Of a DNA stretch of 64,000 nucleotides, positions 1 to 64,000 are shown piece after piece; the stretch's first letter is position 1; the number at the start of each line of letters is the position of its first letter. The stretch is from an uncultured Methylophaga sp. (GTDB lineage Bacteria; Pseudomonadota; Gammaproteobacteria; GCF-002020875). The notes under the pieces were generated by a model, which saw nothing but the letters and a program-made list of their open reading frames with translations, had not been told where the DNA came from and made no database searches. The stretch spans positions 1-64,000 of the forward strand of contig CALEHW010000003.1 in assembly GCA_937877715.1 (NCBI GenBank), written 5' to 3'. A program made the translations under genes and the position numbers.

Positions 1-2610
1 ACAGAGGGTGGAACAACGGTATCTGATACTGCCACCCATGCAGATGTAGACTCAAACAATAGTGACAATGTCTTTAATGCAGTTGCTGCAGGGACGGCTT
101 CAACTGGCGGTTATGGTACCTATGAGGTAACCACCGGGGGTGCCTGGACCTATACACTGGATAATGACAATATATCTGTAGATGCACTTGGTGCCGGTGC
201 ACAGCTGACAGATACCATTACCATTACTGCTGAGGACGGTACTACAGAGGATGTGGATGTTGTTATCACTGGTGTAAATGACACACCAGTTATCACCTCA
301 TCAACCACAGTCAATGCACCTGAAAATGATGTTGTCGTTACTACGGTAACTGCAACAGATGCAGAGTCACAAGATATAACTTTTGCCATTGAGGCTGGTG
401 GTGATGCTGATCTCTTTACCATGACTACAGATGGTGTGCTGACATTCAGGGCGGCACCTGACTATGAGTTGGTAGATCCAGTTGCTGCAGACAACACTTA
501 TACACTGACCGTCTCCGCAACAGACACCTCACTAGCCAAGGTTACACAGGAAATTACAGTCACGGTAACCAATGTGGAGGGTGCTCCCGTATTCTCATCA
601 GCGTCGGCAGTTACCGTTGATGAGAACCAGACAGCACTCGTTACGCTGACAGCCAGTGATGACGAGAATGATCAGGTTGCATTCACAATTACAGGCGGGG
701 CAGACCAGGGCGCATTTAATATATCCAATGGTGTGCTGACCTTCAAGCAGGCGCCAGATTTTGAAACCCAGCCAAGTTATGCTCTGACAGTAACAGCAAC
801 AGAATCTGCAACACAGAGTGGTGATCCAATTACCTCTCCAAACAGTACTGAACAGAATATTGCAGTAACCATTACAGACATCAATGATGCTGCAGTGATC
901 ATGGCAGCGGATGGCGCTATTGCAGAGGGTGTCGCAACCGTCGGGGACACTGCCACCCATACCGATGCTGATACAGGTAATGATGACAATACCTTTCAGG
1001 CAGTTACTGCAGGTACTGCATCAACCAATGGCTATGGCACATACGCTGTAACAACAGCAGGGGCCTGGACCTATACCCTGAACAGCAGTCATGTGGATGT
1101 TGATGCATTGGGTGCTGGGGTAGAGCTAACAGACACCATTACCGTAACCGCAGAGGATGGCACCACGGAGGCTGTGGATATCACCATCACCGGCACCAAT
1201 GATGCTGCGGTGATTGCTGGTACCTCTACAGGTGCAGTGACTGAGGATCATGCCACAACAACTGCAACTGGCACACTGACGCATACGGATGTGGATGCAG
1301 ACAATAATGACAATACCTTTACCGCTGTAACAACGGCTACTGATTCAGCTAATGGTTATGGTACTTATACGGTTACCAGTGGTGGTGCATGGGTATATAC
1401 CATGAATAACAGCCATGTAGATGTAGATGCACTTGGTACCGATGACGAGTTGATAGACACCATTACGGTGACCGCAGAGGATGGCACTGAACAAACAGTA
1501 ACTGTGACTATTACTGGCGCCAATGATCAGCCTGTAGCAGTTGCAGATAGTGTGGAGATATCAGAAGATGCAGCAGCAACAATTATTGATGTACTGGGTA
1601 ATGACACTGATGCCGAGGATACAATCCCTACGGTTAATGGCAAAATCAGCGCTTCCCACGGAATAGTAATCCTGACAGATGGGGTAATCACCTATCAGCC
1701 GGATCCTGACTACAATGGATCAGACAGTTTCCAGTACACGGTAATTGACTCCGAGTCCCTGGTGAGTGAGTTGGGCACAGTCAATATAACGGTAACTCCT
1801 GATAATGACCCTCCAACCGGTGCCGTTACCATCAGCGGAACAACCAAGACTGGTCAGACTCTGACTGCCGTCACCGATACACTTGCCGATGTGGATGGGT
1901 TGGGGGCACTCAGCTACCAGTGGGCCAAGGGTGGAGTGAATATCAGTGGTGAGACCAGCTCCACTTTGGTGCTAGATGATACAGATATTGGTTCCACCTT
2001 TACGGTGACAGCAAGTTATACGGATGGTGATGGAGCAGCAGAGAGTGTAGCTAGTAGTGCCACTGCAGCTGTTACGGATATTGTTAAGCTGATCCAGGTT
2101 AGGGATGCAGCCACACTTACCGCAGCCGATGCGTCAGTTGAAATAAACGGTTCAGATTTTACTGGGGCATCAACTGATACAGTACTCAAGTTTGATCTCT
2201 ACTTTGATGCCGAGGGGTTGGATTCACTTAATGCCAATGCAACAGAGGTCCGTGGGGCGGAATTTACAATTGCCTGGGATGAAACGCAGCTTGATAGTGT
2301 CTCTGCATTTGCTTCTGATGAGATTGCAGCATGGCTTATGGATCTGGATTTTGAGGCAAGTGTGTTTGATGTGGCAACCTCAAATAATATTGAGGGAAGT
2401 GTAGCCCTTGGTAATGCAACCGCTATAGTTGATATCGATCCGTCAAATGATGCGGACAGAAATCCGGTGCTACTGGAGCAGAAGATTGGTACAGTCTATA
2501 TCAACCCCAAGGATGGGGAAACTGATATCCAGCTTACTATTCAGGGGATGACCATTTCCACAGATGATGCAGATGTAATACCTCTGAATTATGTTGTGGA
2601 CGTGCTTTGA
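1..2610 (+). CDS. Large T1SS-type adhesin, 3' part (VCBS, cadherin-like, Ig-like, cohesin-like); 5' end outside window
   Basis: The reading frame is open from base 1, so only the last 869 residues are seen. The order is: the end of a VCBS repeat (residues about 1-93), two cadherin-like domains (about 94-295), two further VCBS repeats (about 297-508), a Big_9 cadherin-like domain with the usual NDxPVAVxD start (about 509-602), an Ig-like domain with a SYQW core (about 603-690) and a C-terminal cohesin-like beta domain (about 697-869). Acidic, Thr-rich and Cys-poor composition fits a calcium-stabilised secreted surface protein. The TolC, ABC and HlyD genes follow directly, so type I secretion is inferred. 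I see no RTX nonapeptides. The Ig-like plus cohesin-like end recurs twice in the giant protein at 7120-20514. Ligand and exact role are unknown. Confidence 0.85.
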   Translation, partial: TEGGTTVSDTATHADVDSNNSDNVFNAVAAGTASTGGYGTYEVTTGGAWTYTLDNDNISVDALGAGAQLTDTITITAEDGTTEDVDVVITGVNDTPVITSSTTVNAPENDVVVTTVTATDAESQDITFAIEAGGDADLFTMTTDGVLTFRAAPDYELVDPVAADNTYTLTVSATDTSLAKVTQEITVTVTNVEGAPVFSSASAVTVDENQTALVTLTASDDENDQVAFTITGGADQGAFNISNGVLTFKQAPDFETQPSYALTVTATESATQSGDPITSPNSTEQNIAVTITDINDAAVIMAADGAIAEGVATVGDTATHTDADTGNDDNTFQAVTAGTASTNGYGTYAVTTAGAWTYTLNSSHVDVDALGAGVELTDTITVTAEDGTTEAVDITITGTNDAAVIAGTSTGAVTEDHATTTATGTLTHTDVDADNNDNTFTAVTTATDSANGYGTYTVTSGGAWVYTMNNSHVDVDALGTDDELIDTITVTAEDGTEQTVTVTITGANDQPVAVADSVEISEDAAATIIDVLGNDTDAEDTIPTVNGKISASHGIVILTDGVITYQPDPDYNGSDSFQYTVIDSESLVSELGTVNITVTPDNDPPTGAVTISGTTKTGQTLTAVTDTLADVDGLGALSYQWAKGGVNISGETSSTLVLDDTDIGSTFTVTASYTDGDGAAESVASSATAAVTDIVKLIQVRDAATLTAADASVEINGSDFTGASTDTVLKFDLYFDAEGLDSLNANATEVRGAEFTIAWDETQLDSVSAFASDEIAAWLMDLDFEASVFDVATSNNIEGSVALGNATAIVDIDPSNDADRNPVLLEQKIGTVYINPKDGETDIQLTIQGMTISTDDADVIPLNYVVDVL

Positions 2611-2662
2611 TTGTTCTTGTGGATGACGCCAACATATTAACTGTTTTGCAATAACAACCATC

Positions 2663-3976
2663 ATGATACGAAAAGCACTTCTGCTCTTTTTGACGGGCAT
2701 TCTCTCTGCACCACCTATTATGGCAGCAGACACTACCGACAGTTCATTCCTGCTGACAAAAGTCGGGGAGCATCCTGATGTCGTCGAAAAAAAGAATCAG
2801 GCGCGTCTCAAGGGGCTTCGTATCCGGGAGATGGTTGCGGAGGATGGGCTGCAGATAAATCTCTCTACCAAAAGCAAGTTGTCAATTATTGGTGAATATG
2901 GTGATAACGCGCAGCGTATTACCGACAGAGACCGCTCATATATTGATGGGGTGGTGACGGCCCAGAAGGTGCTGTATGACTTCGGCAGGTCTGAGTTTGA
3001 TATCAGCTCTGAAAAGAGAAGAGAGAAGGCTGCGCAGCTGGAATATATCGATGTTTATGAGCAGACAATGCGATCTCTGCTCGCACTCTCCATTGATGTG
3101 GCACGGCTAGAGAGGCAGATAACCTCTCTGGACCGTACTATTGAGATTACATCAAAGTCAATTGAGGAGCTTGAGCTCCGTTTTTCCAGCGGGGTAGGGA
3201 CAGTTGTTGATGTCAGAAGAGCACAACTGCTATCGCTTGATCTGGAGACAGATCGGAAGTCTGCGTACCGTGAACATACTCTTAAACTCAAGGCGTTAAA
3301 TGAAGAATTTAATCTGTCTTCTGAAGAGATAAAATTGGTTTTTGGTGCTGTTCAGGGGCTGGTTGTAGAGGAAGATGAGATTGCCGCATCCCTGTTGAAT
3401 GGTCATGAGGTTGGGTCTGAACGCTCACTGGATCGGATCAATTATGAGAAGAGTGCCCTGCGCTCACAGATCAAGAGTCTGCGGGCTGCGGAGCAACCAC
3501 AGCTCTCCGGTGTATTAACTGGTATGGTCTATGATGTTACTCGTGGTGTTGATGAGTATGAGCTCTATGGAGGGGTTAACCTCAGTATGCCGCTGTTTGA
3601 TAGCGGGTTGAGTAGTAGCAAGAAACGGAGCCTGCTACACCAGATACAATTGCAGGATGATGCAGTAGTAATGGTAAAGAATCAGAAGCGGATGGATGCA
3701 ATTGACCTGGCCAAGCGTTACCAGCAACTCTCTCTGCAGACCCGCTCCTCGCGGGAGAGAGTAATAAATCTGCAGGAGAGGTTATCGCAGGTTGCTCAGA
3801 AGATTGCCATGACTGGAGAGGGGCTGCTGTCAAAACTGCAGACAGCGCTGGAGCTGGCTGAGGCCGAGCGTTCAATCTCCATGCACCCATATCTGATGCA
3901 CTCAATAAATATAGATTATCTTGCACTCAATGAGCAGTTGTTAGGTAAGATGTCTGTGATCCCGCTTACCCAATAA
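2663..3976 (+). CDS. TolC-like outer-membrane efflux protein of the type I secretion system
   Basis: 437 residues with an N-terminal signal peptide (Lys-Leu-rich start, cleavage probably after the AMAAD-like stretch near residue 22). The rest is long amphipathic helices typical of the outer-membrane efflux (OEP/TolC) family, with paired repeats near residues 90-200 and 280-420. It would trimerise into the outer-membrane channel and periplasmic tunnel through which the adhesins leave the cell. It lies 52 bp after the upstream adhesin gene and 10 bp before the ABC transporter gene, so the three export genes look like one operon. The ribosome binding site is weak; the start was chosen from the signal peptide. 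The family call is firm, and the substrate assignment rests on neighbours. Confidence 0.88.
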   Translation: MIRKALLLFLTGILSAPPIMAADTTDSSFLLTKVGEHPDVVEKKNQARLKGLRIREMVAEDGLQINLSTKSKLSIIGEYGDNAQRITDRDRSYIDGVVTAQKVLYDFGRSEFDISSEKRREKAAQLEYIDVYEQTMRSLLALSIDVARLERQITSLDRTIEITSKSIEELELRFSSGVGTVVDVRRAQLLSLDLETDRKSAYREHTLKLKALNEEFNLSSEEIKLVFGAVQGLVVEEDEIAASLLNGHEVGSERSLDRINYEKSALRSQIKSLRAAEQPQLSGVLTGMVYDVTRGVDEYELYGGVNLSMPLFDSGLSSSKKRSLLHQIQLQDDAVVMVKNQKRMDAIDLAKRYQQLSLQTRSSRERVINLQERLSQVAQKIAMTGEGLLSKLQTALELAEAERSISMHPYLMHSINIDYLALNEQLLGKMSVIPLTQ

Positions 3977-3986
3977 GAATAAAAAA

Positions 3987-5738
3987 ATGAGTTCAGCTCA
4001 ACATAAACAGCTCTATGTGGAGCACTGGTTTTTTGGCCCGCTCCTAAGAAATAAAAAACTCTATTTCGAGGTGATGTTGGCCTCGGTCTTCATTAACCTA
4101 TTTGCTCTGGCCAGCGCCTTCTACATCATGGTGGTCTATGATCGTGTCATTCCAAATAATGCAGTTGAATCACTGACAGCACTGACGGTAGGGGTGCTGC
4201 TTATTGTGCTGTTCGACTTTAGCATGAAGGTGCTGCGTGGCCTCTATACTGACAAGGCGAGTACGCTTATTGATATGGAGGTTTCCGAGGACCTCTTCGA
4301 GCGTATCTCCCGCAATGAACAGTTGATGAACCAGCAGACCGGAGCAACGGCATCGGTAGTCAAGGATTTCGACAGTCTCAAGGAATTTATCGCCTCCGCC
4401 TCATTTGTAGCCTTTGTGGACCTTCCATTTATTATTCTATTCCTGTTTGTTTTATATGGGATAGGAGGGCCAATTGCAGCAGTACCGGCAATCATTGTAT
4501 TGGTTGTGATTACCATCGGGCTGTTGATCCAGCCTGTTATTCGCAGACTGACCCATAATGCCGCCCAGGATGGGCAGAGCAAACATAGTGTTATTGTCGA
4601 GGTGCTCTCGGGAATGGAGACTCTGAAGACCCTGAGGGGGATTGGAATCCTTCGTGAGCGCTGGATGGATAGTGTGGGACGCCAGGGAATTGCATCTATC
4701 AAGTCCAAATTCTGGTCTCAGCTCACCACCAACTTTACCCAGTCCGGGCAGCAACTATCGCAGGTTGGAATTATTGTGTACGGCGTATTTCTCATTGCAG
4801 ATGGTGATCTAACGATGGGTTCGCTGATTGCGTGTGTGATTCTCTCTGGCCGCACCCTGGCACCGCTGGGCATGGTGAGTAACCTGTTGGGGCGCTTCAA
4901 TCAGGTGCTGACTGCCTACAACAATTTTGGGCAGTTAATGCAGCAGCCAGTCAAGGAGATGGGGCGTACCCATCAGGTGCGTAGAGAGGGTATCGATGGG
5001 TCAATCACCCTGACCAATGTATCCCTGACTTATCCTCAGCAGAAGGAGGCAACTATCAAGCAGATCAACCTCAATGTTGCAGTTGGTGAGAAGGTTGCAA
5101 TCGTGGGAAAGATCGGCTCTGGCAAGACCACATTGCTACGGTTGATTGCGGGGTTATATGACCCCACCGAGGGCTCTATAAAGATTGATCAGTCAGATGT
5201 CTCCCATATGCATCCCAATGACCTGCGTCGCCATATTGGCGTGGTCATGCAGACACCATTACTCTTCTCAGGCACCCTCAAGGAGAACCTGATGATGGGT
5301 AACCCGGAGGCAACAGATGATGATCTGATGAGAGCATCGAAGATTGCCGGAGTTGACGAGATTGCATCCAATCTGCCGGATGGCTACGAGACAATGTTGG
5401 CTGAAAGAGGGCAACAGCTCTCCGGCGGCCAGCGACAGGCCATCTGTATCGCCCGCGCCTTTATGGGTGACCCCAGGATTATCATCATGGATGAGCCCTC
5501 CAGTGCGATGGATACCGGCAGTGAGCAAAAATTGTTGCTCGATCTCAAGGATCGCCTCAAGGACAAAACCCTGATTTTGATTACCCATCGTGGCACCCTG
5601 CTCAGTCTGGTGGATCGAGTGGTTGTGTTTGATAGCGGACGAATCCTTGCGGATGGCCCCAAGGAGAAGGTGCTGCAGGCGATTTCCCAACATAATCAGA
5701 AACAGCAGGGCCAAACAAAGGGGCAGGAGGGGAGTTAG
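3987..5738 (+). CDS. Type I secretion ABC transporter (HlyB/PrtD family)
   Basis: 583 residues, an inner-membrane exporter half-transporter that powers one-step secretion. Residues about 20-310 form the six-helix transmembrane domain. The nucleotide-binding domain follows, with Walker A GKIGSGKTT near residue 375, signature LSGGQRQ near 478, Walker B IIIMDEPS near 498 and the H-loop in ITHRG near 533. The protein starts almost at the first membrane helix and lacks the N-terminal C39-like domain of LapB- and HlyB-type transporters, so it resembles the shorter PrtD/LipB type. It would dimerise and work with the HlyD-like protein encoded immediately downstream and the TolC-like protein upstream. 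The stop codon abuts the next ATG (TAGATG), suggesting translational coupling. Confidence 0.92.
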   Translation: MSSAQHKQLYVEHWFFGPLLRNKKLYFEVMLASVFINLFALASAFYIMVVYDRVIPNNAVESLTALTVGVLLIVLFDFSMKVLRGLYTDKASTLIDMEVSEDLFERISRNEQLMNQQTGATASVVKDFDSLKEFIASASFVAFVDLPFIILFLFVLYGIGGPIAAVPAIIVLVVITIGLLIQPVIRRLTHNAAQDGQSKHSVIVEVLSGMETLKTLRGIGILRERWMDSVGRQGIASIKSKFWSQLTTNFTQSGQQLSQVGIIVYGVFLIADGDLTMGSLIACVILSGRTLAPLGMVSNLLGRFNQVLTAYNNFGQLMQQPVKEMGRTHQVRREGIDGSITLTNVSLTYPQQKEATIKQINLNVAVGEKVAIVGKIGSGKTTLLRLIAGLYDPTEGSIKIDQSDVSHMHPNDLRRHIGVVMQTPLLFSGTLKENLMMGNPEATDDDLMRASKIAGVDEIASNLPDGYETMLAERGQQLSGGQRQAICIARAFMGDPRIIIMDEPSSAMDTGSEQKLLLDLKDRLKDKTLILITHRGTLLSLVDRVVVFDSGRILADGPKEKVLQAISQHNQKQQGQTKGQEGS

Positions 5739-6827
5739 ATGGAGTCTGTTTCCGACATCAAAAACCTCTTCGATCTGGAGAAGTTTCAGCAATTCATCTC
5801 GACACTGGGATCTGACCAGATAGTTGTTGGCTCAGCTGCAGCAATCACCATCAGTGTATTGATCCTCCTGGTACTGACCATAAAGATCATCAGGAAGGTG
5901 CGGGGAACAGCAGATGATGAGAGGACAGACCACTCACTTCTTCATAGCTCTCTACAGAAAAGATCCTTCCACAACCTGCTCTTCTACACCATCGCACTCT
6001 TCTTTATCGTCTTCATAACCTGGGCAAAATATGCCGAGATCGATCAGGTGGTTCGGGCTGAAGCGGTGGTAGAGCCAGTGGGCAAGGTACAGCAGCTGCA
6101 GTCTCGATATCCGGGCTCAGTTACAATATCTGATATATCGGTAGGGGATATCGTAAACCGTGGTGATGTTCTCATCCGTCTGGACACCCAAGAGGTGCAG
6201 AATTCTTACAATGCCGCTGATGAGAAAATTGCCTTGTTGCAGCAGGAAAGAGAGATCTATCAACCACTGGTTGATGCCGGGATCGAGCCCATGATTCGGC
6301 TGGTACAGATCAGGCAACGACTGCTGGAGACAACAGAACAGAAGCAGCAGGCATCACTCCAGCTCCAGTTTAGTGACATCAAGTCCCCAATCTCCGGTGT
6401 CCTGACAGCAGTCAATATCTCCGGCCCAGGAGCTGTGATTCGTGCAGGAGATGTGTTGGCAGAGGTGGTTCCACAGGAGGAGTACTTCCTGATCAAGGCC
6501 AAGGTTCTGCCCAAGGATATCAGTAAGGTTTCAATTGGGCAGAAGAGTAGGGTCTCCTTTACCGCCTATGATTTCTCCCGTTACGGAGTGATGGAGGCCG
6601 AGGTCACCAAGATCGCCCACAACACCACCAAGACCCAGCAGGGAGAGATCTACTACGATACCTGGGTCAAAACCGGTAGCTCCACATTCTCAAAATCGGA
6701 CATTAATCCCAATATCCTTCCCGGCATGATTGCCCAAGTAGATCTTCTTGGCGAGAAGAGAACCATCCTTGAATACATCATGAGTCCACTTAACCGCACT
6801 GCCTCCAGGGCATTGACGGAACAATAG
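5739..6827 (+). CDS. HlyD-family membrane fusion protein of the type I secretion system
   Basis: 362 residues, the periplasmic adaptor linking the ABC exporter to the TolC-like channel. A lipoyl-type half motif lies near residues 108-148, a short helical hairpin near 150-208, the second lipoyl half near 210-248, and a beta-barrel domain continues to the C terminus, with the family-typical GMIAQVDLL stretch near 328. Two features are unusual. There are two hydrophobic N-terminal segments (about 25-50 and 83-103) where one is normal. The helical hairpin is much shorter than in LapC or HlyD, which run to about 450-480 residues. Its ATG touches the upstream stop. The family is clear, but the altered geometry suggests a specialised channel fit or a differently long TolC partner. 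Confidence 0.88.
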   Translation: MESVSDIKNLFDLEKFQQFISTLGSDQIVVGSAAAITISVLILLVLTIKIIRKVRGTADDERTDHSLLHSSLQKRSFHNLLFYTIALFFIVFITWAKYAEIDQVVRAEAVVEPVGKVQQLQSRYPGSVTISDISVGDIVNRGDVLIRLDTQEVQNSYNAADEKIALLQQEREIYQPLVDAGIEPMIRLVQIRQRLLETTEQKQQASLQLQFSDIKSPISGVLTAVNISGPGAVIRAGDVLAEVVPQEEYFLIKAKVLPKDISKVSIGQKSRVSFTAYDFSRYGVMEAEVTKIAHNTTKTQQGEIYYDTWVKTGSSTFSKSDINPNILPGMIAQVDLLGEKRTILEYIMSPLNRTASRALTEQ

Positions 6828-6888
6828 CCTACACTTTTTTCTTCTCTCTCTGCACCGTTCTGTTCCAGTTCAATTGGCATTGATAGAT

Positions 6889-6908
6889 TTGACCTTTCCC
6901 TTGGTCAA
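6889..6908. promoter_or_regulatory. Dyad TTGACC-N8-GGTCAA upstream of the giant adhesin gene
   Basis: A perfect 6-bp inverted repeat with an 8-bp spacer lies in the 292-bp gap between the HlyD-like gene and the giant adhesin gene. No T-run follows, so it does not look like a terminator. It may be an operator. No matching regulator is recognised, and chance occurrence is possible. The rest of the gap is A/T-rich and holds the promoter candidate listed next; a weaker imperfect dyad around GCACA...TGTGC lies at about 6936-6956. Confidence 0.3.
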
Positions 6909-6985
6909 TAGCTCCTTGATTTTTAAGTGAAGAACGCACATATTCAATATTTGTGCATGGGGAGCAATATACGCATAATTACCCA

Positions 6986-7013
6986 TTGCATTTAGATGAA
7001 TCGTTGCTATAGT
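6986..7013 (+). promoter_or_regulatory. Candidate sigma-70 promoter for the giant adhesin gene
   Basis: A -35-like TTGCAT (6986-6991), a 16-bp spacer and a -10-like TATAGT (7008-7013) preceded by TG (extended -10). Initiation would be near 7020, giving a leader of about 100 nt before the ATG at 7120. An AAAGGA ribosome binding site sits at 7105-7110, 9 bases before that ATG. This suggests the giant gene can be expressed separately from the exporter genes. It was found by eye only. Confidence 0.35.
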
Positions 7014-7119
7014 CAGGAGTGTAAGTTGAGGCAATAAAATAATTATTAAACAAATAGATGGTTACATAATTCAATAAACTAGTTTAGTTATTAATACCCC
7101 AAATAAAGGATCAGTAAAT

Positions 7120-10100
7120 ATGTCAGTTCAAAATGCCCCGGTTGCCAACGACGACAATTATAACATTGATGAGGGTTCCAGTATCCAGATGACCAATCTG
7201 GCCAACGACTCCGATATAGAGGATGGCAGCCTGAACCCATCAAATATCACTATCGTCTCCCCATTCAGCAATGGTAGCGTGCAATCAGGTCTCTATACAC
7301 CTAATGCAGGATTTACTGGTGTCGACACCATGACATATAAGGTTGCTGACAGTGACGGTGAGTTTTCAAATGTTGCGACTGTGACTGTAAATGTGAACCA
7401 ATTTGATGCTGAACAGGATTATGCACGTGGTGCTGTAGAGGAACTCTTTGCTCGGGCAGGGATGAGTGCCATTGTTGATCTCTCGGTGACCGTTAGTTTT
7501 ACTGAGGAGACAGATTCTGACCACTTTGTTATTACAGCGGATGGTTATACCTACAATAGCCAAAATTTTGCCGGCAACAATATAATCAATATTGATCTCG
7601 TATTTACTGGAGATACTCTTACAAGCTATTCTGGATTGCCTGCAGAAGTCTCAGAGCTTACCCAGACGGCTATTGAGGAGTGGTATGAGTTCTCTGATCA
7701 TGATAATAATGACGAATATGCCCAGGCAGCCGTTGAGAACCTCTTTACTCAGGCAGATATCCATGCCTGGAGCAATTTGACTACATCGATGGAGGGGATT
7801 CCAAATGGGGATCGCATTACCATTCAAGCCGATTCTATTGGGCTGAATGGTGATTCGGTGATAGCCATCAATATTGTTCTTGAGTTTGAAAACAATTCTG
7901 TTACAAGCAAGGTGGGTATCCCTGCTGAATTAACTAATATCTTCAATGATGCCTATCTGAATACATGGTATGAGTATTCTGGGCCAGAACAACAGCGTCA
8001 GGAGGATCAGCAAGATTCTGGTTATTATGAGGGTGATGCAGGCCATACTGAAACCTATACCAATGTCTGGACATGGACTGAATTTCAATGGGTTGATGGT
8101 GGAGAGGTAGAAATTCTCTGGACGGTTGTGGATAAGGAGGAGAACGGTGTCTGGAGCTCTACCGAAACCAGCGGTAATGGCGATGTTCGTGTCCATAGCT
8201 CTAGCTGGGATGATACCACTCAAATAAGCACTTGGTCTGAGACATTCCATAATTCCGATAGCAGCATTAGCTACACAAGGACTGAAACTCAAAATCCTGA
8301 TGGTACATCCAGTGCTCGTTTGACTGGCAGCATTGACCACCTGTTGTGGATGCCGTTGGATGGTATATACAGCAGTGTGGATGTTACCGAGACGCGTGAT
8401 GCCTTCTGGAACACCATCAATGTCACTGGAACCGTTACTAATCCGAATAGTGAAGTATTAGCTGTAACCTACAGCAGTGATGGCGAGATTCTTGTCGGTG
8501 GAGAATCACTCTATGTAGCAGGAGGATTTGATGACCACTTCTCTGGAACAAATGAGTGGGAGTGGACGGATGACTGGAGTGGCATCACCTGGCGAGTTGT
8601 CGAGGGGGATGATGGAAGTGGTAACTGGGCATTTACCGAGACCGCCTACCGTGATGATGATGGTGATGGAACTGCTGAGACAGCCACAGGTGAAATGCGC
8701 ACCAACTACTCAACCTGGGATGATGCAACCAGCACCAATACCTGGTCTGAAACCTATACAGATGGCGATGATATCAGTTTTACTAGAACGGAGACCTACA
8801 ATAACGACGGCACCTCCAGCGAGACCATAACTGGCTCAAATGATCATATCGCCTGGTACTACCTGGGTGACGTCTACACCGATATCAGTGTGACTGTTAC
8901 ACGTGACGCCAACTGGAATACAGCCAGCATCAGCGGTACGGTAACGAAAGATAGTGCCACTGTTAATGTGACCTACAGTGATGGACAGATCATGATTGAT
9001 GGAAACTCCATTGATGATCTAGATGATGGAATGACTCAATTCCAGGACGGCGGCAGCAGTGAGTGGACCTGGACCGACTGGGAGGGCGTAACCTGGACAG
9101 TTACTGATACACAAAATGGCGACACCTGGACCTCAACTGAAATAGGTTCTAATGGGGATGCTCGCACACACACTAATACCTGGGATCCAACCACCAATAC
9201 ATCCACAATGACTGAGCACTTCGTCAGTGGAGATAGCGATGTAGATTACACTAGAACAGAGGCCTGGAATGATGATGGTACATCTACAGAGACCGTAACA
9301 GGCACCACTGATCAGATTGGGTGGATGTGGCTGGATGATGTCTACACCAATGTGGATGTAACTATTGACAGAGGCTGGGACTCTTTCTCTATTACAGGTA
9401 GTGCAACCAATTCGGGCGGGCAGCCTGTCACTATTGGTCTTGATCCAGCCACCGATCAGTTGACCATTGATGATGGTAGTGGTGCTGCTGTTGTTGATTT
9501 CAGTAGCCGTGAAGATATCAACTTTAATGAGCAGGAGAGTTGGGAGTCCAGCTGGGAGTGGACCGAGGTTACTGGAGGCGGAGAGGTGATCTGGGTGGTC
9601 ACTGATAGCCAGAAGGGAGAGACATGGAAATCAACTGAGATCGCCTATACGGAAGATGGGTTTGGCAACAGAACTGAAACAGGTGACGAAAGAAGTCACT
9701 CCTCGGTATGGAATGAGCGTACTCAGACCAGTATCTGGACAGACTCTGAGAAGAGTGCCGATGGCAACCGTGACTTTACCCGTGTGGAGACGATGCGTGC
9801 AGATGGTTCATCCACTGAGAAGATTAGCGGTAAGGTGGACAAATTTGGTGGCTATGATGATGTGGATGTCACCATTGAGCGTGACTCCAGCTGGAATATT
9901 ACAGCTGTTTCTGGTGAGGCAATAGTTCATGAAGGTGATGACCCACTGATTGTTGGGTTTGATGGAACCAGCATTACTGTTGGTGGTGTCGCGGTCGGTA
10001 GCTATGATGCAAGTGGCGCCCATGGCAACCAGGATAGCTGGGAGAGCACCTGGACTTGGACTGACTGGGAGGGTATTACCTGGACAGTAACTGACAAGCA

Positions 10101-13100
10101 GGAGGGTGACACCTGGACATCAACCGAGGTTGGTTCCAATGGTGATGTTCGTGTCCACAAAAATGCGTGGAGTGGTACAACAGAGACATGGAGTGAGAGC
10201 TTTACCAGTGCCGACGGCAATATTGATGTGACTCGTGTAGAGGTTAGGAGTAGCGATGGAACCTCCAGCGAGACCATTACCGGCAAGGATGATGGCTTTG
10301 GCTGGTGGGACTTTGAAACTTCTTATACCAATCTGGATATCACCATTGAGCGTGATGTCAACTGGGAGATTACTTCACTGACGGGTAGTGCAGATGGTGT
10401 TACCTCATTTGGGTTCAGTGATGGACATCTGACTATTGATGGTCAGGAGTTTAATGGTGGGGCATTTGATGATCGCTCCCATATGGTACAGGAGGATTGG
10501 GTCAATACCTGGGAGTGGACTGATGGAGAGGGGGTCACCTGGACGGTAACAGATAAACAGGATGGAGATACCTGGACCTCAATGGAAGAGGGCTCTAATG
10601 GTGATGTGCGCATCAATACATCTACTTGGGATGAAGCGCTGAATAACTATGTCAATATCACCTCCTTTAAGAGTGGGTCTTCAAATATTGACTACTCCAT
10701 TAAAGAGGTCTGGAACGATGACGGTAGTTCATCAGAGACTATTAAGGGTGCGACTGATCAGATTAGCTGGTTCAATCTTGGAGAGACCTACTCTGATGTT
10801 GATCTCACTATTGTGCGTGATGCAAACTGGAACACCATTAGTGTTACTGGTACAGGAACAGATGAGGGAGGAACACCTGCTGATTTTGATTGGTCTGTAG
10901 AGGGTCAATTGACCTTCAATGGTGTTGCTGTTGATTCTGGTGCTGGCGGGGGTGGAGCAGTAGCAGCGGATCAGATTTGGGAGACTACCTGGGAGTGGGT
11001 TGACTGGGAGGGAGTAACCTGGACAGTCACCGATAAACAGGAGGGAGATACCTGGAGCACTACCGAGGTAGGAGATAATGGAGACACCCGTGCTAGTGAA
11101 TCTAAGTGGGATCCAATCAAACAAATTTCCATCTGGACTGAGACTTTTGATAGCGGTTCGACCGATGTCGACTTCAAGCGAGTTGAGGTCTTCAATCCTA
11201 ACGGCACCTCTTCTGAAACCATTACCGGTACAATTGATCATGTTGCCTGGTGGCCACTGCATCAGATATACACAGATGTAGAGGTGGTAATTGAGCGTGA
11301 TGCCAACTGGAATGTTTATAGTGTTAATGGAACTGGTACCGTGGATGGCGAGACTGCCAGCTTCGGATGGTCATTAGATGATGAGCAGCTGACATTCAAT
11401 GGGGATGCTATTGAAGACCCTAGTGCCCACCATATGGATACCAACCAGTATTGGGAGAACAGCTATACCTGGACTGATGAAGGTCGAGGTATTACATGGG
11501 AGGTCGAAGAGGTTCAGGATGGGGAAACCTGGACGAGAACAGAGACGGCCTACACTGATGAAACCCTGACGACGACTACAGGAGAGATTCGCACAGAGAG
11601 CAATAGCTGGAATCATGAGACCGGCACCTCGACCTGGAGTCGAACAGAGACCGACCCCGATCGTGGCATTGACTTCACAATAACCGAGACCGGCACCTGG
11701 AACGAGGTGAGCCAGTCCAATGATTGGTCAGAGACAGTCACAGGTAGAACGGACCACATCCACTGGGTCGCTCTGGGTGAGGTGCAAGAGGTCAATATGA
11801 CCATCACCTATGATGATTATCACAATATCACGGATATCTCCGGTACCACGTCAGAAGGCGCTTGGGCTGCAGGAACCTGGACTCCAAATGGCACTACCCA
11901 TACCGTCACCTATGACAATGTGAATGGACAGATCCTTGTTGATGGCAACCCGTTTGTCATGACGTGGACCGATTGGGACGGCACCGTTTGGGCGGTTAAC
12001 GAGTCTCAGGATGGGGAGACACATACTAGAACCGAGACGGCATACACTGACGACACATTAGCAACTGAAACAGGTGCAAGCCGTGTCGAGACCCATACCT
12101 GGGATAACAATACTCAGACCAATACCATGACCGAGGTGGTGACCGATAATGCCAGTTCTGTCGTGATTAATGTAACCAAGGTCGAAACGCATCAGCCGGG
12201 TGAAGGCTCTAGTACCACAATCACCGGTTCTACCAATCATATCGAGTGGATGAATCTTGGTGAAACTTACACTAATCTGAATGTTACCGTTGAGCGAGAC
12301 GAGAACTGGAATATCAAGAATGTTTTCGGCACAGGAAATAATGAGAGTGGAGATATCAAGAACTTCGGGTTCAGTGGTGCTGACAATCAGTTGATGATTG
12401 GTGATGATGACGCTTCACTCTCTCTGGTTGCTGATGATATAGGCCAGAGTTGGAGCAATACCTGGACATGGGATGACCACGAAGGTGTAACCTGGACCGT
12501 AACCGACGAGCAGAAGGGGGACACCTGGATCTCAACCGAGGCTGGTAGCAATGGTGCGACTCGTATCTTTGAGTCCACATGGGATTCGTCTACGCAGACC
12601 AATACCTGGTCAGAGCATTTCACTAGCGCAGGTGGAGATATTAACTTCACCAGAACGGAGGTCTATGATGAGTCTACTCAGACCTCAACTATGACCACTA
12701 CTGGTACTTCTGACCATATTGGCTGGATGTACATGGGTGAGGTCTACACTGATATCAATGTTACTGAGACACGTGATTCAAGCTGGAATACAGGCTCTGT
12801 TACTGGTGTGGCGACTAACGCTTCCGGCGAGGTGGTTACCATTGGTTGGGAGGATGGTGAGCTTATTGTTGATGGTGATTCCCTAACAACAACTGGCCAG
12901 GGAGATTTCTCCAAATCAGCTGATAACTTTGAAAATGAGTGGACCTACTATGACGACAATGGCGTTGAGTGGACTGTTACCGAGTCTCAGCATGGCGATG
13001 CATGGGTCTCTGAGGAGAGAAGTGAGGATGGAGAATTCCGTCTCAATAAATCATTCTGGAATGAGGGAGATCAGGAGTCAAAGAATGTCACCAAATACAA

Positions 13101-16100
13101 GAGTGCTGATGGAGAGATCAAGTACAAGATGGTCGAGGTTCACAAGGCCGATGGTAAGACTGTTATCAAATACATGGGTGATAGTGACCATCTCGCTTGG
13201 GATTATCTTGGAGATGTTTATACCGAAATAGATGTAAAGATTGTTCGTGATGCTAACTGGAACATTTTAAGAGTCAGTGGAGTGGATACACCTCCAGGTA
13301 TTCTACCTGGAGATGAAGGTTTTATTGTTGCAACTGCGACAGACCCAGATGGTAATACCATCAATATTACCAAGGGTGGTCCTGGCCAGATTCTTGTGGA
13401 TGGTGTTGATATTAACCATCTCGGTGATGACTTCTTCCAGGGAATGAATACCGACCACTTTGATGATATTGAGAGCGGTTCATGGACGTTTGACTACACC
13501 AACGAGCAAGGCCAACTCATTAATGTGGTGGAAGAGGGTATTGCAACCGATATCGTAACTATTCAGACAGATGAACTGGATATCTCATTGGTGTTCGATG
13601 TTGACCAGAATTTCCTGATATCGGCAACCGGGTTGCCATCAGGTGTCACAGCCCTGACAGAGGGCGAATTAGAGAGTTGGTACTCCTTAGCCGTTGTAGA
13701 TCCAATGGATCAGCAGGGAGATATGAGCACTGAAGAGGAGATTACCTTTGTGACAACTAAGGTCACAGAGTACCTAATTACTAACAGTGTGGCGATAACT
13801 AATCTTCAGGTTGGTTTTGATATCGCAGATACCTGGTCTACAACTGAGACCAATACAGTGACAGATGAGATCTTTGTTCGCTCTCGTACAGAACAGCTCG
13901 ATAAGGAGATTGAGAGGGAAGAGAGATATGACAACCAGTCCAACTATGATTCAGGAAATGCATCCTGGTGGTATCAGGGCGAGCGCTCCTTTGAGGATAG
14001 TGAGTATGGCTTCAATATGGTGGAACAGAATACAAGTTCCACCGGTGAGGATCTGCGGGTTGTTATAACCACTCACCCCGATGGCGCCGTCACCATGAAT
14101 GCCACTGGAACGGCCTATCTTGAACAGGTTGATATGCTGGTTACCAATGTCAATGTCTCATCACAGATGGATGATGGCTGGAAGTTTGTTGACTTCCAGG
14201 GTAAGGGAACCATCGATAGCGGTGAATACAATGGAAAGGATGTTGTTATTACCTCTGATGGAACAGGCCCTTGGGGAGATCCTCTGATACATCTGACTGT
14301 CGATAATGGTGATGGCACATTTACGGATGTTCTTGGTTATGATGCTTCTGATGCTAAACAGGCTCACTTTGCTGACTCAGGCAACCCACTGGATCACCAT
14401 GTGCTGGTTGAAGGTGAGGGATATGTTACCTCTAGAAGTGGGTGGGTCTGGGAAGAGACCAGTTATACCAATAATAATGCGACAACCACCACTTTTGAGG
14501 GTGGGCGTGATAATAAGCCAAATGCAGCCATCACAGTAGTAGAGACACGTGCCTATCTGGATGGAAATACTGATGGTGAGATAGAGAGCATTGTCCAACA
14601 TGTCACCAATACCGGAGGTATGGACTACACCGCAACCTTTACGCTGAACGATAGATATGACGTTGAGATTCACTTCGAGGGTAGCAAGTACTTCCGTGGA
14701 GATCTCTACAATGATGTTGATGTCATTAAGGAGATTACCCCAAATGGGGATGTCCGAGTCGAGGGTAGTGCCAGGAAACTGGATGGAACCGAGGTCGAAT
14801 TCTTCAAGGGGCATGGTGATAGCAAGCTTGAGATCGTCAGTTTGGATCGTGATGGCAATATTCGTAAACTGACAGAAGAGGAAGAAGGTGGTGAGATCGA
14901 TCTTCCTGTTAATGAGATCTTCCAGTGGTCGTTTACCGATCATGGGGGGGTTGAATGGACCGTTATCGAGAAGTTTGATGGCAATATTGGTAGCCGTACT
15001 GAGACCAATACGGCTGGTGATCAGCGCACCTTTGAAGATACCTGGAATAGTGACGGTAGCTTTAGCTCTGTTATGACTGAGGCGCTTGTGGGGGAGGATG
15101 TCTTTACCGAGACACGCTCTTCAACCCCTAACTATGACACTGGCACAAGCACCTATAGTGAGGTAATGGCTGTTGTTACTACCCGCGCTGGTGCGGAGGT
15201 TGAGAACTATACTGAGACTATCACCTTTAATGCGGATTACTCATCCACTTATGTGGTTGCAGGTACCATTGACTTCATGGGAGGCCTCTATTCAACGGGT
15301 GGGGGCAGTGTGACATCCCAACAGGATACTAACTGGGTCACCACCTCGGTGTCAGGTACCGTGACCAGAGTAAGTGATAGTAAGGAATTCGCTGTATCCA
15401 TGGATGGTACCCATCCGTGGGGTGAGCCAAAATTGGTTCTGACCCACGGTGTTGTGGGTGACGGTGATTATGAACAGATTACTGATGACCGTACGGTGAT
15501 TGATAACAAGGATGCGGACAATTCTGATCCAACAGCAGTGAATGATGCCGCCTCTACTAGTGAGAACCAGTCTGTAATTATTGATGTGCTAGTTAATGAT
15601 TCAGATCCTGATGAAGGTGATGAAGATGTCCTTTCCATCAAGTCTGTAGGTGAGGCCTCTAACGGTGAGGTATTCCTCGCAAATGGTGAGGTAGTCTATA
15701 CACCGGACTATGGTTACTCTGGTAGCGATAGCTTTAGCTACACAATAACCGATGGTCGTGGTGGTATTGATACGGGTGAGGCAACAATTGATGTGACAGG
15801 TGTGAATGCTGCGCCGGTCGCTGTGGATGATGCGTATACAGTCCTACAGGGTAGTGCTTCAGTTGCATTGGATCTTCTTGCTAATGATAGTGATGAGGAG
15901 GGTGATGATCTGTCAATTACTGCGATTACCCCAATACCAACAACGGCTGGTGGCTGGGTTAATATTTTTGGTGATATCGTCACATACGAACTTCCTTCAG
16001 ATACGTTTGTTGGGGAGGATAGTTTTACCTACTACATTACGGATGGAGGCACTTATGCCCCAGTTGATAAGCCAAATGCAGAGGTTACCATCACTGTAGA

Positions 16101-19100
16101 GTCATTGAATAATGCTCCAGTTGCAGTTGCTGATGCTGTCACCCTGGATGAGGACGAGGAGGCAGTACAGATTCGTGTTCTCACGAACGATACTGATGCG
16201 GATAGTGATACCCTCTCCATTGACTCCTTTACCAACCCTGATCATGGTACGGTCAGGCTACTTGGTGGGCATCTCTTCTATACACCGGATTCTGACTATG
16301 TGGGGGCTGATACTTTTACATACACAGTTGTAGATCCATCAGGTGCAAGTGCGACCGAGACAGTGACCTTAACTGTGAGTGAAGTCAATGATGGGCCGGT
16401 TACCATTACCGATATCCTGAATGTAGAGGAAGGCTCTGAGGGTGTAACTGTAAATGTGCTTGCCAATGATTATGACAGGGAAGATCACTCCTTTACCCTG
16501 ACATCTGTAAGTGATGCCTCTCATGGCACTGTGGTGATGGGTTCTGGCGGAATGGTTACCTATACACCTGGAACTGAGAGTGGCTCCAACTATACTGGAG
16601 CGGATTCATTCACCTATGTGACAACAGACAGTGAAGGGCTGCAATCTACGGGAACCGTTTCGATCACTGTAAGTGAGCTGAATGATGCGCCAGTTGCCAA
16701 GGCAGATACCAAGAGTATTGCTGAGGATTCCAGTAACAATAGGATTGCAGTGCTTGATAATGACTCCGACCCTGAAAATGATACGCTGGAGCTAGATTCT
16801 GTAGGTGCCCCAGATCACGGTACAGTTGAGATGTCTGGTAATAGTGTTCTCTATACGCCTGAGGCTAACTATAGTGGCACCGATACCTTTACCTATAAGG
16901 TGAGCGATGGCAATGGCGGCACATCAACTGGAACCGCTACTGTTACAGTTAACGGCTCAAATGATGCGCCAACTGCGGTTGATGATATTCTGGGTACAGT
17001 ATCCTCTGCCAAGCCTGTCAAGCTGGATCTGCTATCCAATGATTATGACGTGGATAGTGGTGACTCTATATCTGTCGTCTCTGTTGGAACAGCTACTAAC
17101 GGCAACGTTACGCTTAGTGGCGGGTCGGTACGTTATGTGGCAGATCGTGGTTCCTCAGGCAAGACGGACAGTTTTGATTATACGATTGAGGATGAGAGTG
17201 GGGAGCAGTCTACAGCCACTGCAAGCTTTACACTTTCGACTAATACTAATCCAATTGCAACCAATGACAAGGTAACAGTGTTGGAAGATGCGGATACTGC
17301 CGAAATCGATGTTCTCGATAATGATACGGATGCAGACTCTGATAAGGTGCAGGTGCTGAAGGTAGGTACCGATCCAAATCACGGAACTACTACCGTCACT
17401 AATGGCAAGCTATTCTATCAACCAGATGCCAATTACAATGGTTCCGACACCTTCACATATATTGTTAAGGATGGGAATGGAGGCCGCGATGAGGCAACCG
17501 TGACGTTAACAGTCACTGCAGTCAATGATGCACCGACAGCAATCAATGATACAGCCTCGGTTGAGGTCGACTCCTCTGCTACTACAATCTCTGTTCTTGG
17601 AAATGATAGTGATATTGATGGGGATAGCCTGGAGATTTCCAGTGTAACTGATCCGCTTCATGGAACCGCTGAAGTTCTGGAGGATAGTAGTGGTGTTACC
17701 TATGTACCGGAAGCTGGTTATACGGGTGCAGACAGCTTTACCTACAAGGTCTCGGATGGAACAATTACATCAGTCGCAACAGTCAATGTAACGGTGACAG
17801 CTGGAAATACAGTTCCAACATCGACCAATGATACAGATACAGTTATTGAGGATTCCAGTAGCAATCAGATTGATGTCCTTACCAATGACAGTGACGCAGA
17901 TGGTGATGATCTGAGTGTGGTTTCGGTCACCCAGGGTGAGCATGGTTCTGTCCAACTGACTAGTGGTAAGGTCTTCTATACACCGGATGATAACTATACA
18001 GGGAGCGACAACTTTAGCTATACCGTGAAAGACGGGAATGGTGGGGTTACCTCTGGCAAGGTTACAATTTCGGTCACAGCTGTCGAGGATGCCCCAACAG
18101 CTGTAAACGATGAGCTTGATTCAATGGAAGCGGGTACGGCTAAGATTAAGGTGGATCTGATCTCCAATGACAGTGATCCAGATGGTGATGATATTTCCAT
18201 CACCGATGTTAGTAGTGCCAAGTATGGAACAACTAGCTTTGTCAATGGGCAGGTCTACTATCAGCCCGGCTCAACAGCCGGTGTGAGTGACTCTTTCAGT
18301 TACACTCTGAAGGATAGCAATGATAATGAAACCACCGGTTATGTCCGTGTTGATATTACTGAGTCTAACAGTGCCCCAACAGGTAGCGTGAAGATTTCTG
18401 GTGGGGCACAGCCCTATCAGACCCTTACTGTCTCCAATACTCTGGCGGACGATGATGGGCTGGGTGACTTTAGCTATCAGTGGTACAAGGATGGCACAGC
18501 AATGCAGGGTGAGACAGGCACGACCTATCAGGTTACGCTTGAGGATGTCGGCTCTGTATTCAGTGTTGCGGTAAGTTATACGGACGACAACGGTGCGGCA
18601 GAGTCTGTCTCTAGTGATGCAACTAATACAGTGACTGTTCTGGATACGCCATTCTCATTTGTTGCAGGATCGGTAGATGTGGATGGTATCCTGACGCTGA
18701 CCCTGAAGGTAGATATTGATGCGATCAGTAGCAGAAGTGATATCACTAGTATCACTGCGGCTGATCTGGCGCTCAATATCGACTGGGATGACTTTGCAGC
18801 GCTTGATGGATCCAGTGATGCGAAGTTCTCAACATCTACCATTGGTAGTAATTTGATTGTACTCACATCTTCTTCTACATCTGATAGTAATACCTTCGAT
18901 GAGATTACCCTGGCATCAATTCGTACTAGTGATCCACTGTTGACGATGGTTGATTCTGATGCAACCAACGATGCGTCTAGCTCAATTGGTACAACAGCAG
19001 ATCTCATAACGTTGCAGTTGAAGCCAATGGATCCATCCGAGAAGATAGCTATCACCCTAAGTGGTACAGTGGTTGCGAATCAGGGGCAGGTTGAGTTTGC

Positions 19101-20514
19101 CCAGTACGATGCAACCACCAACAATATCACTGGTGTAGCAACCAACAGCTCACCTACAGGAGCAGTGACGGTCTCTGGTACGGTTGCTGTTGATGAGGTG
19201 CTGACTGCAAGCCATACTATTACTGATGCAGATGGAATGGGTGTGGTCTCCTATCAGTGGTATCGAGATGGAGATGCCATTAGCGGTGCTGCCGATGAGA
19301 CCTATACGATAGTAACAGCAGATATAAACAAATCACTCACTGTCAAAGCCAGCTATACGGATGGTAGTAGCACTGCAGAGACGGTTTCAAGTGGAGGGCA
19401 CACTGTTACCCAGTCAACTGAGAACAAGCCATTCATGTTTACATCGGAACTGGTGACTGCTGCCGAGGCGTCTACCGCACTCTATGGTGCAGACTACTCT
19501 GAGGATTCAGCAGAAACCATCCTTAAACTAACGCTGAATGGTGATATCACTCGGTTTGATACAGCTAATGCCGCTTCCTACACCTCTATTGCAGGCGCTG
19601 AAATTGATTTCACTATAGATTGGAATCAGTTTGAGGCGATTGACTACACCGTTGCCAGTGGATATAGCGACGCGACCTTTGAGATCAACAAGGAGTACAC
19701 CGGGTCGCTATTCATGGGTGCGGTGACCAATGATAATAATGAGTTTAGCAAGGTGGTGCTCTCTTCCCTGAATACATCAAAAAAACCGGTGCTGACGCTG
19801 GTAGATAGTGTCGAGACAACAGGTAGAGGATATACCGATCAGCCAACTAGTGATGATTTTGTAACGATCTACTTAAATCCTGTCGATTCTTATCGTGATG
19901 TAGAGATCACATTCGATGGTGCAATCTCTGTAAATCAGGGTGAGGATACCTTTAGTCAGCTGAGTCATTCACTCGAGGTTCAGGTAAGTACCTATGATGC
20001 GACCATTGAGACACCAGCACTGCTAACCACTAATGGTGGCAAGTTGCTTGATAATCTCTCGGTTAACCCCTGGTATAACGGTGATGATACAGGAGAATCT
20101 CTGGCGGTCGTCTCTGGTGAGATATCGATTGAAAATACAACAGTATTCGATGAGGTCAAGCTCTCAGTGGTTGACGCATACGACTCCAGCATTAACATCT
20201 CTGATGCAATTGATGTATTGAGACATATCGTTAACCTTGAGGCTATTACAAATGGGTCTGCCAATTACCATGCAGCAGATGTCAATAATGACGGCAATAT
20301 CAATATCACAGATGCAATTGCAATCTTGAGAGATATTGTTAATTTGGAGACAATTGATACCTTTGATCTGATCGATGATCAGGGAGATCGTGTTACTCAG
20401 TTGGATGCTGGTTCGTCCGGAACTCCACCAGAGTGGACAATTGTTGCTAACGGTGATGTCAATCTCTCTGGTGGCTTTGAGAATGACTATGTGGTTGCGC
20501 AAGAAATTGTCTAA
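7120..20514 (+). CDS. Giant 4464-residue repeat adhesin with C-terminal dockerin, probable T1SS substrate
   Basis: No N-terminal signal peptide, so export by the adjacent type I system is inferred. Modules in order: a Big_9 cadherin-like domain (residues 1-93); two related units of about 95 residues (95-288) ending in a GLPAE...W pattern; about 11 Trp-rich repeats of 154-170 residues (about 313-2104); degenerate related sequence with another GLP...W unit near 2143-2195 (about 2105-2800); ten Big_9 repeats of about 95 residues (about 2801-3750); an Ig-like domain (about 3751-3840); a cohesin-like domain (about 3845-4007); a second Ig-like (4009-4097); a second cohesin-like (about 4106-4297); and a type I dockerin (4352-4411). 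The composition is Asp/Thr/Ser-rich, with almost no Cys. I see no RTX nonapeptides. The likely role is a surface adhesin or biofilm matrix protein, perhaps calcium-dependent. The AAAGGA ribosome site supports this start. Confidence 0.88.
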   Translation: MSVQNAPVANDDNYNIDEGSSIQMTNLANDSDIEDGSLNPSNITIVSPFSNGSVQSGLYTPNAGFTGVDTMTYKVADSDGEFSNVATVTVNVNQFDAEQDYARGAVEELFARAGMSAIVDLSVTVSFTEETDSDHFVITADGYTYNSQNFAGNNIINIDLVFTGDTLTSYSGLPAEVSELTQTAIEEWYEFSDHDNNDEYAQAAVENLFTQADIHAWSNLTTSMEGIPNGDRITIQADSIGLNGDSVIAINIVLEFENNSVTSKVGIPAELTNIFNDAYLNTWYEYSGPEQQRQEDQQDSGYYEGDAGHTETYTNVWTWTEFQWVDGGEVEILWTVVDKEENGVWSSTETSGNGDVRVHSSSWDDTTQISTWSETFHNSDSSISYTRTETQNPDGTSSARLTGSIDHLLWMPLDGIYSSVDVTETRDAFWNTINVTGTVTNPNSEVLAVTYSSDGEILVGGESLYVAGGFDDHFSGTNEWEWTDDWSGITWRVVEGDDGSGNWAFTETAYRDDDGDGTAETATGEMRTNYSTWDDATSTNTWSETYTDGDDISFTRTETYNNDGTSSETITGSNDHIAWYYLGDVYTDISVTVTRDANWNTASISGTVTKDSATVNVTYSDGQIMIDGNSIDDLDDGMTQFQDGGSSEWTWTDWEGVTWTVTDTQNGDTWTSTEIGSNGDARTHTNTWDPTTNTSTMTEHFVSGDSDVDYTRTEAWNDDGTSTETVTGTTDQIGWMWLDDVYTNVDVTIDRGWDSFSITGSATNSGGQPVTIGLDPATDQLTIDDGSGAAVVDFSSREDINFNEQESWESSWEWTEVTGGGEVIWVVTDSQKGETWKSTEIAYTEDGFGNRTETGDERSHSSVWNERTQTSIWTDSEKSADGNRDFTRVETMRADGSSTEKISGKVDKFGGYDDVDVTIERDSSWNITAVSGEAIVHEGDDPLIVGFDGTSITVGGVAVGSYDASGAHGNQDSWESTWTWTDWEGITWTVTDKQEGDTWTSTEVGSNGDVRVHKNAWSGTTETWSESFTSADGNIDVTRVEVRSSDGTSSETITGKDDGFGWWDFETSYTNLDITIERDVNWEITSLTGSADGVTSFGFSDGHLTIDGQEFNGGAFDDRSHMVQEDWVNTWEWTDGEGVTWTVTDKQDGDTWTSMEEGSNGDVRINTSTWDEALNNYVNITSFKSGSSNIDYSIKEVWNDDGSSSETIKGATDQISWFNLGETYSDVDLTIVRDANWNTISVTGTGTDEGGTPADFDWSVEGQLTFNGVAVDSGAGGGGAVAADQIWETTWEWVDWEGVTWTVTDKQEGDTWSTTEVGDNGDTRASESKWDPIKQISIWTETFDSGSTDVDFKRVEVFNPNGTSSETITGTIDHVAWWPLHQIYTDVEVVIERDANWNVYSVNGTGTVDGETASFGWSLDDEQLTFNGDAIEDPSAHHMDTNQYWENSYTWTDEGRGITWEVEEVQDGETWTRTETAYTDETLTTTTGEIRTESNSWNHETGTSTWSRTETDPDRGIDFTITETGTWNEVSQSNDWSETVTGRTDHIHWVALGEVQEVNMTITYDDYHNITDISGTTSEGAWAAGTWTPNGTTHTVTYDNVNGQILVDGNPFVMTWTDWDGTVWAVNESQDGETHTRTETAYTDDTLATETGASRVETHTWDNNTQTNTMTEVVTDNASSVVINVTKVETHQPGEGSSTTITGSTNHIEWMNLGETYTNLNVTVERDENWNIKNVFGTGNNESGDIKNFGFSGADNQLMIGDDDASLSLVADDIGQSWSNTWTWDDHEGVTWTVTDEQKGDTWISTEAGSNGATRIFESTWDSSTQTNTWSEHFTSAGGDINFTRTEVYDESTQTSTMTTTGTSDHIGWMYMGEVYTDINVTETRDSSWNTGSVTGVATNASGEVVTIGWEDGELIVDGDSLTTTGQGDFSKSADNFENEWTYYDDNGVEWTVTESQHGDAWVSEERSEDGEFRLNKSFWNEGDQESKNVTKYKSADGEIKYKMVEVHKADGKTVIKYMGDSDHLAWDYLGDVYTEIDVKIVRDANWNILRVSGVDTPPGILPGDEGFIVATATDPDGNTINITKGGPGQILVDGVDINHLGDDFFQGMNTDHFDDIESGSWTFDYTNEQGQLINVVEEGIATDIVTIQTDELDISLVFDVDQNFLISATGLPSGVTALTEGELESWYSLAVVDPMDQQGDMSTEEEITFVTTKVTEYLITNSVAITNLQVGFDIADTWSTTETNTVTDEIFVRSRTEQLDKEIEREERYDNQSNYDSGNASWWYQGERSFEDSEYGFNMVEQNTSSTGEDLRVVITTHPDGAVTMNATGTAYLEQVDMLVTNVNVSSQMDDGWKFVDFQGKGTIDSGEYNGKDVVITSDGTGPWGDPLIHLTVDNGDGTFTDVLGYDASDAKQAHFADSGNPLDHHVLVEGEGYVTSRSGWVWEETSYTNNNATTTTFEGGRDNKPNAAITVVETRAYLDGNTDGEIESIVQHVTNTGGMDYTATFTLNDRYDVEIHFEGSKYFRGDLYNDVDVIKEITPNGDVRVEGSARKLDGTEVEFFKGHGDSKLEIVSLDRDGNIRKLTEEEEGGEIDLPVNEIFQWSFTDHGGVEWTVIEKFDGNIGSRTETNTAGDQRTFEDTWNSDGSFSSVMTEALVGEDVFTETRSSTPNYDTGTSTYSEVMAVVTTRAGAEVENYTETITFNADYSSTYVVAGTIDFMGGLYSTGGGSVTSQQDTNWVTTSVSGTVTRVSDSKEFAVSMDGTHPWGEPKLVLTHGVVGDGDYEQITDDRTVIDNKDADNSDPTAVNDAASTSENQSVIIDVLVNDSDPDEGDEDVLSIKSVGEASNGEVFLANGEVVYTPDYGYSGSDSFSYTITDGRGGIDTGEATIDVTGVNAAPVAVDDAYTVLQGSASVALDLLANDSDEEGDDLSITAITPIPTTAGGWVNIFGDIVTYELPSDTFVGEDSFTYYITDGGTYAPVDKPNAEVTITVESLNNAPVAVADAVTLDEDEEAVQIRVLTNDTDADSDTLSIDSFTNPDHGTVRLLGGHLFYTPDSDYVGADTFTYTVVDPSGASATETVTLTVSEVNDGPVTITDILNVEEGSEGVTVNVLANDYDREDHSFTLTSVSDASHGTVVMGSGGMVTYTPGTESGSNYTGADSFTYVTTDSEGLQSTGTVSITVSELNDAPVAKADTKSIAEDSSNNRIAVLDNDSDPENDTLELDSVGAPDHGTVEMSGNSVLYTPEANYSGTDTFTYKVSDGNGGTSTGTATVTVNGSNDAPTAVDDILGTVSSAKPVKLDLLSNDYDVDSGDSISVVSVGTATNGNVTLSGGSVRYVADRGSSGKTDSFDYTIEDESGEQSTATASFTLSTNTNPIATNDKVTVLEDADTAEIDVLDNDTDADSDKVQVLKVGTDPNHGTTTVTNGKLFYQPDANYNGSDTFTYIVKDGNGGRDEATVTLTVTAVNDAPTAINDTASVEVDSSATTISVLGNDSDIDGDSLEISSVTDPLHGTAEVLEDSSGVTYVPEAGYTGADSFTYKVSDGTITSVATVNVTVTAGNTVPTSTNDTDTVIEDSSSNQIDVLTNDSDADGDDLSVVSVTQGEHGSVQLTSGKVFYTPDDNYTGSDNFSYTVKDGNGGVTSGKVTISVTAVEDAPTAVNDELDSMEAGTAKIKVDLISNDSDPDGDDISITDVSSAKYGTTSFVNGQVYYQPGSTAGVSDSFSYTLKDSNDNETTGYVRVDITESNSAPTGSVKISGGAQPYQTLTVSNTLADDDGLGDFSYQWYKDGTAMQGETGTTYQVTLEDVGSVFSVAVSYTDDNGAAESVSSDATNTVTVLDTPFSFVAGSVDVDGILTLTLKVDIDAISSRSDITSITAADLALNIDWDDFAALDGSSDAKFSTSTIGSNLIVLTSSSTSDSNTFDEITLASIRTSDPLLTMVDSDATNDASSSIGTTADLITLQLKPMDPSEKIAITLSGTVVANQGQVEFAQYDATTNNITGVATNSSPTGAVTVSGTVAVDEVLTASHTITDADGMGVVSYQWYRDGDAISGAADETYTIVTADINKSLTVKASYTDGSSTAETVSSGGHTVTQSTENKPFMFTSELVTAAEASTALYGADYSEDSAETILKLTLNGDITRFDTANAASYTSIAGAEIDFTIDWNQFEAIDYTVASGYSDATFEINKEYTGSLFMGAVTNDNNEFSKVVLSSLNTSKKPVLTLVDSVETTGRGYTDQPTSDDFVTIYLNPVDSYRDVEITFDGAISVNQGEDTFSQLSHSLEVQVSTYDATIETPALLTTNGGKLLDNLSVNPWYNGDDTGESLAVVSGEISIENTTVFDEVKLSVVDAYDSSINISDAIDVLRHIVNLEAITNGSANYHAADVNNDGNINITDAIAILRDIVNLETIDTFDLIDDQGDRVTQLDAGSSGTPPEWTIVANGDVNLSGGFENDYVVAQEIV
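7402..7983 (+). repeat. Two diverged protein repeats of about 95 residues with a GLPAE...EW/TW end
   Basis: Both units open with a helix-like YAxxAVExLF stretch, continue with a beta-rich stretch (DxxxITADG/QADS, xxINIxLxF) and close with GLPAE or GIPAE followed by W-Y-E-[FY]-S. A third, partial copy is at about 13546-13705 (GLPSG...ESWYS), beyond the Trp-rich array. I do not recognise this unit as a named family. Confidence 0.6.
8059..13430 (+). repeat. Tandem array of about 11 Trp-rich repeats (462-508 bp each)
   Basis: Successive units start near 8059, 8550, 9056, 9538, 10036, 10498, 10975, 11452, 11950, 12451 and 12931. The unit core is W-x-W-T-D-[WG]-E-G-[VI]-T-W-T-V-T-D-x-Q-x-G-D-T-W, then a GSNGDxR segment, SxTWD, WSE, F-T-R-x-E, DGTSSETITG, DHIxW, Y-T-D-[VI]-x-V-T-x-x-R-D-x-N-W-N and a variable hydrophobic end with a DGxxL/I strand. 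Copies are diverged at DNA level, so this is an old array. More degenerate relatives follow at about 13480 and 14920. The beta-rich pattern with regularly placed Trp suggests a carbohydrate- or surface-binding fold, but no named family is recognised. Confidence 0.85.
15520..18369 (+). repeat. Ten tandem Big_9/cadherin-like repeats (about 285 bp each)
   Basis: Units begin near 15520, 15808, 16108, 16387, 16681, 16963, 17245, 17527, 17809 and 18088. Each starts N-x-x-P-x-A-x-x-D and continues with a [IV]-x-V-L-x-N-D-[ST]-D-x-[DE] calcium-site-like motif, H/N-G-x-V, Y-T/Q-P-x-x-x-Y-x-G-x-D-x-F-x-Y and D-G-x-G-G. This is the usual cadherin-like stalk repeat of bacterial surface adhesins, which extends the protein away from the cell and is often rigidified by calcium. 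Confidence 0.85.
20173..20352 (+). other. Dockerin type I domain coding segment at the end of the giant adhesin
   Basis: Two EF-hand-like segments, each followed by a helix: D-x-Y-D-x-x-I-x-I-S-D-A-I-D-V-L-R-H-I, then D-V-N-N-D-G-N-I-N-I-T-D-A-I-A-I-L-R-D-I. The second loop has all the expected Asp/Asn/Gly calcium positions; the first is less regular. Dockerins bind cohesins, and cohesin-like domains are present in this protein and in the protein at 1-2610. A tail of about 50 residues follows and contains a further GDVNLSG half-loop. Confidence 0.8.
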
Positions 20515-20527
20515 ATAGAGGGCTGCA

Positions 20528-20575
20528 CTACCTGCCCTACTTTCCAGGATTATTGGTGGGGAGTAGGGGAGGTAG
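20528..20575. terminator. G/C-rich hairpin between convergent genes
   Basis: Arms 20528-20541 (CTACCTGCCCTACT) and 20562-20575 (AGTAGGGGAGGTAG) pair over 14 bp with one mismatch around a 20-nt loop. It sits 13 bp after the giant adhesin stop and 30 bp before the end of the converging class V aminotransferase gene. There is no U-run on either strand, so it is not a textbook intrinsic terminator. It may end or protect both transcripts. Confidence 0.45.
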
Positions 20576-20604
20576 GATGATCCCTAAAAGAGGTTGAGGT
20601 GCCT

Positions 20605-21789
20605 TTAAGAGATTGTTTTTTGCAGTACCTTTATAGCTACTTCCAGTTGTTCAGCAGTAGTATAAAAGTGGGGTGAAAAGCGAATTCCGCCAGAGCGTAC
20701 CGCACACTGAATTCCTTTGTTAGTCAGTTTGTTATGCATATCTTCTAAGCTGTTTCCTTTAATTGAAAAGGTGATAATTCCACCATGTCGCGCAGGGTCG
20801 ACCGGGGTGATCAGCTCCAGTTTTGGATGAGCCTGAACAGCATCGACAAGAAACCGGGAATGCTCCAGCACCAGTTTTTCGATCTGCTCCATGCCAATCT
20901 CCTCAATCAGAGAGAGGGAGGCCTCCAATCCATGAATCCCCAACATATTGGGGCTTCCCGGCTCAAAACGGCGCGCACTCTTGGCAGTGGTCCAGTCCGG
21001 TATCTCACTGCAACAACCTGGTTTCTCACAGTTTGAGAGTGCATCTGAGTCTGTATTAAAATCATATAGCACCTCACGCATGTGCCACCCATATTGCTGA
21101 AGCTGCAGACGGTCACGAGCCTCTGGTGAGCTATAGAAAAGGGCGCAGCCTTCCGGTGCCATCATCCACTTATGGCCATCGGCTACTATAAAGTCGGCCT
21201 GAATGGCAGACCCATCCATCCGAATAGCCCCCAGACTCTGGATTGCATCGACGCAGAAGAGAATCCCACGTTTTTTGCAGAATGCGCCTATCCGTTCCAG
21301 ATCCATTCTCAGCCCAGTCCCAAACTCTACCGAGCTGATTGAGATTAGCCGTGTGTTGCGATCAACAGCCTCAAACAGCGCATCCTCTGGAGATTTAGCA
21401 GAGTTCAGCGCTGCTTTTTTTGTCAGAACGCCGTAGCGTGACAGTGATTCCCAGACGATTGAGTTGGATGGAAACTCCTGGTCAGAGGTCACCACATTCT
21501 CACCAGACTTCCAGGCAAGACCGTGAGCGATTAGAGAGAGCCCCTCGGAGGTGTTTTTCAGTAGGGCAATATCATCGGTGGTGCCAACACCTATAAGACG
21601 ACTAAGCCGCTCACGCAGTCTGGTCTCGGTCTCGACCCAGTCCGGATAGTTGCTGGAGCCCAGGGTGCCATTTTCAACAGCAAACCTAGATACTGCGTCA
21701 ACTGTACGTTGTGGCCAGGGGGAGACTGCTGCATGGTTGAGGTAGATTAGATCCGGTTTGAGTCTGAATTCATCTCTGTAATAACTCAT
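20605..21789 (-). CDS. Class V aminotransferase-family PLP enzyme (cysteine desulfurase-like fold)
   Basis: 394 residues with the PLP-binding Lys in ADGHKWMMAPEG, the cofactor Asp in CVDAIQSLGAI and an early YLNHAAVSPWP motif. These are hallmarks of the class V group (SufS/NifS-like, isopenicillin-N-epimerase-like, kynureninase). The SufS-type active-site Cys context (RxGxxC near the C terminus) is not present; the region reads CAVRSGGIRFSPHFY, so sulfur-transfer activity is doubtful. An unusual Cys-rich insert with NCEKPGCCSE lies near residue 260. It is alone in its transcription unit, between the giant adhesin and the octaheme operon. The substrate is unknown. The start is the ATG just after a plausible promoter. 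Confidence 0.75.
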   Translation of the reverse strand: MSYYRDEFRLKPDLIYLNHAAVSPWPQRTVDAVSRFAVENGTLGSSNYPDWVETETRLRERLSRLIGVGTTDDIALLKNTSEGLSLIAHGLAWKSGENVVTSDQEFPSNSIVWESLSRYGVLTKKAALNSAKSPEDALFEAVDRNTRLISISSVEFGTGLRMDLERIGAFCKKRGILFCVDAIQSLGAIRMDGSAIQADFIVADGHKWMMAPEGCALFYSSPEARDRLQLQQYGWHMREVLYDFNTDSDALSNCEKPGCCSEIPDWTTAKSARRFEPGSPNMLGIHGLEASLSLIEEIGMEQIEKLVLEHSRFLVDAVQAHPKLELITPVDPARHGGIITFSIKGNSLEDMHNKLTNKGIQCAVRSGGIRFSPHFYTTAEQLEVAIKVLQKTIS

Positions 21790-21843
21790 AACGAGTGATC
21801 TTATACCAAATAGCCCATCTACAGAGGTTGTTGTGGCGTATAG

Positions 21844-21872
21844 CTAATAGCGTATAATGTATATTATGTTAA
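21844..21872 (-). promoter_or_regulatory. Candidate promoter for the class V aminotransferase gene
   Basis: On the minus strand TTAACA (21872-21867), a 17-bp spacer and TATTAG (21849-21844) lie about 55-80 bp before the ATG. The segment also has a direct repeat GCGTATA on the plus strand at 21836-21842 and 21850-21856, which could be part of an operator. The region is strongly A/T-rich relative to its surroundings. Assigned by eye. Confidence 0.4.
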
Positions 21873-21900
21873 ATAGCATATGATCTCTCCATGCAGGGAG

Positions 21901-21918
21901 AAGGATAAGGATAAGGAT
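21901..21918 (+). repeat. Hexanucleotide repeat, three copies of AAGGAT
   Basis: Three perfect tandem copies of AAGGAT in the intergenic region between the aminotransferase start and the end of the thioredoxin-fusion gene. It lies about 30 bp beyond the stop of the thioredoxin-fusion gene, outside any coding frame. It could be a slippage-prone microsatellite. No function is evident. Confidence 0.6.
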
Positions 21919-21947
21919 AAACAATAATTCTCCCCTATCCACTACGA

Positions 21948-22841
21948 TCAAGATAAAGAGGCAACGTCCCTAAGAAAAGGAAGATACTGTAACCACCGGT
22001 CAATCGGGCCATTGTGGGCAAAGAGAACTGTACCTTGCTTGCCAAGTACGTAGGTGGATGGAAATACCCTGGCGATCTGACGATCATTAATGGTCTCTCC
22101 TGATGAGAGAGTAAGAGACTGGTCCTCAGCTGAGGAGATACCGGAATCGTATACCGGGAGGTCATCAAAGTTATTACGCTCTGCCCATCTGCAGCACTTG
22201 GAGAAGGATTCACGAACCTGCATCATCACAATCTCGACCTTGCCATCCAGTTCCGCTTCAACTGCCTGGTTAAGTTTCTGCAGCTGGGGCAGTTCGGAGA
22301 TGCAGGATGGGCACCATGAACCCCACAGGTGGAGTACCACCACCCTCCCCTGTAAGCTGGAGATCTCAAACTGATTACCATCCATATCTTTAAGTACCAG
22401 GTTGGGGAAGCGATTTCCCAGACTGGTTCCCGTGATGATCTCCTCTTTACCGTTGCTGGATGCCACAGGGCGCCACAGTTTTGCCCATTCACTCTCATCC
22501 AGCACCACGGAGTTGCCGAGTGCATAGGTGACACAGCGATATGGTGAGTGCTTCTGGCAGCGCTCTATTGCAATCTGCTTAGCGGCCTCATCAGAGATCT
22601 CGTCGGCACTCCAGCCCCATCGCCCGCCGGGAGAGATGGCAAATGACTTGTGGTTATAGCTGTCGAGATACGCACTGTAGGCGTGCTCCCCCCGAGTCTC
22701 AAGATGTGGAACCGCCTCCGCATCTCCTATATCCGGTTGGGCGGAGACGATAGAGGGGGTTGAGAGTAGACCAACTGAGGCCAGCAACAGAGAGAGACTG
22801 ATAACCAGCCTGACATGTTCTCTGTGGCTGGCTACAGACAT
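21948..22841 (-). CDS. TlpA-like thioredoxin fused to a small N-terminal periplasmic domain
   Basis: 297 residues from the ATG at 22841, which shares its A with the stop of the cytochrome b gene (TGATG); longer upstream frames only run through that gene. An N-terminal signal segment (Leu-rich, ends near SAQ, about residue 35) precedes a domain of about 70 residues with W-x-W-S-A-D, two Cys and YALG, resembling DUF4189-type modules. The TlpA/AhpC-like thioredoxin domain follows, with active site WGSWCPSC. It should act in the periplasm as a thiol oxidoreductase. In an operon with an octaheme cytochrome it could keep haem-binding cysteines reduced for haem attachment, or act in sulfur-compound turnover; both are inference. 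A second Cys pair (SKCCRW) lies downstream of the active site. Confidence 0.8.
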   Translation of the reverse strand: MSVASHREHVRLVISLSLLLASVGLLSTPSIVSAQPDIGDAEAVPHLETRGEHAYSAYLDSYNHKSFAISPGGRWGWSADEISDEAAKQIAIERCQKHSPYRCVTYALGNSVVLDESEWAKLWRPVASSNGKEEIITGTSLGNRFPNLVLKDMDGNQFEISSLQGRVVVLHLWGSWCPSCISELPQLQKLNQAVEAELDGKVEIVMMQVRESFSKCCRWAERNNFDDLPVYDSGISSAEDQSLTLSSGETINDRQIARVFPSTYVLGKQGTVLFAHNGPIDRWLQYLPFLRDVASLS

Positions 22842-23434
22842 CAGTCCAACTCCTCCCACCCGGTAACCATCGCCTTGATATGTGATAGTGCAGTATGGCC
22901 AGCTGTTGCCAGATATATATGGAGGACAAAGAAGAGCAGCATCAGGAATGCGCCAATGGTGTGGAGAAGTGCAATCCACTGCAGGGGCAGCCATGACAGC
23001 CCCCACTCTCCCCAGCTGTTGTAGTACATATAGAGTAGTCCTGTACCCCACAGCAGTGGATTGATCATCAACTTCACGAAAAGATACGCAATCCTCTGCA
23101 GAGGGTTGTGTTTTCTCAGGGTGGATTGACGGAATGGGTGTGGTGCCTCCTGGAAAATTCCGGAGATATAGTAGAAGAACATCGCCTCAGCCTTATCCAT
23201 GGTGGGGATATACTGCTTCCATTCGCCGGTGGTGAAGTGCCAGAAGATGGCAAGTAGCCAGAGCCCAATCAGGAGCCAGGCCGCCTGAGCGTGGTACTCA
23301 ACAGCCAGCCCGTAACCAAACAGCGTGTATGAGCCGTGGACCTCGAACCCGGTGAGCATCATGAATATCACCAGTAGCGCCTGCGACCAGTGCCAGAAAC
23401 GCTCGAATGGTTTAAATATGTAGATTCTTTCCAT
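22841..23434 (-). CDS. Membrane cytochrome b (cytochrome b561/hydrogenase-type b subunit)
   Basis: 197 residues and four predicted membrane helices (about 10-32, 49-70, 115-140, 155-185). His residues are placed for haem b ligation: FWHW in helix 1, IFWHF in helix 2, and LLHTIG and VLHIYLA in helix 4. The pattern matches the Ni-Fe hydrogenase/formate dehydrogenase gamma-type cytochrome b family, which oxidises quinol and passes electrons to a periplasmic partner. The ATG at 23434 has an excellent AGGAGT site and lies 4 bp after the octaheme gene stop; a longer frame starting at 23647 would overlap that gene and lacks this support. It probably anchors and feeds the octaheme cytochrome. Confidence 0.85.
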   Translation of the reverse strand: MERIYIFKPFERFWHWSQALLVIFMMLTGFEVHGSYTLFGYGLAVEYHAQAAWLLIGLWLLAIFWHFTTGEWKQYIPTMDKAEAMFFYYISGIFQEAPHPFRQSTLRKHNPLQRIAYLFVKLMINPLLWGTGLLYMYYNSWGEWGLSWLPLQWIALLHTIGAFLMLLFFVLHIYLATAGHTALSHIKAMVTGWEELD

Positions 23435-23438
23435 CAGC

Positions 23439-25190
23439 TTACTCCTGTTTCTCACTGGAATCGGTGGATGAATCTTGCTCATCCTCCTTACGTCCATGTA
23501 GTCGATAGTGCATATAGATGCGGCCGCCGCCATGCCCCAGTACCCCGAGCAGTGCCAGGAACGCAACCCCGAATCCCATCGTATCCATCCACTCGATGGC
23601 ATCACGACCGGGCATATAGATACCGTCGATCTCATCCATCCGCCCACCCTTCTGGTGACACTGCTTGCAGCTCAGTGCATCCTCCTTGGGGGCTACCATA
23701 TGGGTTATGGGCCAGCTCATCTTGGTATCAACAAAGGCCATCTCGCCGCTATACTCGGCTCCAGCAGCCTTCATTCCCACTGTCAGCGCTTTGTCCCAGT
23801 CATAGTTGCCCCAGAAGGCGGAGTCATCATCGCCAGCGGTATGGAATATCGCCAGAGTCTTCTTCTCAACATCGATGGGCTGTCTGCCAGTAAACTCTTT
23901 TACCGGCCAGATTCGAGAGTCCGGATCATCGGCACTACCCATGAATTTGTTGATCTCTACCATCTTAGTGGGGTCAATCTCGTCACCAAACAGAGTGTAT
24001 TTGATGTTGCCGTCAAACCATCTGTATTTGGGGATCACATGGCTCTCGTAGGTGAAGTCACCTTTCTTGCTGTCGTAGCCAATCTGCCCGCCACTGTTGC
24101 GGATACGTATTCTCTTGCTGTTCTCATCCAGCCTTCCCGCGGTCTCCCAGTTCCAGCTCATCTTGGTTGGCTTGTTGCCTCTGGCAAAGGTCGGGATGTG
24201 GCAGCTCTGACAAGCTATGCGATCGGTATGATCATTGAGCTTGGCTGCTGCCTCCTCTCCGTGTGGTTTTGTGCCATGACAGGCTTGACAGGTTGTGGGG
24301 TTGCGGTCACCACCCTTGTTGCCGCGCACAATCATGGCTCCACTATCCGCAGCTGTAGGTGCATAACGACTCCCTGAGACCTCATGACTATCTGTCAGAT
24401 GGCAGACTGCACAGCTGAAATCGAGGCCGTTGGCATCCATATGGACATCCAGATAACGTCTTGGGTTTGTCAATGAGCTGTCGAGATCGCCATGCTTGAC
24501 TGCATCACCACCTCCCCCTCTAAAGTGACAGGCCCCACAGGTTGCGCGGCTGGTTTTCCCTACATTCTGGGCTATAAGGGTCAGATCGGTAGCCTCACGA
24601 AATTTGCCTGAGTGTGGTGGAGTCTCTATCCGTTCGTAGTTTGGATGGCCACTGAGCCCAGGTATTTTCTTGTACTTCCTGGTGGTGTCGTGACACACCA
24701 GACAATCCACATTCTCTTCAGAGCTGAAATCGAAACTGTCATCCTTCCAGCCGTAACCAATATGACAGGCACTACAAAATGTCTCATTGGACCTTGTTGA
24801 GGTACAGAAGTTATTTACCACATTCTTCTTCCCCAGCTTCTGACCGGTCTTCGGGTTCGTATACTCCCAGGTCCAGTGCAGGGTTTTGTGAACCTGTTTG
24901 GCTGCCTCTGTATGACACTCCAGACAGGCCTTTGTTACCTCGGGCCCGTTATCGAACTCCTTCTGCAGCTGAGTGAATTTAGAGTGGTCTGCAGTAGAGT
25001 CACGATACTCCTTGACCGCCATATCCTCCATCTGACGATTTACCACCACCTGCCCCGCAGTTGTCGCTGTCGTCTTCTCAGCTGTTGCCAGAGAGGTTGC
25101 CGTGGCGCTTGCTCCTTCGGATGTGGCATAACTGAGAAGCAACATCCCTGACAGTAGCAGTGGAAGTGTTCGAACAATTAACTGGTTCAT
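23439..25190 (-). CDS. otr: Octaheme c-type cytochrome, tetrathionate reductase (OTR) family
   Basis: 583 residues: signal peptide (about 1-27), then eight CxxCH haem-binding motifs at residues about 89, 139, 163, 218, 260, 301, 327 and 508, and a C-terminal membrane helix (about 538-555) with a charged cytoplasmic tail. The number and wide spacing of the last motif fit the octaheme tetrathionate reductase family described from Shewanella, whose members reduce tetrathionate, nitrite or hydroxylamine in vitro. The C-terminal anchor is additional to the soluble Shewanella protein. Neighbouring genes encode a DUF302 protein upstream, and cytochrome b and a thioredoxin-like protein downstream, making a compact respiratory operon. 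The physiological substrate cannot be told from sequence. Confidence 0.88.
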   Translation of the reverse strand: MNQLIVRTLPLLLSGMLLLSYATSEGASATATSLATAEKTTATTAGQVVVNRQMEDMAVKEYRDSTADHSKFTQLQKEFDNGPEVTKACLECHTEAAKQVHKTLHWTWEYTNPKTGQKLGKKNVVNNFCTSTRSNETFCSACHIGYGWKDDSFDFSSEENVDCLVCHDTTRKYKKIPGLSGHPNYERIETPPHSGKFREATDLTLIAQNVGKTSRATCGACHFRGGGGDAVKHGDLDSSLTNPRRYLDVHMDANGLDFSCAVCHLTDSHEVSGSRYAPTAADSGAMIVRGNKGGDRNPTTCQACHGTKPHGEEAAAKLNDHTDRIACQSCHIPTFARGNKPTKMSWNWETAGRLDENSKRIRIRNSGGQIGYDSKKGDFTYESHVIPKYRWFDGNIKYTLFGDEIDPTKMVEINKFMGSADDPDSRIWPVKEFTGRQPIDVEKKTLAIFHTAGDDDSAFWGNYDWDKALTVGMKAAGAEYSGEMAFVDTKMSWPITHMVAPKEDALSCKQCHQKGGRMDEIDGIYMPGRDAIEWMDTMGFGVAFLALLGVLGHGGGRIYMHYRLHGRKEDEQDSSTDSSEKQE

Positions 25191-25222
25191 AACTTAGGTC
25201 CTTATTTTGCTGTCAACAGGGA

Positions 25223-25810
25223 TCAACAACCACCGGTATCTGCACCACCGGATCCACCACCGCCACCAGGACGGGTACGAATAAGAGGAGGCGGAACCGC
25301 ACGCTCTTTCCAATTGATCATCTCTGCCTGATCATCAGCAACTGCCTGGAGAATAGGCGCTGCCTCGGCACCAAAGAATAGCTTCATAACCTCGGCATTG
25401 AGCTGGCCGATATAGATCTTGCCGTCATCATTTTTATAGACCGTGATGGTACAGGGCATCATGATCGAGAAAATTCGGGTCTTATCCAGTTTCAGCAGCG
25501 GTCCGGAGTAATCTGTACTGCAGGCCTCTACCAGAAAGACCGGGAGTGTATTACCACCTGCCGCCTCCACTGCTTTTGATGGTGAGCGCAGACCGGAGAG
25601 TTTCCACCCCTTGTGGGACAGCTCCTGAATATTGGCCTGAATTCTGGCTGTGGTCTCTTCCAAGGCATAGGGGCTTTCGGTAACCTTGAAGAAGGCTGAA
25701 TAGGTTATCGGAGCAATAATTTTGTCCAGCAACACTCCACCTACCGGAGTAAATATAACCATGCCAGCCAGAACCGCCAATACGACATATTTGTAGTTTT
25801 TTCTCTCCAT
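25223..25810 (-). CDS. DUF302 protein with N-terminal membrane anchor and Gly-rich tail
   Basis: 195 residues. One hydrophobic segment near residues 8-30 acts as signal or anchor. The DUF302 core follows (about 60-165), recognisable from VEACSTDYSGPLL, MMPCTITVYKNDDGK and GQLNAEVMK. The C terminus is a poly-Gly stretch ending in Cys. DUF302 proteins are small periplasmic or cytosolic proteins of unknown function often found near sulfur or redox genes. It is the first gene of the octaheme operon, 32 bp before the cytochrome start. Two conserved-looking Cys in the core (EACS and MPCT) could form a metal or thiol site. Confidence 0.78.
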   Translation of the reverse strand: MERKNYKYVVLAVLAGMVIFTPVGGVLLDKIIAPITYSAFFKVTESPYALEETTARIQANIQELSHKGWKLSGLRSPSKAVEAAGGNTLPVFLVEACSTDYSGPLLKLDKTRIFSIMMPCTITVYKNDDGKIYIGQLNAEVMKLFFGAEAAPILQAVADDQAEMINWKERAVPPPLIRTRPGGGGGSGGADTGGC

Positions 25811-25921
25811 GCTCAGTGCCCTCTACCTTGCTGTTTGCCAGTTGGTGACGGCTAACTGAACCACCTGTTAAATAGCCGTCTTCAGGTCACTTATACGGTC
25901 CGGATGTGTCCAGATGATTTC

Positions 25922-25943
25922 TGAAATATTTCACAATATTTCA
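25922..25943. promoter_or_regulatory. Palindrome TGAAATATTTCA with a second ATATTTCA half
   Basis: A perfect 12-bp palindrome (25922-25933) followed 10 bp later by a second ATATTTCA (25936-25943), about 110-130 bp before the DUF302 ATG. It lies in the 254-bp gap that should hold the promoter of the octaheme operon. It does not match the FNR consensus. It may be an operator. The rest of the gap shows no coding potential. Confidence 0.35.
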
Positions 25944-26064
25944 ATATGATAATGCTTGGATATCCTTATTGATTGTTGCAGATACGCAATACAGGATAAT
26001 TGGTGAAAAACATGTAGTTACAGGGAATCTTCAACAGAGCATCAGGTGTTGCTGGTTATGATTA

Positions 26065-27033
26065 TTACTTTCCGGAAACCCCAAACCAGAATGAGTCATC
26101 TTTCTCGAGAAACATCTCTGCGGGCATCAGATGGGTGCCGTCACAGGAGAAGATCACCTCAACCATTCCACTGATGATATTGAGGATTCCTGTTCGCAGA
26201 TAGATGGTGTCATCACCGTAACGCAATTGACGAAAACGATCCAGGATCGGACGCACCATATCGGTCATGATCTTTGCATTGTCCGGGTATGGGCGCCGTG
26301 GGTAGGCGAGACAGATAGATGGATCAAGGATCTCCTCCAGTATATGAGTATGCTCGTCATATGGATCCTCCAGCACCCAGAGGGTTGCCCGGGAGCTGGG
26401 AAAGCGGATGGCCGCCCTGAAGATGCCACGCTCCACTACCAGCTCATCCATGATGTTCAGCACATCATTCACATGTTCATCCATTGCCCCGGGGACAAAT
26501 GTCTGCTTGAAGAGCTGGCTACGAATTGCGGGGTCTCCCTTAAGCTGTCTCCAGGTGCATTCTGGGAAGATTGCACGCTCCTCCTGAGGGAGTTTTCTGA
26601 GGTCGAAATCCCCCACCAGATAACCGATAACCTCACTGCCGTCAGTTATTGGCTGAATTGCGGTTATACAGGTACGATGCATGGTTGAGCTGATATAGAC
26701 CTCGGTAAGTACCAGCTCATCCAGCTGCCCCTCGGAGAGATATGAGAGGATTAGCTCATAACGAATAACCTGGTTTTCTGCCACATCTTCAGTGACCAGA
26801 ACATCGCTGTGCAGTTTTCCACTCGGGAATATCGCATAGAGACGGGTACAGAATGAGAGATCAGCCCAAGGCTGGATCTGTTTCCCCAGAAACTTGCTAA
26901 CCTTGTCATGGTTATTCCAGATCGGCAGGCACTGTTTTGCCACCCTCCCCATCACTGGCGACAGGAAACCGACCAGACGTTCGCGGTGTCCAGAGATGGT
27001 TTTAGCCAGAAAAGATTTCATGCTCCCCCTCAT
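26065..27033 (-). CDS. Uncharacterised protein with PDC/Cache-like sensor domain
   Basis: 322 residues, no clear membrane segments or signal peptide. Residues about 25-160 read like a PDC (Cache) sensor fold: an early helix, TRLYAIFPSGKLHSDVLV, then a ...TAIQPITDGSEVIGYLVGDFDL ending, as in periplasmic ligand-binding sensors. The remaining 160 residues are predicted mixed alpha/beta and have no motif I recognise. No kinase, GGDEF or methyl-accepting domain is attached, so any signalling partner must be separate. It follows ppnN on the same strand, 91 bp away. Two in-frame starts are possible, ATG 27033 or ATG 27021; a GGGGGAG stretch just before the second could be its ribosome site. Confidence 0.55.
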   Translation of the reverse strand: MRGSMKSFLAKTISGHRERLVGFLSPVMGRVAKQCLPIWNNHDKVSKFLGKQIQPWADLSFCTRLYAIFPSGKLHSDVLVTEDVAENQVIRYELILSYLSEGQLDELVLTEVYISSTMHRTCITAIQPITDGSEVIGYLVGDFDLRKLPQEERAIFPECTWRQLKGDPAIRSQLFKQTFVPGAMDEHVNDVLNIMDELVVERGIFRAAIRFPSSRATLWVLEDPYDEHTHILEEILDPSICLAYPRRPYPDNAKIMTDMVRPILDRFRQLRYGDDTIYLRTGILNIISGMVEVIFSCDGTHLMPAEMFLEKDDSFWFGVSGK

Positions 27034-27124
27034 TGTAGTTACTACTTAAGACTGTAGCAGTGAAGAGACGGTGCTTCAAGAGACTCTTTACTACAACATG
27101 TTACTGCCACAACATCGAGATGGA

Positions 27125-28513
27125 TTACTGGACGATCTCAAAACATGGGGTATAGGTGGTGGTTGGGAGTCGCATACGGTGCTGATCCACAAAATTACGC
27201 AGCACCACCTCCAGTGGTTTAATGATCTCGGGATCCCCACTAAGCTGATATGGTCCATTCTCCTCAACCGCCCGGATCCCCTCCTCCCGTACATTGCCGG
27301 CAACAATGCCGGAGAAGGCACGACGCAGATTAGCTGCCAAGTGGTGTGCATCCTGATCCCGGTGCAGGTTGAGAGCCGCCATCGACTTATGTGTAGGGTG
27401 GAACGGCTGCTGGAACATCAATTCGATGTGCAGCTGCCAGTTAAAGAAGAGTGCATCCCCACTCCCCTTGCGATACTGGATAACCTTCTCGGTGGCCCGG
27501 TTGATCTCCTGAGCAACTGCAACTGGATCATCCAGGATGATCTTGTAGCGCTGCTGGGCCTCATACCCCAGGCTCTTGCCGATAAAGTCATTGAGCTCTA
27601 TAAAATATTGGTGACTCGATTCGGGACCAGTCATGATCAGGGGAAATGGAATGTGTCTATTTTCTGGATGGAGCAGAATGCCAAGCAGATAGAGCAGCTC
27701 CTCGGCGGAACCCGGACCACCTGGAAAGAGGACAAAGGCGTGGCCACTCCGGACAAAGGCCTCAAGCCGCTTCTCAATATCCGGTAGCACAACCAGATTG
27801 CTGACAATCGGGTTGGGGGGTTCAGCCACAATAATCTCCGGTTCCGTCATCCCGATATAGTGGCCGGAGCGATTTCTCTGTTTGGCGTGTCCAAAGGTTG
27901 CCCCCTTCATCGGCCCTTTCATCGCCCCGGGGCCACATCCTGTACAGATATTGAGGCCGCGCAGACCCATCTGGTATCCAACCTCCTTGGTGTAGCCATA
28001 CTCCTCTTCGTTGATAGAGTGGCCACCCCAGCAGACCGCCAGGCCCGTATAGTCACTGCGATCAAAGATCTTCGCTCGGCGCAGGATATGGAAGACTGTG
28101 TTGGTGATCCATGAGCTCTCATCAACCCCCTGATCAGAATGGCTGCTTTCACGAATCTCATAGGCTGAGAGAAAGTCACGGATAGCCGAGAACATGTGCT
28201 CTCGTATTCCGTTGATCAGCTTGCCGTCAACAAAGGCATCAGCCGGGGCGTTGAGCAGATCAAACTGGATACCCCAATCCTGTTGGCGAGGGATGATGTT
28301 AAAGTCACTGTAGTGCTCCAAAACCTTCTTGGAATCATCAATGTCGGCACCCGTATTTAGTATTGCCAGGGCACTACGACGGAACAGCTCATGGAGCTCT
28401 CCTTGTTCATCACCGCTACCGAGAATCTTCTCCACCTCATGCTGAGAGAGGATCCCCAACACCTTGTCTGGCGAGATGGTGGCATTGACTCTATTTTCAC
28501 TGAATATTTTCAT
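27125..28513 (-). CDS. ppnN: Pyrimidine/purine-5'-nucleotide nucleosidase PpnN (LOG family)
   Basis: 462 residues, close to the 454 of E. coli PpnN (YgdH). The LOG-family core is clear, with GGHSINEEEY, the Gly-rich GPGAMKGPMKG, and PGGxGSAEELLY substrate and catalytic motifs; PpnN-type N- and C-terminal domains flank it. The enzyme cleaves nucleoside 5'-monophosphates to base and ribose 5-phosphate and is activated by (p)ppGpp in E. coli. relA, the likely (p)ppGpp source, is also in this window, 11 kb away. It starts with ATG 26 bp after the tdh stop, so it may share the kbl-tdh transcript. Confidence 0.92.
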   Translation of the reverse strand: MKIFSENRVNATISPDKVLGILSQHEVEKILGSGDEQGELHELFRRSALAILNTGADIDDSKKVLEHYSDFNIIPRQQDWGIQFDLLNAPADAFVDGKLINGIREHMFSAIRDFLSAYEIRESSHSDQGVDESSWITNTVFHILRRAKIFDRSDYTGLAVCWGGHSINEEEYGYTKEVGYQMGLRGLNICTGCGPGAMKGPMKGATFGHAKQRNRSGHYIGMTEPEIIVAEPPNPIVSNLVVLPDIEKRLEAFVRSGHAFVLFPGGPGSAEELLYLLGILLHPENRHIPFPLIMTGPESSHQYFIELNDFIGKSLGYEAQQRYKIILDDPVAVAQEINRATEKVIQYRKGSGDALFFNWQLHIELMFQQPFHPTHKSMAALNLHRDQDAHHLAANLRRAFSGIVAGNVREEGIRAVEENGPYQLSGDPEIIKPLEVVLRNFVDQHRMRLPTTTYTPCFEIVQ

Positions 28514-28539
28514 TAATTACCTCCGATGCCTTGGTTTTG

Positions 28540-29565
28540 TTACCACTCCAGGATCACCTTGCCAGATTTGCCTGAGCGCATAACATCAAACCCATGTTGG
28601 AACTCGTCAATGGGGAAGCGGTGGGTGATCAGAGGTTCAACGTTGAGACCACTCTCCAGCATTGAACTCATCTGATACCAGGTGTCAAAGATCTCACGTC
28701 CATATATCCCTTTGATGGTGATCATCTTGAAAATTACCAGATTCCAGTCAATACAGGTATTGGATGGTGGGATACCGAGCAGCGCCATCTTGCCCCCATG
28801 ACCCAGGGTCTCCAGCATGGAGGAGAAGGCATTGGGGCTCCCCGACATCTCGAGGCCAACCCCGAAACCATTGCGAATATTCAGCTCCTTCATCACATCT
28901 TCTATCGGCTCCTCATTAATGTTGACTGTACGGATGGAGGTATCAACCTTATGGGCCAGACTGAGGCGGTACTCATTGATATCAGTCACCACAACATTTC
29001 GTGCCCCTGCATGACGACAGACTGCTGCTCCCATGATGCCGATGGGACCGGCACCGGTAATCAACACATCCTCACCAACTACGGGAAAGGAGAGTGCAGT
29101 ATGAACAGCATTCCCTAGGGGATCGAGAATGGAGGCAATCTCATCAGAAATTGCATCGGAGAGTGGAAAGAGATTCTCAGCCGGTATGGCAAGCAGTTCA
29201 GCAAATGCCCCCTCACGATTTACCCCAACCCCCTTTGTGTTGGGGCAGAGGTGACGGTTCCCCGTCAGGCATTGGCGGCATTTGCCACAGGTAATATGTC
29301 CCTCACCGGATACTCTATCCCCCTGTTTAAATCCTCTAACTTCACTACCAACTATCTCGATTATCCCGGCAAATTCGTGGCCAACGGTCATTGGGACTGG
29401 AATTGTCTTCTCCGCCCACTCATCCCAATTGTAGATGTGTATGTCGGTTCCACAGATAGCAGTTTTGCGAATTCGTACCAGCACATCATTGGGTCCTATC
29501 TCTGGAATGGATGCCTCTCCCATCCAGATCCCGGGCTCCGCCCTGCTTTTGATCAGTGCCTTCAC
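28540..29565 (-). CDS. tdh: L-threonine 3-dehydrogenase
   Basis: 341 residues, the same length as E. coli Tdh. A zinc-dependent medium-chain dehydrogenase: catalytic zinc Cys in KTAICGTD, the GHEFAG motif, four structural zinc Cys in the segment near residues 93-107 (CGKCRQC...C), and the NAD fold in GAGPIGIMG. It oxidises L-threonine to 2-amino-3-ketobutyrate, which the kbl product cleaves. The start codon is GTG overlapping the kbl stop (GTGA), so the two are translationally coupled in the order kbl-tdh. Confidence 0.95.
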
Positions 29566-30752
29566 TTGATAATCCCTAGTTTACGTCCAACTCTGGTAAA
29601 GGCATCTATGGCGCGATCCAACTGTTCTGTTGTATGTGCAGCTGTCATCTGGGTTCGGATTCGGGCTTGGCCATGTGGAACCACAGGGAATGAGAAGCTA
29701 ACCACATAGACTCCCTCCTCCAGGAGGCGTTCCGCCATATCTCCGGCAATCTGTGCATCACCGATCATCACCGGGATGATCGGATGTTCACCAGCTACTA
29801 GGGTAAATCCTGCAGCCTCCATCCCGGTACGGAAATGTTGGCTATTGCTGCGTAGCTGCTGTCGTAGCTCCCCGCTTGATTTAACTAGCTCCAAAACCTT
29901 GAGCGAGGTGGCCGCAATTACCGGCGCCAAGGTATTGGAGAAGAGATAGGGGCGGGAGCGCTGGCGCAACCACTCAATGATCTCTCTGCGCCCGGAGGTG
30001 TAGCCTCCAGAGGCCCCACCCAGTGCCTTGCCCAGGGTTCCGGTAATTATGTCTACTCTACCTATAACATTGCAGAGCTCGGGGGTTCCCCTCCCTCCTT
30101 CACCGACAAACCCTACTGCATGGGAGTCATCCACCATCACCAGGGCATCGTATCGCTCGGCAAGATTACAGATAGCCTGCAGTTTGGCGATGGATCCATC
30201 CATGGAGAAGACGCCATCGGTTGCAATCAGTCGATAGCGGGAGGATTGCGCCTCCTTCAGCTTCTCCTCCAGATCATTCATATCACTGTTGAGGTAACGA
30301 TAACGGGTGGCCTTGCAGAGGCGAATCCCGTCAATGATGCTGGCGTGGTTTAGTTGGTCGCTGATTACAGCATCCTCAGCGCTGAGGATGGTCTCGAAGA
30401 GGCCGGTATTGGCATCAAAACAGGATGAGTAGAGGATGGTATCATCGGTCTCCAGAAATTCGCTGATACGCTGCTCCAGCTCTTTGTGTACCTGCTGGGT
30501 ACCAACAATAAAACGGACCGAGGCCATCCCGTAACCCCGGCTCTCCAGTGCATGCTGAGCACTCTTGATCAGCTCAGGGTGGTTGGCCAACCCCAGATAG
30601 TTGTTGGCACAGAGGTTGATCACCTCCTGGCCGCCCTTGACGGTGATTACCGCCTGTTGTGGAGAGGTGACAACACGTTCACTTTTATAGAGTCCACTGC
30701 CATGCAGCTCCCGAGTCTGTTCGGCAAGGTGGTCCAGTAGAGATTGAGACAT
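29562..30752 (-). CDS. kbl: 2-amino-3-ketobutyrate CoA ligase (glycine C-acetyltransferase)
   Basis: 396 residues from the ATG at 30752 (E. coli Kbl 398); AAAAGGAT precedes this start, and the longer frame from 30815 adds a low-complexity, unrelated stretch. It is a fold-type I PLP enzyme of the alpha-oxoamine synthase group, with cofactor Lys in [18 protein letters not shown], and [14 protein letters not shown] near the N terminus. With CoA it converts 2-amino-3-ketobutyrate to glycine and acetyl-CoA, completing threonine degradation with Tdh. The gene is divergent from bioA; the 97-bp gap should hold promoters for both. Confidence 0.95.
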
Positions 30753-30849
30753 GGTGATCCTTTTGTTGTTCTTGTTGTTACAGGGGTTAGAGTATCCCTC
30801 TCCGTGTTGAATCACAAGCCTGCGCCAGCAGGTGCGGTATCATACTCCG

Positions 30850-32163
30850 ATGGCTATCTCTGCAGAGACTCTTCTTCAACTTGACCGGGACCATCTGTGG
30901 CACCCCTACAGCTCGATAAGCGAGCCTCTAACAGTCTATCCAGTGCGTTCTGCCAGTGGTGCAACTCTTACCCTGGAGGATGGGCGCCAGCTGGTCGATG
31001 GCATGTCCTCCTGGTGGTCTGCAATTCACGGCTACAATGTACCAGAGATCAATATTGCCCTGCAGAAGCAGTTGGAGCAGTTCTCTCATGTGATGTTTGG
31101 GGGGTTGACCCACCGCCCGGCGGTTGAGCTTGGAAGGCGTCTGCTTGATCTGACCCCCGTCTCACTCCAGCATATCTTCCTGGCAGACTCTGGCTCCATC
31201 GCAGTCGAGGTGGCGCTGAAGATGGCGCTTCAGTACTGGATCGCCAGGGGGGAGGGTAACAAGAATAGGATTGCCACTATTCGTGGCGGCTATCACGGGG
31301 ATACATTTGCCACCATGGCGCTGGCAGATCCCGATAATGGGATGCATACCATGTTCCGGCAACTTCTCACTGAACCCCTGTTTATCCCCAGGCCGGGCTG
31401 CCGCTTTGGGGAGAGTTGGGATCCAGCGACAATGGAACCTCTACAGCAGCTCTTTGAAGAGAGCGGTGAGAGTATTGCAGCCCTTATTCTGGAGCCGGTA
31501 GTTCAGGGGGCGGGGGGGGTCTATTTCTACCATCCGGAGTTTCTCTCTCAGGCCCGTATCCTCTGCGATCGCTTTGATGTCCTGCTGATTGCCGACGAGA
31601 TCGCAACTGGATTTGGCAGAACCGGCAAACTCTTTGGTTGTGATCACGCCTCCATCACCCCGGATATTCTCTGTCTTGGAAAGGCGCTTACCGGCGGAGC
31701 CATGACTCTGGCCGCAACTATCACCACATCACTGATTGCCGAGACAATCTCCTCGCATGATGATGGCACCCTGATGCACGGCCCTACCTTTATGGGGAAT
31801 CCGCTCGCCTGCAGTGCCGCCAATGCCAGCATAGATCTGCTACTCTCCTCGCCCTGGAGGAGTCGTGTTCAGAAGATAGAGAGTGGGCTACGCAGGGGGC
31901 TAGCCCCATGCAGCAAGCTCTCCGCAGTAGAGGAGGTACGGGTTCTGGGGGCTATTGGGGTTGTGGAGATGAGAGAGGCGGTCAATATGGGGAGAGTTCA
32001 ACCACTGTTTGTGGAGCACGGAGTATGGATTCGACCGTTCGGTAGACTCATCTACCTAATGCCCCCTTTCATCATCACCGTTGACGAGTTGGAGAGGTTG
32101 ACAACGGCGGTGGTTGAGGTGGTGCGTACTATCGAGCAGAGTCAGCCAGTAACTGCCGCATAA
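30850..32163 (+). CDS. bioA: Adenosylmethionine-8-amino-7-oxononanoate aminotransferase (biotin synthesis)
   Basis: 437 residues from ATG 30850. An in-frame GTG at 30832 would add six residues; the ATG was chosen because BioA proteins begin a few residues before the DxxHxWHPY motif, here DRDHLWHPYSS. Diagnostic segments are DGMSSWWSAIHG, the pyridoxal Lys in CLGKALTGG, GHTF-like GDTFATM and HGPTFMGNPLAC. It transfers the amino group of S-adenosylmethionine to KAPA, making DAPA. No other biotin gene is in the window. I saw no convincing BirA operator in the gap to kbl. Confidence 0.93.
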   Translation: MAISAETLLQLDRDHLWHPYSSISEPLTVYPVRSASGATLTLEDGRQLVDGMSSWWSAIHGYNVPEINIALQKQLEQFSHVMFGGLTHRPAVELGRRLLDLTPVSLQHIFLADSGSIAVEVALKMALQYWIARGEGNKNRIATIRGGYHGDTFATMALADPDNGMHTMFRQLLTEPLFIPRPGCRFGESWDPATMEPLQQLFEESGESIAALILEPVVQGAGGVYFYHPEFLSQARILCDRFDVLLIADEIATGFGRTGKLFGCDHASITPDILCLGKALTGGAMTLAATITTSLIAETISSHDDGTLMHGPTFMGNPLACSAANASIDLLLSSPWRSRVQKIESGLRRGLAPCSKLSAVEEVRVLGAIGVVEMREAVNMGRVQPLFVEHGVWIRPFGRLIYLMPPFIITVDELERLTTAVVEVVRTIEQSQPVTAA

Positions 32164-32176
32164 TCATAACCGGTGT

Positions 32177-32214
32177 GGTAGCGGCTCCCCCGCCGTGGCC
32201 GCAGAGCCACTACC
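32177..32214. terminator. Hairpin between convergent bioA and the 639-aa gene
   Basis: Arms 32177-32187 (GGTAGCGGCTC) and 32204-32214 (GAGCCACTACC) pair over 11 bp with one G-U type mismatch, with a 16-nt loop. A second hairpin-prone G/C-rich segment (GCTGCC...GGCAGC) is at about 32251-32281. There is no U-run. They lie in the 136-bp gap between converging genes and may serve as terminators for both. Confidence 0.4.
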
Positions 32215-32299
32215 CCATCTCAGTCAGTGGTGACTCAGGCTTCGCCAGAGAGCTGCCTTCTGCATGGAGAAGGCGGCAGCAGAATAGCGGACAGTCTGA

Positions 32300-34219
32300 T
32301 CAGATAAGCTGTAATCCGAGAATACCTTCCATCTTTTCGGCGGTTTCCGATTTTCCAGTTCTGCTGTCACCTACCAGGGCAACGGTAATGCTGACCTCGT
32401 CACGGCTGCCATTGGCCAGTTCCCGCTTCTCCAGAGCAAGATCCTTGATCAGATCGATCAGATCTTCTGCTAGACGTGTGGGAGCCAGCTGCTCTACCTC
32501 ATCACGATCATGATATCCACAGCGGGTTAGATCATCATCACTGTTCTCCCCGTAAACCCCGGCCATCAACTGACTGAAGGCAACTCCGAGACGAAGCTCA
32601 CCACCTTCGACCAGCTCTTTGGCTACAGACATGAAGATGGCCTCATTGTCCAGGAACTGTTTATATAGATCAGGGTGGAGTGGCGTGTCGGCCTCGTCAC
32701 GCAATAGCGGGAACGGATTGGCCCAATAACTACTCTCCTTTGCACCACGATGGGTGTGGGTGCTTCCGGCAGCTACCCGCTCACCAAGACGGAAATGTTC
32801 AATCGCCTCATCAACCCCCATGCTGGCATCAATGGTAGATGCCCCCTGCTCGACCAGCTCAAAGTTATTCATGTAGAGTAGTGCATCAAGCGGATCTCCA
32901 TGCATCACCTCGATATCATCAGCAACCGGAACGATCTGTCTGGCGTTGGAGCCTGTGTCCTTGTTGTATCCCACCTCGCGGCCAACCATTAACAGTTTTG
33001 CCTGCTCACTGAAACCGTCAAGACAGGCAAAGGCCCCGGTTTCGGTACCGTAAAATATTGGTCTGACCTGGTTGTCTTCACCCTTCTGCATGGAGATGCG
33101 CCCCATGTCATCTGCCTTAATCAACATCTCGGCGATATAGGGCCCCTCAACCTCATCAAAACGGACCATGTAGCGAGTGCAGCCGCAGTGCAGGGGAATC
33201 TCCCCTTTACGAATGGCCAGCACATTGTGCAGGGTAAGAATCGGCTTCTTGCAGTAACCAAAATATTTTAGCTCATCCCGGTTGGGTACCAGACCAACCA
33301 GCAGTTGATTCTTCTCGTCCCAGAAATATCCGAGATCATCGGGATCTGCATTGGGGTCACCAAAGATAAAAACTCCGTCTGGACGACGGTTCTGCTGGAT
33401 GTCAGCAATCTCGGCAAAGGGAAACAGATTTAGAAGTCCGGGCTCCATCTCTACACTGCCACGTGACTTGTGCAGATAGGCAACAATCATCCATGCTCCT
33501 ACCTGAAGCGGAACCGAGACCCACTCATCCGCATCAAACTTTATTAAATTCAATGGGTTATGATCTAATTCATAGAATGGTTCTGCGCGCTTATTAGATG
33601 GTGTCGAGTAGTCAACTCCGGTACGGATATCCGCCGCAATGGTTAGTGGTACATGGGAGAGCGGTACATAATCGGCAGGCAGGTTGAAGTAGTGGCCAGA
33701 GATCTCACCCGCAGTAACGTTGGGAGATGCATCCAGTCCATGACTTCTGCGTACACCATGCTCCATTCCAACCTTGCGCAGCAACCTTCTTCGTGTCTGC
33801 AGAATCAGGTCAGAGAGTGATGTTGCCTTCTCCGTAACCTTGTCTTTTACTGAATCAGGGGTCTCAAGACCGGTTGCAACAACATCATTTTGTAGACGAA
33901 CCAGACGGGAGTAGCTACTGGAGCGGAAGTGGTGAAATGCACCATCGATAAAGCGTACAAGGTTACGGGCCCGCTCCATATCGGCATCTGCCACCTCATC
34001 CTGACCCAGAACCCAGAGGATGTCACGTGCGCATACCTCCTTGATAAAACTCACCTTGTGGATCGCCTCATTATGGTGTCGCTGATCTCGATGGTCGAGA
34101 TTATCGATAAACTCGTTTTTATAATTTTTCAGGAAGCGTGAGAAAGGGAGGCTTTTGATCAGCTGCTCCGGGGTGTTACATCCTTCACGTATTTCTAGAA
34201 TCTGTTCCATTTGATCCAT
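32300..34219 (-). CDS. Uncharacterised 639-aa protein ending just after a Walker A motif (HprK/PEPCK-like)
   Basis: No close family is recognised. The N-terminal third is helical and charged; the middle (about 180-480) is mixed alpha/beta with HCGCTRYMVRFDEVEGPY and YGTETGAFACLDGFS; the C-terminal part has a RLGERVAAGSTHTHRG stretch. At the very end, VALVGDSRTGKSETAEKM is a good Walker A motif, closest to the GDSGxGKSET loop of HPr kinase and to PEP carboxykinase P-loops. Only about 10 residues follow before TGA, so a normal kinase fold cannot be completed in this reading frame. Either the family uses a terminal P-loop in a circularly arranged fold, or the gene has lost its 3' end. An in-frame ATG at 34210 is an alternative start. 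A TGGTAGAAT extended -10 lies at 34250-34242. Confidence 0.6.
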   Translation of the reverse strand: MDQMEQILEIREGCNTPEQLIKSLPFSRFLKNYKNEFIDNLDHRDQRHHNEAIHKVSFIKEVCARDILWVLGQDEVADADMERARNLVRFIDGAFHHFRSSSYSRLVRLQNDVVATGLETPDSVKDKVTEKATSLSDLILQTRRRLLRKVGMEHGVRRSHGLDASPNVTAGEISGHYFNLPADYVPLSHVPLTIAADIRTGVDYSTPSNKRAEPFYELDHNPLNLIKFDADEWVSVPLQVGAWMIVAYLHKSRGSVEMEPGLLNLFPFAEIADIQQNRRPDGVFIFGDPNADPDDLGYFWDEKNQLLVGLVPNRDELKYFGYCKKPILTLHNVLAIRKGEIPLHCGCTRYMVRFDEVEGPYIAEMLIKADDMGRISMQKGEDNQVRPIFYGTETGAFACLDGFSEQAKLLMVGREVGYNKDTGSNARQIVPVADDIEVMHGDPLDALLYMNNFELVEQGASTIDASMGVDEAIEHFRLGERVAAGSTHTHRGAKESSYWANPFPLLRDEADTPLHPDLYKQFLDNEAIFMSVAKELVEGGELRLGVAFSQLMAGVYGENSDDDLTRCGYHDRDEVEQLAPTRLAEDLIDLIKDLALEKRELANGSRDEVSITVALVGDSRTGKSETAEKMEGILGLQLI

Positions 34220-34241
34220 CCAGTGCCAAAAAAGGAGCTAT

Positions 34242-34250
34242 ATTCTACCA
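34242..34250 (-). promoter_or_regulatory. Extended -10 candidate upstream of the 639-aa gene
   Basis: On the minus strand TG-G-TAGAAT, 23 bp before the ATG at 34219, with no good -35. The 104-bp gap between this gene and the RND pump stop also holds A/T-rich sequence with no hairpin terminator that I can see. Weak. Confidence 0.25.
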
Positions 34251-34323
34251 TAACCGGAGAGTGAGCTCCTCTCCTGTTGATACTTCGGAGCTGCTTAATC
34301 CCTCCAATTATCTCTTGTTGCAC

Positions 34324-37300
34324 CTACTCTTGTCGTGCAATCGACTCATGTAGCGAGAGCAGAGCTGGCACAAAGAGCAGAACCAGAAATGTAGAGACGG
34401 CAAGACCGAAGGAGATCGAGATCGCCATCGGAATAAGATACTGGGCCTGCAGAGAGCGCTCAAACAGCAGCGGAAGCAGGCCAGCAATAGTGGTGAGTGA
34501 TGTAAGCAGCACGGCCCTGAGGCGCAGTCCTGCCGCCTGGACAATAGCTTCGCGCGTCTCTATCCCCTGTTCGCGCAGCTTGTTGAAGAACGAGACCAGA
34601 ATAATTGAGTCGTTGACCACAATGCCTGCGAGAGCAAAGAGTCCAAACAGGGAGAGCAGGGTTATATCCATCCCCATGATCCAGTGACCAAGAAAGGCGC
34701 CGATCACACCGAATGGAATAGTGGCCATCACCACCAGTGGCCAGCCGTATGAGGAGAAGACCCAAGCCAGCACAATGTAGATTAGCAGCAGGGCGAGAAT
34801 ACCGCCCTCTCTCATGTCGCTCATGGTTTCGCGCTCATCGGCATTCTTTCCCTCAAAGGCGTACTGTACCGGATATTTGTTGATTATCTCTGGTAGCAGG
34901 GTCTGCTCCAGCTGCTCCAGCAGGGTGGAGACATTCTGACTCTCGGTATCGACATCGGCCATGATGTTGACCGCAAGCTCACCATCACTGTGACGAATTA
35001 CCTCAAATCCACGTTTTGGCCTGAATTCAACCAGGTTGACCAGCGGGATGGCCTCACCACTACTGCTGACGAACATGAAGCGGTGGAGAGAGGACATCTT
35101 TCTGCGCTCCAGATCGGGTAACAGCACTCTCACCTCCAGCTCCTCGTCCCCCTCGTTATAGATCTGGATCCGTTTTCCATCAAATGCCGCATGGAGCTGA
35201 GCCCCAATCTCCTGCAGCGAGAGTCCACGTTGGCGCCCCTCCGCACTGAGCGAGAAGATTATCTGCTCCTTGCCGTATGGCATATCATCCTCCACCGCAA
35301 CTACTCCATCCATCGAGCGTAGCGTATCCATGATCTCATTGGAGGCGGCTTTGATCTGCTCCATCTGCTCCCCGGCCCCAATTAGACGAATCTCGATATC
35401 CTTGCCTGCAGGGCCATGTTTGCGTTTCTCGATCGCCAGGGTCTCAAGTCCGGCGGCCTCCGGGGCAACCCTCTTCCAGCTGTTGATGAACTGCTGCACC
35501 CTCAGCTCACGATTTTCTGCCGGAATCAACTCCACAATCATGGAGCCAAACTGATCACCTGTCCTTCTGGTGCCTGCCCCTCTGGAGCCGGATACCCCTC
35601 TGCGTGATTCCACTGCAGCAATCAGGCCACCTCCCAGCTCAGTCTCGGTCTGGTAGAGAGTATCCTCCAGTCTCCTCATGTAGCGATCAACCTCCTCCCT
35701 CGGGGTTCCGGAGACAAAATCGACATTGGCATAGAAGAGGTTCCCCTCTGGAGCGGGAAAGAAGCTGAAGGAGAGCTGTCCACCGGCAATTAGTCCAAGG
35801 GTCAGGACCAACGCCCCTATGGTGGAGCTGATGACAATCCCACGATGGTAGAGTGCCCAACGCACCACGGGCTGGAAGCGGGCCTCCCTGAAGTGGTTAA
35901 AGCGCTCATCAATGGCTCGACGCACCGCCCCAGGCTGCTTGTGGTGAGAGCGACTGAATGCATGCTGTAGATGGCCCGGCAACACTAGGAAACATTCGAT
36001 CAGTGAGGCGATCAACACACAGATGATGATGGTGGGAATGTCGATCAGGATCTTCCCCATCTGACCGCCGATAAACATCAGCGGCAGGAATGCTGCAATT
36101 GTGGTCAGTGAGGAGGATAGTACCGGGTAGAACATCCTTCTGGCTCCACCTTCTGCAGCGTGCAGTGCACCCTCACCACTCTGGTAACGGGTTAACGCAT
36201 CCTCCCCCACCACAATCGCATCATCTACGATAATGCCAAGCGCCATGATCAGGGCAAACAGGCTGACCATATTGATGGAGCCGCCAATGGCGTAGAGGAT
36301 CGCCAGGGTGGCCAGGAATGAGGTGGGGATACCAACAGCAACCCAGAACGCAACCCGTCCATTGAGAAACAGAAAGAGGATGCCAACCACCAGCAACAAC
36401 CCCCCGGCACCATTGTGGATCAGCAGGGTCAGACGCTCCCGGATCAGGGACCAGCTCTCATCAAAACGGTGGATCTCGATGCCTGCAGGAAGGGTGGTGG
36501 CAGCCAGCTCATCCATCCACTCTATCATCACCTCTGCAGATTCCAGCGAGTCGGTCTGCTCTGCCCGCATCAACCGCATCTCTACGGCTGGTACACCATG
36601 AAAATAGAGATCGGTCTCATTTCTCTGCTGTCGACGTTCTATTTCTGCGATTGATCCTAGTGGAATATGCTCTCCATCTTCTCCTCCCTGAAATGTAAGG
36701 GCAGAGAACTGCTGCTCACCTCTAAGTTGCCCCGGAGTTCTGAGCTGTCGGCCACTATCCGCCTCCCCAACCTGGCCTGCAGGATCATTTCTGCTCATCT
36801 TCTGGATCTGTCTGCCAATCTGTTCATGGGAGAGACCTAGATCAACCACCGCCTCCATCGGAATCTGAATGGCAATCTCTGTCTCGGGCAGACCATTGAT
36901 GTAGATTTTCGCAATCCCCCGCCGCAACAATTCTCTTTCATATTCACGCACCAGCGAGCGTATCTCCTCCACCCCATCCTGTGAGGAGATCACAACCCGG
37001 GCTATAGGGTCGTGACGAACCCTGCGGGAGATTTTTGGGCTCTCCGCATCCACCGGGAGAGAACGTACACTGTTGACCTGCTCCTTGATCCGCTCCGTGG
37101 CCCACTGCATGTCACTGGTATCATCAAACTCCAGGGAGATTGAGGCAATCCCCTCGGCACTGGTTGAGGTCATCAGGTCAACCCCATCCACCTGCCTGAG
37201 CTCCTGCTCCAGTGGGGTCGTAATTGAGGAGGAGACATCCTCTGCCGAGGCTCCCGGCCACTCGACACGAACCGTGACCACCTCAACCGAGAAACTGGGA

Positions 37301-37425
37301 AAGAACTGGCGGTTCATATGGCTGACCCCCCAGATGCCGGCCATAATCATGATAAGCATCAGCAGGTTTGCAGCAACTCGATGGTTGGCAAAACGACCGA
37401 TCAGATCACTTTTATGGGTAATCAT
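34324..37425 (-). CDS. RND-family efflux transporter permease (AcrB-like)
   Basis: 1033 residues, the usual length of the HAE/AcrB superfamily. One N-terminal helix (about 14-34), a large periplasmic loop, a central block of membrane helices (about 335-540) with GIIVDDAIVVGEDAL, a second periplasmic loop, and a final helix block (about 855-1025) with LFGLFALAGIVVNDSIILV. The Asp pair in the central motif is typical of the proton relay. It forms the inner-membrane trimer of a tripartite pump with the adaptor whose stop overlaps its start (ATGA). Substrates could be drugs, metals or lipophilic compounds; sequence does not decide. No outer-membrane partner is encoded next to it. Confidence 0.92.
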   Translation of the reverse strand: MITHKSDLIGRFANHRVAANLLMLIMIMAGIWGVSHMNRQFFPSFSVEVVTVRVEWPGASAEDVSSSITTPLEQELRQVDGVDLMTSTSAEGIASISLEFDDTSDMQWATERIKEQVNSVRSLPVDAESPKISRRVRHDPIARVVISSQDGVEEIRSLVREYERELLRRGIAKIYINGLPETEIAIQIPMEAVVDLGLSHEQIGRQIQKMSRNDPAGQVGEADSGRQLRTPGQLRGEQQFSALTFQGGEDGEHIPLGSIAEIERRQQRNETDLYFHGVPAVEMRLMRAEQTDSLESAEVMIEWMDELAATTLPAGIEIHRFDESWSLIRERLTLLIHNGAGGLLLVVGILFLFLNGRVAFWVAVGIPTSFLATLAILYAIGGSINMVSLFALIMALGIIVDDAIVVGEDALTRYQSGEGALHAAEGGARRMFYPVLSSSLTTIAAFLPLMFIGGQMGKILIDIPTIIICVLIASLIECFLVLPGHLQHAFSRSHHKQPGAVRRAIDERFNHFREARFQPVVRWALYHRGIVISSTIGALVLTLGLIAGGQLSFSFFPAPEGNLFYANVDFVSGTPREEVDRYMRRLEDTLYQTETELGGGLIAAVESRRGVSGSRGAGTRRTGDQFGSMIVELIPAENRELRVQQFINSWKRVAPEAAGLETLAIEKRKHGPAGKDIEIRLIGAGEQMEQIKAASNEIMDTLRSMDGVVAVEDDMPYGKEQIIFSLSAEGRQRGLSLQEIGAQLHAAFDGKRIQIYNEGDEELEVRVLLPDLERRKMSSLHRFMFVSSSGEAIPLVNLVEFRPKRGFEVIRHSDGELAVNIMADVDTESQNVSTLLEQLEQTLLPEIINKYPVQYAFEGKNADERETMSDMREGGILALLLIYIVLAWVFSSYGWPLVVMATIPFGVIGAFLGHWIMGMDITLLSLFGLFALAGIVVNDSIILVSFFNKLREQGIETREAIVQAAGLRLRAVLLTSLTTIAGLLPLLFERSLQAQYLIPMAISISFGLAVSTFLVLLFVPALLSLHESIARQE

Positions 37426-38687
37426 TCATTCTTCTCGTCTCTGATCCCAGACTGTTGATGGTTGACCTTAAGACCCTTCATCGCCTCAGGCAGGTGGGTT
37501 GTTACCACTCTATCCCCTGCTTTCAATTCAGGGCTGCGGACCACAATCAGAGATTTATCTGCAGCACTACCCCACCCGAGGGTTGAGACAGTTACTGGAT
37601 CCAGCCGCCCATCCTCATCGATAAGGTAGACCCGGCTGTTCTCATATAGTGCCTCATATGGGATAACTATGGTGCCTGCAATTGCCGGCAGAGTGACGGA
37701 GAGCTGCAGTGCCCGACCAGGAAGAGGTGGCATTGCAGCTCTGGTAACAGTAAAGATCCCCTCAATGCCACCCACCTCATCTATCTGGTTAGAGACCAGA
37801 CGTACCAGTTTTGCCTGTAGTGGTATACCGTCGACAACCCCCTCCATAGAGATATCCTTCCCATCCTCAAGACCGTGTCGTACCTGCTGAATCGAGGTTC
37901 TGGGGATCTGTGCCCTGATCTGTATGGAACCAGGATCATATAATGAAACCACAAGATCCCCAGGCCGTACCAGTCCACCAGGGGCGACCGGTATCTTGTG
38001 TACCACGGCAGAATATGGGGCAAACAGGGTGGCCCTTTCAAGGTCCAGTCTGGTCTGTGAGAGTAGCGCTTGCAGACGCTCCCTCTGAGCCTGCAGACGA
38101 CGCTTGCGGGGCTTATACTCATCAATCTGCTGTTGTCGCCCGGCCACCTTGATCAACTGCCTCTCTACCTCCTGCAGTGCCTGATCTGCAGCAGAGTCAG
38201 AGACCATGCTGCCTTTCTTGAGCTTTCTGATCCGCTGTAACTCGCCCCTACTAAGTTGCAGTAGCTGCTGCTCACGCTGCAGTGTATCCACATTTGCGTG
38301 GTACTTGATCTCTTCCAGCTCAATCTGGGAGTTGATTTCGTTAATTTCTGCCTGACGCTGCAGGACCAGAAGGGCACTCTCCCTTGAATCCAGTTCAACT
38401 AGGGGAGTCCCCTTCTCAACCTGGTCCCCCTCGTGGGAGAGTATGTTTATCACCTCTGCAGCAAGTGTCGATTTAATCTCGCTGAAAGTTTCCGCCTCTG
38501 TAATTCCATAGAGCGTCAACTGCGGGCGATTCTCTGCAGGAGTTGCCACCATTGCATCAACTCGCCATACCACCTCATCAGAGTGAATCAGAGGGCTCTC
38601 CTCCCGACCCATCTTGAGTGCCATAAATCCCGAAACAGCAATTGCCAATATTACTATCGGGGTCAGAAAATGGAGAATATTTTTCAT
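37422..38687 (-). CDS. RND efflux periplasmic adaptor (HlyD/MFP family)
   Basis: 421 residues, with one N-terminal membrane segment (about 8-25), a lipoyl half motif with EGDQVEKGTPLVELDSRE near 90-110, a long coiled-coil hairpin (about 112-215), the second lipoyl half near 215-245 (FAPYSAVVHK, PGGLVRPGDLVV), then beta-barrel and membrane-proximal domains. It links the RND permease encoded downstream to an outer-membrane channel. The stop overlaps the permease start by four bases, so they form one operon. It may borrow the TolC-like protein encoded near 2663 or another elsewhere. Confidence 0.9.
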   Translation of the reverse strand: MKNILHFLTPIVILAIAVSGFMALKMGREESPLIHSDEVVWRVDAMVATPAENRPQLTLYGITEAETFSEIKSTLAAEVINILSHEGDQVEKGTPLVELDSRESALLVLQRQAEINEINSQIELEEIKYHANVDTLQREQQLLQLSRGELQRIRKLKKGSMVSDSAADQALQEVERQLIKVAGRQQQIDEYKPRKRRLQAQRERLQALLSQTRLDLERATLFAPYSAVVHKIPVAPGGLVRPGDLVVSLYDPGSIQIRAQIPRTSIQQVRHGLEDGKDISMEGVVDGIPLQAKLVRLVSNQIDEVGGIEGIFTVTRAAMPPLPGRALQLSVTLPAIAGTIVIPYEALYENSRVYLIDEDGRLDPVTVSTLGWGSAADKSLIVVRSPELKAGDRVVTTHLPEAMKGLKVNHQQSGIRDEKNE

Positions 38688-38797
38688 TTTATCTGTTTGG
38701 ATTTATACTCTTCGAGCTTGAAATAATCTGGCTACCTCAGCAGCCTGCTCCAGAGTTTACCATTGAATGGGGTGCCAGAGAGTGTGGAGTGAGCATT

Positions 38798-38827
38798 AAA
38801 AAAGCCCGTTTAATAACGGGCTTTTTT
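38798..38827 (-). terminator. Intrinsic terminator after the H-NS-like gene (bidirectional)
   Basis: A perfect 13-bp stem (AAAAAAGCCCGTT with its complement AACGGGCTTTTTT) around a 4-nt loop; the T-run closes it on both strands. It lies 19 bp after the H-NS-like stop on the minus strand. This is the strongest terminator in the window and also insulates the RND operon promoter. Confidence 0.93.
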
Positions 38828-38846
38828 AATCTACTAGTGATCTGAG

Positions 38847-39218
38847 TTACTGATTGGCAATCTTCAGCTTATCACGTCCACCGTGCTTTTCCTCTGCCGC
38901 AATTACCCATTTGGGTGAACGTCCACGACCGGTCCAGGTCTCCTTGGAGTTATCTGGATTACGGTAGACAGGCTTGACCTTGGCCCGTTTTGCTACTGCA
39001 GGTCTACCTCTTCCCTTGCCCTTAGTGGTGGAAGCAAGTTTTTTAATAGTTGCTGCACCATATTTCTTGGCTAGTGCTGCAAGCTCTTTCTGAGCCTTAG
39101 CTTGTGTACCATCCTCTTTTTTTCTGCGATCAAATTCGGCATTAAGCTTTTTAAGATCGGCAGTCATCTTCTTTATTGCCGAGGCGAGCTTGGCATTAGT
39201 CGTTTTTTTTAGATTCAT
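38847..39218 (-). CDS. H-NS-family DNA-binding protein
   Basis: 123 residues. The start at 39218 has AAAAAAGGA upstream and was preferred over a 13-residue extension. The N-terminal half is a Lys- and Glu-rich coiled coil (about 1-60), a Lys/Arg-rich linker follows (KGKGRGRP near 66-75), and the C-terminal domain has YRNPDNSKETWTGRGRSPKW. This matches the H-NS DNA-binding motif, in which the RGR loop inserts into the minor groove. It would silence A/T-rich or foreign DNA and act as a global regulator. It is single, with a strong terminator after it and relA upstream on the same strand. The family is clear; a specific paralogue name is not given. Confidence 0.9.
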   Translation of the reverse strand: MNLKKTTNAKLASAIKKMTADLKKLNAEFDRRKKEDGTQAKAQKELAALAKKYGAATIKKLASTTKGKGRGRPAVAKRAKVKPVYRNPDNSKETWTGRGRSPKWVIAAEEKHGGRDKLKIANQ

Positions 39219-39379
39219 AAGTGTCCTTTTTTCAAAAAAACAGTATCTGTAAAGCATATTTCAACCATGATGAGAATGACTTTTTCAGATGATTCCCTGA
39301 GCATTATTGAAAATGTGTCGAAAACTATAATATAAAAGATACTGGATTACAAACTATTTTATATTAGATGAGTTGGAAA

Positions 39380-41533
39380 CTATCTATTATCTCTAACCGC
39401 AGAGATAATATTTTTCATTCGCAGAAGATGATCCAGTATTTTGCCTAGATCATTTCCAGTCTTCAGCTCAACTGTCATCTCAATATGTGCAATATGGCTG
39501 TTCTTATTTGTGGAGGTATTAATTGAGTCGATATTTGCTAATTCATTTCTAAATAGTGTTGTAATATCACTTAATAATCCTGAACGATCATAGGCCTCGA
39601 TTTCAACTCTGTACTCACGCCACTCTGCCTCACCCCCTCCCCATGACACCTCGATAACTCGGTCGGGCTCAGTCTCGATAAGATGGAGCGCATTTGGACA
39701 CTCATGTTTGTGAATGGTGACACCACGTCCGCGGGTAATAAAACCGATTATCGGATCTGGGCTTTTTGGGTGGCAGCAGTTGGATATTGTGGTCATCAAT
39801 TTTCCAACTCCGCGAATAGAGATCTCACTACTACTGGATTCGTCTCTGTCATCACCTTTGTGGGGGTGTTTGTTCCTTTTTATCTTTTTCCCTGGCAGCG
39901 AAGTGAACACCATAATCGCCCCGGCAATCTGTCCGGAGGTAATGTCTCCCTGACCAATCGCAGCATATAGTGATTCCACTCCCTTCTGTTCATAACGCTC
40001 TACCAGTTTTTTCATAGGCAAATCTGGTGATCCGGCACGCATCATCTCACGCTCCAGGATCCCCCTGCCTGCAATCACATTCTCCTCAAAATCCTGTTTT
40101 CTGAACCACTGACGAACCCGGTAGCGGCCACGTGAGGTATGAAGATAACCGAGGTTCGGGTTCATCCAGTCCCTAGTAGGACCACCCTCCTTTACTGTAA
40201 GAATTTCGACCCGTTGTCCCGACTGCAATGATTGGTTTAGCGGTATTATTTTTCCATCAGCCTTGGCGCCACGCGTCCGGTGCCCTAGTCCACTGTGGAT
40301 GGTATAGGCAAAATCAAGAGCAGTTCCTCCCTCTGGAAGCTCGATAACCTCCCCCTCCGGTGTCAGCACATAGATATGTTCATCCACCATTTCCTCTCTG
40401 AACTGTTCAACCATCCCATCCTGTTCAGAGATATCATCCTTCCACTCGAGCAGCTGCCGCAACCAGTGAATTTTTTTCTCAAATCCTGGATCATAACGAC
40501 TTCCCTCCTTGTATCTCCAGTGTGCAGCCACTCCCAGTTCAGCCGCATTGTGCATCTCATGGGTGCGGATCTGTATCTCCAGGACACGCCCCTTAGGGCC
40601 GTGTACCGCCGTATGGATGGATCGATAGTTATTTCCCTTTGGGTTTGCTATGTAATCATCAAACTCCTTGGGTATATGTGACCAGAGCCCGTGAACAACC
40701 CCAAGTGCCGCATAACAGTCAGATATGTCATCTACCAGAATTCTGACCGCATGTAGATCATAGAGCGAATCAACCTCAACCTGTTTTCTCTGCATCTTTT
40801 TCCAGATGCTATAGAGATGTTTGGTACGTCCACTGACTTTTCCACTCAGTGACTCCTTTTTCAGTGTCTGCTCAATAGTCTCTATAGAAAATCTGATATA
40901 ACTGTCACGCTCGGCCCGTTTCTGATCAATCTGTCTAGACAGATTTTGGTAAGCCTCAGGCTCCAGCTTGCGAAATGCAAGGTCCTCCAGCTGCCACTTT
41001 AGTGCCCCCATCCCCAGACGGTTGGCCAGTGGCGCCAGTATATCTCTGGTAAGCGTTGCATTTTCGATCTGCTGCTGTTCAGTAATACCCACGGGGTTGC
41101 GCATAAGATCAAGATGGTCAGCCAACTTTATCACCACCACACGAACATCCTTGGCCATAGCAAGCAGCATCTTGCGCAGGTTTTCATGGTGAGATTCACT
41201 CTTTATATCCAGCCGGGAATGAGGTTGATGTATATGCGAGTGGAGAGTCGTCATCTCCACAGTTCCATGGATCAACCTGATTACTGCACTATCAACCACC
41301 TCTTCGAGCAGGGGATCGACGACAAGAGCTGCGCGCTGGTGGTAAGTGTAGAGCATTGCAGCAGCAGCCATCTCACTGTCCTGTGGAGCAATCTCCTGAA
41401 CCATCAATGATACAGTGGATGCTGCCTCAATCACCTGCTCACGAATATCTTCTGATAACTGTCGATGAGAATGATCATCCATCCAGCTGGTTGCCAGCTT
41501 AAGTAACTGCAGTTGCCCCTGATCATGACTCAC
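39380..41533 (-). CDS. relA: GTP pyrophosphokinase RelA (stringent response)
   Basis: 717 residues with the RelA order: an N-terminal HD-like region lacking the catalytic HDxxED of hydrolases; the synthetase domain (about 235-345) with [10 protein letters not shown] and [12 protein letters not shown]; a TGS domain (about 390-455) and a C-terminal ACT domain (about 640-715). The EFDD motif in the synthetase is that of the monofunctional RelA type, and the degenerate HD region agrees, so this is assigned as RelA not SpoT. It makes (p)ppGpp on ribosomes during starvation. The start codon is GTG overlapping the ygiQ stop (GTGA), so ygiQ and relA are coupled. Length is slightly under the 744 of E. 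coli RelA. Confidence 0.92.
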
Positions 41534-43554
41534 CTTGATCGACCTCTTCGTACATTACCTCCTCTTTTTCCACTTACAGGCTTCTCTCTATTTCTGCTCC
41601 TACTCCCACCCTGTTCTGCCGGAACCAGCTTATCCTTGCCTGAACCGATCAACTCACCCCTCCCCATCGCCACCAGAACCTGCCGCAACAGGGGCCAGTT
41701 ATTGGGGTCGTGGTAGCGGAGGAATGCCTTGTGAACTCTCCGTTTTCTCCCCCCCTTTGGAACTGGCATCTCATCGGTATCAGGCTTTACCTTGCGCAGT
41801 GGATTCTGGGCGGTATGGTACATCGTGGTCGCCAGAGACATTGGGGTAGGAAGAAAATTCTGCACCTGATCCGGACGGAACCTGTTCTGCTTTAACCAGA
41901 GTGCAAGATTTGCCATATCCTCGTCTGTTGTTCCAGGATGTGCGGCAATAAAATAGGGGATCAGATATTGCTCCTTACCAGCCTTTTTGGAGAAACGGTC
42001 AAACATCTCACGAAAACGGTAGAAGGTATCTATTCCCGGTTTCATCATTTTGCTCAGTGGACCCTCTTCGGTGTGCTCCGGGGCAATCTTGAGATAACCA
42101 CCCACATGGTGAGTCACCAGCTCCTCGACATACTCTGGGGAACGTACTGCAAGATCGTAGCGCAGGCCGGAGGCAATAAATATGCGCTTTATTCCAGGTA
42201 GTTCACGTGCCTTGCGGTAGAGGCTGATCAGCGGCTTGTGGTTAGTGTCCATATGTTTGCAGATTGAAGGGTAGACACATGAGAGGCGACGACAGGATGA
42301 CTCAATTTCCCTACTTTTACAGCGCATTCTGTACATATTAGCTGTTGGTCCGCCAAGGTCAGAGATATTTCCGGTAAAGCCGGGAATCGCTTTAACCTCC
42401 TCAATCTCTCGCAGAATCGACTCCTCGGAGCGACTCTGGATAATTCTCCCCTCATGCTCCGTAATAGAGCAGAAGGTACAGCCACCGAAACAGCCGCGCA
42501 TGATATTTATGGAGAAACGGATCATTTCATAGGCGGGAAGGGATGCATCTCCATATGATGGGTGCGGACGCCTGGTATATGGTAGTTCGTAGATTTGGTC
42601 AAGCTCCTCAGTGGTTAGGGGTAGAGGCGGTGGATTGATCCATAGGGTCTGATCTCCATGTGACTGGAGTAGTGCACGTGCATTGCCGGGGTTGGTTTCA
42701 AGATGAAAAAATCTGGAGGTATGGGCATAGAGTCTACGATCTCTTTTTGCCTGCTCAAAAGAGGGGAGCCGGATGGCTGTCATCCCACGTTCGCGACCGG
42801 TTGTGGTTGGGATACGTACATCCTGTTGTGGCAGCTTAGAGAAATCCATAACCTGCCACAGAGGGGTGATCTCGGAGAGCTCTTGTGAGCCTAATATAGA
42901 AGCAGTGCCGCGTATCCCCCTGATTGCATCGATGGACTCCCCCCCAGCAATTCTGTGAGCTACCTCTACAATTGCTCGCTCCGCATTGCCGTAGAGCAGT
43001 AGATCAGCTTTGGAATCAAACAGAATTGATCTACGCACCTTGTCAGACCAGTAATCATAATGAGCCATTCGGCGCAGACTAGCCTCGATTCCACCAATAA
43101 TAATAGGAACATCACCAAAGGCCTCACGACAGCGCTGGCTATAGACAATAGTGGAACGATCAGGCCGTTTACCCCCCTCTCCACCAGGAGTATATGCATC
43201 ATCCTTACGAATCCGTTGGTCTGAGGTGTAACGGTTAACCATGGAGTCCATGTTGCCGGCTGTTACCCCAAAGAAGAGATTTGGTTTTCCGAGAGCACGG
43301 AACGGCTCTGCACTTTTCCAGTCCGGCTGGGAAATTATGCCAACCCGAAATCCTTGAGATTCAAGCAGCCGCCCAATCAGAGCCATACCAAAACTTGGAT
43401 GGTCTACATAACCATCTCCCGTCACCAGAATGATGTCACATGAGTCCCATCCTAGGTCGTCCATCTCTTTACGGGAGATTGGTAGAACAGGCGCCACCCC
43501 AAAACGGTGCGCCCAATACTTACGTCTGGAGAAAAGTGGTTTCATCTGCCCCAT
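41530..43554 (-). CDS. ygiQ: YgiQ-family radical SAM protein
   Basis: 674 residues beginning with [15 protein letters not shown], typical of the YgiQ family. The radical SAM cluster motif CFGGCTFC (CxxxCxxC) is at about residues 352-359, in a TIM-barrel context ([16 protein letters not shown]). The N-terminal domain is the YgiQ N domain ([13 protein letters not shown]). The reaction is unknown; the family has been proposed to modify RNA or protein, but I do not assert it. Starts at 43554 and 43545 are both possible. Its stop overlaps the relA start. Confidence 0.9.
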
Positions 43555-43593
43555 TATACTCTCAGCAGAGAGCAGCGTAGATGGAAGAACTCC

Positions 43594-44886
43594 CTATCGT
43601 TTGAGCTTAATGGTTACAGGGAAGGCGAATCCAATTTTGTCATTGTTGACTTCATCAGGAAACACTTCAAAAGGCTGTGCCATCTCGACCATCTGCTCAA
43701 CAGCTCGATCCAGTATCTCATGTCCTGAGCTTTGAATAATCTCAGTTTCAAGCAATTCGCCACTACGGTTCAATACGAAACCAACCAAGACCTTGCCCTG
43801 AATTCCCTGCTCCTCGGCAACGTACTTTGGATAGAGGGTGAATCCAGTCAGCTTGACACGCATCCGTGCACGATACGCAAAGCCAATCCCTTTCGCACCA
43901 GAATAACGACTTCTCCAGCTTTTAGATCTACTGCTCTTTACATTATCTGATTTAACTGTCGATAGCCTCTGACCTAATTGAGTCTCTTCTGGTAACACAG
44001 GCTTCCAATCTTTGGCAGTAACCTGAGGCAACATCTCCATCTCCAGTGTGTCAAACTCAATCTGTTCGATCTGAATTTCTGCAAGGGAAACTCCCATCTC
44101 TTCAGCTGCGTCTGAAAGTAGGTTGGTAGATATTAGAGATTCCAGATCTGTTGGTATCAACTCTTCTTCCATCTCTGATTGCGCCACCATCAAGGCATCA
44201 CCTGTCGGCATCTCAATATTCTTTGGCTCAGGCAATCCAGCTGGTGCCTTCATTGGCGTTGATGGCAAATCTGGCACAAATATTTGGACCAGACGAGAAT
44301 CAGGCTTCTTCAGATCTAATACATGGTTATCTGTTGGAAGTTCCATTGCAGCAACTGGTGCTAACTCAGGTGTCCTATCTGTTGGAGTATCAATGCCCTT
44401 TAGTTCTGGCATCCTGGCCGATATTTCCACAGGTATTGATGGTGTAGATGGTGTTATTTCCGGGGCTGTATCTACTGTAATCTCTGGTGATGTATTCATC
44501 TTCAGCTCTAACGTTGCACCCACAGACATCTCTGTCTGCTCCTCCATTTCCACACTTTCACTTTCCAATTCCTTACTAGGGATAACCTCAAGGGCAACGC
44601 CAGAAGAGGCAGGTAAGAGTTCTACAAGTTGTTGCTGTGACTCGTCCAGAGATACCATGGGTATCACATCTTCATCAATAAGGGCTTCACTTTTGATGGT
44701 CTCTGGTTGCTCCAAAATTAGCTGCTCAAGAATCTCCTGATCAGCGAGCATTACGGTAAAAGATGTCTCAACAATACTCTTAACAGGCAAGGCTGACTGG
44801 TAAATTGGGGCATATTGAATCAGCACAATGTGTACCAACATTGAACTTATTAGCGCAAAAAACCATTGCCGCGAACGAATAATCAT
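43594..44886 (-). CDS. TonB-family energy transducer with a long acidic linker
   Basis: 430 residues. One N-terminal membrane segment (about 7-27), a very long Glu/Pro/Ser-rich linker (about 40-330) that should span the periplasm, and a C-terminal TonB domain (about 340-428) with LYPKYVAEEQGIQGKVLVGFVLNRSG, the conserved P-x-x-A...G-V signature. It would transduce the proton-motive force from ExbB/ExbD to an outer-membrane partner. The linker lacks the usual Lys-Pro/Glu-Pro blocks of classical TonB and is about three times as long. It is last in the operon; no TonB-dependent receptor gene is adjacent. The receptor could be elsewhere, or the partner could be a non-receptor protein. Confidence 0.85.
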   Translation of the reverse strand: MIIRSRQWFFALISSMLVHIVLIQYAPIYQSALPVKSIVETSFTVMLADQEILEQLILEQPETIKSEALIDEDVIPMVSLDESQQQLVELLPASSGVALEVIPSKELESESVEMEEQTEMSVGATLELKMNTSPEITVDTAPEITPSTPSIPVEISARMPELKGIDTPTDRTPELAPVAAMELPTDNHVLDLKKPDSRLVQIFVPDLPSTPMKAPAGLPEPKNIEMPTGDALMVAQSEMEEELIPTDLESLISTNLLSDAAEEMGVSLAEIQIEQIEFDTLEMEMLPQVTAKDWKPVLPEETQLGQRLSTVKSDNVKSSRSKSWRSRYSGAKGIGFAYRARMRVKLTGFTLYPKYVAEEQGIQGKVLVGFVLNRSGELLETEIIQSSGHEILDRAVEQMVEMAQPFEVFPDEVNNDKIGFAFPVTIKLKR

Positions 44887-44888
44887 AA

Positions 44889-45293
44889 CTAAGGAGCTAC
44901 CTCAGTAATTAGCTCAACCCTTCGTACCCCACTATTACGAACCCCCTCAAGAAGCTTAACAACATCATGGGAGTCCACTCGATTGTCAGCGTGGATTTCC
45001 ACAGACGGAGGAATGCCATTGCGATAGGCCTCATCAATTAGATACTGCAGTTGGTAACTATTCCTGATCTCTCTCTCACTAACAGCCATATTTCCATTCA
45101 TATCAACAAAGATAGAAATATCCATTGTCTCCATCCGCGCATCACTACTGGAGCGTGGGTGCTCAATGTCCCAGAAAGAGGGAGATTTAACTGTGCCTGC
45201 AACCAAAAAAAAGATAATTAAGAGGAAAATCACACTAACCAATGGAGTCATATCCAGTTCGGAGTGTTTTTTTCTATGGTAGTGAAACTGCAT
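44889..45293 (-). CDS. ExbD-like protein lacking the channel Asp (ExbD2)
   Basis: 134 residues: one membrane helix (about 17-38) and a periplasmic C-terminal domain. The helix reads TPLVSVIFLLIIFF, where the family has TPLIDV; the conserved Asp (D25 of E. coli ExbD) is Ser20, codon AGT at 45236-45234. That Asp is the essential proton-carrying residue, so this copy should not carry protons itself. Two bases separate it from TonB and two from the other ExbD, so they are co-translated. Pairs of ExbDs are known, for example ExbD1 and ExbD2 of Xanthomonas. Confidence 0.85.
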   Translation of the reverse strand: MQFHYHRKKHSELDMTPLVSVIFLLIIFFLVAGTVKSPSFWDIEHPRSSSDARMETMDISIFVDMNGNMAVSEREIRNSYQLQYLIDEAYRNGIPPSVEIHADNRVDSHDVVKLLEGVRNSGVRRVELITEVAP

Positions 45294-45295
45294 AA

Positions 45296-45694
45296 CTATC
45301 TAATCAGACTTACCAGGGAGGCTCCGCCAGCACGAAGTTGATCCATCACTTGCACTACCTGCTGTAGTGGAATATTGGAGTCTGGGCGGACAATAAAACG
45401 GATGGTTGGCCTATCCTGCAGAAGTTGAGTAACTTTGGATGATATATTGGAGGCGATAACATGCCGCCCATTAAAATCGACAATACCATCCTCATGAATA
45501 CGGACTAGTGTTGCATCGTGCCAGGCACTCTTCCCCTCCCCCTTTTCAGCAGGAATATCGAGAGAGAATTTTCGTTGCTGAGAGAAGTTGGTGGTTAGCA
45601 TAAAGAATATAAGCAGCAGAAATACCACATCAATCAATGAGGTCAGACTGAGCCACCGTCTTTTTGATTGATAACCAGCTGCACCGAATTGCAT
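45296..45694 (-). CDS. ExbD-like protein with intact channel Asp (ExbD1)
   Basis: 132 residues from ATG 45694, chosen because AGAGG sits at good spacing upstream; an in-frame GTG nine bases earlier would add three residues. One membrane helix with TSLIDVVFLLLIFFML keeps the conserved Asp (residue 22). The periplasmic domain is about 90 residues. It should dimerise with itself or with the Ser-bearing ExbD encoded two bases downstream, inside an ExbB pentamer. It is preceded by ExbB after a 54-bp gap. Confidence 0.87.
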   Translation of the reverse strand: MQFGAAGYQSKRRWLSLTSLIDVVFLLLIFFMLTTNFSQQRKFSLDIPAEKGEGKSAWHDATLVRIHEDGIVDFNGRHVIASNISSKVTQLLQDRPTIRFIVRPDSNIPLQQVVQVMDQLRAGGASLVSLIR

Positions 45695-45757
45695 CAGAGT
45701 CACCTCTTCTATTTAACTACTGCTAAGCAGGATTTGTGGATGTCACTTACTATACAA

Positions 45758-46396
45758 TCAGACAGAATGACGGATAGAGCTAAGCGTACGTGTTACAGCA
45801 TCTCCCATATCCTGTCGTACACGTTCTACAATCCCCTCAAGCCAGTTTACGGCAGCCAGTGCCGGAATGGCGATAGCAAGACCAAAAGCAGTAGTGATTA
45901 GTGCCTCCCAGATACCCCCAGCCAGCATGGTGACATCTACCTGAACTCCGGCATTTTCAAGCTGCATGAAAGCCTGAATCATCCCCAGCACAGTACCTAA
46001 CAGCCCAAGCAGCGGACTGAGATGAGCAACTGCATCAAGGCCACGTATATATGACGTAAGCTGCTCAAGCTGTGTTCTTCCCTCACTCTCAAGCTCCTCT
46101 TTAGCCATACTGTTATCTTCTATAGATGATGTACTATCAGAAAGCTTAATTGCTTTCTCCATAACCCGAGAGACTGGACTCTTTTTTATGGAAAGCTCGG
46201 TAACAGCAATACTTTTCTGGCCTCGCTCAATACTTTGTAACACCTTCTCCACATAATCATTGGAGCCAAACAGAATTTGTTTGGACTGAAAGTGGTAGAG
46301 CTTTAGCAGAAAAATTGCAAACCCATAGACAGAGAGTGCCAGCAGAATAATGGCTACTGGGCCACCTTTGCTCACCAGTAATTCCAGTCCTATCAT
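45758..46396 (-). CDS. ExbB/TolQ/MotA-family proton channel protein
   Basis: 212 residues. One helix near 10-30, a cytoplasmic segment, and two more helices (about 120-143 and 160-185) with AHLSPLLGLLGTVLGMIQAF and GGIWEALITTAFGLAIAIPALAAVNWLEG. These are the classic ExbB/TolQ signature, with the conserved Thr and Gly-rich pattern. It forms the pentameric stator for the ExbD pair. AGGAGT precedes the ATG. It follows a small periplasmic protein gene by 12 bp. Confidence 0.9.
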   Translation of the reverse strand: MIGLELLVSKGGPVAIILLALSVYGFAIFLLKLYHFQSKQILFGSNDYVEKVLQSIERGQKSIAVTELSIKKSPVSRVMEKAIKLSDSTSSIEDNSMAKEELESEGRTQLEQLTSYIRGLDAVAHLSPLLGLLGTVLGMIQAFMQLENAGVQVDVTMLAGGIWEALITTAFGLAIAIPALAAVNWLEGIVERVRQDMGDAVTRTLSSIRHSV

Positions 46397-46408
46397 AAAA
46401 AATACTCC

Positions 46409-46915
46409 TTACTTGAAGAGTCTGACAGAAGATTTGGTGCCAGTCCTGATCATGCTCATACAGTTGGCAACCTCATCTCCAGCACTGGTACATGATGTCA
46501 TGCGATTGAGAAGAATGCTCCCCACCTCGCTACATTTTGTATCTTTCATGGGGACTAATTTGACTACCGTCTTATTAGCCATAACCTTCTGAAAATCCGC
46601 AAGGAAGTGAGCTGTGATGATCTCATCCTTGTTAAAGGCAAAGAGCTCAGATTTCAACTCGGAAAACTCTGTATTAGTCTGGTTGGAAAACCTGACATAG
46701 GCGACACAAAGATCATCCCTTTGCTCCAGCTTGTTGATCTCCATATAGAGTTTGCTGACTGGTGCAGTAGCGCGCTCCTGATCTTGTGCTGATACAGTTT
46801 CTGTTGCGGTATCCGTCTCTGCAACCACAGTCTCAACATCACCTTCCGCAGCAGTAATTGAGGCGGAAAACAGGATAGTAGTCAGGAATCCAATTATCTT
46901 AGTTTTGCTTGGCAT
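46409..46915 (-). CDS. Small periplasmic protein of unknown function in the TonB operon
   Basis: 168 residues from ATG 46915; a longer GTG start at 46927 is also open but has no better ribosome site. A signal peptide (about 1-24, ending TAAEG) and a mainly helical body with four Cys in pairs (DLCVAY, DTKCSEV, SCTSAG, ANCMSM), so two disulfides are likely. No family is recognised. It is next to exbB, 12 bp away, so it may be a periplasmic regulator or a structural part of this Ton complex. Confidence 0.65.
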   Translation of the reverse strand: MPSKTKIIGFLTTILFSASITAAEGDVETVVAETDTATETVSAQDQERATAPVSKLYMEINKLEQRDDLCVAYVRFSNQTNTEFSELKSELFAFNKDEIITAHFLADFQKVMANKTVVKLVPMKDTKCSEVGSILLNRMTSCTSAGDEVANCMSMIRTGTKSSVRLFK

Positions 46916-46968
46916 AATTTCTCTCACTAAATTGAAATTGTTAATTTTCAGTTTGTTAAATCTGCAAG

Positions 46969-47655
46969 TTAATTGCAGTGTAGCGCCAGGTACTCAAGGT
47001 CACTATCCTCCACCTCACCCAGCTCCCAATCTCCACGCATATTGGCATGATTCATAGCTGCCTGTCGAGCCTCTTCAGAGGCATCCTGTACAATAGATAA
47101 TATCTGACCAGCATATATCAGATCTGCATCAATAATTTGCTCTCTATTGGCGCACAACAACAGGGGCCAAAGTGCGGCATCCCCATAAACCTCCTCAGAG
47201 GATGAGATAGTCCACAGGCTATCACCGTCAACAACCTCAATCTTTGTCGCTCTATCAATCTCTTCCTCCGCAGCTTTCTCTTTATTAGCTATATCGGCAG
47301 ACTCTGGCAGCCCAACCTCAACCGAGGCTGTTGGACTAACCTCCTCAACTCGTGCAGCCTCAATCTCAACAATCTCTGCCGGCTTCTCTGGAATTGGCTC
47401 CCCTGCCTTCTCGGCAGTATCGACAGCTACAGCATATTTAGATCTAATTTCCAGAATCTCATCACACTCTGGTTGGGCATAATTTTTATCCCAAAAACCA
47501 GTATGGATACACTCACCAAAAGGGGTGCGAACAACTCCACCAAAACCATCTACCAGATAGCCCTCGAAGCTACCCGCCTGGGGATTGCTGAATGGAAGAA
47601 GTGCTGATAATACAAAAATTATTGTAGATAGAGCTCTGTGGTCCGTCTTTTTCAT
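46969..47655 (-). CDS. LysM-domain periplasmic protein, first gene of the TonB operon
   Basis: 228 residues. A signal peptide (about 1-27), then GGVVRTPFGECIHTGFWD...PECD, a motif seen at the N terminus of some OmpA-like proteins, a Glu-rich linker, and a LysM domain (about 140-190) with VVDGDSLWTISSSEEVYG. LysM domains bind peptidoglycan. It could hold the Ton complex to the cell wall or guide it across the periplasm. It precedes the small periplasmic protein gene by 53 bp and heads the operon. Confidence 0.78.
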   Translation of the reverse strand: MKKTDHRALSTIIFVLSALLPFSNPQAGSFEGYLVDGFGGVVRTPFGECIHTGFWDKNYAQPECDEILEIRSKYAVAVDTAEKAGEPIPEKPAEIVEIEAARVEEVSPTASVEVGLPESADIANKEKAAEEEIDRATKIEVVDGDSLWTISSSEEVYGDAALWPLLLCANREQIIDADLIYAGQILSIVQDASEEARQAAMNHANMRGDWELGEVEDSDLEYLALHCN

Positions 47656-47826
47656 TGAAGATTTCCTTTCTGTTACTGCTCGTTGCTTTCACAATGGATA
47701 CATTTATAAGAATCCCATCGGGGCACTCAAAACATGAGTCCCAGAATTCTTACAATGGTACTGTAGGATCTGTTTTTTTTCTACGCTATTCTCCATAAAA
47801 ACCGGGAACCTCAATTAGGGGAAAAA

Positions 47827-47835
47827 TGGTATGAT
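47827..47835 (+). promoter_or_regulatory. Extended -10 candidate for the gene at 47871
   Basis: TG-G-TATGAT with no good -35, 35 bp before the ATG at 47871. It lies in a 215-bp divergent gap with the LysM gene. A run of eight T (47772-47780) and an A-rich region are also present. No operator is recognised. Confidence 0.35.
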
Positions 47836-47870
47836 CCAAACACTTAGTGAATGTTCATCAGGAAAGAAAA

Positions 47871-48422
47871 ATGACAAAAAACAATCGTTGGGCCACTCTT
47901 CTTGCGGTCTCATTCTCCATGCAGGCAACTGCGCAATCTGATGGAATGGAACCCGCCCAGGTTGTCGCTCCAATGCCTGACACCTCCCATTCCACCACTG
48001 CGGCTACACCACAATATCAACAGATGATGGAGCGTCGTGCCCCTATGGTGGAGGAAATTCCCACCGATATCTGGAGTACAATTGCATCCCCGTTTGACCC
48101 CATCAGCAGCGGACAGAATTTTATGCCTCAGAGGCAGATGCCAGCCCCCATGCAGCCTAGGCATGAGGTTAGTAACGAAGTAGTAGCGCAACCCCCTATG
48201 TCAACATTTGCTCCACCTTCACAACCACAGCCGCAGCCGCAGCAGAATATTCGCTACCCCGTGCAACCCATACCCTATGAATTACCCCCGCAAGAGAAAG
48301 TGGTGGCTGAATATCCCGAGGAATACTGGAACTGCTTGCTTAACAATCTACAGGGGCTTGGTAGTGATGTGGCAGCCAAACTGATTACCCGCGCCTGCCA
48401 GAAAAAATATCCTAAGCGATAA
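47871..48422 (+). CDS. Uncharacterised Pro/Gln-rich secreted protein
   Basis: 183 residues from ATG 47871, preceded by AGGAAAG at good spacing; the GTG at 47847 would add eight residues with no support. A hydrophobic N-terminal signal segment (about 5-22, ending ATAQS), then a long Pro/Gln/Met-rich, probably disordered part with PQPQPQQ, and a short C-terminal helix with two Cys (NCLLNN, RACQKK). No family is recognised. The last 11 bases overlap the end of ubiA on the other strand. Its divergent partner is the LysM gene of the TonB operon. Confidence 0.6.
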   Translation: MTKNNRWATLLAVSFSMQATAQSDGMEPAQVVAPMPDTSHSTTAATPQYQQMMERRAPMVEEIPTDIWSTIASPFDPISSGQNFMPQRQMPAPMQPRHEVSNEVVAQPPMSTFAPPSQPQPQPQQNIRYPVQPIPYELPPQEKVVAEYPEEYWNCLLNNLQGLGSDVAAKLITRACQKKYPKR

Positions 48423-49269
48423 CAAGTCGGTCCAGGGCAATTCCCAGAAAAATCGTCATCCCCAGCCAGTGGTTGTGCAGGAAGGCCTGAAAACAGGCTG
48501 TGGGCTCACGCCCCCTGATCAACCACTGGTGGTAAACGCCAACTACTGAGGCAATCACAAGCCCAAGATAGTAGTGCCACCCAAGCTGGAACTCCAACCC
48601 AGCAAAAACCAACAACAGCATCATAGCCAGCTGGAACAATCCTATAATTTCTCGATCCCAGTTTCCAAAGAGAATGGCTGTGGAGCGGATTCCCACCTTC
48701 AGATCATCCTCCCGATCCACCATGGCGTACATGGTGTCGTAGACAATCGACCAGCAAACAGTGGCAGTAAAGAGCAGCCAGGCGCCTGCAGGTACCGCCC
48801 CGCTCACCGCCGCAAAAGCCATCGGGATGGACCAGCCGAATGCTGCCCCTAGAAAGATCTGTGGCAGATGGGTAAAGCGTTTCATGAATGGATAGATTAT
48901 CGCCAGAGCCACGGCACCAAACGAGAGCATGATGGTCAAGCGGTTCAGAGTCAACACCAGCAGAAATGCAATGGCGACCAGCACCCCAAAGAGCAGCAGT
49001 GCCTCTCGCGGGGTAACAACCCCAGTGGTGATGGGGCGTTCCGCAGTACGTTGCACATGCCGATCCACCTCACGATCTGCATAGTCGTTGATGATGCACC
49101 CTGCCGAGCGCATCAGCACCACCCCTGCCACAAATACCAGCAACACCAGCAGTGGCGGCAGACCATCTGCAGCAATCCACAATCCCCACAGTGTGGGCCA
49201 GAGTAGCAACAGAATGCCGATCGGTTTATTGAGTCGTGTCAGTTGAATGTAGGCATCTAGTCTGTTCAT
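48412..49269 (-). CDS. ubiA: 4-hydroxybenzoate polyprenyltransferase UbiA
   Basis: 285 residues (E. coli 290), seven to nine membrane helices. The two aspartate-rich motifs are present: NDYADREVDRHVQRT near 60-75 and YAMVDREDDLKVGIRS near 180-197. It attaches the polyprenyl chain to 4-hydroxybenzoate in ubiquinone synthesis. It starts with ATG overlapping the tadA stop by four bases, so it is last in the guaB-guaA-tadA-ubiA operon. No ubiC was found in the window. Confidence 0.94.
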   Translation of the reverse strand: MNRLDAYIQLTRLNKPIGILLLLWPTLWGLWIAADGLPPLLVLLVFVAGVVLMRSAGCIINDYADREVDRHVQRTAERPITTGVVTPREALLLFGVLVAIAFLLVLTLNRLTIMLSFGAVALAIIYPFMKRFTHLPQIFLGAAFGWSIPMAFAAVSGAVPAGAWLLFTATVCWSIVYDTMYAMVDREDDLKVGIRSTAILFGNWDREIIGLFQLAMMLLLVFAGLEFQLGWHYYLGLVIASVVGVYHQWLIRGREPTACFQAFLHNHWLGMTIFLGIALDRLVIA

Positions 49270-49745
49270 GATTCCCTGGTTACCTTTTGGCTGCGCCGCT
49301 GCCGAAAAAACCGTTTCAGCAGATCACTGCTCTCTGCCTTCAGGAGGCCAGAATCAACAATACACTGGTGGTTGAGATTGCTGTTCTGCAGCAACTGGAA
49401 CAGCGAGCCCGCAGCCCCAGAGCGTGAATCAGTGGCGGCAAAAACAACCCTCTCCACCCGAGCATGGATAATAGCCCCGGCACACATCGGACAGGGCTCT
49501 AGGGTGACATAGAGGGTGGAACCGGGGAGGCGATAGTTCTGTGCGGTATCTGCTGCAGCACGCAGCGCCCGAATCTCTGCATGTGCGGATGGATCATGGA
49601 GGGCGATCGGGCTGTTCCACCCCTCGCCTATAACCTCCCCGTCCCTGACAACTACAGCACCTACGGGAACCTCCCCTTCATCCTCAGCTCGGTGCGCCAG
49701 CCCAAGTGCGCGCCCCATCCATCTTCTATCCTCAGCTATTCCCAT
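49266..49745 (-). CDS. tadA: tRNA-specific adenosine deaminase TadA
   Basis: 159 residues (E. coli 167), with zinc site HAEIRAL (His and catalytic Glu) and PCPMCAGA (two Cys). It converts A34 of tRNA-Arg(ACG) to inosine. The start overlaps the guaA stop by 10 bases, and its own stop overlaps ubiA. This is a typical stand-alone TadA, not a cytosine deaminase, because of the [10 protein letters not shown] context. Confidence 0.94.
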
Positions 49746-51310
49746 TCAATGGTTGCTGGCGGCTTCCCAGAAATATCATAAGCTACTCTTGATATCCCAT
49801 TGATCTCATTGATTATTCTTGTTGATACATTACCAAGAAAATCATATGGGAGATGGGCCCAGCGAGCGGTCATGAAATCCACCGTCTCCACTGCACGCAG
49901 CGCCACCACATAGTCATATTGACGGTTATCACCCATCACACCAACAGAACGAACCGGAATAAATACTACAAAGGCCTGACTTACACTGTCATAGAGATCG
50001 TGTGTTCTCAGCTCTGAGATAAAGATATCATCAGCCTTGCGCAGCAGCTCGGCATACTCCTTCCTCACCTCTCCCAGAATTCTTACCCCCAGACCGGGGC
50101 CAGGGAATGGGTGACGGAAGACCATCTCCGATGGCAACCCCAACTCCACCCCGATCTTGCGGACCTCGTCTTTGAACAGCTCCCGCAATGGTTCCAGCAG
50201 CTCCAGTTTCATATTCTCAGGGAGGCCACCAACATTGTGGTGTGACTTAATTACTTTTGCCTTGCCTGATTTTGCCCCGGCCGATTCGATTACGTCCGGA
50301 TAGATGGTCCCCTGTGCCAACCACTTTACATTACTGAGTTTGCTGGACTCCTCATCAAATACCTCGATAAAGGTGTGGCCAATAATTTTGCGTTTCTTCT
50401 CGGGGTCACTCTCTCCGCTCAGAGCGTTGAGAAAGCGGGATTCGGCATCTACCCGAATGACGCGAATCCCCATATGCTCGGCAAACATCGCCATCACCTG
50501 ATCGCCCTCATCCAGACGCAACAGGCCGTTATCGACAAAGACACAGGTTAACTGATCCCCAATGGCCTTGTGCAACAGGGCCGCCACTACCGAGGAGTCA
50601 ACCCCCCCTGACAACCCTAACAGTACCTCATCGCTACCAACCTGCTGACGAATCTGTTCAATGCTCTCGTCAATAATGTTGGCGGGATTCCACAGCGCCT
50701 CACAGCCACAGATATCGAGCACAAAGCGGTTGATGATGCGCTCACCCTGGCGGGTGTGGGTAACCTCGGGGTGAAACTGTACCCCATAGAAGTGGCGGCT
50801 CTCATCAGCCATGCCGGCCATGGGGGCGTTATCCGTGGATGCCATAACCGAGAATCCGGTAGGCAGTTCGACCACACGATCACCGTGACTCATCCATACA
50901 TCAAGCATCCCGTACCCTTCGGGCGTTGCGTGATCCTCGATATCACTCAGCAGTGCTGTGTGGCCGCGGGCACGAACCTGTGCATAACCATACTCATGGT
51001 GTTCGGCAGACTCCACCTTGCCACCAAGCTGGGCGGCCATAGTCTGCATGCCGTAACAGATCCCCAATACCGGCACACCCAGATCAAAGACAAGCTGTGG
51101 GGCACGAGGAGTATCATCCGTGGTTACTGTCTCTGGACCACCGGAGAGCACGACCCCACTGGGGTTGAATTCACGAATAGCCTCCTCTTCCATATCATAT
51201 GGATAGAGCTCACAGTAGACCCCGGCCTCACGAATGCGGCGAGCAATCAGCTGAGTGTACTGAGAGCCAAAATCGAGAATCAGAATTCTGTCGTTATGGA
51301 TATCTGTCAT
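49736..51310 (-). CDS. guaA: GMP synthase (glutamine-hydrolysing)
   Basis: 524 residues (E. coli 525) from ATG 51310, ten bases after the guaB stop; a longer frame from 51370 runs through the guaB end. The class I glutamine amidotransferase domain has nucleophile Cys in GICYGMQ and the HPEVTHT triad; the ATP-pyrophosphatase domain has LSGGVDSSV; the C-terminal dimerisation domain carries [12 protein letters not shown]. It aminates XMP to GMP in purine synthesis. It is co-transcribed with guaB, which makes its substrate. Confidence 0.96.
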
Positions 51311-51320
51311 TAGGCTGCTT

Positions 51321-52778
51321 CTATACTCTGTAATTGGGGGCTTCCTTGGTAATACTGACGTCGTGAACATGACTCTCTTTCATCCCCGCACCAGTTACCT
51401 GAACGAACTCAGGCTTGCTTCTCATCTCATCGATATTAACGCAACCGGTGTACCCCATGCTAGAACGCAGTCCGCCCATCATCTGGTGGATGATTGCCCC
51501 CATCGGCCCCTTGTATGGGACACGTCCCTCGATACCCTCGGGAACCAATTTCTCTACATTACCACTATTTTCCTGGAAGTAACGATCGCTGGAACCCTGC
51601 TGCATTGCACCCAGTGACCCCATGCCACGATATGATTTGTAAGAGCGCCCCTGGTAGAGCTCAACCTCGCCGGGTGCCTCCTCGGTCCCTGCAAACAGAC
51701 CACCAACCATAATTGAGTGAGCACCAGCCACGATAGCCTTGGCCATATCCCCAGAGTAACGAATACCACCATCTGCAATAGCCGGCACCCCAGTCCCAGC
51801 CAGCGCCTTGACCACATTGGAAACCGCAGTCACCTGAGGCACACCTACACCAGCCACAATACGGGTGGTACAGATAGAGCCTGGCCCGATCCCCACCTTG
51901 ACCGCATCCGCACCCGCTGCGACCAGATCCCTGGCCGCCGCACCGGTTGCAATATTTCCTCCAATAACCTGGATCTGTGGGAAGTTATCCTTGACCCAAC
52001 GCACTCTGTCCAGGACCCCCTGAGAGTGACCGTGGGCAGTGTCCACTACAACCACATCAACCCCAGCCTCGGCCAGTGCGGCAACCCGCTCCTCGGTCTC
52101 ACCCCCAGTACCGACAGCGGCCCCAACCCTGAGTCTCTCCTGCTCATCCTTGCAGGCATTGGGTTTGTCAGTTGCTTTCTGAATATCCTTGACGGTAATC
52201 ATTCCGCGCAGCTCAAAATTGTCATTTACCACCAATACTTTCTCGATACGGTGCGCATGGAGCAGCTCAACCACTTCGGATTTTTTAGCCCCCTCCTGCA
52301 CTGTAACCAGACGATCCTTTGGTGTCATTACCGTAGCGACCTTCTCATCCAAACGGGTCTCAAAACGGAGGTCACGACTGGTGACAATCCCTACCAGATC
52401 ACTGCCATCCACAACCGGTAGCCCGGAGATTCCATAACGACGGGTCAGCTCCATAACCTCACGCACTGTCGCAGTCGGGGAGATGGTGACCGGATCGGTA
52501 ACCACCCCACTCTCAAAACGTTTCACCTTAAGTACCTCCCGCGCCTGCTCTGCCGGAGTCATATTCTTGTGGACAATTCCAATTCCACCCTCTTGGGCAA
52601 GTGCGATTGCCAACCTCCCCTCGGTAACCGTATCCATTGCCGCAGAGATCATGGGTATATTGAGCTCAATCTCACGGGTCAATTTAGTGCGTAGTGAGAC
52701 CTCCCGGGGAATCACCAGGGAGTGGGCAGGGAGAAGCAGGACATCATCAAAAGTAAGGGCTTGTTCAACAAGACGCAT
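51321..52778 (-). CDS. guaB: Inosine-5'-monophosphate dehydrogenase
   Basis: 485 residues (E. coli 488) from the ATG at 52778, with GGAG at good spacing; an in-frame TTG at 52790 is less likely. The N-terminal TIM-barrel part, two CBS domains (about 95-205) and the catalytic loop [15 protein letters not shown] with the active-site Cys near 303. The enzyme oxidises IMP to XMP using NAD, the committed step to GMP. It leads the operon guaB-guaA-tadA-ubiA. Its promoter must lie in the 197-bp gap to the divergent gene at 52976. Confidence 0.96.
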
Positions 52779-52921
52779 GGCATACTCCAAAAACAGGGTG
52801 ATGAAAGGCGGGAATTATACTCAACTCGTTGTGGAATATCGAATGGAGAGAGCCAAAACCTGACATCTCCCAAAATTATGCGGAAATAGTGGTGTTCCCT
52901 TCCACTACCAATAACTTGGGC

Positions 52922-52927
52922 TATAAT
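52922..52927 (+). promoter_or_regulatory. -10 element TATAAT of the glycine-zipper gene
   Basis: A perfect TATAAT 49 bp before the ATG at 52976, with only a poor -35 (TTCCAC, 16 bp upstream). An AGTGG...CCACT inverted repeat (about 52888-52906) overlaps the -35 area. GAGG at 52964-52967 is the ribosome site. Confidence 0.4.
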
Positions 52928-52975
52928 CCGGGCACGAACTCCATATACATAAAAATAGCAGATGAGGATTCAAAA

Positions 52976-53515
52976 ATGCAGATGCGGAAGATTGCCACCA
53001 TGGTTCTGGCTACACTACCACCACTTCTACTCTCCCCTACCAGCTTTGGGGGAGGCTCCTATTCGGATTGGGCCACAGTGACCAGTGTCGAACCGGTTGA
53101 GCGCAGTTACACAATTCGCAGACCGGTTGAAAAGTGCTGGACCGAGACTGTCAGGGTGACGCAACCAGGGTCATCAGATGGCAACTACACCAACGAACTG
53201 GTTGGAGGTCTGCTTGGCGGGGTACTTGGAAATCAATTTGGCAGAGGGCGCGGCAAGGATGCGATGACCATAGCAGGCGCTGCCCTGGGGGCTTCGATTG
53301 CCAATGATGCTGAACGTCAGCGTGCTGCTGGCCAACAGGAGGGTGGGCGTTACGAGGAGGTTGAGCGTTGTGAAACAATCTATCAAGCCGAGGAGAAGAG
53401 TGAGTTCTCTCACTACCGAGTGAGCTATGACTACAATGGACACCAGTTTACGGCAAACATGAAGCGTGATCCTGGTGAGACCATCCGTATCAAGATTCAG
53501 GTGGCTCCAAACTAA
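52976..53515 (+). CDS. Glycine-zipper 2TM-domain outer-membrane-type protein
   Basis: 179 residues from ATG 52976 (GAGG ribosome site). A signal peptide (about 1-24), a segment with two Cys, a glycine-zipper two-helix unit (about 75-115) with GGLLGGVLGNQFGRGRG and AGAALGASIAND, then a C-terminal beta part with YRVSYDYNGHQF and FTANMKRDPG. This is the Rick_17kDa/glycine-zipper 2TM family, whose members sit in the envelope. Seventeen bases before xseA, so co-transcribed, though the roles appear unrelated. Confidence 0.8.
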   Translation: MQMRKIATMVLATLPPLLLSPTSFGGGSYSDWATVTSVEPVERSYTIRRPVEKCWTETVRVTQPGSSDGNYTNELVGGLLGGVLGNQFGRGRGKDAMTIAGAALGASIANDAERQRAAGQQEGGRYEEVERCETIYQAEEKSEFSHYRVSYDYNGHQFTANMKRDPGETIRIKIQVAPN

Positions 53516-53532
53516 GACGGCCCCCATACCCG

Positions 53533-54741
53533 TTGAACCCCGACCGCAAGATCATTACGGTATCCCAGTTAAACCGGGATGCCCGTTTTCTGCTGGAACA
53601 GAACTTCACTACTATCTGGGTTGAAGGAGAGATCTCCAACCTCTCACGCCCCGCCTCTGGACACATCTACTTCACCCTCAAGGATGAGGGGGCACAGATT
53701 CGCTGTGCCATGTTCCGCAATCGACTCAACTATATCCGCTTCCGCCCAGAGAACGGCGCTCATGTAGAGATACGCGGCAGTGTAAGCCTCTATGAGGCTC
53801 GGGGTGATTACCAGCTCATTGCCGAACATATGGAAGAGGGGGGTGAAGGGGCGCTACAGCGTGCCTTCGAGGCTCTGAAGAAGATGCTCTTGCAGGAGGG
53901 GCTGTTTGATGAGCGGCACAAACAGCAGATCCCTCCCATCCCAACAAAAATCGGCATCATCAGCTCGCCCACTGGAGCCGCGGTTCATGATATTATTACG
54001 GTACTCAAGAGACGCTTTCCTGCACTACCCGTAATCCTCTACCCCGTATCGGTTCAGGGTGAGTCGGCTGTAGCCGAGATAATTGCTGCCCTGGAGCTAG
54101 CCCAACAGCGTAACGAGTGTGATCTGCTGATCATCGCTAGGGGTGGTGGCTCCATCGAGGATCTCTGGGTCTTTAATGAGGAGCAGGTGGCCAGAGCCAT
54201 CTATAACTCTCCAATCCCCACCATCTCCGCAATTGGACATGAGACTGATTTTACCATCGCCGATTTTGTGGCAGATCTTCGCGCTCCCACCCCATCTGCT
54301 GCTGCCGAGACCGTCTCCCCTGATCGTCTGCAGTGGCGACAGAGTCTGCAACAGTTAGAACACCGCCTATCCGGATCGATCCGAAGAGAGCTGGAGGCCT
54401 TGACACTTCACCTTCACGGTATGGAGCGGCAACTACACCACCCCAGAGATAGGATCAGACAACTTGCTCAACGCCTGGATGAGAGGGAACAGCAGCTTGG
54501 ACAGACCATCAACCACCAGCTGCAGCGTCGCAGTGATCAGATCTCTGCCATGGCTCTTGCTCTGAATGCACTGAATCCACTCTCCACTCTCTCTCGCGGT
54601 TACAGCATTACCACAACAGCAGAAGGAGAGGTGGTGCGTAACGCAGACTGGCTACAGAATGGAGAGGTAATTACGACCCGACTGCACCGCGGTGAGATAA
54701 CCAGCAAGATAACTGGGCTTCACCCCTCTCGCAAGGCGTAG
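53533..54741 (+). CDS. xseA: Exodeoxyribonuclease VII large subunit
   Basis: 402 residues from a TTG start (a shorter N terminus than E. coli, 456 residues overall). It has the N-terminal OB-fold (ITVSQLNRDARFLLEQ...WVEGEISNLSRPASGH) and the catalytic region with GGGSIEDLWVFNEE and ADLRAPTPSAAAE. The C-terminal coiled coil is shorter than in E. coli. With XseB it degrades single-stranded DNA to oligonucleotides. No ATG lies in frame before the conserved start, so TTG is the best choice. The last 22 bases overlap the end of hpt on the opposite strand. Confidence 0.93.
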   Translation: MNPDRKIITVSQLNRDARFLLEQNFTTIWVEGEISNLSRPASGHIYFTLKDEGAQIRCAMFRNRLNYIRFRPENGAHVEIRGSVSLYEARGDYQLIAEHMEEGGEGALQRAFEALKKMLLQEGLFDERHKQQIPPIPTKIGIISSPTGAAVHDIITVLKRRFPALPVILYPVSVQGESAVAEIIAALELAQQRNECDLLIIARGGGSIEDLWVFNEEQVARAIYNSPIPTISAIGHETDFTIADFVADLRAPTPSAAAETVSPDRLQWRQSLQQLEHRLSGSIRRELEALTLHLHGMERQLHHPRDRIRQLAQRLDEREQQLGQTINHQLQRRSDQISAMALALNALNPLSTLSRGYSITTTAEGEVVRNADWLQNGEVITTRLHRGEITSKITGLHPSRKA

Positions 54742-55271
54742 ATTCCGGACATATTTCGCAGATACCCTTTGTAGTCCATACCGAATCCGAAAACATAGCG
54801 ATCGGGAACGGTCAACGCATTGAAATCTGACGGTGGTGCAATTTTGCGATCATGAAGTTTGGTTACTAGGGTCACGGTGATGACCTCAGCCGCCCCCTGC
54901 TCCTGCGCCCAGATGCGTAGTGCCTCCAGGGTTCCACCCTCGTCATGAATATCGTCAACAATGACAACGGTTCGGTTCTCCAGGGCGATGCGCGGACTAG
55001 CAATCCACTCCAGGGTTCCTCCAACCAACTCTTTTCCATAACGCGTGGCGTGGACATAATCAACCTGCAGCGGAAAGTCGAGACGAGTCAGCAGGTATCC
55101 CATTGGAATCACAGCACCATTCATCACAGTCAACAACAGGGGGTGGCTCTCTGCAATCTGCTCACTAAGGGCAGTCGCCATCTGGTCAAGTGCAGCCTCC
55201 ACCTCGCCACTACTCCAGAGACAGTCAGCCTCCCTCCTGACCTGCTCCACCTCCGTCAGTGATACGCTCAA
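54720..55271 (-). CDS. hpt: Hypoxanthine-guanine phosphoribosyltransferase
   Basis: 183 residues. The PRPP-binding loop VVIVDDIHDEGGTLEAL and an upstream VMNGAVIPMGYLL are typical of 6-oxopurine phosphoribosyltransferases. It recovers hypoxanthine and guanine as nucleotides. The start is TTG overlapping the nagZ stop (TTGA); a GGAG lies just upstream. The start context READCLWS agrees with Pseudomonas-type Hpt N termini. Translationally coupled to nagZ. Confidence 0.92.
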   Translation of the reverse strand: MSVSLTEVEQVRREADCLWSSGEVEAALDQMATALSEQIAESHPLLLTVMNGAVIPMGYLLTRLDFPLQVDYVHATRYGKELVGGTLEWIASPRIALENRTVVIVDDIHDEGGTLEALRIWAQEQGAAEVITVTLVTKLHDRKIAPPSDFNALTVPDRYVFGFGMDYKGYLRNMSGIYALREG

Positions 55272-56317
55272 AGCTCCATCTCCCGTGTATGCACCTCTTC
55301 CAGCCCATGAATTCTCTCAACAGCCTGTCGCCACTGTTCACTCTCCACAAGCTCCTTCCTCTCGATTCTGCTCCTGCCATGAAGACGTGCCAGCCTGGCA
55401 GTACCGAGCGGATTACCTTGTGGGCTGAGTGAATACAGAACCTCTACGGCATGCCCGCGGTGGTTGCATACCAACACCATGTCGCAACCAGCCTCCAGAG
55501 CTACCCCGGCCCTCTCTGCATAACCACCAATCAACCCCGCCCCCTCCATACTCAGATCATCACTGAAAATAGCTCCATTAAAGCCAAGACGGCCACGCAG
55601 TATCTTCTGTAGCCAGAAGGGGGAAAAACCTGCCGGATGATCGGGATCAATTGCGCTGTAGTATACATGCGCAGGCATTACCCCCTCCATTCCATAGTGA
55701 ATCATGCGTTCAAACGGGATGATGTCATCAACCAGAAGATCTGCCAGAGAGCGATCATCAATCGGAACCTCTACGTGAGAGTCAGCTTTGACCCCACCGT
55801 GGCCAGGGAAATGTTTTCCGACCGCTCCCATTCCCGCACGATGCATTCCTCGCATCCAGCTCTGTGCTAGTGATGAGACCGCCTCTGGCTTGCGGTGAAA
55901 GGCACGATCACCGATCACTCCACTAACCCCGTGAGAGAGATCCAGTACCGGTGCAAAGCTGAAATCCACACCACAGGAGAGCAGCTCAATGGCCATCAGC
56001 CATCCGACCGACTCTATATCAAGATGAGCCTGTCTGTTGTTCTGGTCAAACTGTTTACCAAAGCGAGCCATCGGGGGGATCTCTGTAAACCCATCACGAA
56101 AGCGTTGTACGCGACCACCCTCATGATCAACACCAATCAGTAACGGTGGGGTGCGAATTGCATGAATCTCACTACAGAGTTGAGCCAACTGCTCAGGGGA
56201 GTGGTAGTTGCGACTAAAGAGAATCACCCCACCCACCCGCGGGTCGGCAAGCAGTTCGCAATCCTCCGGGGAGAGCTCTACCCCCTCCAGATCAAGCATC
56301 AGTGGCCCCAAACTCAT
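55268..56317 (-). CDS. nagZ: beta-N-acetylhexosaminidase NagZ (peptidoglycan recycling)
   Basis: 349 residues (E. coli 341), glycoside hydrolase family 3. It has KHFPGHGGVKADSH (catalytic His-Asp pair and substrate binding) and IFSDDLSMEGA with the nucleophile Asp. It removes GlcNAc from anhydromuropeptides in the cytoplasm. It lies 23 bp after the L,D-transpeptidase-like gene and overlaps hpt, so cell-wall recycling and purine salvage share one transcript. Confidence 0.95.
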   Translation of the reverse strand: MSLGPLMLDLEGVELSPEDCELLADPRVGGVILFSRNYHSPEQLAQLCSEIHAIRTPPLLIGVDHEGGRVQRFRDGFTEIPPMARFGKQFDQNNRQAHLDIESVGWLMAIELLSCGVDFSFAPVLDLSHGVSGVIGDRAFHRKPEAVSSLAQSWMRGMHRAGMGAVGKHFPGHGGVKADSHVEVPIDDRSLADLLVDDIIPFERMIHYGMEGVMPAHVYYSAIDPDHPAGFSPFWLQKILRGRLGFNGAIFSDDLSMEGAGLIGGYAERAGVALEAGCDMVLVCNHRGHAVEVLYSLSPQGNPLGTARLARLHGRSRIERKELVESEQWRQAVERIHGLEEVHTREMEL

Positions 56318-56340
56318 CTCTGCAACTCCCTCACTTCTGA

Positions 56341-56814
56341 CTACTCCTCAATCAGCACTGCTGTTCCTGTCTCTACCATATCAAACATCGTTATCAGATC
56401 CCGGTTATGCATCCGAATACAACCATGAGATCCGGCAACCCCAAGCGGTTCACTCTCCGGGGTGCCGTGAATATAGATCATTCGCCGCATGGTATCGACA
56501 TCCCCGCCCCGATTTACCCCAGACTCATCCCCGCTCAACCAGAGGATGCGGGTCAGAATCCAGTCACGTTCCGGATGCTGTTGCGCCAACTGCTGATCGT
56601 GGATCTCACCGCTGGGACGCCTACCGATAAAAACGGTGTTCTCTGGGCAGCCATCCCCAATCCTGATTCGAATATGGTGGGCGCCCCTGGGGGTGCACTC
56701 GCTACCCATCTGCTCTCCACCACCGTTGAGTGCGGTTGAAACCGGAAAACAGTAGTGCTGCCGCCCCCTTTCCAGGCAGAGTTGTTGTCTGGAGAGAGAG
56801 ATATGGACCGACAC
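56341..56814 (-). CDS. L,D-transpeptidase (YkuD) domain protein without signal peptide
   Basis: 157 residues, GTG start. The YkuD catalytic motif is IHGTPESEPLGVAGSHGCIRM, with the Cys in SHGC. The family cross-links peptidoglycan or attaches lipoproteins, normally in the periplasm. No signal peptide is visible, so either it is cytoplasmic, the start is elsewhere, or it is exported in another way; related short proteins exist next to nagZ in other gammaproteobacteria. It is 12 bp after yajQ and 23 bp before nagZ. Confidence 0.82.
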   Translation of the reverse strand: MSVHISLSRQQLCLERGRQHYCFPVSTALNGGGEQMGSECTPRGAHHIRIRIGDGCPENTVFIGRRPSGEIHDQQLAQQHPERDWILTRILWLSGDESGVNRGGDVDTMRRMIYIHGTPESEPLGVAGSHGCIRMHNRDLITMFDMVETGTAVLIEE

Positions 56815-56826
56815 GGTAATAAAAGA

Positions 56827-57309
56827 CTAGTCCCTGAAATTATCGAACTGAAGGGGGACAGAGAACTTCTCCTCACGCAGAAGCGCCATTACCGACTGCA
56901 GATCATCTCTCTTCTTTCCGGTAACCCTTACATTCTCCCCCTGGATTGCTGTCTGCACCTTGATCTTGGACTGCTTGATCTGTTTTACAATCTTCTTGGC
57001 CGTGGTCTGATCAATGCCCTGAACAATGGCGATAGTCTGACGTGCCTCACTAACATTGGTATCGATCTCACCAAGGTTGAGGGCATCTGCATCCACCCCT
57101 CGCTTTGCCATCTTGGATCTAAGGATATCCACAACCTGATGGAGCTGAAACTCCTGATCTGCCTTGATCAGCAGATCGGCATCACTCTGTTCAATGGTGG
57201 CACCAGTCCCCTTCAGATCAAAACGGCTGCTGATCTCCCGGTTGGCCTGATCGACCGCATTGGTCACCTCATGCAGGTCGACCTCGGACACAGTATCAAA
57301 TGAAGGCAT
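56827..57309 (-). CDS. yajQ: YajQ-family nucleotide-binding protein
   Basis: 160 residues (E. coli 163). It starts MPSFDTVSEVDLHEV and keeps ISSRFDLKGT and QSKIKVQTAIQGENVRVTGKKRDDLQ, family hallmarks. YajQ proteins have two ferredoxin-like domains; some bind cyclic di-GMP and regulate transcription (Xanthomonas). It is first of the yajQ-transpeptidase-nagZ-hpt operon. Confidence 0.93.
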   Translation of the reverse strand: MPSFDTVSEVDLHEVTNAVDQANREISSRFDLKGTGATIEQSDADLLIKADQEFQLHQVVDILRSKMAKRGVDADALNLGEIDTNVSEARQTIAIVQGIDQTTAKKIVKQIKQSKIKVQTAIQGENVRVTGKKRDDLQSVMALLREEKFSVPLQFDNFRD

Positions 57310-57415
57310 ATCTTCTCTCCCCTGATGTAATTATCAATGAGCCCGAGACCATATCACCACAGTAGTGAATCGGGACTCTGTTGCAAGTTTGTATATTGGG
57401 AGAAGTTTAATTCAA

Positions 57416-58945
57416 CTACGCAAGTTCGTCATCTGCAACGTGGTAGACCGGATCCTCAAGTAGATTCACCTCCACCAGATCACCAGCCTTGTGCAACAGA
57501 ATATGGCACTCCGGGCTTAGGTGTCGCAGATGGAGTTGCTTGCCGGCACGAATATACTTCTCCGCTAGGGTATCGATTGCCTCAATTGCCGAGTGGTCGG
57601 CAACTCGGGAGTTGCGAAACTCCAGAATCACCTCATCAGGATCATTGGCCGGATCAAATAGATCAAGAAAGTTTTTCACTGAACCAAAGAAAAGCGGTCC
57701 GTTGAGTTCGTAGATACGGGTACCATCCTCTTCATCCCGTTTCTCGATATTGATGTGACTGGCGTGCTCCCAGGCAAATATCAATGCGGAGACAATCACC
57801 CCAACAATAACCGCAATAGCAAGATCGCTAGCCACGGTAACCGCAGATACCAGGATTAATACGAAAGCATCCTTGGCTGGAATCTTTCGCATGATGCGGA
57901 GACTGGACCACTCAAAGGTACCCAGCACCACCATGAACATAACCCCAACTAGGGCAGCTAGCGGAATCATCTCGATAAGGGCCGAGGCAAAGAGGATAAA
58001 GGCCAGCAAGAACAGTGCGGCAGAGATACCAGAGAGTCGCTGTCGACCACCAGAATTGACGTTGATCATACTCTGCCCGATCATCGCACAGCCGCCCATG
58101 CCGCCAAATACCCCAGTTACACTATTGGCAATCCCCTGCCCTATGCACTCACGGTTTCCATGGCCACGGGTATCAGTCACCTCATCAATCAAGGTCAGGG
58201 TCAACAGTGACTCAATAAGACCGACAGCGGCCAGAATGATGGCGTATGGCAGAATGATATAGAGTGTCTCCCAGCTGAACGGCACCAGTGGAAGATGAAA
58301 GCTCGGGAGCCCCCCCTCAATAGAGGCAAGATCAGCTACCCGCTTGGTATCCAGGTCTAGGCCAATAACCAGCAGTGAGACTACAAGAATGGCTGCCAGT
58401 GAGGCCGGAAATGCTCCTGTCAATTTTGGGAGATAGTGGATGATTCCCATGGTAAGCAGAATCAATCCTGCAAATAGCATAAGCATATCGCCACTCATCC
58501 ACGTAGTTACACCATCAGCAGTGGAGAACTGAAAGTGCTGCAGCTGTGCCAGAAAGATCACAATAGCCAGCCCATTGACAAACCCGAGCATCACCGGATG
58601 GGGAACAATACGGATATATTTTCCCAGACGCATGATGCCGACACTGATCTGAATAAAACCCGTCAGCACCACTGCAGCAAACAGATATTCAACACCATGG
58701 TCAGCAACCAGGGAGACCATAACCACAGCCATTGCCCCGGTTGCACCGGAGATCATCCCCGGACGCCCCCCAAATATGGCTGCAAGTAGCCCCACCATAA
58801 AGGCGGCATAGAGCCCCACCAGTGGGTCAACTCCAGCCACGAAAGAGAAGGCAACCGCCTCTGGCACCAGGGCCAGGGCAACAGTTAATCCAGAGAGAGT
58901 CTCATTTTTAAAACAGACCCTGCTGACGCAACCTAACTGAAACAT
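57416..58945 (-). CDS. SulP-family inorganic anion transporter with STAS domain
   Basis: 509 residues from ATG 58945, with a GGGAA ribosome site; 16 residues of upstream frame lack support. About 10-12 membrane helices (about 15-400) with [27 protein letters not shown] and [17 protein letters not shown], then a C-terminal STAS domain (about 420-505). SulP proteins carry sulfate, bicarbonate or other anions. The substrate cannot be assigned. Its stop is 107 bp from yajQ. The divergent gap to the 35-aa ORF holds a strong dyad. Confidence 0.93.
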
Positions 58946-59042
58946 AATAGATTCCCGGAAATTATTTGACTCGATTAAAAAAAGCCACCACAATGGGCAG
59001 CCTGTTAATGGATAGATATTGTACAGGAACTTGGTATATCAC

Positions 59043-59072
59043 AATATCAGTTTTAACTGATATTTCATCAGT
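59043..59072. promoter_or_regulatory. Overlapping dyads, including a 22-bp perfect palindrome
   Basis: AATATCAGTT-TT-AACTGATATT (59043-59064) is a perfect 10-bp inverted repeat with a 2-bp centre. A second dyad, ACTGAT-N5-ATCAGT (59056-59072), overlaps its right arm. They lie 98-129 bp before the sulP start on the minus strand and about 114 bp before the small ORF on the plus strand. No regulator is recognised. It looks more like an operator than a terminator. Confidence 0.5.
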
Positions 59073-59185
59073 GAATCAACTATCGACATCTTCAATTACT
59101 GGAACTATATGGAAATAATCATGAAATCATGCGCACAATATAATTGAGCACTGATGTTCATATATGATACAACAAGGTGATTTAC

Positions 59186-59293
59186 ATGAAAGAGCAAATT
59201 ATAGTGGCTGGAAAGTATGTTATTGGTGCAGGATCAATCCTGATCTTTCTGCTAGCCTCATTCACCAGCATATTACTATTGGTTCTGTATTGA
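59186..59293 (+). CDS. 35-aa predicted membrane protein
   Basis: ATG at 59186, AAGGTG at 59174-59179 (six bases before), stop TGA at 59291-59293. The peptide starts with a short charged part (MKEQ) and then one hydrophobic helix (about residues 11-33, with ILIFLLASF and ILLLVLY). It is on the strand opposite to its neighbours, in the sulP divergent gap. Ribosome site, start and single helix fit a small membrane protein, but an ORF this short can occur by chance. No family is recognised. Confidence 0.5.
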   Translation: MKEQIIVAGKYVIGAGSILIFLLASFTSILLLVLY

Positions 59294-59310
59294 GCAACCT
59301 GTAACCAGCA

Positions 59311-59754
59311 TCATCTGGCAACACTAAGCACTTCACCATGAGCACCACTAAATGGAAGGAAGCACCCTCCTGGCGTCTTCATAACAAATCTGACAGAGAC
59401 CCTGTCTCCTTTTTGTAGATTATATCCAGCCTGCTTATCTTCAAAATCCACTATTAGATCCTGTGCTCCTTCCCCATCAATATTGATAGAAGCATCATCA
59501 CTATCTGCTAGATCAATAGTGCCTGACCAAGTCATCCAATGATTGCGATAACGATGATTGAACACATCATCCTTTTTGCTATTACTTAATTTGCTCTTGC
59601 ATCCAATAGAGCTATTCAATACATCATAGGAAGCATTGCTTACAGGAAATCTAGATGTATCTTCTGTATCTTCTTGATAGTTGATATACATCACAACCAA
59701 GATAAATAACAAAATAATGACACCAATAACACTGATACCTTGTTGGTTCCTCAT
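59311..59754 (-). CDS. Small anchored periplasmic protein of unknown function
   Basis: 147 residues from ATG 59754, directly behind GGAGGTGGT (a strong ribosome site). One N-terminal membrane helix (about 7-26, SVIGVIILLFILVVMYI) anchors a beta-rich domain with WMTWSGTIDLAD, LQKGDRVSVRFVMKTPGGCFLPF and two Cys. The beta pattern recalls an OB-fold (tRNA_anti-like). No family is firmly recognised. It stands alone, 17 bp after the 35-aa ORF on the opposite strand. Confidence 0.55.
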   Translation of the reverse strand: MRNQQGISVIGVIILLFILVVMYINYQEDTEDTSRFPVSNASYDVLNSSIGCKSKLSNSKKDDVFNHRYRNHWMTWSGTIDLADSDDASINIDGEGAQDLIVDFEDKQAGYNLQKGDRVSVRFVMKTPGGCFLPFSGAHGEVLSVAR

Positions 59755-59890
59755 ACCACCTCCCAATGGATAGATCGAAATTACAGCCTGATCATAAGAC
59801 TACGGGATATAACAAGCAAACTCGATATATAACTAAGGTTCCGGTTGCCATCAGTTTGCCGGCCCCAAAGCCCTACACCAAGTGAATAGA

Positions 59891-59916
59891 GTTACTGTCA
59901 TTGTAAAAACAGTAAC
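59891..59916 (-). terminator. Hairpin after the histidine kinase gene
   Basis: GTTACTGT (59891-59898) and ACAGTAAC (59909-59916) pair perfectly over 8 bp with a 10-nt loop. It lies 63 bp after the histidine kinase stop on the minus strand. No U-run follows on the minus strand, so it is a weak candidate. The remaining gap (59755-59978) is without genes. Confidence 0.4.
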
Positions 59917-59978
59917 ACCACTAACTGAAACAAACCTGAACGGATCATTTGAGAGACAATACGACCCTTTTCGACAGA

Positions 59979-61298
59979 TTACTCTCTGTTATTTGGTAGA
60001 CGTATCTCAACAGATAATCCACCCAATCTCTCTGAGCGTTTGATCTCTATCGACCCCTGATAGAGGATGACGATATCATTAACAATAGCTAACCCCAGCC
60101 CATGTCCTTCCACCTGCTCATCGAGGCGTACCCCACGCTCTGTAAGCGGATTGATTTCACTCTCAGATAATCCAGCCCCATCATCCTCAATTCGAATGAC
60201 AATCTGTTTTTCCTGGCTGATTTCACAGCAAACCGTTGAGGTGGCCCATTTACAACCATTATCAAGCAGGTTACCGAGCAGTTCGAGCATATCCTCACGG
60301 TCACCAAAAGGGTTGAGTGCCGGATCAATCTGGTAGTCAATGGTTAACCCTTTATCGTGGTGCATCTGGTTGAGTACAGCAATCAGCTCAGGCAACTCCT
60401 TTTGAGGATTGAAACGAGAACTGGAGAGTTCACCCCCCGCCATCCGTGCACGTTTCAGTTTAGTTTCAATCAGCTCACGGAGACGCTCTGTCTGTGTCAA
60501 TAGCTTCTGCTGATCATCTGCATCCACATTTTCAATAGTTTGATTCAGGATGTTAAGAGGTCCTTTGAGCGTATGAGCCAGATTCCCCAACGCATTGCGG
60601 GAGCGCTCCAGCCGTTTGGCCAAGAGGCACAATAGATAGTTAAACTCCTTCACCAGTATTAATACCTCTGAAGGAACATTTTCTGACAGCTTAACCACAT
60701 GCCCCTGAACCAACTTCTGGATATCGTGACGTACTCGCTCCAGCTGCCGGAATGATCGTCGCACCATCACACTCTGCACCACCAACAGCAGCAGCAATCC
60801 AGTCAGAGCCAGCATCGCAAACCAGCCCATAAAATAATCACGATTACGGTAGATCGGGGTCATGTCTTCAGCAACCCCAAGGGTTAAATTTCTCCCCCCC
60901 TTTTGATAGCCACTGAATAGTAACAGCAGTTGTTGATCAGAGGGGCCTTCCACCAGTTGTCGTTGTTGCTGTCCCGGCTGTAGCATTGGAATATCCAATG
61001 TCTGATCCCATAGTGAACGTGAGCGCAATAGATCTCCGGTCTCAAAGCGAACCACGTAGTAGTGACCCGACAGAGGCCGATTATAAATTTGATTGATGGT
61101 GCGCCACTCAGGGACAGCCTGTTGCGGCTCTATCACCATTGCCGCCAACAGACTTTCAGCATCATGATTGAGACGAGAGACCACAAAATTCTCGGTCATA
61201 ACCTGTAGTGCCTGATTTCCAATCAGAAAGCCGCCTCCCATCAATAGGATAAGTGTGATCGAGAGACTGAAACGCAATCCACTCTCCAGTGACTTCAA
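59979..61298 (-). CDS. Sensor histidine kinase (PhoQ/QseC-like)
   Basis: 439 residues. Two membrane segments (about 9-32 and 153-178) enclose a periplasmic sensor of about 120 residues. A HAMP region follows, then the dimerisation and phospho-acceptor domain with AHTLKGPL (His near residue 240), and an ATPase domain with NLLDNGCKWA (N box), EDDGAGLSE (G1) and GHGLGLAIV (G2). It phosphorylates the OmpR-family regulator encoded directly upstream. The start is TTG overlapping the regulator stop (TTGA). The signal is unknown; the operon also encodes a cytochrome c and a PepSY protein, so a redox or haem-related cue is possible. Confidence 0.9.
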   Translation of the reverse strand: MKSLESGLRFSLSITLILLMGGGFLIGNQALQVMTENFVVSRLNHDAESLLAAMVIEPQQAVPEWRTINQIYNRPLSGHYYVVRFETGDLLRSRSLWDQTLDIPMLQPGQQQRQLVEGPSDQQLLLLFSGYQKGGRNLTLGVAEDMTPIYRNRDYFMGWFAMLALTGLLLLLVVQSVMVRRSFRQLERVRHDIQKLVQGHVVKLSENVPSEVLILVKEFNYLLCLLAKRLERSRNALGNLAHTLKGPLNILNQTIENVDADDQQKLLTQTERLRELIETKLKRARMAGGELSSSRFNPQKELPELIAVLNQMHHDKGLTIDYQIDPALNPFGDREDMLELLGNLLDNGCKWATSTVCCEISQEKQIVIRIEDDGAGLSESEINPLTERGVRLDEQVEGHGLGLAIVNDIVILYQGSIEIKRSERLGGLSVEIRLPNNRE

Positions 61299-61975
61299 GT
61301 GTGCTGCTCCAGTATCCGTTTAACAAAGATATAGCCCTGTCCTCGCCGGGTGAGGATACGCTCATTACCCAACTTATCACGCAGTTTACGTACATAAACC
61401 TCGATCAGATTGCTGTCGAGATCAAACTCTTGCTCATAAATATGCTCAGTCAGGCGAGTCTTGGAGAGTATGCTCCCTGGATAGAGCATAAAATAGCGTA
61501 ACAGGCGAAACTCAGTACCTGTCAGCTCTAGTTGTTCACCATTTGGCAGGGTTACCTTCTGGCTCTCTTCATCCAACTGTAGATCACCACTTCGCAACAC
61601 CTCTCCAGTTAGATTGTGGCTACGATGAATCAAGGCCTGAATACGTGCCAAAAGCTCCTCAAAATGGAATGGCTTCCCAAGATAATCATCCGCTCCTACC
61701 TTGAAACCATCAACTCGCTCATGCCAAGCATCGCGGGCAGTCAATACAATTACCGGCACTCGATTATCATCCTGTCGCCAGTGTCTTAACACATCCAGAC
61801 CGGAACATTGGGGTAGTCCAAGATCAAGGATGACCAGGTCATAAGGCTCTTCACGCCCCATAAACTCGGCATCAATACCATTATCGGCCCAGTCGACGGC
61901 ATAACCATGCTGGCTCAACCGCTTCTGTAGCGACTCTGCCATCAATCGGTCATCTTCAACCAGCAACAGACGCAT
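61295..61975 (-). CDS. OmpR/PhoP-family response regulator
   Basis: 226 residues. The receiver domain has the acidic pair near 8-9, phosphorylation Asp51 in LVILDLGLP, Thr79 in VLTARDAW and Lys101 in LGKPF. The winged-helix DNA-binding domain follows (about 130-225) with LTGTEFRLLRYF and VYVRKLRDKLG. It is partner to the overlapping kinase. Three bases after the PepSY gene, so all are one transcript. TTCAG repeats spaced by multiples of 11 bp at 62888-62925 could be its binding site. Confidence 0.93.
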   Translation of the reverse strand: MRLLLVEDDRLMAESLQKRLSQHGYAVDWADNGIDAEFMGREEPYDLVILDLGLPQCSGLDVLRHWRQDDNRVPVIVLTARDAWHERVDGFKVGADDYLGKPFHFEELLARIQALIHRSHNLTGEVLRSGDLQLDEESQKVTLPNGEQLELTGTEFRLLRYFMLYPGSILSKTRLTEHIYEQEFDLDSNLIEVYVRKLRDKLGNERILTRRGQGYIFVKRILEQHT

Positions 61976-61978
61976 GCT

Positions 61979-62296
61979 TTAATCCTCCAGCTCTTGTTCT
62001 AGGATGATGCCGCTTATTGCATCGATCTTATACTCCCAGACTCGCCCATCCTGATCCAGCCATTCAATCTCATACTGGTACCCCTCATACTCCTGCTCCA
62101 GCTCTACCTCGAGGATTGCTCCTACACGAACCTCATCCAGCACCTGCAGAATTTGCTGTAGAGGGAGGATCTCTCTCGCTTCAATTAACTGTAGTGACAT
62201 ATGGTGGTCGTTGTCAGCCAAAATTGCTTTAGGAAGCATGGCCACCAGCCATGCAAAAGTGCGGAAAATCCGCAGTACTACTCTTTTATTAGTCAT
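61979..62296 (-). CDS. PepSY-domain periplasmic protein
   Basis: 105 residues from ATG 62296, which lies 8 bases inside the cytochrome gene end; a longer frame from 62317 is not favoured. A signal segment (about 1-28, ending ILA), then a PepSY-like domain: LQLIEAREILPLQQIL, LEVELEQEYEGYQYEIEWLDQDGRVWEYKID and a final GIILEQELED. PepSY domains inhibit proteases or act as sensors. Its place between the cytochrome and the two-component genes suggests a periplasmic modulator of the kinase. Confidence 0.85.
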   Translation of the reverse strand: MTNKRVVLRIFRTFAWLVAMLPKAILADNDHHMSLQLIEAREILPLQQILQVLDEVRVGAILEVELEQEYEGYQYEIEWLDQDGRVWEYKIDAISGIILEQELED

Positions 62297-62873
62297 CGTA
62301 ATCACGGTCACGAACATATCCAGGAATCAATACATCATGTTCATCATAGAGTCCTCTGCGAGCTCTCTGATGGCAATGATCACAGTTACCGATGGAGCCC
62401 ACTTTTGAATTTCCACTTACCATCCGGGGTGGGATTTCGCTATGCTCATGGAGAAAATATTGTGTTTCAGTTACCCGTATAGGCAGCGGATAGTCTTGTT
62501 GAGAGGCCATAATCTTATTGGGTAGCCCGAAGTTGATTTGCCCTGCTGAGTTATCCAACAGAAAATTCTGTATTTTGATTCGCTCACCTTGTTCCAAGGA
62601 CACATTTTCACTGAAATGATCATCCAGACTGGTTATGATTTGCTTCCAGCTGAGTGCCGGTAATAATCCCGGTTGATAGGGAAAGTGACAACTACCGCAC
62701 TCTTGTTCGTAGAGTTTTAGGTCGGTAGGAGCAACTCCAGATTGAGGAGGAGTGAGCCAAGATCTTATCCACGCAGAGATCCCATCATCACCATCAGCCA
62801 GTAAATTACCGCTAAGTAGGGAAAGCCCCAGCACCAGCATCGCCGCTTGTAGTCGTCTACTACTCATAATCAT
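62289..62873 (-). CDS. Diheme cytochrome c (DHC-like)
   Basis: 194 residues, two adjacent ATGs (62873, 62867). A signal peptide (about 1-26, ending LLADG), then two CxxCH motifs: CGSCH near 59-63 and CDHCH near 166-170. CHFPYQPGLLPALSWK matches the DHC family of diheme cytochromes. It acts as a periplasmic electron carrier. It leads the operon cytochrome-PepSY-regulator-kinase. Its first haem region is clearly related to the C-terminal domain of the divergent cytochrome b561 fusion at 62995. Confidence 0.87.
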   Translation of the reverse strand: MIMSSRRLQAAMLVLGLSLLSGNLLADGDDGISAWIRSWLTPPQSGVAPTDLKLYEQECGSCHFPYQPGLLPALSWKQIITSLDDHFSENVSLEQGERIKIQNFLLDNSAGQINFGLPNKIMASQQDYPLPIRVTETQYFLHEHSEIPPRMVSGNSKVGSIGNCDHCHQRARRGLYDEHDVLIPGYVRDRDYDD

Positions 62874-62887
62874 TGGGACTCACATAA

Positions 62888-62925
62888 TTCAGAGATTGCT
62901 ATGACTGTTTTCAGCTTAATTTCAG
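62888..62925. promoter_or_regulatory. Three TTCAG motifs in 11-bp phase (probable OmpR-family site)
   Basis: TTCAG at 62888-62892, 62910-62914 and 62921-62925, so 22 and 11 bp apart; the last two are within TTTCAGCTTAA and TTTCAGATTGG. OmpR/PhoB-type regulators bind direct repeats with 11-bp spacing. The site lies in the 121-bp divergent gap between the diheme cytochrome operon, which encodes such a regulator, and the cytochrome b561 fusion. Control of both arms is inferred. Confidence 0.45.
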
Positions 62926-62994
62926 ATTGGCCACATATACTGATCAATAACAATGGTGACACAGCATTCACAATATTGGAATGGAGTATTTGAA

Positions 62995-64000
62995 ATGTTA
63001 AACCAAATGACTCAACCGCCAGAGAACTTCAGCAAACAAGAGTCAAAGGTAAGAGTATGGGATATCCCTGTACGATTGTTTCACTGGACCCTGGCCAGCT
63101 GTTTCATTGTAGCCTGGCTCACGCTCGATAATCGTTACCTGGATATTCATGTTTTTGCCGGCTATCTGATGGGCGGACTGATTCTATTCCGTCTGCTGTG
63201 GGGTTTCATTGGCAGCCCTTATGCCCGGTTCCGTAACTTCACATTCAGCAGGCTTGAGGTGTGGGATTATCTGAAAGGGGTACTACATAGACACCCTCCC
63301 CGCTTCCTCGGACATAACCCGGCTGGTAGTTGGGCCATCCATTTGCTGCTGGGTATAGGGCTGTCGATCATAATTAGCGGTCTACTGGGATTTGGTGGTG
63401 AGGAGCAACAGGGGCCGCTGGCAGGATGGCTGAATTATCCTCAGGGTGAACTAATGCTTGAGTTTCATGAGTGGTTGTCCTGGCTGATGCTGGTGATGGT
63501 CATTATCCATTTGATGGGTGTCTTGGTAGAGAGTCTGCTGCACCAGGAGAATCTGGTGGCTGCCATGTTGACCGGATTCAAACCGTCTGCAGTTGACGCA
63601 GTTTCCTCCGCTTCCCACTGGAAGATTGGCTCCGCCATGCTGGCTATTATTATCACAGTCAGCCTGTTCTGGTTTCAGGGCTATCTGACAGAGACACCTG
63701 AGAAGCGCTATCAGCCTTTTTATGGGTCAGCACTGCCCGACAATCTGCTATGGCGTGAAGAGTGCGGTGCTTGCCATCTCGCCTTCCATCCCAGCCTCCT
63801 GCCTACCCGATCCTGGAAAGCCATGATGGAGGGGCAGGTCTCTCATTTCGGAGAGGACCTGTTTCTGGAGCAAAATATCGTAAAAGAGATTGAGCCCTTT
63901 CTAGTGAAAAACGCTGCGGAACAGGAGGCAACCGAAGCGGCCTGGAAGATCAACCGCAGTATACCGAAGGCAGAAACGCTGCTGCGTATCACAGAGACAC
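62995..64000 (+). CDS. Cytochrome b561 fused to a DHC-like haem domain (3' end outside window)
   Basis: 335 residues are seen and the frame is open at the window end. GGAG at 62983-62986 supports the ATG at 62995. N-terminal cytochrome b561 domain (about 20-190) with VWDIPVRLFHWTLA, His in HVFAGY, HLLLGIG and FHEWLSW, and four membrane helices; a fifth helix (about 205-225); then a periplasmic haem c domain with CGACHLAFHPSLLPTRSWK near 255. The last part matches the start of the divergent diheme cytochrome, so a second CxxCH is expected beyond 64000. It could carry electrons from quinol to the soluble diheme cytochrome. Confidence 0.88.
   Translation, partial: MLNQMTQPPENFSKQESKVRVWDIPVRLFHWTLASCFIVAWLTLDNRYLDIHVFAGYLMGGLILFRLLWGFIGSPYARFRNFTFSRLEVWDYLKGVLHRHPPRFLGHNPAGSWAIHLLLGIGLSIIISGLLGFGGEEQQGPLAGWLNYPQGELMLEFHEWLSWLMLVMVIIHLMGVLVESLLHQENLVAAMLTGFKPSAVDAVSSASHWKIGSAMLAIIITVSLFWFQGYLTETPEKRYQPFYGSALPDNLLWREECGACHLAFHPSLLPTRSWKAMMEGQVSHFGEDLFLEQNIVKEIEPFLVKNAAEQEATEAAWKINRSIPKAETLLRITET

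What the first reader, a model, noticed from the sequence alone, without database searches (positions are those of the whole stretch)
8059..13430. Array of about 11 Trp-rich repeats of about 160 residues in a giant secreted protein
The sequence shows tandem, diverged copies with a fixed W-x-W-T-D...T-W-T-V-T-D core, DGTSSETITG and R-D-x-N-W-N. The unit does not match the VCBS, cadherin, Big, RTX or Ig repeats known to me. Regular Trp spacing in a beta-rich unit suggests carbohydrate or surface binding; this last step is inference. The array may be an undescribed domain family.
Basis: partly seen in the sequence, partly recalled or inferred. Interest (0 to 1): 0.72.

Follow-up and report, generated by a model that had tools for sequence, protein, structure and literature searches.

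The report
New repeat domain in giant secreted protein
A giant bacterial protein, apparently exported by the type I secretion genes beside it, carries eleven intact copies and one worn copy of a roughly 160-residue all-beta domain that matches no family or solved structure I could search, so it looks like an undescribed building block of bacterial surface proteins whose binding partner is unknown.

Summary
Window 8059-13431 encodes eleven tandem units of 153-169 aa (mean pairwise identity 39%; each unit found by a profile of the other ten at 95-174 bits) inside one 4464-aa ORF (7120-20514 +). I also found a degenerate 12th unit at 14911-15423. The ORF follows a complete type I secretion set (outer-membrane protein, ABC transporter, HlyD) and carries Big_9/tandem-95 repeats and a C-terminal dockerin-like module. 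No unit matches Pfam, NCBIfam, PHROGs or PDB sequences credibly. AlphaFold2 gives a confident all-beta meander (pLDDT 90.6, 10-11 strands), no PDB or viral fold match reaches E 0.001, and the units look like beads on flexible linkers. No relative turned up in several hundred Pseudomonadota genomes (profile) or 84,980 genomes (peptide patterns). Most Trp columns share one face with the hydrophobic and invariant charged residues; the other face is Thr-rich. Best reading: an undescribed beta domain family used as a repeated module in a secreted adhesin- or matrix-type protein. UniProt and AlphaFold DB could not be searched.

The parts
7120..20514 (+). giant ORF, 4464 aa, ATG with AAGG just upstream
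   Evidence: no Cys, no GGxGxD
8059..8544 (+). unit 1
8545..9051 (+). unit 2 (long beta3-beta4 loop with DDDGDG)
9052..9540 (+). unit 3
9541..10038 (+). unit 4
10039..10497 (+). unit 5
10498..10977 (+). unit 6
10978..11451 (+). unit 7 (structure predicted)
   Evidence: AlphaFold2 mean pLDDT 90.6, pTM 0.81
11452..11952 (+). unit 8
11953..12450 (+). unit 9
12451..12924 (+). unit 10
12925..13431 (+). unit 11
14911..15423 (+). unit 12, degenerate, separated from the array by about 500 aa
   Evidence: hhalign probability 97.2 against the 11-unit profile, shuffles at most 1.8
13828..14229 (+). possible further worn unit
   Evidence: E 0.96 in the genome search; 0 of 2000 shuffles score as high; tentative
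7165..7401 (+). N-terminal tandem-95/Big_9 domain
7405..7989 (+). two copies of a second unassigned domain of about 97 aa
   Evidence: self-profile match, no Pfam
15553..18381 (+). run of Big_9 / tandem-95 Ig-like repeats (stalk); 11 stretches in the protein including the N-terminal one
20044..20511 (+). C-terminal module of about 155 aa with dockerin-like repeat (20182-20325), shared with two other proteins of the genome
2663..3976 (+). outer membrane efflux protein (OEP) of the type I exporter
   Evidence: PF02321
3987..5738 (+). ABC transporter of the type I exporter, 583 aa, no C39 domain found
   Evidence: PF00005, PF00664
5739..6827 (+). HlyD-type membrane fusion protein
   Evidence: PF13437

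Best explanation
The array is a tandem expansion of a previously undescribed all-beta domain, about 145 residues of meander sheet plus a disordered linker of roughly 2-23 residues. It lies in a giant protein exported by the adjacent type I secretion system. The units fold independently and hang as beads on flexible linkers. Each unit has one Trp/hydrophobic face with an invariant Glu/Arg network, most likely the core or interior pocket of the fold, and a Thr/Ser-rich outer face. The array most likely serves as a multivalent extracellular adhesive or matrix module, with the Ig-like tandem-95 run as stalk. Shown by computation: the repeat, the missing family match, the predicted fold, the gene neighbourhood. 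Inferred: export, surface role, adhesion.
For: Repeat statistics. No credible Pfam, NCBIfam or PHROGs family and no PDB sequence. Confident AlphaFold2 meander from the 11 units alone. The two-unit model keeps both domains but has linker pLDDT below 50 and pTM 0.50. No PDB or BFVD fold match at E<=0.001. The best charge-complementary column pair of 367 tested is 55-68 (8 units acid-base, 3 units neither; p 0.006), the neighbours expected from the predicted beta5-beta6 hairpin; a second, 28-40, lies across beta3-beta4. Complete type I set directly upstream on the same strand. ORF starts with an Ig-like domain and no evident signal peptide. All three proteins of the genome with the shared C-terminal module end in an acidic residue plus hydrophobics (EIV, DLL, DLV), as PrtD-type substrates do (general knowledge).
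Against: No homologue outside this genome was found, so conservation of function across species cannot be tested. The charge-pair p value is uncorrected for 367 pairs from 11 sequences. The hydrophobic alternation is not significant on its own (443 of 5000 shuffles reach it). Adhesion is by analogy with other giant type I substrates. Neither end has an identified anchor: there is no N-terminal retention module, and no Cohesin-family match in the genome.
Confidence: 0.6

Rival explanations
1. Each unit is a lectin-like or carbohydrate-binding domain whose exposed Trp stack on glycans; eleven copies give avidity.
For: High Trp content (5.7%); binding domains are common in type I adhesins (literature such as PMC6650083, PMC10865825, abstracts seen); a very weak fold similarity of the two-unit model to the lectin FleA (E 0.0045, TM 0.17).
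Against: Most Trp columns lie on the conserved hydrophobic face and few on the Thr-rich face; no CBM or lectin family match; the FleA match has a TM-score that means nothing.
Confidence: 0.15
2. The unit is an up-and-down beta barrel of the calycin type (lipocalin, fatty-acid-binding) with an interior pocket, so the array is a multi-pocket small-ligand binder.
For: 10-11 consecutive antiparallel strands with aromatic plus conserved charged residues on one face; weak fold hits include fatty-acid-binding proteins, nitrobindin and oxysterol-binding domains.
Confidence: 0.15
3. The units are pure spacer or stalk modules, like the Ig-like repeats elsewhere in the protein, with no binding role.
For: Tandem array, divergent copies held by amino-acid constraint (pN/pS 0.60), disordered linkers, and a second known stalk type in the same protein.
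Against: A separate 11-unit array with invariant Glu/Arg positions beside an existing stalk suggests more than length; flexible linkers make a poor rigid stalk.
Confidence: 0.25

Closest known systems
Giant type I secreted adhesins (SiiE, BapA/LapA group, MpIBP)
   Same: Several-thousand-residue, Cys-free repetitive protein without evident signal peptide, next to its own exporter; Ig-like repeat run.
   Different: The array unit is not Ig-like; no RTX nonapeptides and no N-terminal retention module.
tandem-95 repeat proteins (NF012211, Pfam Big_9)
   Same: The giant protein itself carries eleven such stretches.
   Different: The Trp units are not matched by these models.
Single-layer or meander beta proteins (OspA, MORN) and up-and-down barrels (FABP, nitrobindin)
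   Same: Consecutive antiparallel strands; weak Foldseek similarity.
   Different: No hit at E<=0.001; TM-scores at or below 0.39; no sequence match.
Dockerin type I (PF00404)
   Same: The C-terminal repeat at 20182-20325 passes the family cut-off when searched apart.
   Different: Sits in a C-terminal module shared by three proteins of this genome; no Cohesin partner family found.

Membership tests
Type I secretion substrate | adjacent ABC transporter, membrane fusion and outer membrane genes | tested here: met
Type I secretion substrate | uncleaved C-terminal secretion signal | tested here: inconclusive
   C-terminal module shared with two other proteins and acid-plus-hydrophobic ends; export not measured
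RTX adhesin/toxin | GGxGxDxUx nonapeptide repeats | tested here: not met
   no GGxGxD in 4464 aa
LapA-type retained adhesin | N-terminal retention module with LapG site | tested here: not met
   an Ig-like domain begins at about aa 16 and no retention module or AAG site is seen
LapA-type retained adhesin | LapG/LapD genes in the genome | not tested
   not searched
VCBS / cadherin / Big_9 / Ig repeats | profile match of the units | tested here: not met
   all such matches lie outside 8059-13431 or are absent for single units
Any carbohydrate-binding module or lectin family | profile match | tested here: not met
Any carbohydrate-binding module or lectin family | glycan binding | not testable with these tools
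   needs protein
Calycin-type up-and-down barrel | closed 8-10 strand barrel with a fold match to members | tested here: inconclusive
   meander seen in the model, but no significant fold match; closure not visible
OspA/MORN single-layer sheet | fold or sequence match | tested here: not met
   TM-scores at or below 0.28 and no E<=0.001

The most novel reading that the evidence does not exclude
The unit is a new protein fold: an 11-strand beta meander with an aromatic and charged interior and a Thr-rich exterior, restricted to one lineage and expanded into a multivalent array with a specific ligand-binding pocket.
Probability: 0.25. Interest if true: 0.65.

Novelty: new variant of a known kind. 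Interest (0 to 1): 0.45.

Why it matters
Giant type I secreted proteins with repeat arrays are known, and their array units are mostly Ig-, cadherin- or RTX-like. A different all-beta unit with no detectable relative in the samples searched would add a domain family, possibly a new fold, and a way to study how lineage-specific adhesive modules arise. The unit is small, Cys-free and predicted with high confidence, so it should be easy to express and solve.

Tried and rejected
(1) Pfam, NCBIfam, PHROGs and PDB matches at loose thresholds: TcdA/TcdB pore, hemagglutinin HA1 and phrog_13666 hits are E>=0.05 and rejected as chance. (2) The only foreign hit of the profile, G567 (E 0.006), lies in a TolQ/ExbB-like reading frame (my reading of the sequence) and is taken as chance. 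(3) Peptide-pattern scans of genome and viral contigs gave pattern hits but no relative; plasmids and phages gave nothing. (4) Giant proteins of sister species were fetched; they carry tandem-95 domains but no unit. (5) A match to a 1058-aa protein on contig 66 is suggestive only (10.3 bits for the first piece; 3 of 1000 shuffles of the whole protein score as high; hhalign probability at most 10%). (6) Assembly artefact rejected: copies are near saturation at synonymous sites. (7) The hydrophobic-alternation test alone was not significant.

Full report
OBSERVATION. The finding lies in a single open reading frame of 4464 aa, window 7120-20514 on the + strand, preceded by an AAGG ribosome-binding-like sequence. 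Eleven units occupy aa 314-2104, window 8059-13431. They are 153-169 aa long with mean pairwise identity 39% (range 28-53%). In leave-one-out tests every unit scores 95-174 bits against the profile of the others, and shuffled sequence gives nothing. The invariant positions, in unit-7 numbering, are W15, V17, E30, G35, R38, W44, E70, G84 and G118. A further worn trace at 13828-14229 is tentative. Synonymous sites between units are near saturation (pS 0.71, pN/pS 0.60), so the duplications are old and amino-acid sequence is constrained.

SURROUNDINGS. Directly upstream on the same strand are an outer membrane efflux protein (2663-3976), a 583-aa ABC transporter (3987-5738) and a HlyD-type fusion protein (5739-6827), that is, a complete type I exporter. 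The giant protein has no Cys and no RTX nonapeptide. It begins with an Ig-like domain and then has two copies of a second unassigned domain of about 97 aa. After the array come about 500 aa with worn copies, unit 12, a run of tandem-95/Big_9 repeats, and a C-terminal module with a dockerin-like repeat that passes the Pfam cut-off when searched apart. The last 155 aa are 52-58% identical to the ends of two other proteins on contig 66 of the same genome and were not found in 368 other genomes of the class. All three end in an acidic residue plus hydrophobics, as known for PrtD-type substrates (general knowledge). Export by type I secretion is therefore likely but inferred.

RELATIVES. No unit matches Pfam, NCBIfam, PHROGs or PDB sequences credibly. 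Profile searches of 369 class genomes, 399 phylum genomes and 78 genomes of a second class, partly the same genomes, found the unit only in this genome. A 2674-aa query covering the array and its neighbours also found nothing else. Two peptide-pattern scans of 84,980 genomes and two of viral contigs found no relative; those scans need short exact peptides and can miss distant relatives. The five sister species held in the genus lack the unit, though they encode proteins with tandem-95 domains. Within the genome, a 1058-aa protein on contig 66 holds a possible distant relative (10.3 bits; 0 of 2000 shuffles reach the score of the isolated piece), which remains unproven. UniProt, metagenomes and AlphaFold DB could not be searched, so 'no relative' is limited to these samples.

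STRUCTURE. AlphaFold2 with the 11 units as alignment gives a confident model of unit 7: mean pLDDT 90.6, pTM 0.81, strands at 2-8, 14-22, 25-32, 37-45, 50-58, 65-72, 78-89, 92-107, 113-122, 125-132 and 137-140, no helix, and a disordered last 11 residues. A two-unit model keeps both domains, but the linker is below pLDDT 50 and pTM falls to 0.50, so no fixed mutual orientation is predicted. Foldseek found no match at E<=0.001 for the single unit in PDB or BFVD or for the pair in PDB; the best hits are meander barrels and OspA-like sheets with TM-scores at or below 0.39. Column analysis places W5, W7, W15, W26 and W53 on the face that also carries the other hydrophobics and E30 and E70, and the hairpin geometry puts R38 and W44 on the same face (the automatic call for that strand was a tie). 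The other face is about one third Thr; the face was chosen by hydrophobicity, so the Trp enrichment is partly built in. The strongest charge-complementary column pair of 367 is 55-68, the expected cross-strand neighbours of the beta5-beta6 hairpin (8 units acid-base, 3 units neither; p 0.006 uncorrected), and the next, 28-40, lies across beta3-beta4. This independently, if weakly, supports the predicted strand order.

MECHANISM. The best-supported picture is a secreted giant protein in which eleven autonomous beta domains hang on flexible linkers, beside an Ig-like stalk, as a multivalent adhesive or matrix module. Shown by computation: repeat, fold prediction, exporter genes. Inferred: export, location, adhesion. 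A spacer role and a small-ligand pocket are the main rivals. How the protein would be held on the cell is open: there is no retention module, and no Cohesin family match in the genome.

NOVELTY. The protein as a whole belongs to a known kind, giant type I secreted repeat proteins. The unit is, within all libraries available here, an undescribed domain family with a confidently predicted structure lacking a significant fold match.

Noticed in passing
window 7405-7989: Two copies of another unassigned domain of about 97 aa directly before the array, with a possible half copy at aa 2150-2190.
   Followed up: partly
L076 (G000 contig 66, 66256-68096): Two further proteins end in the same roughly 155-aa dockerin-like C-terminal module (52-58% identity), which was not seen in 368 other genomes of the class; possibly a lineage-specific export or docking tag.
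   Followed up: partly
L076, ORF from 7530 (1058 aa): Weak, unproven similarity to the array unit on both sides of a He_PIG Ig domain.
   Followed up: partly
window 1-2610: C-terminal part of a second giant protein with VCBS, cadherin and Big_9 repeats (E 3.7e-80 to PDB 6xi1), cut off by the contig start; its end resembles part of the C-terminal region of the array protein (32% identity).
   Followed up: partly
window 8545-9051: Unit 2 has a long beta3-beta4 loop with a Ca-site-like DDDGDG stretch; units 4, 8 and 9 have other long loops there.
   Followed up: no
L065 (G004 contig 13): A sister species has type I exporter-like genes beside a different giant protein with Gly/Pro-rich repeats, suggesting that substrates are swapped between species.
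   Followed up: no
window 32300-34219 and 26065-27033: ORFs of 639 and 322 aa without any Pfam family.
   Followed up: no

Follow-up and report, generated by a model that had tools for sequence, protein, structure and literature searches.

Does a Ton motor need a protonatable residue on both of its ExbD chains? In rotary models of such motors, a proton passes to one Asp, a 36-degree step follows, and the other Asp is the next to be served (PMC9022066, PMC12905483). The window analysed here, a stretch of 64,000 nucleotides from an uncultured Methylophaga sp. (contig CALEHW010000003.1), contains two adjacent exbD genes, the second of which encodes a serine where the Asp is expected. Here, we describe an analysis of this pair and of related pairs in two classes of the phylum. 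The evidence favours a Ton energiser operon, ExbB-ExbD1-ExbD2-TonB, in which ExbD1 and ExbD2 are likely to form an obligate heterodimer, with the sole acid on ExbD1 and ExbD2 fixed in a neutral state.

The ExbD2 gene and its operon

ExbD2 (44889..45293, minus strand) is encoded by a 134-codon open reading frame whose translation starts MQFHYHRKKHSELDMTPLVSVIFLLIIFFLVAGT..., and its 134 residues match Pfam PF02472 with an E-value of 7.6e-20 (71.7 bits against a cut-off of 25.4, residues 7-131 matched), the periplasmic domain being complete. Alignment of a profile of ExbD2 relatives with solved structures places Ser20 (codon AGT, 45234..45236, minus strand) in the column of Asp25 of E. coli ExbD (PDB 6TYI). 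The original prediction, that Ser20 stands in place of the proton-carrying Asp and that the sister ExbD1 keeps this residue as Asp22, was exact on both points; Asp22 is encoded by GAT at 45629..45631 on the minus strand and is the pair's only protonatable site at this position. The Asp of the transmembrane helix (Asp25 in E. coli) is absent from ExbD2 and from all of the orthologues read, which have Ser or Asn instead. Judged by its sequence, ExbD2 is an ExbD homologue without the defining catalytic feature of the family, and it should be filed, within the Asn/Ser ExbD2 clade, as an Asp-less ExbD subunit rather than as a proton-carrying ExbD.

The operon is read from the minus strand in the order LysM-like secreted protein, small secreted protein, ExbB, ExbD1, ExbD2 and TonB, with gaps of only two bases between ExbD1 and ExbD2 and between ExbD2 and TonB. 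ExbB and TonB flank the ExbD pair, and this gene order is repeated in related loci. ExbD1 (45296..45694, minus strand; PF02472, E 4.6e-23), a member of the ExbD1 clade, has 132 residues counted from an ATG, with an alternative GTG start possible at 45703, and its pore Asp is invariant across the ExbD1 proteins of 22 aligned pairs. ExbB (212 residues, 45758..46396, minus strand; Pfam MotA_ExbB, E 1.3e-30) possesses both pore threonines, in the motifs GLLGTV and ALITTA, and a motif survey found the two threonines retained in the ExbB proteins of other pair systems (GLLGTV, ALxTTA). ExbD1 thus has what a working ExbD requires, a pore Asp and a partner ExbB with its threonines. TonB (430 residues, 43594..44886, minus strand; Pfam TonB_C, E 2.1e-11) bears an S-x3-H motif in its N-terminal helix, and the His of this helix is present in nearly all of the loci read.

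Directly upstream of ExbB lies the gene for a small secreted protein with a conserved Cys (family F5; 46409..46915, minus strand), for which a Pfam search gave no match. Homologues are found in this position in the genus and likewise precede ExbB in other operons of the Asp/Asn-pair type; the protein is possibly an accessory part of these Ton systems. Such loci (L137:6603-7007, L130:9968-10471, L160, L163, L171 and L070) belong to several other families in two classes. The LysM-like secreted protein (family F9; 46969..47655, minus strand; NCBIfam LysM-type matches) adjoins the operon in five loci, all within the genus. Elsewhere in the window (2663-20514, plus strand), the list of open reading frames includes a repeat-rich protein of 4464 residues whose C-terminal part is dockerin-like. 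It is found behind genes for a TolC-like protein, an HlyD-like adaptor and an ABC transporter, an arrangement that suggests a giant adhesin secreted by the type I route.

The top NCBIfam match of both ExbD proteins is the TolR model TIGR02801, yet at 50.2 bits it falls far below the cut-off of 127.3, the downstream gene encodes a TonB-domain protein, and neither TolB nor Pal was found among the neighbouring open reading frames read. In the genera beyond this one, the wide neighbourhoods of 12 loci include TonB-dependent receptors, and iron-type ABC ATPases lie close to several pairs, which suggests that the Asp/Asn(Ser)-pair systems are transport energisers.

Conservation of the pair within and beyond the genus

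Serine, encoded by AGT in five and by AGC in one, occupies the key ExbD2 position in each of the six sequenced members of the genus, and the surrounding helix, DMTPLVSVIFLLIIFFLVAGT, is identical in the six genomes. The other five genomes likewise have the order ExbD1-ExbD2-TonB behind ExbB. ExbD2 is under strong purifying selection in the six species (pN/pS 0.18-0.34), synonymous change is saturated between most pairs, and the fixation of Ser20 in the face of this divergence argues that its conservation is more than chance. The source genome encodes three further ExbD proteins, every one with the Asp, and has three TonB-dependent receptors elsewhere and five TonB-domain matches; no receptor gene adjoins this operon in the genus. 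Since contig C64 groups one receptor, one ExbD and one TonB, a conventional Ton system is probably present in this genome as well.

Beyond the genus, profiles were searched against 369 genomes of the window's class and 399 of the phylum, and a DNA pattern was searched against the same number of genomes of the window's class (369) and 190 genomes of another class of the phylum. The pattern required an Asn, Ser, Lys or Arg codon at the key position and set no condition on neighbouring genes; it matched in 36 of 369 genomes of the window's class and 24 of 190 of the other class. Among 30 pattern loci read in the window's class, 27 encode an ExbD, and an Asp-type ExbD lies immediately upstream in every one of these; in the other class an Asp-type ExbD is upstream in 25 of the 25 matches that were ExbD. 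The matches L097, L101 and L113 proved on reading not to be ExbD.

Sixty-five distinct tandem pairs of this type were collected from the two classes, 59 of them Asp/Asn and six Asp/Ser, the latter confined to this genus. The two genes are adjacent or overlapping, and the Asp-type comes first and the Asn- or Ser-type second in 65 of 65, a reversal never having been seen. An Asp is present in all 55 of the distinct unpaired ExbD proteins examined, and no Asp-less ExbD without an Asp partner was found among the loci surveyed; the sampling was biased toward ExbD2-like loci, and these counts show that Asp-less ExbD proteins invariably come in pairs; they do not imply that every tandem pair is of the Asp/Asn(Ser) type. 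Asp/Asp tandem pairs do occur (L187 and L001), and one of them (L187:165-1062, minus strand), with Asp in both proteins (IDLAPMLDFVLNLLIFF), would serve well as a control for pairs of the Asp/Asn type. A scan of genome contigs returned a single distant Bacteroidota locus, in which both adjacent ExbD proteins have the Asp, and searches of plasmids gave no matches.

Several individual loci deserve mention. Two genomes have two different Asp/Asn pairs each (L022/L043 and L098 in G043; L048 and L115 in G175), hinting at separate clients for each pair. The sequence ISLVPMIDVLCCLLIFFML is the ExbD1 helix of a divergent Asp/Asn pair found at L118-L120 (G322, G223 and G107), and at L118 the ExbD2 frame is poorly readable. 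An open frame at L160:1003-1866 that joins ExbD1 to ExbD2 was considered as a Rosetta-stone fusion and rejected: the ExbD1 tail runs on in another frame to its normal end, followed by the GTG start of ExbD2, and a one-base frameshift, real or from sequencing, is the simplest explanation.

When the key residue is masked, a tree built from 74 sequences recovers the ExbD1 proteins (99/94), the ExbD2 proteins (99/72), the Asn-type ExbD2 proteins (97/84) and the Ser-type (100/100) as groups, and a tree of 122 sequences agrees with it. ExbD1 and ExbD2 are thus separate paralogue clades with differing N-terminal flanks, as would be expected of obligate partners. The mean charge of these cytoplasmic N-terminal flanks is +1.15 (basic) in ExbD1 and -1.42 (acidic) in ExbD2, and in 58 of 65 pairs the flank of ExbD1 carries the more positive charge of the two, a raw count of pairs that ignores their kinship; the opposite charges fit two specialised partners.

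The ExbD1 and ExbD2 topologies conflict over the genus itself, whose ExbD1 is nested among ExbD1 proteins with Asn-type partners (98/80), whereas its ExbD2, the Ser clade, forms a long branch beside all of the Asn-types. A serine codon AGY is one step from AAY (Asn) and two steps from GAY (Asp). Because of these codon distances and the nesting of the genus ExbD1 among those with Asn partners, a change from Asn to Ser within this genus is most probably the history, in preference to one from Asp to Ser, although the ExbD2 topology alone is no proof. In the more distant ExbD2 orthologues read, Asn is at the key position in every one and Asp in none. The original prediction that Ser replaces Asp therefore stands as regards the missing Asp and requires revision as regards the serine, which is specific to the genus, Asn being the general rule from which it most probably derives.

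A predicted ExbD1-ExbD2 heterodimer and its alternatives

In the arrangement that we favour, the ExbD homodimer inside the ExbB pentamer would be replaced by an ExbD1-ExbD2 heterodimer. ExbD1 alone would supply the proton carrier at the pore position, and ExbD2 would contribute the same helix and periplasmic domain with a permanently neutral residue, mostly Asn and here Ser. Rotation itself is still a model; if it holds, such a motor would be intrinsically asymmetric and would need about one proton for every 72 degrees of rotation, against one for every 36 degrees in the two-acid models. We infer the heterodimer, its 5:1:1 stoichiometry, the step size and the client transporter; the heterodimer is supported by the substitution, its conservation, the strict pairing, the intact partners and the Ton-type neighbourhood. 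Since a conserved Asn predominates, the ExbD2 position seems to call for a neutral polar residue and not just to tolerate one. An Asn at the matching place in MotB serves as a mimic of the protonated Asp (PMC9022066), and E. coli ExbD(D25N) has no activity (PMC11658791), so that ExbD2 by itself would not be expected to run the motor.

ExbD1 homodimers combined with a separate role for ExbD2 would produce an identical genomic picture. In the strongest alternative of this kind, the ExbD1 homodimer is the active form, and ExbD2 has a regulatory or dominant-negative function, at times taking the place of one ExbD1 and so idling the motor. The inactivity of the E. coli D25N protein, together with the Asn of 59 of 65 ExbD2 proteins, is in keeping with such a role, and the tandem exbD2 of Xanthomonas has a function separate from iron uptake (PMC3551730). 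The strict 1:1 pairing of overlapping or nearly touching genes argues against it, as does the finding of an ExbD1-clade member alone just once, at L118 with its poorly readable partner; that single case aside, these observations suggest that the two proteins are needed jointly and in equal amounts, and we consider a regulatory ExbD2 unlikely.

Two further arrangements are less probable. ExbD1 and ExbD2 could each form homodimers within ExbB pentamers of their own, and the complex without Asp would then act passively, for instance in holding TonB or peptidoglycan. Although ExbD2 does keep a full periplasmic domain, there is a single ExbB gene per pair and, among the loci surveyed, no Asp-less ExbD was found without its Asp partner, which makes this organisation improbable. 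Slightly weaker still is the proposal that another acid of ExbD2, such as Asp14, carries protons and that both subunits are active. Asp14, six residues ahead of Ser20, is invariant in the six members of the genus; however, an equivalent Asp is common in ordinary ExbD proteins that keep the pore Asp (LDIAPLID, IDMTPMLD) and is not conserved among the Asn-type ExbD2 proteins. We therefore rejected Asp14 as a matched compensation for the missing residue and think it very unlikely that it substitutes for the pore Asp. Finally, a sequencing error, frameshift or decaying duplicate, in whose favour there is nothing specific beyond a genome in 74 contigs, is ruled out for practical purposes by the same residue in six genomes, its two synonymous codons, the low pN/pS and the intact reading frames.

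Relation to known systems and significance

The operon described here shares with the E. coli Ton system the pore threonines of ExbB, the ExbD fold, and the transmembrane His and C-terminal domain of TonB, and differs from it in having two unlike ExbD proteins, one without Asp25. The tonB1 operon of Sphingobium SYK-6, Xanthomonas and the Ton-Oar system of Myxococcus likewise combine one exbB, two adjacent exbD genes and tonB, the comparison with the Xanthomonas and Myxococcus pairs being one of gene content. In SYK-6, Asp25 is reported to be conserved in ExbD1 and ExbD2 alike (PMC8599685), unlike the 65 of 65 pairs described here, in which the Asp is in the first ExbD only, and the gene order is tonB-exbB-exbD1-exbD2 instead of exbB-exbD1-exbD2-tonB. 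The AglRQS system of Myxococcus has one MotA/ExbB-type protein and two different MotB/TolR-type partners, whether these form a heterodimer being an open question (PMC9389320). AglQ and AglS are both described as having the conserved Asp, and the system powers gliding instead of transport. Operons with two ExbD proteins are already known; a literature search of open-licence papers turned up no account of the recurrent, strictly ordered Asp/Asn(Ser) pair, whether with Asn or with Ser in ExbD2.

In the rotary models of ExbBD, TolQR and MotAB two Asp residues alternate; a conserved pair that has a single Asp offers a natural test of whether the two are required. The broader claim, that a 5:1:1 single-site Ton motor is widespread, with ExbD2 locked in a protonated-like state and strict alternation between two carboxylates unnecessary, seems to us evenly balanced. 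If it is true, nature has already built a one-acid motor that lies outside the current two-acid rotary models. Furthermore, since the two ExbD chains are unlike in sequence, ExbD1/ExbD2 would represent a labelled dimer, whose chains can be told apart and whose roles and positions could be separated in structures and by cross-linking.
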